Below, one piece after another: positions 1 through 27,442 of a stretch of DNA of 27,442 nucleotides; position 1 is the stretch's first letter, and each line of letters starts with the position of its first letter. Source of the DNA: a virus; the IMG/VR virus record IMGVR_UViG_3300032116_001086, positions 1 through 27,442 of that record; one strand, 5' to 3'. The notes beneath the pieces were generated by a model that was not told the DNA's origin, searched no databases, and was given only the letters and a program-made list of their open reading frames with translations. The translations under genes and the position numbers were made by a program.

Positions 1-2
1 TC

Positions 3-122
3 AACATCGAGGACGAAGACGTTCTCGTGGCTCTGTTCGAGCGCGTTGAGACTGAGTGCATGGAGTGGCGCAAGGAGCTCTCAGAGCGAGCGGCTAAGGC
101 TCGAGAAGAGTTGGGAAAATAG
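3..122 (+). CDS. Tail assembly chaperone, C-terminal end (partial at 5' edge)
   Basis: This is the last 39 codons of a gene that begins before the window; it ends at TAG 120-122. The visible residues are acidic and helical (NIEDEDVLVALFERVE ... ARAEEL-type end, finishing EELGK). The position fits the lambda G-type chaperone. It lies directly upstream of the presumed tape measure and is followed in the -1 frame by a second open frame with no start of its own. The last sense codons, GGA AAA, lie in a GGGAAAA slippery heptamer. Most ribosomes would stop at the TAG and make the short chaperone; a minority would slip into the downstream frame. The role rests on position and the frameshift layout, because too little protein is visible to recognise a family. 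Confidence 0.7.
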   Translation, partial: NIEDEDVLVALFERVETECMEWRKELSERAAKAREELGK

Positions 123-144
123 AGGCCGACTTAGGGTCGGCTTT
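113..144 (+). promoter_or_regulatory. Programmed -1 ribosomal frameshift site with downstream hairpin
   Basis: The heptamer G GGA AAA (113-119) matches the X XXY YYZ slippery pattern in the zero frame and is followed at once by TAG (120-122). Five bases further on, GCCGAC (125-130) pairs perfectly with GTCGGC (136-141) around a TTAGG loop. A123-T143 and G124-T142 can lengthen the stem, and G122-T144 possibly does too. The -1 frame is open from base 98 through the stop at 563-565. Slippery site, short spacer and stem is the known arrangement for the tail-assembly chaperone pair of tailed phages (lambda G/GT uses GGGAAAG). The frame relation (0 mod 3 into 2 mod 3) is exactly -1. Confidence 0.85.
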
Positions 145-565
145 CAGCGATATAGACGACATAGTAGAGCACATAGCAAGAGAACCACTGGACAACGCAG
201 CATCTCAGATGCGGTTTCTGATGTCTTGGTGGTCTAAGACATACTCGAGACCTCTCAAAGACCCGCTCCTGCAAGAGTACACGCTCGAAGAGCTCTACTA
301 CGAGTATAGGGATCGAATAGAGCGAGAGAAAGCCGCTATAGAAGCAGCAGAGGAAAAAGCTGATAATATAGAGCAAGAGAAGATCGATGAGACTCTTGCC
401 TGGGCAGAGGCTGAAGAAAAAGCAGAACGTGAAGGAAAGACCGACTCCAACGGCAACACGTGGATGCCGTCTGAGGAGGACAAGGCCTGGATGGAAAAAG
501 AGCTTCAGCTGGCTAAACAAGAGTTCGGCGATGACTTCGGCGAGGACATCAGCGAAGAGTTTTAA
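119..565 (+). CDS. Tail assembly chaperone, frameshifted extension (T-like)
   Basis: This is the second chaperone frame, read after the -1 slip. The joint reads EELGK then IEADLGSAFSDIDDIVEHIA, and the frame runs without a stop to base 565, giving about 148 residues. The first internal ATG at 209 has no Shine-Dalgarno sequence, so independent translation is unlikely. The region around residues 30-60 (MSWWSKTYSRPLKDPLL, then YTLEELYYEY) has the Trp/Tyr-rich pattern common in phage tail chaperone C-terminal parts. The rest is a highly charged Glu/Lys/Ala helix ending in an acidic tail. In known systems the fused protein binds both the tape measure and tail tube subunits. It stops two bases before the tape-measure gene, so the two are probably coupled. 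Confidence 0.75.
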   Translation: MEADLGSAFSDIDDIVEHIAREPLDNAASQMRFLMSWWSKTYSRPLKDPLLQEYTLEELYYEYRDRIEREKAAIEAAEEKADNIEQEKIDETLAWAEAEEKAEREGKTDSNGNTWMPSEEDKAWMEKELQLAKQEFGDDFGEDISEEF

Positions 566-567
566 AC

Positions 568-3513
568 ATGGCCAACGACAACGACAACCGCCCAAAGAAC
601 CCTATCCTCTCCAGGGAGCCGAACTCTCTGGACAAGATAGGGTCCCGCGACTACACCAAATCACATCTCTCAGACATAGCAATGATGGAGCGACGCGCTT
701 CGATCGAGACGGTCGAGATGCGTCGCCTTCAGCAACGTATGGCAGACATCGATCGCATACGCCAGGAAAACGCCCGACGTGCGGCGAATGTTCTGGCTGG
801 GATGTCGATGCCAACCGAGCAGATGTTTCGCGAAGCCGGCGTTAGATCAGAGGTCGCGAGCGAGATCATGACGAAGATGTCTGGTGCGCCGAACCAGATC
901 GCGTCTGCTTACACGACTGCAGTTGGCCAATTTGATGTCAAGCTTTCTGGCAGACGATCTCAGTACGAAGAGCAGCACTACAAGCTCAAAGAGCTCGCGC
1001 AAGTGAACGCAGCAAGACTGTTCGCAGGAAGGGTGATCAGCGTCGCTGGATCCGAAGCTGGATTTAAGACACTGGGGCGCGATCCTAACGTTATGGCTGA
1101 GGCTGAGCGCTACGCAGGCGTGGCATCAGACGTTCAGCTGATGAGGGGCTACGAGCGCACGCGCACAGCTCGACACCGTGCAGGCATAGAGCTAGAGCAA
1201 GCGGCTCAACTCATATCGACTCCTGGCGGCCAAGAAGAGTATCTCAATCGTGCTCAGATCTTCGAAGAGAAGCGAAGAAAAGAAGCCGCACTTCAGCAGG
1301 CCATGGGGCTTCAGAACAGAAGAGGCATCAGCGTCTCAGGCATGCAAGAATCTGGTGCTAGGATACAGGCTGCGATACTAGAAGAACAGCGACAAAGCGC
1401 ACTAAGTCAGCGCGTTTCATCTGGTGCCACCGGATCGCTCAGACAGGAATCAGCGGAGTTAAAGAACAGAGAGCAAGAGTTCCTGAAGACACTCGCTGCG
1501 CTCAACGAAGAGTTCAAGCGCACCGGCGACGTCTCAAAAGATATGCGCGAGGCCTTCAGCGCAAACAAAGATGCGCTCAAGGAACAGAAAGATCTCGTAG
1601 ACGAGATGAAGCGCCAAGGCGGAGGCGGAGGCGGAAGACTTGGCCGCATGATGATGGGAATAGACATAGCGAGACAGGTTGTAGGCGTAGCTTCTTACGC
1701 CGGCGTCGGTGCAGACGTAGAGCAGATGAACGTTAGGCTCGGCGCCGCGCAGTTCGCCAACCAGCGATACACTGATCAGTACGCTGCGTCTCAGGGCGAT
1801 ATGGCTGCTCTAAGGAGAGCTATGACCCGACAGCAAGACGCAGCCGCTGCTTTCGGTAGAGCCTACGGAAACAGAGCAGTCACCGCAGCAGGAGCAGACG
1901 TAGGCTTAGACGTGGCATCGGCGGGATTAAAGGGTTTCGCTATGTACGCGTCCGGCGGACTGCTTGCCCCTGTGCTTGGAGCAAGCACGGCAGGAGACAT
2001 CGCGTCTGCTACCACAGGCGCCACAAGGATAGGAAAAGGCATCACGTTCGGTCAGCAGCAGCAGCTGTCTGCTCAGCAGTACCAACAGCTCATGGACACC
2101 GTCAACCAGGTCCCTGACGTCACCAGACAAAGGTTCGTAGACTATCGAATGTCTGCTTATCAGTCGATGATGGGCGCTGGATCTGCTTTCTCTGGAATGT
2201 ACGGAGGCGCAACCTCTCAGAAAGCAATAGAGACACTAGCGGGTCAGGGTCTGACACCAGAAGAAGGCGCCGCGCTGTACGGTGTCGGTGCAAGAGCCAT
2301 CGGTGCTCAGTTTACCAGAGCCGGTGCTGGAACGCAATTGTCTACAGTATCTAGAGCCGGTCAGCTTCAGTCGCTCGGCGTCATGAGCGCTCAAGAGTAC
2401 ATGGGCAGAATAGGCCAGATGGCACAGACAGGCGGCGGTCAAAAAGACGTAGAAGACGTTCTCGCGGCCGCAGTTGCTCGAGGAGTCGACGACGCGAAGT
2501 CTTTGAGCGGCATGTTCGAGTCAGTTCAAGCTTTGTCTAGAGACGCCGCATCAAAAGGCGTAGGCGTTGCACCTATCGTCGGCGCTCAGATGGCGTTCGG
2601 CATGCAACAACTAAAAGATCTTCCTAGAGACGAGATGCTGAAGCAGGCACAGGTTATGTCTGGTCTAGGCAGACTGTCGCAGATGGCCACTACAACGGGA
2701 ATAGACTTTGCCACGATGTCGGCCATGGCAGGACTTGGCAGGATTTCGCCTGGTTTGTCGAAAGATCCGTTAGGAAGAGCGGCTATTCTATCTACTCCGA
2801 TAGAAGTTATGCGAACTCAGATGAGAGAACTTTCTAAGTACGAGGGAAAAGAGGTTCCTGCTGGTGTACTTGCTGGACTACAGGCGCCTTCGGCTTTCGT
2901 TAATGAAAAAGGCGTATATGATCCTGAGATCACAAAAAAGATAATAGCAGAAAGACTTACCTCACAGATCGCAGGCAGAGCTGCGGGCTTAATATCTCCA
3001 GAGCAGTTGTCTAAAATAAGTCAAGCAATAACTTCAGGCAAGGGCATTGAGTCTTTAGATAAAGAAACTATAAAAACTATAAGAAATGTATACGGTGCTG
3101 GTGCTGCTGAGTTTATGGCATTCGGCGGCGAAGGCGAAGGTGTAGAAAGAAAAGGTCTAGGTCCTCTCACTGGCGGAGCAGAGTCTGCTAGACGCATGAG
3201 AGAGTCTCAAGCTAGAGGTCAGACCAGTCAGATAGTAGACGCTGGACGACTTGCTGGCGGCATGGATAAACTCGCCGACGCGATATCGACTCAGATGGAG
3301 AGTGTCGTCACCAGCATGAACGCTTTGACGGCAGCGACCGAAAGCGCTAAGGCAGCCGAAGCCATGAAGCTTGATGCCAGTGGATTCGATGCAAGTGTAG
3401 GCAAGTTCGATATCGCCGTAGATAAGCTGGTCACGGCGATAACGCCGATGCTTTCCGGCAGCATGCCTGTGGATCAGAGATTCCTTGACAGAACAAAAGT
3501 GCAAGGTAAATAA
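568..3513 (+). CDS. Tape measure protein (probable)
   Basis: This 981-residue protein starts at ATG 568, two bases after the chaperone stop, with a weak GAAGAG upstream. Residues 1-350 are charged, rich in Ala, Gln, Arg and Glu, and likely coiled-coil (for example LEEQRQSALSQRV). A run of six glycines near residue 351 forms a hinge. Residues 360-700 are rich in Ala and Gly with hydrophobic stretches (around 430-480), followed by more helical, Gln/Met-rich sequence. Length, composition and position directly after the frameshifted chaperones are the grounds for the call; no enzymatic domain is visible. At roughly 1.5 angstrom per residue, a rule known for other phages, it would imply a tail near 150 nm. 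Bases 2820-3130 use more A/T than the rest of the gene. Confidence 0.75.
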   Translation: MANDNDNRPKNPILSREPNSLDKIGSRDYTKSHLSDIAMMERRASIETVEMRRLQQRMADIDRIRQENARRAANVLAGMSMPTEQMFREAGVRSEVASEIMTKMSGAPNQIASAYTTAVGQFDVKLSGRRSQYEEQHYKLKELAQVNAARLFAGRVISVAGSEAGFKTLGRDPNVMAEAERYAGVASDVQLMRGYERTRTARHRAGIELEQAAQLISTPGGQEEYLNRAQIFEEKRRKEAALQQAMGLQNRRGISVSGMQESGARIQAAILEEQRQSALSQRVSSGATGSLRQESAELKNREQEFLKTLAALNEEFKRTGDVSKDMREAFSANKDALKEQKDLVDEMKRQGGGGGGRLGRMMMGIDIARQVVGVASYAGVGADVEQMNVRLGAAQFANQRYTDQYAASQGDMAALRRAMTRQQDAAAAFGRAYGNRAVTAAGADVGLDVASAGLKGFAMYASGGLLAPVLGASTAGDIASATTGATRIGKGITFGQQQQLSAQQYQQLMDTVNQVPDVTRQRFVDYRMSAYQSMMGAGSAFSGMYGGATSQKAIETLAGQGLTPEEGAALYGVGARAIGAQFTRAGAGTQLSTVSRAGQLQSLGVMSAQEYMGRIGQMAQTGGGQKDVEDVLAAAVARGVDDAKSLSGMFESVQALSRDAASKGVGVAPIVGAQMAFGMQQLKDLPRDEMLKQAQVMSGLGRLSQMATTTGIDFATMSAMAGLGRISPGLSKDPLGRAAILSTPIEVMRTQMRELSKYEGKEVPAGVLAGLQAPSAFVNEKGVYDPEITKKIIAERLTSQIAGRAAGLISPEQLSKISQAITSGKGIESLDKETIKTIRNVYGAGAAEFMAFGGEGEGVERKGLGPLTGGAESARRMRESQARGQTSQIVDAGRLAGGMDKLADAISTQMESVVTSMNALTAATESAKAAEAMKLDASGFDASVGKFDIAVDKLVTAITPMLSGSMPVDQRFLDRTKVQGK

Positions 3514-3524
3514 GGCGGCACAAA

Positions 3525-5204
3525 GTGGCGACGATAAAAAACCCTACAGCTGGAATAGTGGTCTACAACTACAAGGATCGAAGTGGCGCCAGCGCCATAT
3601 CGTCGCAAGACGTAGAAAAGATCTACATCACAAAATCTATAGTGTCTATATCGACGTCCAAGAACAAAGCAAGCCCATCTGGCAGGTTTGAGATATCGCT
3701 CGCCCCCACTAAAAACTGGGTATCGCTCATATCTTTAGGCAGCTGGATCGAGATTCACATGTCACCCAGGCCTATATCCCAGAAAGATCTAGACTCATCG
3801 TCCATAGAGACACTTAAGATGATAGGCATGATAGACTCTGTGAGAGTAGGCGTGTCAGTAGATCAGAGCACTGGTGCCAGAAACACGACGTACACGCTTG
3901 TGGGAAGAGACTGGGGCGCTGCTCTAGAATCCTGCATCTACATAGACTCTGCGGTAACAAACAGAACAGATTCAGTTCTGCAGAATGCGCTTAGATTAGG
4001 TTTTGAAGATCTTTTCGTTTCGCTCACCAAAGACGCATTCGAGGCAAAGACCTCTACGCTAAATCTGGTAGAGAAGATCAGAAACTACTGGGGCGTTGCT
4101 TCTGCAGCAAGTAGGAACAAGGAGCTTCTTAGGTTTGCTCCCATATCGGAGTTCATACTCCCTAAAGAGCTCTACAATAAAATTGCTAAAGGATCGAAGT
4201 CTACCCTAGCATCTTCAATAAACATAGTCGCAGGAAAACTCGTCGGAAAAGACCGATACTCGTCTGCTGAAATAGAGTCCGTTGGTTTTGTCGATCCTTC
4301 CCGCTTGATCGGCACAAACTCTGTGTGGCAGTTGATGTCTGTGCACTGCAACGACGTGGTCAACGAGCTGGTGGCAGATCTTAGGTGGGAGTCAGAAAAA
4401 GGAAAGCCGCAGTTTGCTCTGTACAAGAGAGTCAAGCCGTTCTGGCTGCCAGGTCAGGCTTCTGCAGAGGGAGAAGGCGATCCTAAAATCATATCAAGTT
4501 TCTTTAATGTAAGAAAAGTGGGCATAAGTAAAAGCTCTGTGCTAGCAGTAGAAGCAGGAGACAATGCTGAGGACGTGGTCAACTTCATAGAGATAATGCC
4601 GCAGTTTCCTTCCGGTACTCTTGTTGGTCAAGACGGAGGTCAGTCTCTGCTTGCAGACGCCAAGACCAAAAGCTCCACAAAGCCCGATCCTGCATCTTTT
4701 GCCAGATACGGCGTTAAGCCTTTGTTTTTCTCAACGATCTTCTTTCCTCCAGATGGAAGCGGAGCAGGGGCGTACTATCTTCTTACAAACTGGCTTCCTG
4801 TGCTTCGCAGATGGTTCTTTGACTGCCACAAGATGCTGAATGGAACCATAACCATACTTGGTCAGGCCAACTACATAGGCGTAGGCGACAACATCCTAAT
4901 AGACTCTGAGGTTTTCGGCGATCTCAACTACACTAAAGAACAAGACGCAACCAAGAAAACAAGCGCAGATTTCAAGGTGCTTGCCCATGTTCAGTCTGTG
5001 TCTCACAGGTTCTCTTACATGGAAAATGGTTCAAGATCCTTTATAACGACGGTCAATTTTGTACGCGGAATAGTCACAGACAGTAAGGCAGAGAAACTTC
5101 TTGGTCCAGGCTCTTTTGGCGTATCGACTAGATCAACAGACGTTCCGGCCGACAAGAAGAATTCAACTAAAACTACTTACTTAGACGCCAACAGAGGGCA
5201 ATAA
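3525..5204 (+). CDS. Baseplate hub protein (gp27/gpD-like)
   Basis: The protein has 559 residues. The start is GTG 3525, supported by AAGGCGG seven bases upstream; no ATG is better placed. The N-terminal third has the layout of hub beta-barrel proteins: GRFEISLAP, then a segment giving a sheet and 'G.WIEIHMSP', then MIGMIDSVRV, a linker, and TYTLVGRDWGAALES. The next 400 residues are mixed alpha/beta, with no catalytic motif I recognise. Its neighbour downstream is the spike, which sits on the hub trimer in T4, Mu and P2. The family call is from pattern and gene order. It could also be a more distant hub-type protein, but a baseplate role is fairly safe. Ile is coded mainly by ATA here, unlike in the later genes. 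Confidence 0.65.
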   Translation: MATIKNPTAGIVVYNYKDRSGASAISSQDVEKIYITKSIVSISTSKNKASPSGRFEISLAPTKNWVSLISLGSWIEIHMSPRPISQKDLDSSSIETLKMIGMIDSVRVGVSVDQSTGARNTTYTLVGRDWGAALESCIYIDSAVTNRTDSVLQNALRLGFEDLFVSLTKDAFEAKTSTLNLVEKIRNYWGVASAASRNKELLRFAPISEFILPKELYNKIAKGSKSTLASSINIVAGKLVGKDRYSSAEIESVGFVDPSRLIGTNSVWQLMSVHCNDVVNELVADLRWESEKGKPQFALYKRVKPFWLPGQASAEGEGDPKIISSFFNVRKVGISKSSVLAVEAGDNAEDVVNFIEIMPQFPSGTLVGQDGGQSLLADAKTKSSTKPDPASFARYGVKPLFFSTIFFPPDGSGAGAYYLLTNWLPVLRRWFFDCHKMLNGTITILGQANYIGVGDNILIDSEVFGDLNYTKEQDATKKTSADFKVLAHVQSVSHRFSYMENGSRSFITTVNFVRGIVTDSKAEKLLGPGSFGVSTRSTDVPADKKNSTKTTYLDANRGQ

Positions 5205-6187
5205 TGATAATACGAGATTCGTCTTTGTATGGTAGTCCTCAGGCGCAGTCTGTGAGTGTCATAGGCGCAGACGTCAGGATCGGGATAGTAAGAACGGCAA
5301 AGTACGACAGCAAGTACGACACTACCTTGTACGCAGTAGAAGTCCAGCACATCGGCCTAAAGTACGTGCTGAACTGTAAAGTCATGAGCAAGTTCGGCGA
5401 CGCGTACAACTACGAAGAATGGGGCATGAGGACGTGGGACTACAAGACCAAAGACCCAATTCCTAGATCCTATGCCAACAGGGTCGGCGAGATAGTGGCC
5501 GTGACGCACATCAACGGCTCGCCTAACGAAGGCCTCATAATAGGCGCCATAAAACATCCAGCGCACAAGACCAAGATAAAGTCAGGCGTTGCCTACGCGT
5601 CAGAGTACAACGGGCTCGAAACTACCATCTCAGACAAAGGCGCTTACAAGATCAAGTTTAAAGGAACACCGACGACCGTTCCTGATCTGAAGTCAGTGAG
5701 CGGCGGTAAGTCTGTCCCTGCGGCCAAGTACGACGATAAGATAGCAGGATCCTACTTTGCCTTCGACGACAAGGGCTCATACGAGGTCTCAGACGGAGCC
5801 GATAAGCCGCAGTCCATAAAGATCGACAAGTCTGCCAAAACATTGACGATAAAGTCTGGTGACGTCACCGTAACGATCAAGCAGGACGATAAGTCCATAT
5901 CGACCGTGTCGTCTGTGTTGACTATAGCAGCGGACAAATCCGCCACGATAAAGTCGCCCGAGTTCTCGGTGGACGCCAGCAAATCAGTGAAGATCAAAGG
6001 CAGCAAGATCGCCATAGGATCCAGCGGCGTAGAGCTGCTAGACAGCATCATAAAGATGATCGACGCCGTAGGAACGCTTGTGGTGAGCTCGCCGGTTGGG
6101 CCATGCTCGCCGGTGAAGTCTGCTCCTACTTGGGCCCAGATCGAGGCCATCAAGAGTAAACTTTCCTCTATAAAAGGCAGCTTATAG
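5204..6187 (+). CDS. Baseplate central spike (gpV/gp5-like)
   Basis: This 327-residue protein starts at ATG 5204, sharing one base with the hub stop (TAATG). AGAGGG lies just upstream, so translation is coupled to the hub gene. Residues about 10-120 look like the OB fold of spike proteins, with conserved-type stretches such as RVGEIVAVTHINGSPNEGL and IIGAIKHPAHK. Residues about 195-275 are a run of short repeats rich in Lys, Ser, Ile and Val (TLTIKSGDVTVTIKQDD, SATIKSPEFSV, SVKIKGSKIAIGS), which fits an intertwined trimeric beta-helix. A helix (LLDSIIKMIDAVGTL) and a GPCSP-containing tail close the protein. The spike pierces the outer membrane or cell envelope during contraction. I see no His-x-His metal site at the end and no lysozyme domain. 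Confidence 0.75.
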   Translation: MIIRDSSLYGSPQAQSVSVIGADVRIGIVRTAKYDSKYDTTLYAVEVQHIGLKYVLNCKVMSKFGDAYNYEEWGMRTWDYKTKDPIPRSYANRVGEIVAVTHINGSPNEGLIIGAIKHPAHKTKIKSGVAYASEYNGLETTISDKGAYKIKFKGTPTTVPDLKSVSGGKSVPAAKYDDKIAGSYFAFDDKGSYEVSDGADKPQSIKIDKSAKTLTIKSGDVTVTIKQDDKSISTVSSVLTIAADKSATIKSPEFSVDASKSVKIKGSKIAIGSSGVELLDSIIKMIDAVGTLVVSSPVGPCSPVKSAPTWAQIEAIKSKLSSIKGSL

Positions 6188-6220
6188 TCTTTCATGTTAT
6201 CATTATAGCTGGGGGTTAGT

Positions 6221-7192
6221 ATGGGTCTTTTAGATAAAGTAAAAACTGCACTCGGCGCAGCCGCAAGCGGTATGGCCTCGCCCAGGTCGTCTTCCAGCAA
6301 GAACACAGAAGACGCCTATACTGCTTTAGTGAAAACGTTTTATTCTCCAGACTACACTCAGAACTCTAACTGGCTGAAGTCTACGCCGTACGCGTTCAAG
6401 GCAAAGGTGGACGACGGCCCGTACACGACCTTCTTCCTTCCGATAAGCCCACAAAACTTAACGATATCAACATACTTTGCCACAAACACTATCGCCACGC
6501 TGTACGGTACGGTCGAGGAGCACTCTGAGCAGCGCTACTTCGACATCGCCATACAAGGCACCACAGGCTTCGCTCCTTCGTACTACGACAAGAACCCGTT
6601 GACTCCGTCCGCAGGCCGCGAGTCCTTCAGCTCAAGCGCTTTCATAAAGTCTGACGTCTTGGGCGGATTTGCCTCTGGTCTAATAGGCAAGATCAACAAG
6701 GCCGTAAACCAGGCCACGGCGGTCGTCAACGCGGTAAAAGGAAACAACAAGGGTCCTTTCGAGTCCGGCTTGAGCATAGAGAAAAGCGGGTACGCGGCGT
6801 TCCACAACCTCTACCGGTTCCTGCTGGCGCACAAAAAGTACGCAGCAAGCGGAAAGATGAGATCGCCGTCCGACGAGAAGCTGGACGCGAAGTCCAGCAA
6901 CCAGACGCCGCTGTACTTCATCAACTTCAAGGACAACAACCAGTACTCGTGCGTCGTTCAGAGATTCACGCTCGAGCGAACGGCAGAGAACCCTATGCTC
7001 TACAACTACAGCATACAGCTTAGAGCATACAATCTCAGCCCTATACTGAGCGGCTCTTTTACGGCAAACGACGAAAGACTCAAGATGCTCGGTCTTCAAG
7101 AGTCTGCACCGTCTGCTGCTGCAAGGTTCAGCGACACTGTGAGCAACGCGAAGGGCGCATTAAACACACTCAAAAGCATACGTGGTAGGTGA
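6221..7192 (+). CDS. Baseplate or tail-tube adaptor structural protein
   Basis: The protein has 323 residues. ATG 6221 is preceded by GGGGGTTA at a usable distance and by a 33-base gap after the spike gene. After a Ser/Ala-rich N-terminus, residues 60-115 contain TFFLPISPQNLTIST and LYGTVEEHSEQRYFDIAIQG, a pattern I associate with phage tail proteins that join the tube to the baseplate. A second beta-rich part near residues 245-290 has PLYFINFKDNNQYSCVVQRF and ENPMLYNYSIQLRAYNL. A low-complexity Ala/Val/Asn segment lies between them. It sits between the V-like spike and the W-like gene. I cannot name the family; T4 gp48/gp54-like or Mu gp43-like roles are possible but unproven. Confidence 0.55.
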   Translation: MGLLDKVKTALGAAASGMASPRSSSSKNTEDAYTALVKTFYSPDYTQNSNWLKSTPYAFKAKVDDGPYTTFFLPISPQNLTISTYFATNTIATLYGTVEEHSEQRYFDIAIQGTTGFAPSYYDKNPLTPSAGRESFSSSAFIKSDVLGGFASGLIGKINKAVNQATAVVNAVKGNNKGPFESGLSIEKSGYAAFHNLYRFLLAHKKYAASGKMRSPSDEKLDAKSSNQTPLYFINFKDNNQYSCVVQRFTLERTAENPMLYNYSIQLRAYNLSPILSGSFTANDERLKMLGLQESAPSAAARFSDTVSNAKGALNTLKSIRGR

Positions 7193-8802
7193 TGGACTCA
7201 GTAAAGTCAGCATACGCAGCGCTGTCAGATCTGTCTCTTTGGGCCAAGGTCCAGTCGAGCGATCGACTGAAGCTGTCCGATGTTCCGGCAGTTGCGAACC
7301 TGAGGTTCGACTACATCCTCGTCAACTGGTCGACTATGCGAGAGACAGTCGTCAGCAACGCGTCAGACTACTACGACTTGAAGAAGTTCAATCACGAGCT
7401 TCGCGAGTTTGACAAGTTCATCGACATCATACGAAACCAGACTCCTGCAGTGCGTCAGGCGGCCAACAACAAATCCATGGTCGCAAACTACTACTCTGTG
7501 TTCGATAATATGTACGTCGACGACGTGAACGTCTCCTCAACCGAAGAAGGTGTGGTCCAGTCTGAGATCGACAGGGTCTCGAACTTCAAGAAGAACTCAT
7601 TCTTGAGCATCAGAAAGCTTCTTACAGCAGGAAGGGACGCGATCGCAGACTCCATCGGGGCATCAGACAACACCTACAACTCCATATACGACAGAAGCTC
7701 GCTGCCCAAGCTGCTGGACAGGTCCATACCCGAGCTCGAGAGCTCTTATCTCTTCCAGCAGGGGATAAACGCCGTAGACTCTATCCTGGCAAACGAGACC
7801 ATACTCAACACCACGGCGTACGTAGACCCTTTCGCTTTTGCCAGGGCCAACGCGAACAACCCCGAGATCGACATCGGCACCTACTCGTCAGGATCGCTCG
7901 TCAAACTCAACTACAGAGAAACACTGCAAGGTCTTGCACTTAGGACCATGGGCGACGCCGATCGCTGGATAGACATCGCAATCGCTAACGGACTCAAGCC
8001 TCCGTACGTCGATGAGGTGGGCCAAAAGATCCCGCTGGTGTCGAACGCCAGGAACGACTCCATCAACATCGCTGCCACGGACGCCTTCGCTAGACCCAAC
8101 AAAGAGAAGGTCTACGTCAACCAGATCGTCATCATACAGTCCGACGTCGAGTCGATACCAGACCAGAGGGTAATAACGTCTATAAAAGAGACGCCTATAT
8201 CGGGAGAGCTCACCATACAGCTCAGCGGCGAGGCAGATCTCGACAGATACAAATCGGGAGACAACGCCTACATCAGGGTGTTTGCCCCGAACACCGTCAA
8301 CAGTAATTTCTACGTCCTCATCCCGTCCACCGATCCACTTCCTGCGGGCCTAAACAAGCCGACGCCGTGGTTCCTTCGGAGCAAGAGCCAGGACGAGAAG
8401 AACGCCGGCGTAGACTTCGCGCTAGACAGCATGGGCGACATCGTCCTCGACAACTCGGGCGACCTTAAGCTGTCGTACGGGGCAGACAACGCGACGCAGG
8501 CCCTCAAGATCCTCATAGCGACATCTACCGGAGATCTTTTCAGGCACCCTGACTACGGCATCCCGGAGATAGTGGGGACCCAGAACTCTGACCCAGAGGG
8601 CGTAAGATCCACCATAGCAGAGAACATATCAAGAAAGATAGAGAGCGACCCGCGTTTCAGCAGATTAGACTTCTTAACGGTAGAATATCTAAGCAGCGGA
8701 TCAGCTGGTCCAGCCGGCTATGCAGTGAGTCTGGGCGTGGTTCTAACCGGCAGCTCAGGGAACGTGATCCCCATTTCCTTCAGCATAAACGTACCGCAGT
8801 AA
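7192..8802 (+). CDS. Baseplate wedge protein: LysM/gp53-like segment fused to gp25/gpW-like domain
   Basis: The protein has 536 residues from ATG 7192, which overlaps the previous stop by one base (TGATG); a GTG at 7189 is an alternative. Three parts can be seen. Residues 1-230 are helical and not recognised. Residues about 240-275 read YRETLQGLALRTMGDADRW then IDIAIANGLKPPYV, close to the 'GDTLQ.IA.R.LGDA.RW' pattern of LysM/gp53-like baseplate proteins. Residues about 408-536 look like a gp25/GPW domain: GDIVLDNSGDLKLSYG, LKILIATSTGDLFRHPDYG, and ESDPRFSRL in the place of the family's EPR motif. In T4-type baseplates gp25 helps start sheath assembly. Its position just before the J-like gene matches P2 W-J-I order. 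Confidence 0.75.
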   Translation: MDSVKSAYAALSDLSLWAKVQSSDRLKLSDVPAVANLRFDYILVNWSTMRETVVSNASDYYDLKKFNHELREFDKFIDIIRNQTPAVRQAANNKSMVANYYSVFDNMYVDDVNVSSTEEGVVQSEIDRVSNFKKNSFLSIRKLLTAGRDAIADSIGASDNTYNSIYDRSSLPKLLDRSIPELESSYLFQQGINAVDSILANETILNTTAYVDPFAFARANANNPEIDIGTYSSGSLVKLNYRETLQGLALRTMGDADRWIDIAIANGLKPPYVDEVGQKIPLVSNARNDSINIAATDAFARPNKEKVYVNQIVIIQSDVESIPDQRVITSIKETPISGELTIQLSGEADLDRYKSGDNAYIRVFAPNTVNSNFYVLIPSTDPLPAGLNKPTPWFLRSKSQDEKNAGVDFALDSMGDIVLDNSGDLKLSYGADNATQALKILIATSTGDLFRHPDYGIPEIVGTQNSDPEGVRSTIAENISRKIESDPRFSRLDFLTVEYLSSGSAGPAGYAVSLGVVLTGSSGNVIPISFSINVPQ

Positions 8803-8806
8803 GAGG
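8802..8806 (+). promoter_or_regulatory. Ribosome binding site that favours ATG 8813
   Basis: AGAGG lies six bases before ATG 8813 but only three before the in-frame GTG 8810. This spacing favours ATG as the start of the giant J-like gene. The local string aggtgatgg around the start also occurs at the start of the preceding gene (7187-7195). Confidence 0.5.
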
Positions 8807-8812
8807 CAGGTG

Positions 8813-11800
8813 ATGGCTGTAAGTCTTCAAAGTTACAACGAGATTCTTGGAAAACTGGCTCGCAAGATCATAGCGGACACTCCGGTAAATGATTTGAATC
8901 CTGGCTCGGTGCTGTTGACGCTGCTGGAGGCGGTCGCGGCGCAGGACTTCGAGAACAGTGCCAGCATACTCAACGTCTTAGAGACGCTGAACATCGACGC
9001 GCTCAAGAACTCAGATCTCGACGCCAGAGCCGCAGACTACGGTCTTGCAAGAAAAACCTCAGCCAAAGCAACGGGCTTCATAAAGATTCAAGACTCTAGC
9101 ATCACCAAGCGAGCCACGACGCTGTACGCTGTGAAACCGGCTCCTATAGCGGGCGCCACCAAGATCTACGTCAACGACGCCTCAGGATGGGCATCGACCG
9201 GGACGCTCTTCATAGGCCGCGGAACCCAGCAGTTCGAGGGACCGATCTCGTACACGTCGATCGTGGACAACGGAAGCTTCTACACCATCAACCTGGCGTC
9301 TGCGCTTCAGAAAGACCACCTCACGTCCGACACGGTCATCGACGCGCAGGGCACGATCGACAAGCTCATACCCTCAGGAACGATCGTCAAGATACCGTCC
9401 AACAATGTCACTCCTGAGATCCTCTACACGACGCTCAGAGACGCGATCCTTCCGGCAGGCGAAGACACGGTCGACAGCATACCCATCATAGCGGAAAACT
9501 CAGGCGCTCAGAGCAACGCCGGCATAAACTCGATCACGACGTTCGATTCTTTGCCGTTCGCTACGGCTCTGGTCTCTAACACCTCGGTCCTCGCAAGCGG
9601 TCGAGACACTGAGTCAGACGACGACCTTCGCGAGAGGCTCAAGAACTACTCGGCTACTTTGTCTAGAGGAACTCGCGCCGCGATACTGTCTGCCATCGTC
9701 GGAGTGTCCGACTCCTCGGACGGCAAGCAGGTCTCGTCTGCCGTTATCCAGGAGCCGACCACGTACGGCGAGCCTTCGCTCGTCTACATCGACGACGGCT
9801 CTGGTTTTCAGCCTACGACCGCCGGTCAGTCGGTGGACGTTCTTCTGGCATCGGCAAGCGGCGGCGAGCAGTATCTCCAGCTCTCAAACTTCCCGCTTCC
9901 TAGGCCTCAGATCTCTAACCAGATCCCTGGACCGATAGAGCTCGTGGCAGGATCTAGGCTCGTGGTCGCCGTGGACGAGGTCGAGCAAGAGATCATCGTC
10001 TACTCTCGCGACTACGTCAACATCGCGTCGGCTACGCTGATCGAGATCGCGATCGCCATAAACGCTCAGGCAAACGACAATGGCTACAACTTCAGATGTA
10101 GGCTGTCTGAAGACTCTACGCGACTTCTCATATACCCTACAGACTTCAGCGCAGAGTTCATACAGGTCTCATCCACGCTTCCGAGCGGAGTGACAAACGC
10201 GAACGACGCGCTGAAGTTTCCGACCAACAAATACTCGTACATCTCTCTCTACAAGAACAACGTCTTGCTCAGGTCTAAAGAGACCGCAGCCACGCTGGTC
10301 ACACTCGCTGCTCCTTGGCCGTCGCTGATCTCCAGCGGCACACTGGTCATATCGGTCGACGGAACGCCGTCTCAGACCGGATACTTCACCAGCGGCGACT
10401 TTGGCGGCATACCGATATCTGCTGTGACGCCTCTTCAGTGGGCTGATGCCATAAACGCCAAGTTCGCCGGAATCACCGCGACCGCCACGTCGAACGCCAA
10501 GATACAGATCAGATCAAACAAGACCGGATCGAGCTCTTCGCTCAAGATCGTCGGCGGAACCTACATCGACGACTGGTTCTCTGGGATCAGCACGTACGAC
10601 GAAGGCACCTCGTCTGACTTCAGCCTAAACCGACAGACAGGGAACCTGAAGCTCGAGGTTCCTGCCGTAGCCGGAGACTCTATCACTGCAGGCAACGCAG
10701 ACGCCAAAGGCTACATCACCTCCACGCCGACCAACATCGGCACATACGACCTAAGCGCCGACTCAAGCGGACGGCCTTCTGAGATGGTCGTCGTGGCTGA
10801 CGGGTTGAACGTAGAGCCAAGAGGCGACGTCTCTCCTGCCATCGGAAGCGGCATCAAGGTCACCGTACCTAGTGCCGGATACATGAGATTCACGGCAGAC
10901 ACCAGCAACACATTCCAAGGAGCTTTGGTCGGCGATTACATCTACGTCTCCTATAAATCGCTGACGGCAGACTGGTTTAGTCTAAACAACTCAGGTCTAT
11001 TCAGGATCGTCAAGAAGGGCTCGCACGTTTCTGCTGGCGTAGACACGTACGTGGACGTGGTCAACGTCGGGGCAAGCGCTGAGCCTGTGTCCGACTACTA
11101 CGACGTCACGTTCGAGGATGACGTTCAGGTCTTCGGCTCGGACGCCTATCCTCAGGTCTGGAGAGCAGAGTACGTCTCCAACACCGTGCCGATCACCCTT
11201 CAGCAGATGGTGACGTCGTTCGACAACGACCTCGCAAACGTCAAGGGCTCGATCTTCAAGACCAACTCCATAAAAGCGACCAGCACCACCGAGAACGACG
11301 GCGCCATAGCGATTCCTGTGTCGGTCGGAAAACTATCATTCATCTTCGACACCAAGCAGGGTTCAGAGCTCGGCAATCAGTCGCACGTCGCTAGCCGCAT
11401 AAGCTCGGCCGATATGCTGACGTGGTTCAAGCGCGGCGCCTACGTCAAGAGGACCTCATCCAACACAGTGCTCCTAGACAGGACCAGATACACCGACGTC
11501 AAGGGAACCATATCGGCAGACGCGGCGTACACGTCGTCCACCTTGAACTCGGCGCTCTTCAACACATCAGACCTTGCGTACGACGATATCGTCAACGTCA
11601 CCTCGGGCGCGAACAAATCCCTCTTCAAGAACGCGGTCGAGATCCAGGGCGGGAACGTTTTGTCGATACGAAGCGTCACGCCGAAGACGTCTTTCGATTA
11701 TCTCTCAGGCGACTCTATTGAGCTCGTTAAGTCGCTGTCGTTCTCGTCCGACGACTCGATCGTCTTCGTGCTCGACGGCGACGCCGTAAACAAGACCATC

Positions 11801-14800
11801 AACGTCAACTTCTGGCGAACCGGTCGAGTCAACTCGCAGATCGCGCCGACCAACAGTCAGTTCTCAGCTACTGACGCAGACAACGAGGCAGGCATCACCT
11901 TCGCAACGCCTACGGTGTGGTCGACGTCCGCTCCTACGAGCACGAACTTCGAAGACTACGCGGTGTGGTTCAGGAGCCGTAACTGGTATCGGTCCGGCGG
12001 ATCGGCGTCAAGCGAAGGGACCTTGATCCTCAGGGCAAAAGAGTACGGGCCGATCGGCGACAGTCATCGGTTCTCCATAGACTATCCGTCTGCGCCGCTG
12101 CAGAGTGCGCGCATAGAGCACGCGAACAACCCAGAGTACACGACCACCACCTACTACTTTGGATCAGACGACGCAAGGACCACCGGCATCATCGGTGGGT
12201 CCACTTTCTCGGTAAGAAAGATCGAGACCATCGCGACCACAGCACAAGGCGCAGGATCCGGTGAGGTCTCGAGCGGCGATTACTTTTACCTCTACGAAGC
12301 CTCTAACAAAGCCGTGGTCTTCTGGTACGCGGTCAACGGGTCTGGATCTCAGCCTACGGTCACCATCTCAGGCGTCACCGTAAGGTACGTGAAGATCGGC
12401 ACCGTGGTCACAGGCGACACTGCTACGGCGGTTGCGGCTAAGACCGCTTTCGCAGTCGACAACGACGACAGCTTCACTGCGACCGCGTCAGGGAACGTCG
12501 TGTCGGTCACGAACAATTTCAACGGATCCGTTCCTGCTGCGGCACAGTCTGGCATAAGCTTCGTGATCAACCAAGACACGAAGACATGCCGATACCAGTT
12601 TCAGACCGTCGTAGACCTCAGCACCGTGGTGGTCGGCGACGTGATGTCTGTTGCTGAGTCTATAGGCATCTCTTCTGGAAACGACGGCACGTTCAGGGTA
12701 AACGCTGTCGATCCGGCTCTTCAGTACGTGGACGTCTACAACCCGTCCGCGTCTCCTACGACGGTCGGTCAGGTCGATAAAGTGTCGGTCAGCAGCGTTG
12801 CTGCGGCAGGGTCTAACATGGCCCAGAACGTGACCGTCACGGCAGGATCCGGTATCACCACAGGCGGATACTTTATCCTCTACGATCAGACCGGTGCGGT
12901 GGTCTTCTGGTACGACCTCACAGGGTCCACTCCTCAGCCTTCGGTGTCTGGCGCGGTAAGATACGTCCAGATCTCCGGCCTGACGTCGGGCAGCACCGCT
13001 GCAGCAGTAGCAGCTGCGACCAGCACGGCTGTCAACGGCGATCCTCAGTTCAGCACCGTCTACTCGTCAGGCAGCACGTTCTCTGCTGTAAACGCTTTCG
13101 TGGGTCCGGTTCAGGACGCGGCCAACGGTACCGGCGTAGCGTTCACGTACGCTAAGACAGACTCCGGCGATCCTATCGGCGGCACCTACTTTAAGCTGTA
13201 CGACTCTGCCGGAAGCGTGGGCGTATGGCTGAACGTAAACGGAAACCCGATGCCTCCGCACGGGTGCGACAGAGCGATTCAAGTCATATTGAATCCGACT
13301 GATTCTGCTAACGACGTCGCAAGCACGATCGCAGCATATGTAGACGCCGACGCTGAGTTTACAGCAACCTCAAGCACGACTACGGTGCTGATATCGAACT
13401 ACTACAACGGTGCACGCGACGCCGCAGTGGACGGATCTTCTCCGTACGCTACAGGCTTCACTATCGCAGTAACTCAGCCGGGGACAAACGACGCCTACGA
13501 TGCACCGGCGTCGAACTCGGGCATAGTGATGTATCCGCTGCTGTCCACTGCGGTCAGCGACATCTGCAACGTCGTCAACACCAGCGAGACCATGACCGCG
13601 GCGTTTGTGGGCTTAGGCACCAACATCATAGCAAAGGCGACCAAGGAAGAGCTGCTTGCCGTATCCTACGCACACAACCCGTCTCCGTCGTCTAACTTGA
13701 ACGAGTTCGTGAAGATGTTCGACGGCGAGTCGTTCGTCAAGATCTTCGCAAACACGAACCCGCAGTTCATACTCAAGCAGAGCCTGATACTTCAGGGACT
13801 TGAGCCAACGATCTACGACATGGCGTCGTGCCCAAATCCTGGGACCGCCGACGTAGGCGAGATCTTCAAGCTCGTGCCCAAGACTATAAAGAACGTCAAG
13901 CACCAGCTGACGCACAAAGCACTGTCTCAGCTCCCCATCGTGGCAGACGTAGACATCGCCGGCAACTTCAGGCGCGTGCAGGTCAAATCCAAGAAGCTTG
14001 GAACTGCGGGCGGCGTAGAGATCGTCGGCGGTCGCGCGAACGTAGCAGAGCTGGACCTGATAGGGTCCGCAAGCACCGAGCTGAACGACGCGGCAACAGT
14101 GCGATACCTGAGAGCAGCGGTTCAGGCTTTTCCCAACACGCTCAGCAAGGGTGACGCAGTAAAGATCTACAACACTCTGCCTGCTAAGCGATACTTCGCT
14201 CCTGACTCAGGAACAAAGGTAGAGGTCTACAACGACTCTTTCGGCAACGTCAGTTACCTTATAGGGAACCGATCGATCAACTCGTCGCCGTTCACCACGT
14301 GGAGCCTGTCTGATGTCTCTAGCAGCTACGGTGCCGCTTCCGGCACGATCTGGAGATGGACGCACACTCAGTCTGGCGCTAAGGCAACGGCGGTAGGAAA
14401 GACACCTTTCGTGAACTTCAACTCCATAGCGCGCGTAGGCGGCGTAGCAACCGTCACTACGTCTGCTTCGCACGGCTTCGTGGCCGGACAGAAGATCGTG
14501 ATCTCGGGTGTGGCGGACGTTCCGGCTTTCAACGGCGAGTGGGTCATCACCGCGACACCGCTGACCAACACGTTCGAGTTTGCGTCTACGGGATCGAATC
14601 TCGTCAGCAACTCTGGTGGCAAGGCGACGATCGTCGCCACGCAGACCACGCTGCCAGACACCTACGACAGCTCCAGCATCTCGATATCGTCTAGGCTTCG
14701 CTCGTATGACTTCGTCGTAGGAACGACGTCTGTCGCGTACAACGTGGCGCTTACCGTAGACTCGCTTCCGAACCAGGGCGATTTCTTCCTGGTTCGCGCG

Positions 14801-16879
14801 CCTCAGACCTACTCGACGATCTCTCCTTTCGGACCAGTCACGGCGGCAACGTACGCGGTCTGGTTTGCGGTCGACGGCGACAGCACCGCACCAACCGGAA
14901 CAGCATACTCGACCTCGACACACAAGATCAAGGTCGACATCCTCAGCACAGACACGGTAAACGACGTCGTGTCTAAGATGTCGATCGCTCTGGCGGCCAA
15001 CAGCAACTTCGTCGCTTTCATGACGTCGACCGTGACACCGGGAACAAACCTAGCGTCAGTTCAGCCTGGGGACATAGTGAACGTCTGGCCTAAGGCAGGC
15101 GACACCTACCTTGCGGCAAACTGGCTTATGGGCAACCAGTCTCAGGCCACTGGGTCTCTCGCTGCTTCGGGCTTTCCGGTCCTTGCGGTGAACGCGACCA
15201 GCAGGTACATGGACGTCATCAACCCCAACGGTCGGGCGATGTCGAACAAGTTCACCGGAGCCACCGGACAGCTCGACGTTGCGCCTGCCATATTCACAAG
15301 GTTCAGGGTCAAGCACGCGGCTCTTCGTGCGGTGACTATCGTAGTTGCCGCCGGAACCGCCACAGCAACGCTCACTGCTCCTCACGGCTTCAGCGTAGGC
15401 GACAGCGTAGCGATCAGCGACACGTCTGCGCTCGACGGAAACGTTACCGTAGTGTCTACGTCTAGTCCTTATGTCTTCACCTTCAGCACAGGCGCGTCTG
15501 CGGGCACTTACTCAGGAAACTGTCTGCTTGCGAGCTCTAGCGTGACGCGGTATCGCATCAGTAGCCTCGGCTTCAAGAACCTCTTCAGGATCGAGCGCAC
15601 TCAAGGCAACAGCCCTAGGTTCGCGGACTGCGGTGCGTGCGTGGACGACTTCGTCGAGATCTCTGGCAGCACCTTCAAGGCAGACAACCGCGGACGATTC
15701 CGCATACGCGCGGTCGAGAACGACTCGATCATCGTTGAAAACGAAGGCGGCAAGGAAGAGCTCAACACGTACAAGCTCCTAAACTACACAGACAAGACCG
15801 CAACCTGGGTCACCGGCTCCAGCACGGTCACCGGTGTTGCAGGCGCCTTCAGCAACGTCTCGGTAGGGTCATGGGTCAAAGGAATCGACGAAGACGACAC
15901 AGCTTTTGCTCAGGTCGTTTCGCTGTCGCCCTCGACTCCGTCGCTTGCGACCACGATGATACTGGGTCAAAACTACAGAGGCGTCTCGGGTGCGAGCCAG
16001 GGTGTAACGACCAACTTCGAGACAGACGTAGATCAGGGCACCGAGCTCTTGAGCGTCGACGATCTCAGGATCGTGGAGTGTGACTCTACTGTAGTTGGCG
16101 ATAGGCTCATAGTCGACTCCATAACCAACACCAGCTGGTTCAGCCAGCTTAACTCAGGCAACAGACCTACCACCGACTGGGGCAGCGATCCAGAAGATCG
16201 TCGCCAGTACGTGACGGTCACGAACGTCAGCGGGATATCGCAGCAGGACGTGGCGCTGTCTGTGAGTCTTACAGGCCTCTATCTCCTTGAGGCAGAGACC
16301 GCACTGTACGACACTATGCGCGTGGTCGAGAACACGGCGATCAGTCGCTTCAACTCGGACCAGCGTCTAGTGTACATGACGGCAGACGACCGTGTCTACA
16401 AGATGTCTGTCGACTACGGCACCAGGATCATGTCTATGGGCAAGATGAGCTTCCCTACGGCCATCGCAACCGGCGTAGACGGCTACTCGTACTACACAGG
16501 CCTTATGCGAACCGTCCAGAGGATCATCGACGGCTACGAGCCAGACATCGAGACTTACCCAGGTCGAAGGGCCGTTGGATCGAACATCGAGTCGCTGCCG
16601 CCGCTCATCAAGCAGATCAGCATGACACTGAGGATCGCAACCGGAGACGGCGTAAACCTCAACGACATCACCAACGACATCAAGTCTACCGTTATCGGCT
16701 ACATCTCATCCTTGGGCGTAGGCGAGGACGTGGTTCTGTCGGAGATCATAAGAAGGGTAAAAGACATCACCGGCGTAGACGCGGTGACGTTCACGACTCC
16801 TTCGCCGACGCTCGAGCGGATCGCGGTTTACGACAACGAGAAAGCGCTGACAGCACCAGATCTCATCAGCTTGTCGTGA
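8813..16879 (+). CDS. Giant baseplate J-like wedge protein (gpJ/gp6-like) with about 2,000-residue insert
   Basis: The protein has 2,688 residues from ATG 8813. The N-terminal 330 residues fit baseplate J proteins: LNPGSVLLTLLEAVAAQDFE, a membrane-free alpha/beta core, IPIIAENSGAQSNAGI, then ESDDDLRERLKNYSATLSRG and TRAAILSAIVGVSD. The C-terminal 200 residues also fit: YYTGLMRTVQRIIDGYEPD, ESLPPLIKQISMTLRIATGD, YISSLGVGEDVVLSEIIRRV, ITGVDAVTFTTPSPTLERIA. Members are usually a few hundred residues. Here the two ends are separated by roughly 2,000 residues rich in Ser, Thr, Gly, Val and Asp, with four related copies of a 100-residue module and two FCCH-like beta modules. The reading frame is intact throughout. 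J proteins form the wedge ring that opens on contraction; the insert probably projects outward. No enzyme motif was recognised in it. Confidence 0.8.
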   Translation: MAVSLQSYNEILGKLARKIIADTPVNDLNPGSVLLTLLEAVAAQDFENSASILNVLETLNIDALKNSDLDARAADYGLARKTSAKATGFIKIQDSSITKRATTLYAVKPAPIAGATKIYVNDASGWASTGTLFIGRGTQQFEGPISYTSIVDNGSFYTINLASALQKDHLTSDTVIDAQGTIDKLIPSGTIVKIPSNNVTPEILYTTLRDAILPAGEDTVDSIPIIAENSGAQSNAGINSITTFDSLPFATALVSNTSVLASGRDTESDDDLRERLKNYSATLSRGTRAAILSAIVGVSDSSDGKQVSSAVIQEPTTYGEPSLVYIDDGSGFQPTTAGQSVDVLLASASGGEQYLQLSNFPLPRPQISNQIPGPIELVAGSRLVVAVDEVEQEIIVYSRDYVNIASATLIEIAIAINAQANDNGYNFRCRLSEDSTRLLIYPTDFSAEFIQVSSTLPSGVTNANDALKFPTNKYSYISLYKNNVLLRSKETAATLVTLAAPWPSLISSGTLVISVDGTPSQTGYFTSGDFGGIPISAVTPLQWADAINAKFAGITATATSNAKIQIRSNKTGSSSSLKIVGGTYIDDWFSGISTYDEGTSSDFSLNRQTGNLKLEVPAVAGDSITAGNADAKGYITSTPTNIGTYDLSADSSGRPSEMVVVADGLNVEPRGDVSPAIGSGIKVTVPSAGYMRFTADTSNTFQGALVGDYIYVSYKSLTADWFSLNNSGLFRIVKKGSHVSAGVDTYVDVVNVGASAEPVSDYYDVTFEDDVQVFGSDAYPQVWRAEYVSNTVPITLQQMVTSFDNDLANVKGSIFKTNSIKATSTTENDGAIAIPVSVGKLSFIFDTKQGSELGNQSHVASRISSADMLTWFKRGAYVKRTSSNTVLLDRTRYTDVKGTISADAAYTSSTLNSALFNTSDLAYDDIVNVTSGANKSLFKNAVEIQGGNVLSIRSVTPKTSFDYLSGDSIELVKSLSFSSDDSIVFVLDGDAVNKTINVNFWRTGRVNSQIAPTNSQFSATDADNEAGITFATPTVWSTSAPTSTNFEDYAVWFRSRNWYRSGGSASSEGTLILRAKEYGPIGDSHRFSIDYPSAPLQSARIEHANNPEYTTTTYYFGSDDARTTGIIGGSTFSVRKIETIATTAQGAGSGEVSSGDYFYLYEASNKAVVFWYAVNGSGSQPTVTISGVTVRYVKIGTVVTGDTATAVAAKTAFAVDNDDSFTATASGNVVSVTNNFNGSVPAAAQSGISFVINQDTKTCRYQFQTVVDLSTVVVGDVMSVAESIGISSGNDGTFRVNAVDPALQYVDVYNPSASPTTVGQVDKVSVSSVAAAGSNMAQNVTVTAGSGITTGGYFILYDQTGAVVFWYDLTGSTPQPSVSGAVRYVQISGLTSGSTAAAVAAATSTAVNGDPQFSTVYSSGSTFSAVNAFVGPVQDAANGTGVAFTYAKTDSGDPIGGTYFKLYDSAGSVGVWLNVNGNPMPPHGCDRAIQVILNPTDSANDVASTIAAYVDADAEFTATSSTTTVLISNYYNGARDAAVDGSSPYATGFTIAVTQPGTNDAYDAPASNSGIVMYPLLSTAVSDICNVVNTSETMTAAFVGLGTNIIAKATKEELLAVSYAHNPSPSSNLNEFVKMFDGESFVKIFANTNPQFILKQSLILQGLEPTIYDMASCPNPGTADVGEIFKLVPKTIKNVKHQLTHKALSQLPIVADVDIAGNFRRVQVKSKKLGTAGGVEIVGGRANVAELDLIGSASTELNDAATVRYLRAAVQAFPNTLSKGDAVKIYNTLPAKRYFAPDSGTKVEVYNDSFGNVSYLIGNRSINSSPFTTWSLSDVSSSYGAASGTIWRWTHTQSGAKATAVGKTPFVNFNSIARVGGVATVTTSASHGFVAGQKIVISGVADVPAFNGEWVITATPLTNTFEFASTGSNLVSNSGGKATIVATQTTLPDTYDSSSISISSRLRSYDFVVGTTSVAYNVALTVDSLPNQGDFFLVRAPQTYSTISPFGPVTAATYAVWFAVDGDSTAPTGTAYSTSTHKIKVDILSTDTVNDVVSKMSIALAANSNFVAFMTSTVTPGTNLASVQPGDIVNVWPKAGDTYLAANWLMGNQSQATGSLAASGFPVLAVNATSRYMDVINPNGRAMSNKFTGATGQLDVAPAIFTRFRVKHAALRAVTIVVAAGTATATLTAPHGFSVGDSVAISDTSALDGNVTVVSTSSPYVFTFSTGASAGTYSGNCLLASSSVTRYRISSLGFKNLFRIERTQGNSPRFADCGACVDDFVEISGSTFKADNRGRFRIRAVENDSIIVENEGGKEELNTYKLLNYTDKTATWVTGSSTVTGVAGAFSNVSVGSWVKGIDEDDTAFAQVVSLSPSTPSLATTMILGQNYRGVSGASQGVTTNFETDVDQGTELLSVDDLRIVECDSTVVGDRLIVDSITNTSWFSQLNSGNRPTTDWGSDPEDRRQYVTVTNVSGISQQDVALSVSLTGLYLLEAETALYDTMRVVENTAISRFNSDQRLVYMTADDRVYKMSVDYGTRIMSMGKMSFPTAIATGVDGYSYYTGLMRTVQRIIDGYEPDIETYPGRRAVGSNIESLPPLIKQISMTLRIATGDGVNLNDITNDIKSTVIGYISSLGVGEDVVLSEIIRRVKDITGVDAVTFTTPSPTLERIAVYDNEKALTAPDLISLS
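12254..12573 (+). repeat. Module A, copy 1, inside the J-like protein
   Basis: About 107 residues (around residues 1148-1254 of the J-like protein). It has the pattern SGDYFYLYE, AVVFWYAVNG, VRYVKIG, TAVAAKTAFAVDNDDSFTAT and NNFNGSVPAAAQSG. It shares order and spacing with the copies starting at 12842, 13160 and 14756. The function of the module is unknown; it is probably a beta-rich surface domain. Confidence 0.75.
12842..13156 (+). repeat. Module A, copy 2, inside the J-like protein
   Basis: About 105 residues with the pattern TTGGYFILYD, AVVFWYDLTGSTPQP, AVRYVQISG, TAAAVAAATSTAVNGDPQF and VGPVQDAANGTGVAF. It is the copy closest to copy 1; both have the FWY motif and the alanine-rich helix that follows. 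Confidence 0.75.
13160..13483 (+). repeat. Module A, copy 3, inside the J-like protein
   Basis: About 108 residues starting three bases after copy 2. The pattern is GGTYFKLYDSAGSVGVWLNVNG, with PPHGCDRAIQVIL in place of the RYVKI strand, then DVASTIAAYVDADAEFTAT and NYYNGARDAAVDG. It is more diverged than copies 1 and 2 but keeps the same element order. Confidence 0.7.
14429..14640 (+). repeat. FCCH-like beta module B, copy in J-like protein
   Basis: About 70 residues with the pattern ARVGGVATVTTSASHGFVAG, QKIVISGV, AFNGEWVITATPLTNTFEF. The 'HGF..G..V.ISG....NG.w.I......nTF.F' order matches a small module that phage annotations often label FCCH-like. A second copy follows at about 15329-15535, with APHGFSVGDSVAISD and LDGNVTVVSTSSPYVFTF. 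Related copies lie in the gpI-like and first fibre genes. Confidence 0.6.
14756..15064 (+). repeat. Module A, copy 4 (diverged), inside the J-like protein
   Basis: About 103 residues with the pattern NQGDFFLVRAP, TYAVWFAVDGDSTAPTGT, HKIKVDILSTDTVNDVVSKM and SIALAANSNFVAF. It has the same order of strand, VWF/FWY-type strand, IKV strand and helix as copies 1-3. It lacks the final NxxNG segment and is separated from copy 3 by about 1.3 kb. Confidence 0.55.
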
Positions 16880-16887
16880 GGTGAAAC

Positions 16888-19038
16888 ATGGCAAACAAGC
16901 TTACAGCAGTAGACGGCATACACGATCAGCTGAACCCGTACTTCAACACGAGAGCCAACCCTAACTGGAAGGCTATAGTGGAGGCCATAGGCGAGTCCGA
17001 CCAGGACATCGCCGACCTCGTTCAAGAAGTGCGCAAACAGTTCTTCATCACTAGTGCATACAGGCCATACCTTGACCGCCTGGCCGCGAACTACAAGGTC
17101 TCAAGACCTAAGGTAGTAGGCATGGACGACCCCACGCTGCGCAAGTACATACCGATACTCGCGTATCAGCCTAAGCAGGTCAAGAACATAGTCGACCAGC
17201 TCTTGGACATCTTCTTCTTCAAGGAATCAACGACCGCATTTACCCAGTCGAGCATCTACGGTCCGTTCCTGATGAAGGACGGCTGGGAGCTTCAGTATCT
17301 GGTAGACGGTGTCAACGAGGAGAAGATCATCTTCTCTGCCTTGGACTTCGAGGATCCGCTTAACGCGACCGCAGCCGAGATCGTGGCCGCCGTGAACCGT
17401 CAGGCCAAGTTCAGCTTCGGCATCGTTTTCGAGGACAAGATCTCGAGACGCGACTACGTGAGGATCTTCACCAGCACCATCGGCTCCAAAGGCTCTATAG
17501 AGATCCAGGGCGGTCGTGCCGACATCTCGCTGAAGTTTCCGGGCATCGTCGACGGAACCGGCTCAGGCAGCGACACGATCTGGACCATAACCAAGATCGG
17601 TGACACGGTAAGGTTCACCCACACCGGCGGAACAGGACCAAACATCTTCCTCATAAACGTAGGCGACAACGTCGTGGTCGATATGCCGGGAAACAGCGGC
17701 ACGTTCGCCGTCACCGCGGTAAACATAACCGAGTCGTACTTCGAGTTTCAGAACCTCCTCGCGACCCCTGGCGTCTTCAACCATGCCACGAACCCCGGCT
17801 TCTACGTAAGGTTCGTGAGACCAGAGCGGTCGGTCGTCTACACTCGCGACAACAGGTCCGTGGTATGGGAGGTCAAGCCCGGCGAGATCGTCATCGAGAT
17901 GCCGGCGACTCCTCCGGTGGTGCGGCGCAAGCTCAAGGGATCCGCCCACCTCAACGGTCCCATAAGCATCATGCTCGACAGAAACTCTGACACCTCGATG
18001 ACGGTCGACGAGCGGGCAGAAGACTGGCCGTCGGCCGGTCAGTTCGTGATACAGTCGCTGGACCAGGTCAAGAGTCGGATCATCACGCCGACCACGGACG
18101 AGGTCACGACGCTCAACATCGACACAGGCTTCGACATCAAAGAGAACCGCTTCTCGTATTCTTCCAAGACCGCTGTCACGGGCGGATACCTGCTGTCTGG
18201 GATATCGCCGGCTCTGCCGGTTGCCGCAGGCGTTCAAGAACTGATCGTCTCGTCTGCTCAGTCAGACAGCAGCGGCGTACTGACGGTCACCACGACCACA
18301 CCTCACCTCATAGAGGCAGACGGCTCGGTCAAGATCTACGACGTGCCCGCTCCTGGACTCTCGCTCAACGGCATCTTCGAGCTCATAGACGTCGTGAGCG
18401 CGAACACCTTCAGGTGTCAGTCGAGCAGCGGCGCGACACCGGTCGTAAGTTCTGGCAAGGTCCGCATCGAGCGCATCGGTCTCGCAGACGCCGGATCTCC
18501 CGTGTATCTGACGTCGTCCATAGCAAACTCAGGGATCTTCGGCCCTTATATGTACGACACGGCGGCACCTTTCATAGTGTCTTCGTACGTCGGCGTCACC
18601 GCACAGGAGATAGACGCAGGCAACATCGTATTGAACCTTGCGATAGACACTCCGAACAACGTGCCGAACGAGCAGGGTTTTCTGATATTCGACTACGGTC
18701 TCAACACGCAGGAAGGACCCGTTCGATACCTCTACAAAGCCTCAGAGGGAAACATCGCGCTTGATCCGGCTTATGTCTTCAAGTACAACCACTCTGTTGG
18801 GTCGACTGTGACAGCCATACGCCGCAAAGGTGCCTATGTTATGAGCGGCTTAGGTAAAGAGTATGCATTCTACATCTCTGATCCAGCTAAGGCAAGACAG
18901 ATCCTTCAAGATCTCATCAACCAGGTCAAGAGCGTAGGTCTCTTCCTAGAGTACGTGGTGCGGTACCCGACGCTCTACTACTCTGAGTTCGACGTGTACT
19001 CAGAGACCAGCGAGAACGACGATCTCCTTGGCTTATGA
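16888..19038 (+). CDS. Baseplate wedge protein, gpI-like (P2 gpI / Mu gp48 type)
   Basis: The protein has 716 residues from ATG 16888. GAGGTGA (16878-16884) overlaps the J-like stop and is a strong Shine-Dalgarno sequence. Residues 1-110 match the tail-protein I pattern: NPYFNTRANPNWKAIVEAIG, ITSAYRPYLDRLAANYKVSR and DDPTLRKYIPILAYQPKQV. The usual protein is about 200 residues. The extra 500 residues are beta-rich and include two FCCH-like modules (about 17565-17815 and 18280-18475; for example TTTPHLIEADGSVKIYDVP, LNGIFELIDVVSANTF). The C-terminus (ARQILQDLINQVKSVGLFLE) is helical and acidic. In P2 gpI joins gpJ to the fibre gpH, which fits its place between the J-like gene and the first fibre. 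Confidence 0.7.
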   Translation: MANKLTAVDGIHDQLNPYFNTRANPNWKAIVEAIGESDQDIADLVQEVRKQFFITSAYRPYLDRLAANYKVSRPKVVGMDDPTLRKYIPILAYQPKQVKNIVDQLLDIFFFKESTTAFTQSSIYGPFLMKDGWELQYLVDGVNEEKIIFSALDFEDPLNATAAEIVAAVNRQAKFSFGIVFEDKISRRDYVRIFTSTIGSKGSIEIQGGRADISLKFPGIVDGTGSGSDTIWTITKIGDTVRFTHTGGTGPNIFLINVGDNVVVDMPGNSGTFAVTAVNITESYFEFQNLLATPGVFNHATNPGFYVRFVRPERSVVYTRDNRSVVWEVKPGEIVIEMPATPPVVRRKLKGSAHLNGPISIMLDRNSDTSMTVDERAEDWPSAGQFVIQSLDQVKSRIITPTTDEVTTLNIDTGFDIKENRFSYSSKTAVTGGYLLSGISPALPVAAGVQELIVSSAQSDSSGVLTVTTTTPHLIEADGSVKIYDVPAPGLSLNGIFELIDVVSANTFRCQSSSGATPVVSSGKVRIERIGLADAGSPVYLTSSIANSGIFGPYMYDTAAPFIVSSYVGVTAQEIDAGNIVLNLAIDTPNNVPNEQGFLIFDYGLNTQEGPVRYLYKASEGNIALDPAYVFKYNHSVGSTVTAIRRKGAYVMSGLGKEYAFYISDPAKARQILQDLINQVKSVGLFLEYVVRYPTLYYSEFDVYSETSENDDLLGL

Positions 19039-19134
19039 GACTGGCGTTAAATGCTGTATAATTTAACAGTTGCCTATGGAAGCAAGCATGACAGCTTTAG
19101 ACTTAAAATATTCTAAGATTCTCGGGAGTTGGGT
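19039..19134 (+). promoter_or_regulatory. Intergenic region with candidate promoter (-10 at 19057-19062) and inverted repeat
   Basis: This 96-base gap contains a perfect TATAAT at 19057-19062 preceded by TG. I see no good -35 at 16-18 bases. GTTAAAT (19046-19052) is the exact reverse complement of ATTTAAC (19061-19067), so an inverted repeat with an eight-base centre brackets and overlaps the -10. Downstream there is an AT-rich leader of about 65 bases ending in GGGAG. The region could be a promoter with an operator, or a phage-specific late promoter. There is no T-run to make it a terminator. Confidence 0.4.
19124..19128 (+). promoter_or_regulatory. Ribosome binding site that sets the fibre start at ATG 19135
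   Basis: GGGAG lies six bases before ATG 19135. The in-frame TTG at 19129 would leave no space after it, so the ATG is the better start. Confidence 0.6.
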
Positions 19135-22100
19135 ATGTCCGTACTAGGCCGTTTGCTCGTAGGTTCGCAGCAGCGCGTTGATCTCGCGGACTTTTTGTCG
19201 ATACAATCTTACGTAGCGTCAGACTTCAAGGAGCTTGTGCGAAGCTTCGTTGGCAGCAGACCGGTCATCCTCAAGGGCTTCGAGGTCATCGATGCCCCGA
19301 ACTCCATAGGCACAAACAGCATCTCGATAAGAGTAGCAGACTCTGTACTTTACGATCCTACAGCCGCTGCTGGAAGCTTCTTCTCCGGCCTTCCAGAAGG
19401 TAACGCGCTGTCTCAGCCGCTGGTCTTGGGCCAGGAACTGAGACCGGGTGCGGTCAACTACATCTACCTTACGCTCAGCACCGTGGGTGCGGCACAGGAC
19501 ACCAGGGCTTTCTGGGACGTGGATCTAAACGGCGGCGAAGGTGGCGAGTTCAACCAGACCATCAACACCGAGGCCGTTCTCATAGTGCAAGCCGGTGTAT
19601 CGACCGCAGGCTTCCCGCAGGGCACGATCCCTGTAGCCAAAGTCAACTACAGCACCTCTATCACAGAGATCACCGACTGCAGGAACCTGATGTATCGACT
19701 TGGGACCGGCGGAACGTCTCCGGATCCAAACGCGCGCTTCCAGTTTCCTCCTCTGCCGTCTGCTCCGTATGCTCGAAGCGAGCCGCCGTCGACCATCAAC
19801 AGCGCCGCTCTTCCGTCTCCTTTCTTTGGCGGCGACAAGAACATCGAGACGCTGAAGGACTGGATGGACGCGGTCATGACGAAGCTCGTCGAGCTCTCCG
19901 GTACTACGTACTGGTACGAGAGCACAGGCGACCTCAGTCTCGTGAACGTGTTCGACGATGCCCTTGCTTCTAGCCTGAAGTCAAAAGGAAAGTGGCAGCA
20001 CAGCGAGACCACGATCGGTCAGGTTACGTGGACCGAAGACATCCAGTATCGCAAGATCAACGATCCCCGCGACATCATCATCCGAGCTGGAACCAAGACC
20101 CTGCTAAACGAGCAGATCATGTGGGTCCAGATGGTGCGCAACCAGAAGATCAACCCGCTGGACACGCCGGTCACGTTCATCACCGGTGCCGCGTACGTCA
20201 ACGGTGCAGCAGGATCTTTCTCCTCGCTCGCCAAAGGTGACTGGATCAAGCAGAAGGGCGACGACGAGTATCTCTACGCAAGGGTCGTCGGCTTCTACAA
20301 CGCACTGAACGGATCGGGCAGCGAGACTACGGCAAGTGCTGCTTTGTCGGTGAAGCTCGAGGACGTCTACGGCGGGGTCGGCGGTCTCACTAATGCCGTG
20401 TACACTAAAGGCGTGTACGAGAACTCAGACGTTCAGATCACGGACCGCGACGACTTCACCGCGTACAACGCAGGCGGTAACCTATACTGGCTCGCCAGCA
20501 GATCCGACACCATCCAGAAGGTCGGCGGCATCGTCGTAGAAGATCGCACGAGCACGACGATCGACAGTGCAGACGGCAAGAGCGCCAAGATCACTTTCGC
20601 AGCAGCGCATAACCTGGTCGAGGGCGATCGGGTAGTCGTAAGCAACGGAACCGCCTTTGACGGAACATACATCGTAGAGATCGTCAGCTCAACTGAGGTC
20701 ACGATACAGACCACCGCGACAGGATCTACGTCGTCAGCGACTGTCGGCTGGGCGGTCGTAACCAGCGCGGCAAGACCTGCAAACAACAGCTCAAGCTTCA
20801 TAGTAGAGTCAGCGAACCACGGTTTCGCAACCGGTCAGAAAGTAGTGATCGCAGGTGTCACGCCTACGGTTCCAGACATCAACGGCAGCTATCTTGTAAA
20901 CGTCAGAAACCTGACGCAGTTCCAGATTCCCTACGGCGGCGGAGCACTGTCGCCTACGCTGTCTGCTGCGACAGTGACATGCGCCAAAGTAATCTTAAAG
21001 ACAGAGCTTGGCGCGGTAGAGGTCGTTCAAGGCGAGACGATCGACATCAACGAGCCAGACACGAAGAATCTCCTCAGCTTCATCGGCATGGGCTCTTTGG
21101 CAGAAACTAATCCAGTATACGTCGTGCCAGAGGCAACGAACAACATGCTGGACGGCTACTCTAACTACAACAGCGTCAGCACCGACAGCTTGACGACCAG
21201 AGTCTCAAGACTCACGGCAATGATGGCCGATCGAGTCCAGGACCGTGGACTCCGTATCCTGGGTCGCATGACTTTCAGGAACGAGGGATCTGGGTCTGAT
21301 CAGATCGTGACACTAAGCGGCGACACGCTGGTCGTCATGAAGCCTGGTTCTGCCAGCCAGTCGATAACCGCAGCCGGAACATACACACTAGTGGCAAACA
21401 CTGCCGTGGTAGTGGACATAGACCGCAACGGATCTGCAGCGGTAGTACCGAGCGTAGTCGGGTTCGACGCAAACTTCCTTCTGCAAGAGAACCGCATCGT
21501 TCTCTTCTATAGGATGAGCGGGACTGAGATCTACTCGTGGGACGGAAGCAAGATCCTCAACTCTACCTCGTGGACGTCGAACGAGTACGAGACCAGCCAG
21601 AATCGCAACGTCACGGTATTTGAAGCAGTCGGTACTCGGTACGACGGAACCGACCTCTACTTCCTAGACTCAGTAGGCTACGTCTACATCAAGATCCCGG
21701 GCAGCACGAACGACAACCGCATAGATGTGTCGAACTTCACCAGCGGTATCACCGTAGCCGACGACTACTCGGTATGGGTGAGGATCAATCGCCGAGCCTT
21801 GAAGACGTTCACGAACCTTCAGACATCAGCCACGTATCAGGACAGCGATGCTGCTGGTGCTTTGTACGTGACGACATCGGCGTCGGTTCCTACCGACCAA
21901 GACGTAGTGGTCCTATACTCGGTCCAGGGCGGGATGATGATCCGCCACCACATGGCAGATCTTGCTCGACAGACCGTGTACGAAGAGTACTACGTGGTGT
22001 CCGGCAACCACTCCTCTCCGTACACCATACAGCTTCCGCTTGACTCTCGCAACGGCAGCGTGCAAGCCTACTACATCACAGGATCTGGCCAACTTGAAGT

Positions 22101-23781
22101 TTACTTAAACGGTCAGAAACTAGAGATCGGCAACGACTACGACGAGGTTGGATCGGTCAACACGGCCCAAGCGTCCGTCGACTTCATAAGAGACGACGGC
22201 TTAGTAGACGGCGATGTCATCGCCTTCAGGCTCGCTGCAAAGGGTGGTCTCTATACTATAGACCTAGGGACAACGACCACGCTGCAGCAAGCGTACGACA
22301 TGGGCGCGAACATCACCATCGACGACGGAACTCCGGTCACGATCAACGCGAGCGCCGGATACAAGGCCCTTCAACTCAACGGTGATTTGGGCGTAACGGG
22401 TGTCATCGACCCTCTAGGGCTTGAGTTCACGCCTACCGCGTCGAATCCTTTGAATCCGGCAAACAACGGCTTATGGGTCGACACGTCAGGACATCTCATC
22501 CATGAGCGGCCTAGTTTCTCGCCTTCATCTATCGACATCACAGAATCCATAACAAATCCAGCTTCTTTTTTAGTCGGCGGCGACGGCATCGACATCTTAG
22601 TCGATACAATATCCGTGGATCTTTCGGCAACGCCTGGTCTTGAGTTCGACTCTGGAAAGCTTCAGGCAAAGGTCGATCCGGTCGGCGCGGTCGTGGTCGG
22701 CATGAACGGTATCGCGGTCCAACTCGAAGCCACAGATCCTACCTTAGAGATCAACGGCAGCAACGAATTAGGCGTTAAGCTAGACCCAGCAGGAGCGATC
22801 GTAACTGACGCGTCTGGGATACTGGTTCAGCTCGAAGCTACAGATCCTACGCTAGAGATCAACGGCAGCAACGAGCTAGGCGTTAAGCTAGACGCTACAG
22901 GTTCCATAGTCACAGACACAGACGGCATCAAGGTTCAGCTTGAGGCTACAAACCCCACACTTCAGATCGACGGCAGCAATCAGCTCGGTGCAAAGCTTGA
23001 CGCTGCAGGGGCGATAGTCACTGGGACCAACGGCTTAAGCGTCGCCGTCGACGGCGTCACCGTACAGATCCAAGGCAATCAACTCGTCGTATCAGGCGTT
23101 CCTAACTTATTGTCTCAGTTCACAAACAACACCGGATCTGCGATAGCAGCAGGAAGCGTTGTAGCGGCCGGTGCAGTAGCAGGCGAGATCGTTCTGGCAT
23201 CTGCCTCGGATCTTGCGAATTCAGCAAAGATCGTCGGCATCGCGTACGCTATCATCAACGACGGAGATCCTGGCTTGGTTCTCACCTCCGGCATCGTAAC
23301 GATACCGGGTTCGTCGTTTACGCCAGGGCAACCGGTTTATCTCTCTCCAAGTGTAGCAGGCGGACTCACGACGTCTAAGCCTAACACCTACGGGCAAGCG
23401 ATAATGATAATCGGCGTCGCCACAGGAACAGACGAGATGACGTTCAAGCCTAGTCTAGTAGGCGTGGCATCGAACGTCTATCTGGAGTCTGATACTCTTG
23501 CAGCAGACTACACAGCAACCCAGACGGTCACCCTGCCGGTCGATTCAAGGGCCGGAAGTGCGATCCGCTACTACACAGTCGGAGACGCCATGCTTACGGT
23601 GTGGCTGAACGGCCAGAAACTCAAGGCTGGGCTCGACTACAACGAGGTCGGATCTGCGGGAACACAGTCCAACCAGATCGATCTTTTGGCAACGATAGAC
23701 GATCCTTATGTTACGGGAGACGTGCTCGAGTACAGGATCGAGCGCGATCAGGCTATGGTTATAGCGCTAGCAGGTCTGTAA
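19135..23781 (+). CDS. Large tail fibre / adsorption protein (gpH position)
   Basis: The protein has 1,548 residues from ATG 19135. The N-terminus (RVDLADFLSIQSYVASDFKE ... PVILKGFEVIDAP) looks like the part of a tail fibre that anchors to the baseplate. Around residues 345-395 is a module also seen in the J-like protein (AGSFSSLAKGDWIKQKGDDE). Residues about 480-620 carry two FCCH-like modules (AAHNLVEGDRVVVSNGTAFD; ANHGFATGQKVVIAGV). A 70-residue block, LDSRNGSVQAYYITG ... VYLNGQKLEIGNDYDEVGS, recurs at the C-terminus as VDSRAGSAIRYYTVG ... VWLNGQKLKAGLDYNEVGS. Between the two copies lie 36-residue tandem repeats (22615-23046) and an Ala/Val/Gly-rich domain. No depolymerase motif was recognised. 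It probably recognises the host surface. Confidence 0.7.
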   Translation: MSVLGRLLVGSQQRVDLADFLSIQSYVASDFKELVRSFVGSRPVILKGFEVIDAPNSIGTNSISIRVADSVLYDPTAAAGSFFSGLPEGNALSQPLVLGQELRPGAVNYIYLTLSTVGAAQDTRAFWDVDLNGGEGGEFNQTINTEAVLIVQAGVSTAGFPQGTIPVAKVNYSTSITEITDCRNLMYRLGTGGTSPDPNARFQFPPLPSAPYARSEPPSTINSAALPSPFFGGDKNIETLKDWMDAVMTKLVELSGTTYWYESTGDLSLVNVFDDALASSLKSKGKWQHSETTIGQVTWTEDIQYRKINDPRDIIIRAGTKTLLNEQIMWVQMVRNQKINPLDTPVTFITGAAYVNGAAGSFSSLAKGDWIKQKGDDEYLYARVVGFYNALNGSGSETTASAALSVKLEDVYGGVGGLTNAVYTKGVYENSDVQITDRDDFTAYNAGGNLYWLASRSDTIQKVGGIVVEDRTSTTIDSADGKSAKITFAAAHNLVEGDRVVVSNGTAFDGTYIVEIVSSTEVTIQTTATGSTSSATVGWAVVTSAARPANNSSSFIVESANHGFATGQKVVIAGVTPTVPDINGSYLVNVRNLTQFQIPYGGGALSPTLSAATVTCAKVILKTELGAVEVVQGETIDINEPDTKNLLSFIGMGSLAETNPVYVVPEATNNMLDGYSNYNSVSTDSLTTRVSRLTAMMADRVQDRGLRILGRMTFRNEGSGSDQIVTLSGDTLVVMKPGSASQSITAAGTYTLVANTAVVVDIDRNGSAAVVPSVVGFDANFLLQENRIVLFYRMSGTEIYSWDGSKILNSTSWTSNEYETSQNRNVTVFEAVGTRYDGTDLYFLDSVGYVYIKIPGSTNDNRIDVSNFTSGITVADDYSVWVRINRRALKTFTNLQTSATYQDSDAAGALYVTTSASVPTDQDVVVLYSVQGGMMIRHHMADLARQTVYEEYYVVSGNHSSPYTIQLPLDSRNGSVQAYYITGSGQLEVYLNGQKLEIGNDYDEVGSVNTAQASVDFIRDDGLVDGDVIAFRLAAKGGLYTIDLGTTTTLQQAYDMGANITIDDGTPVTINASAGYKALQLNGDLGVTGVIDPLGLEFTPTASNPLNPANNGLWVDTSGHLIHERPSFSPSSIDITESITNPASFLVGGDGIDILVDTISVDLSATPGLEFDSGKLQAKVDPVGAVVVGMNGIAVQLEATDPTLEINGSNELGVKLDPAGAIVTDASGILVQLEATDPTLEINGSNELGVKLDATGSIVTDTDGIKVQLEATNPTLQIDGSNQLGAKLDAAGAIVTGTNGLSVAVDGVTVQIQGNQLVVSGVPNLLSQFTNNTGSAIAAGSVVAAGAVAGEIVLASASDLANSAKIVGIAYAIINDGDPGLVLTSGIVTIPGSSFTPGQPVYLSPSVAGGLTTSKPNTYGQAIMIIGVATGTDEMTFKPSLVGVASNVYLESDTLAADYTATQTVTLPVDSRAGSAIRYYTVGDAMLTVWLNGQKLKAGLDYNEVGSAGTQSNQIDLLATIDDPYVTGDVLEYRIERDQAMVIALAGL
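22027..22242 (+). repeat. Fibre module C, internal copy
   Basis: About 72 residues: LPLDSRNGSVQAYYITGSG, VYLNGQKLEIGNDYDEVGS, DGLVDGDVIAFRL. It matches the C-terminal block at about 23524-23742 in the same order, so it is an internal duplication. Confidence 0.75.
22615..23046 (+). repeat. Four tandem 36-residue (108-bp) repeats in the fibre gene
   Basis: Units start at 22615, 22723, 22831 and 22939, exactly 108 bp apart. Copies 2 and 3 are nearly identical in protein: LEATDPTLEINGSNELGVKL is the same in both. Copy 4 reads LEATNPTLQIDGSNQLGAKL, and copy 1 is more diverged (GLEFDSGKLQAKVDPVGAVV). Each ends in a GI.VQ-type strand. A partial fifth unit (VDGVTVQIQGNQLVVSG) follows. Such repeats usually build the shaft of a trimeric fibre, and exact spacing makes unit number easy to change by recombination. 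Confidence 0.85.
23524..23742 (+). repeat. Fibre module C, C-terminal copy
   Basis: About 73 residues: LPVDSRAGSAIRYYTVGDA, VWLNGQKLKAGLDYNEVGS, DPYVTGDVLEYRIE. The shared strings are LNGQKL and (D/N)EVGS. It ends just before the short hydrophobic C-terminus. Confidence 0.75.
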
Positions 23782-23917
23782 CCAGCAGCTGCAATAAGCG
23801 GGTCGTCTAGCGATCGAGCGTGGTATATTAGAAGTAACACGTTCTCGGGGAGCTAACGAGACACGGCCGCTACGGCGTTATGTCATGCTCCCGACAAGTC
23901 ACCAGGGAGACCCTCAA
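23782..23917 (+). promoter_or_regulatory. Intergenic region with extended -10 candidate and structured leader
   Basis: TGG-TATATT (23821-23829) fits an extended -10 element; no clear -35 is seen. The leader that follows can fold. TCGGGGAGC (23845-23853) pairs with GCTCCCGA (23887-23894) with one bulged G. Inside it, GCCG/CGGC (around 23866-23876) makes a small hairpin. TCTCG (about 23843-23847) with CGAGA (about 23857-23861) is an alternative pairing that excludes part of the long stem. A GCAGCTGC palindrome sits at 23785-23792. No T-run follows, so this is not a classic terminator. Confidence 0.4.
23904..23910 (+). promoter_or_regulatory. Ribosome binding site that sets the fibre start at ATG 23918
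   Basis: AGGGAGA lies seven bases before ATG 23918. The in-frame upstream ATG at 23885 has no such site and falls in the leader stem, so the shorter protein is preferred. Confidence 0.65.
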
Positions 23918-25930
23918 ATGGCATTGCGCTTAGACTCACGCCAAGCACGCCAAAGATCAAGACTTGATCAGCTTAGCACTACGACTGATATTCGCTTAGA
24001 TGCGATACTCAACCTCATCAACGATGAGCTTACGCCTCCTCTGCGCCTTCGCTCCAACGAGAGATACTCGGTAAGCGGCGACGTAAACGACCAGAGACTC
24101 TGGATCGACGGCATCGAGGTGCTGACCAACGACGCGGTTCCGTCAGACACGGGAACAGACCGCAGTCGAACAATTCCTCCCATCAACAACCTTATGCCTA
24201 GCTACGCAGGCGGCGGAAGCATCACCTTCAACGCCAGCACCGGTGTCGCCACTGGAACCGGCTTGACGCTTGCCACATCGTACACCCTGCCTTCCATGAC
24301 CAACGGTCAGTGGGTATGGGTCATGGTGATGATCAACGGCTTAGGAAACTTTCTCCTGAGCTTCGGAACACCGGGCGCATCTAAAGCTGCAGCCACTAAG
24401 CCGGTAGCATTCAGCAACACGTTCGCCATCGGTCTGGTCGCGATCCAGAGAGGATCAAGCACGTACGGCACCGTCAACAACGAGAACATCGTGCAGTTCG
24501 TCGGCGGCGGCGGAGGCGGCGGAAGCGGTACCGGCAACCCGATACTTGAGACCGTAAAGAACACTCTGCTCGACAGCACCTACGAGCTCGTTACGCCGAA
24601 CATCTTCAAGGTGAACGAGAACGCCTTAGTAGACGGCGCCTCAACCGGCGCATACTCTCTGATCACCAACGCGTTCGAGTTCGCTTCTACCGGTCAAACA
24701 TACGTCTCCAGGCAGATGCTCGACTCGTCAGAGTTCCTGGGCCAGAGCAAAGACGTAAACAAGGTCATGCTTCAGGCGCTGTGGACGCCTGGATCAGTCG
24801 ACACGGCAGCCACTTATCAGGTAAGCCGCGACGGCGGAACCAACTGGAAGAACGTCACGATGTCTCGCGTCGGCGTAGCCACTGAGACTTACGTAGGCGA
24901 GTATACTTGGACGTCTGAAGACACGGCCGTAAGCGTAGGCACAGCAGGCGGAACCGGCGCCACCACCGCACTGAACCTTACTACTAATGCACGCATCGCG
25001 GGTCCAGCGCAACTTACATCTGCAACGCTGTTCGCTGCTGCGACACAGGTGAGATTCACCCTTGCTAGGACAGGGTCTCCTACCGGAAACCTCTACGCGT
25101 CGCTGGTCAAGCTCAGCGGCGGTTTAGTTTCGACCAACCCGGCGGACGTGATCGCAAGCTCTGGTCCTTTAGACATGAGCACGCTCACCGGCTCTGCGAC
25201 CGCATACACCTTCAACATGGGACCAGGCATCCTGGCTCCTGGCACAAGCTACGCGGTCGTTCTTCGCGCAGACTACATCAGCTTCAGCGCAGGCGTCAAC
25301 GAGGTCGTAGTTACCAGAGCCTCTTCAGGCACGACCGGCCAGCTCTACAACGCGACGACCGGCGTATGGAGCAGCGGAACCATCAGCGTACCCCAGATCA
25401 CTATCCTAGGAAGAAGCCTCGACCTTCGCGTAAGGATCACGAGCTCCGCCGGCAGCCGCGCGCTAGACGGCGTAGCGATCTACTACGATCCGACCTACAT
25501 GAGCCCAGCCACAGGCGTCAAGAGACTCGACACCAAGCGGTTCATGAGCACCGACAACCTCAGCAGCTTCACCATCAACTTCCTGCCTGATCCCGATCTT
25601 CTCACCGTCTACTACGTGGAAGGCGGTCAGGCTTTCAGGTTCGGCGCCTTCAGCCTAGACGGCTACACGGTCAGGTTCCCGACCAACTCGTTCAACAACG
25701 GCGGAGTCGCAAGCACGGTGACGCTGGTGTTCGAGCAGACCTCTGGCGGAAGCTTCGACAACAGCGACCTCAACAGGAGCCTGATGTCGTCGAACTACCT
25801 CGGAAGCATGGACGGATCCAACGATCTCTCCTCGCCGGCCCGCGGGATAAAGCTTAGAAACGGTGCCGGCACGCTGGTCGAGCTCGCAATCGACTCGAGC
25901 AACAACATCATAATCAGCACCTTGCCATAA
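23918..25930 (+). CDS. Second tail fibre / receptor-binding candidate
   Basis: The protein has 670 residues from ATG 23918 (an ATG at 23885 would add 11 residues). The N-terminus is charged and helical (LDSRQARQRSRLDQLSTTTD), suiting a trimer or baseplate anchor. A Gly-rich beta domain follows, ending in a run of glycines near residue 196 (FVGGGGGGGSGTG), a flexible linker. Residues 290-540 are Thr/Ser/Gly-rich and beta-sandwich-like (VRFTLARTGSPTGNLYASL, GILAPGTSYAVVLRADYI, then LDLRVRITSSAGSRALDGVA), a pattern seen in adhesin-like domains. The last 130 residues hold VYYVEGGQAFRFGAFSLDGY. No catalytic site is visible. It lies between two fibre genes, 15 bases before the next start, and is probably an adsorption structure. 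Confidence 0.6.
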   Translation: MALRLDSRQARQRSRLDQLSTTTDIRLDAILNLINDELTPPLRLRSNERYSVSGDVNDQRLWIDGIEVLTNDAVPSDTGTDRSRTIPPINNLMPSYAGGGSITFNASTGVATGTGLTLATSYTLPSMTNGQWVWVMVMINGLGNFLLSFGTPGASKAAATKPVAFSNTFAIGLVAIQRGSSTYGTVNNENIVQFVGGGGGGGSGTGNPILETVKNTLLDSTYELVTPNIFKVNENALVDGASTGAYSLITNAFEFASTGQTYVSRQMLDSSEFLGQSKDVNKVMLQALWTPGSVDTAATYQVSRDGGTNWKNVTMSRVGVATETYVGEYTWTSEDTAVSVGTAGGTGATTALNLTTNARIAGPAQLTSATLFAAATQVRFTLARTGSPTGNLYASLVKLSGGLVSTNPADVIASSGPLDMSTLTGSATAYTFNMGPGILAPGTSYAVVLRADYISFSAGVNEVVVTRASSGTTGQLYNATTGVWSSGTISVPQITILGRSLDLRVRITSSAGSRALDGVAIYYDPTYMSPATGVKRLDTKRFMSTDNLSSFTINFLPDPDLLTVYYVEGGQAFRFGAFSLDGYTVRFPTNSFNNGGVASTVTLVFEQTSGGSFDNSDLNRSLMSSNYLGSMDGSNDLSSPARGIKLRNGAGTLVELAIDSSNNIIISTLP

Positions 25931-25945
25931 CGGATAGGAACAGCC

Positions 25946-27442
25946 ATGCCAACGATCATCAAGACATTCACCAGTTCTCAGGGCGGTGTTAAGAACTACC
26001 TCAGCACCCGATCCTCATCCTTCTCAGGCTGGACGAACGTGGGAACCGGCGCGACCGGGTCCACGACCACCACCGCCGCCGAGCTGCCGGAGCTCAGCGT
26101 AGGCACCGCGCTGAAGGTGACCAACGGCGGCAGCGGATCCGGCTACGTCGAGAGCGACTTCTTCCAGGTAGACGCCTCGGACCTCGGCAAGCTGCTTGGT
26201 CTGACCTACAACCTCGAGACGAGCACGAGCCCGGCGTACGCCGCGAGCGACCTTCAGATTCAAGTGTGGGACGCGACGACGTCCGGCGGAACCTACGCGC
26301 AGAACACGACGCTCAACGTCGCCAACGTTCCCTCGTCGCCGACCGGCGGGACGATGCAGCTCTCGTTCTCGCAGAACCCGTCTCGTCCGTTCACTAGGAT
26401 CCGGATCGTCAGGGTCGCAGGTCTAGCCAACAGCTGGGCAAGCTTCAGCAGCATCACGGTCACGAGCGCGACCGGCGGACAGAGCGCTGCGATTAGTGAC
26501 CCGGTTTCCGTAACTATGACAACCAACCTTACCAACAACACAGTGACGGCAACAGAAACTCGCATCGGCTCTTGGGCGTTTTATAACGTGCTCATCAGCT
26601 TCACGGGCGCGCCGAGTGCGGGCAACCTAGCGTTGAACCTGCCATCTGGTAGGACAATAAACACTGCAGCACTTCTCAGCACTGACGCTACAAGCGGCAA
26701 CAACCTCCCTCATAGCTCAGGAACCTATAGAGATGCAGGAACAATTAGCTATCCGCTGACAATAGCGTACAACAGTACAACTTCTGTGGTGCTCTTCTAC
26801 ACAGACGATGCCGCTGCTGGTGTGGTGGTACAGAACAACATCACGGCCACAACTCCTACCACAATCGCCAACACTGACTACATCAAGATGAGTTTTGCAG
26901 TCCCCATCGCCGAATGGGCCGGCAGCGGCACCGTCAACTTAGGGCCTGGGGCTCAGGTCACTTACATTGCTGATGATGGCTCTTCAGATGTGTTTGGGCC
27001 AAACGGAGCGCTGGTTCCTAGCATCGCGTTTGGTTCGGGGGTTACTGACCGAGTTATTACGCTTAGCAACAAACAATCGACACTTAGCTATGATTTAGAA
27101 ATAAATTACAGGGGTTTTGGCTGGGCTAAAGCAAGTGACTTGTTTCCTTACACAACAGGTAACAATGCCTCGGCCACAAACGGCTACGGTATACAGGCGT
27201 TTCACTCTTCGGCTACGGAATACACGGTTAGATTTGGTAACAGAGGTACTAAAGTAGCCGCGTCTAACGTAGATAACGGGTCAGAAAGCTGGGCTACAGA
27301 AAACACTAATGGAACGCGGTTTAGACTTGTTGTTGCTAATCCCTCAAGCCCGGTTGGGTATGGTAAGTCCAACTCTAACGAGTTTGGCCTGGTTGCCCCT
27401 AGAAGGGGACAACAGGCGCTGACTGTGACGAGTACGCTCCCT
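25946..27442 (+). CDS. Third tail fibre / adsorption protein (partial at 3' edge)
   Basis: The frame is open from ATG 25946 to the end of the window (499 codons, no stop). AGGA at 25936-25939 gives a normal Shine-Dalgarno distance. Residues 1-180 (MPTIIKTFTSSQGGVKNYLS ...) form a Ser/Thr/Gly-rich beta domain coded with C/G third positions. From about residue 181 (base 26488) the codon choice shifts strongly to A/T third positions. The sequence there becomes a known kind of fibre module: GSWAFYNVLISFTGAPSAGN, then ALNLPSGRTIN, then YIKMSFAVPIAEWAGSGTVN. That pattern is widespread in phage tail fibre tips, as I recall it. The C-terminal end lies beyond the window. Confidence 0.65.
   Translation, partial: MPTIIKTFTSSQGGVKNYLSTRSSSFSGWTNVGTGATGSTTTTAAELPELSVGTALKVTNGGSGSGYVESDFFQVDASDLGKLLGLTYNLETSTSPAYAASDLQIQVWDATTSGGTYAQNTTLNVANVPSSPTGGTMQLSFSQNPSRPFTRIRIVRVAGLANSWASFSSITVTSATGGQSAAISDPVSVTMTTNLTNNTVTATETRIGSWAFYNVLISFTGAPSAGNLALNLPSGRTINTAALLSTDATSGNNLPHSSGTYRDAGTISYPLTIAYNSTTSVVLFYTDDAAAGVVVQNNITATTPTTIANTDYIKMSFAVPIAEWAGSGTVNLGPGAQVTYIADDGSSDVFGPNGALVPSIAFGSGVTDRVITLSNKQSTLSYDLEINYRGFGWAKASDLFPYTTGNNASATNGYGIQAFHSSATEYTVRFGNRGTKVAASNVDNGSESWATENTNGTRFRLVVANPSSPVGYGKSNSNEFGLVAPRRGQQALTVTSTLP

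Follow-up and report, generated by a model that had tools for sequence, protein, structure and literature searches.

Wedge proteins of the gp6/J type with massive extensions are already described in contractile injection systems. According to the cited portions of the structural reports, domain IV of Alg11 in AlgoCIS (residues 278-643) carries two carbohydrate-binding modules with a proposed role in sensing a second receptor; six Alg11 copies enclose the spike, and opening of this cage once the fibres have bound was proposed to be the second step, dependent on a receptor, in which the ring expands (PMC8894135, PMC13314943). Cis11 of tCIS has three extra domains, and the extensions of Cis11 and Cis12 are described as contacting a fibre-like protein or the membrane (PMC8894136). 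In the available account of phage XM1, gp16 has a helical core bundle interrupted by a wing (87-178), and a domain III (192-404), where neighbouring wedges pair (PMC10457771). In Pseudomonas phage K8, one substitution is reported to turn a protein likened to gp6 into a receptor binder (PMC9887876). Ordinary phage J proteins range from 348 aa (phi812 ORF62) through 404 (XM1 gp16) and 494 (PhiTE) to 495 (phi92 gp145). Here we analysed a virus contig whose J-type protein is several times larger. Our literature search recognised no study on a J-type wedge of such size or on this protein in the clade.

A giant J-type wedge gene in one open frame

The window (the whole stretch of 27,442 nt analysed, IMG/VR record IMGVR_UViG_3300032116_001086) encodes on the plus strand a giant baseplate J/gp6-like wedge protein of 2,688 aa and 283.7 kDa (8813-16879). 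The single open frame (8810/8813-16879) is unbroken throughout, as the first-pass annotation had stated for these 8 kb. The probable start is the ATG at 8813, with GAGGCAGGTG lying 5' of it; residues are numbered here from the GTG at 8810. Pfam scans of the window protein and its relatives gave no intein and no protease or cleavage family, no enzyme domain was found by Pfam in the insert of the window protein, and phmmer found no match to the whole protein among PDB sequences at E 1.

The first-pass annotation had read both ends as J/gp6-type, a reading borne out at either end by the Pfam profile and by predicted fold. The whole protein scores 47.2 bits against Pfam Baseplate_J (PF04865, cut-off 21.1), and phrog_6 (baseplate wedge subunit) matches at 3.5e-24. 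In the J-family profile search that had been proposed as a check, residues 180-287 correspond to Pfam positions 30-132, and window positions 16502-16750 (about residues 2565-2647), in the same frame, correspond to positions 179-253, with 17.1 bits for this C half alone, which is under the cut-off. Given the gap at Pfam J 132-179, the short stretch between the halves of a normal J is replaced here by about 2,200 residues.

AlphaFold2 models were obtained for residues 1-1139 (mean pLDDT 73.7, pTM 0.36) and 1490-2689 (mean pLDDT 78.9, pTM 0.62), and the fold matches below cover these two, each searched as a whole model rather than domain by domain; the domain arrangement in the first is not to be relied on because of its pTM. 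The N-terminal half (residues 2-335; 8813-9814, plus strand) comprises a helical core-bundle segment, the wing and the following helices. Residues 2-336 superpose on phiCD508 gp65 (9gb2_A; Z 14.9, rmsd 14.5, 227 aligned) and residues 64-282 on chain 9gtp_2G of a Streptomyces CIS (Z 13.7, rmsd 2.9, 132 aligned). In the structure searches the N-end model finds the J proteins of phi812 (Foldseek, 9euf_C, E 3.3e-9), phiCD508, cyanophage A-1(L) and Mu. Within the wing lies a small beta domain (residues 100-180; 9107-9349, plus strand) resembling T5 Dit pb9 and K1 capsule lyase domains (7w1d_H, Z 10.4, rmsd 2.0, 75 aligned; pb9, 6f2m_B, Z 7.7, rmsd 2.3, 72 aligned). The C-terminal half (residues 2546-2689; 16445-16876, plus strand) contains the J C-terminal domain at 2598-2689, which superposes on residues 257-346 of phi812 J (9euf_I; Z 10.8, rmsd 1.8, 87 aligned) and aligns to residues 307-400 of the 404-residue chain 7kh1_A5 from the XM1 baseplate, which we take to be gp16. 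From these matches we infer that the insert would sit inside the counterpart of XM1 gp16 domain III, the two halves coming from separate models. The ordinary phage J proteins match the N body and/or the C-terminal domain by profile or fold, and they have only short segments in place of the ∼2,210 residues.

Modules of the central insert

The insert spans residues 336-2545 as delimited by the Pfam J gap (9815-16444, plus strand), ∼2,210 residues of about 233 kDa. An insert of ∼2,000 residues at about 400-2450 had been predicted; the insert stands, with its bounds moved outward, and its description as a long chain of beta modules agrees with the HMM searches, the two AlphaFold2 models and hhalign. 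All modules given below are on the plus strand. The chain begins with a flagellin outer-domain-like module at residues 364-477 (9899-10240; 9n8g_A, Z 9.9, rmsd 2.6, 95 aligned), followed by a module at 490-602 (10277-10615) that is FliD-like or sheath-like by fold: it superposes on 7kh1_A6, which has 497 residues in the XM1 baseplate entry and is presumably the sheath protein (Z 11.3, rmsd 2.3, 104 aligned), and on FliD (6kty; Z 9.6, rmsd 2.7, 101 aligned).

Three kinds of module recur in the insert: four GDYF beads, two FCCH/endosialidase-barrel modules and probably five modules of a third type. HMM searches place the beads at residues 1149-1242 (12254-12535), 1345-1435 (12842-13114), 1451-1537 (13160-13420) and 1984-2085 (14759-15064); family comparison indicates that the first is an extra copy that most relatives lack. 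Copies of the third type lie at 720-800 (probable; 10967-11209), 1257-1345 (12578-12844), 2095-2175 (15092-15334), 2248-2365 (15551-15904) and 2440-2545 (probable; 16127-16444). By hhalign the second copy pairs with the fourth at 96% over 56 columns and with the third at 95% over 28 columns; the first and fifth copies pair with each other at 91% and with the second at 87% each, and the fifth pairs with the fourth at 68%. Since no pair exceeds 96%, over 28-56 columns, and several are much lower, the count of five is probable, not certain.

The first FCCH/endosialidase-barrel-like module (residues 1872-1933, or 1866-1944 in the model; 14423-14608) was recognised by HMM and fold, and the second, FCCH-like (2176-2234; 15335-15511), by HMM and hhalign. 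The endosialidase barrel binds polysialic acid. The first module superposes on the FCCH domain of E1 (Z 10.3, rmsd 2.0, 78 aligned) and on the endosialidase barrels of phi92 (Z 9.8, rmsd 1.9, 77 aligned) and K1F (Z 9.3, rmsd 2.1, 77 aligned); because the eukaryotic E1 enzymes match as well as the endosialidases, this fold by itself is no sign of sugar binding. Pfam End_beta_barrel was found in 2 of 42 family members.

The GDYF profile matches the tail sheath proteins of phages 7-7-1 (6.3e-4), Milano (0.0028) and PhiTE (0.013), weakly and over ∼46-55 residues, and the matches that follow are at chance level (0.48 for a capsid protein, 1.5 for an uncharacterised protein). The matched Milano residues 116-168 fall within what the cited text calls the external sheath extension domain, 91-203 (PMC10811340). 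PHROG searches of GDYF members gave scattered single matches, one of them to tail sheath at 0.0017, and a tblastn search of 50,697 phage records with a 200-aa two-bead stretch gave none at E 0.1. These similarities weakly suggest that the beads may be related to the outer domains of tail sheaths.

Family members and module turnover

Members were sought in viral contigs, genome contigs and phage records with the family's own N and C profiles, a search that shorter J proteins would not enter. At least 51 distinct members, the window's own included (as L003), combine the two J halves with a long insert in a single frame; 80 of 130 loci were taken in, so 51 is a lower bound. The 47 complete members are 1,925-2,946 aa long (median 2,478), one further member of 3,881 aa spans two overlapping loci, and the remaining three are without 5' ends. 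A comparison of J-like gene length among relatives had been suggested, and it gives a similar giant length across the virus clade, within which the length of the window protein is normal. In 594 bacterial genomes, no J frame outside the family exceeds 1,480 aa: the class sample (295 genomes) contained 25 J matches (longest 1,480 aa, median 1,160), and the phylum sample (299 genomes) contained 77 (longest 1,299 aa, median 383), with frames counted stop to stop and the family members of two seed genomes (2,365 and 2,949 aa) excluded from the maximum.

The sole isolated phage with a long match is Myxococcus phage Mx1, whose J (WNM70274.1 in OR576727.2) is likewise a single frame, of 1,925 aa, in which a long insert separates the two J halves. 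It is about 760 aa shorter than the window protein, with which it shares 31.5% identity over residues 7-713 and 29.0% over 2404-2667. By HMM it carries two FCCH modules but lacks GDYF beads. For the other 28 phage records the match covers 65-155 residues; the J of HRTV-25, about 408 aa long, matches over about 116 residues only. Three MAG contigs with the family gene are labelled Mariprofundaceae, Cyclobacteriaceae and Cytophagales, labels that may reflect binning and not the host. In a 165.8-kb record (L050), J is split from 9971-12541 on into frames of 857 and 3,026 aa. Its relative L051/L117 has the single 3,881-aa frame, and both a sequencing error in L050 and a real break are possible.

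The length of residues 1-1139 is almost fixed in the family (1,103-1,179 in 41 of 43 rows, with L060 and L140 longer), and residues 1546-1860 have high occupancy (47 rows). Variation occurs at about six sites (near 750, 1140-1257, 1345-1450, 1627, 1838-2100 and 2145-2250), at which whole modules are gained or lost among members. GDYF beads number 0-9 per protein and FCCH modules 0-2; by HMM, beads are absent from Mx1, L058 and L060, and FCCH modules from the latter two as well. Beta-propellers are inserted in 3 of the 51 members, at three different sites: a Kelch propeller near residue 750 in L060 (7.6e-21), an FG-GAP propeller of nine matched stretches near 2030 in L051 (7.2e-103), and a weak one near 1443 in L089, below the Pfam cut-offs. 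No propeller was seen in the other 48 (six insert stretches scanned individually, propeller families in three). In Mx1 (L024) the gene next after the giant J, at 20769-23717, is annotated as a kelch-repeat protein, the fold that L060 has inside J. Structure alignments included 42 of the 51 members (all but 4 near-duplicates, the 3 members cut short at their 5' ends, L051 and Mx1), occupancy was computed on 47 rows and fragment lengths on 43.

Conservation and selection

Mean pairwise identity (47 of 51 rows) is 0.61 and 0.58 in the J halves, 0.36 in the two most variable stretches and 0.42-0.49 in the rest; conservation is thus lower in the insert modules than in the J core. L006/L007 is the only well-placed pair of eight for estimating omega, the other seven being almost saturated at synonymous sites or having few changes. 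In this pair omega is 0.04 and 0.09 in the J halves, 0.18 and 0.12 in the bead stretches and 0.05-0.06 elsewhere; the whole gene is under purifying selection, with the beads evolving faster. Where readable, the other seven pairs gave omega of 0 to 0.30, except in L015/L016, where one part, with 5 differences, gave 0.44. The low omega throughout is unlike an arms race and does not favour an arms-race adhesin along the whole length. The near-constant length of residues 1-1139 suits a rigid scaffold better than an adhesin that varies.

Neighbouring genes and tail type

The gene order is tube initiator-like, gp25-like, J, gp7-like and fibre-like, so that J is flanked by gp25-like and gp7/gpI-like genes as in the J/gp6 wedge family. 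The gp25-like (sheath-initiator-type) gene at 7189-8802 (plus strand; phrog_975, 1.5e-18 at residues 413-499) has its gp25 domain confined to about 407-499, preceded by an N-terminal extension of roughly 400 aa without a Pfam match at E 0.1, and by virtue of this extension it is a second enlarged baseplate part. Downstream of J, the gene at 16888-19038 (plus strand; phrog_1160, 3.5e-7) encodes the probable third wedge protein, with an FCCH module at 459-516 (E 2.6e-7); the name gp7/gpI rests on the phrog_1160 label, baseplate protein, and on gene position. The next gene (19129-23781, plus strand) encodes a fibre-like protein with shaft repeats (Av_adeno_fibre, 1.8e-20) and two FCCH modules (E 2.9e-6 and 1.7e-5). 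Within it, positions 22716-23021 hold a tandem repeat of 36 aa (108 bp) in 2.8 copies, and the repeats score as avian adenovirus fibre. Among the frames directly downstream of J in the family (46 of 50 examined), an FCCH module was found in 43 of 46 and a GDYF bead in 5 of 46.

A separate J of normal size elsewhere in the genome was considered and rejected: outside the giant gene, no second J was found at E ≤ 0.001 in the complete Mx1 genome and 10 virus records (fragments or of uncertain completeness), and none even at E ≤ 0.1 in the 169,621 bp of Mx1. One record (G004) has a weak J match elsewhere (E 0.024), in G002 the gene lies in two frames, and G606 has the C half only.

The tail is most likely contractile, because a sheath gene (phrog_279, 3e-23) lies upstream in a relative and its homologue is found about 11 kb upstream of J on the record whose J is 99.96% identical to that of the window. 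A long contractile tail is also described for Mx1 in the portion of the report cited (PMC10720576). In L147, the record behind L036, the clade's sheath-like frame is about 740 aa long, and the phrog_279 sheath match does not cover its first 300 residues. Of 10 records compared with Pfam sheath, 4 matched weakly and below the cut-off; phrog_279 firmed up one of them. Terminase, searched for as a clade marker, gave one weak match in nine records, none above the cut-off.

Possible roles of the insert

The first-pass annotation knew of no described function for such an insert. Precedents do exist in the spike cage formed by the extensions of Alg11 and Cis11, as far as the cited portions of those reports describe it (PMC8894135, PMC8894136, PMC13314943), and a J wedge with an extension is therefore already known; what is new is the size, the module set, the swapping of propellers and, apparently, the site. 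We favour a gp6/J wedge with a loop of ∼2,210 residues of surface-type beta modules serving as a docking and sensing surface, a reading to which we give a probability of about 0.5. That the insert is an exposed modular extension is very probable; adsorption or receptor contact by the insert is an even bet, and its coupling to firing, suggested by analogy, is doubtful. The loop of modules would have arisen by growth of the segment that joins the J body (core bundle and wing) to the small J domain at the C terminus. Judging from the fold, the gene order and the lack of another J, the two halves probably still close the wedge and the baseplate ring, and the loop would leave and re-enter the ring, giving the tail tip a large outer skirt or set of arms. 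With two copies per wedge as in the XM1 (gp16)2-gp17 unit, 12 copies would add about 2.8 MDa. Because modules come, go or are exchanged at about six sites, the most likely role is that of a modular surface for docking and sensing. By analogy with AlgoCIS, the skirt may contact a second receptor, probably a glycan, after the fibres have attached. Such contact could contribute to ring opening and to the triggering of contraction, since the insert appears to be built into the domain where neighbouring wedges pair.

Adsorption had been named first among the possible roles, and it agrees with the propellers in 3 of 51 members (one below the cut-offs), with a barrel module that also occurs in the fibre-like gene and with beads that are weakly sheath-like. 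The insert need not bind a receptor, because a separate fibre-like gene is present. As a rigid outer belt, the insert would hold the long fibres in dock and reinforce the baseplate with no host contact of its own; this would fit the separate fibre-like gene that follows, the nearly constant residues 1-1139, the high occupancy of 1546-1860 and the moderate conservation, and the Cis11 and Cis12 extensions offer, in the text cited, a comparable contact (PMC8894136). Gain and loss of whole modules together with inserted beta-propellers would be unusual for a pure fibre dock, however, and we regard this structural role as rather unlikely.

Inserts that close round the central spike, mainly to protect it, and open when the tail fires would place the protein with the AlgoCIS and tCIS cages (PMC8894135, PMC8894136, PMC13314943 in the portions cited), since Alg11 and Cis11 are likewise gp6/J-like wedges with a massive extension. 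The chains concerned, 7aeb_G (Alg11, 1,011 residues) and 7b5h_AH (1,227 residues), come from contractile injection systems, not phages, and the window's insert of about 2,210 residues is some six times as long as Alg11 domain IV. The Alg11 extension, at the tip of domain III, seems to lie within the wing-matching region (Alg11 154-811 aligns on model residues 83-267, a coarse range that is not residue-level), whereas the window protein breaks after the wing, at Pfam J 132-179; in the class sample, 20 of the 22 J frames that measure 1,022-1,480 aa have a single match spanning 132-179, where the family breaks. The Alg11 extension has carbohydrate-binding modules; the window's barrel module is equally like the endosialidase barrel and E1 FCCH. 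The insertion site appears to differ from that of Alg11, for which reason we do not call the insert a spike cage, a role we consider improbable. An assembly chimera, fused genes, an intein or a decaying gene, to which the two J frames of L050 might point, is scarcely credible: chance or misassembly is excluded by 51 distinct single-frame members with both halves, from many metagenomes and including the isolated phage Mx1, together with omega of 0.04-0.18 in every part of L006/L007, and no intein or protease family was found by Pfam.

The docking and sensing surface allows a bolder version, which we put forward only tentatively: in this widespread and little-studied clade of contractile phages, the wedge protein itself would be a host-recognition organ, a megadalton-scale skirt with ports that swap sugar-binding barrels and propellers and a second receptor check wired to the contraction ring. 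If true, host recognition would shift partly from the fibres into the contraction ring, and the natural insertion ports, some with whole propellers, could be used to study baseplate signalling in laboratory phages. Mx1 grows on Myxococcus xanthus, which brings a structure within reach. Even in the dull reading, a J-family wedge is extended to 2.7-3.9 thousand residues, far past the J frames sampled, and at least one giant metagenomic UniProt entry named Baseplate protein J-like is accounted for: A0A6J5KUV1 (BFVD; uncultured Caudovirales phage; the name is the entry label only) matches the 1490-2689 model over its whole length at 34% identity (E 0.0, TM 0.57).
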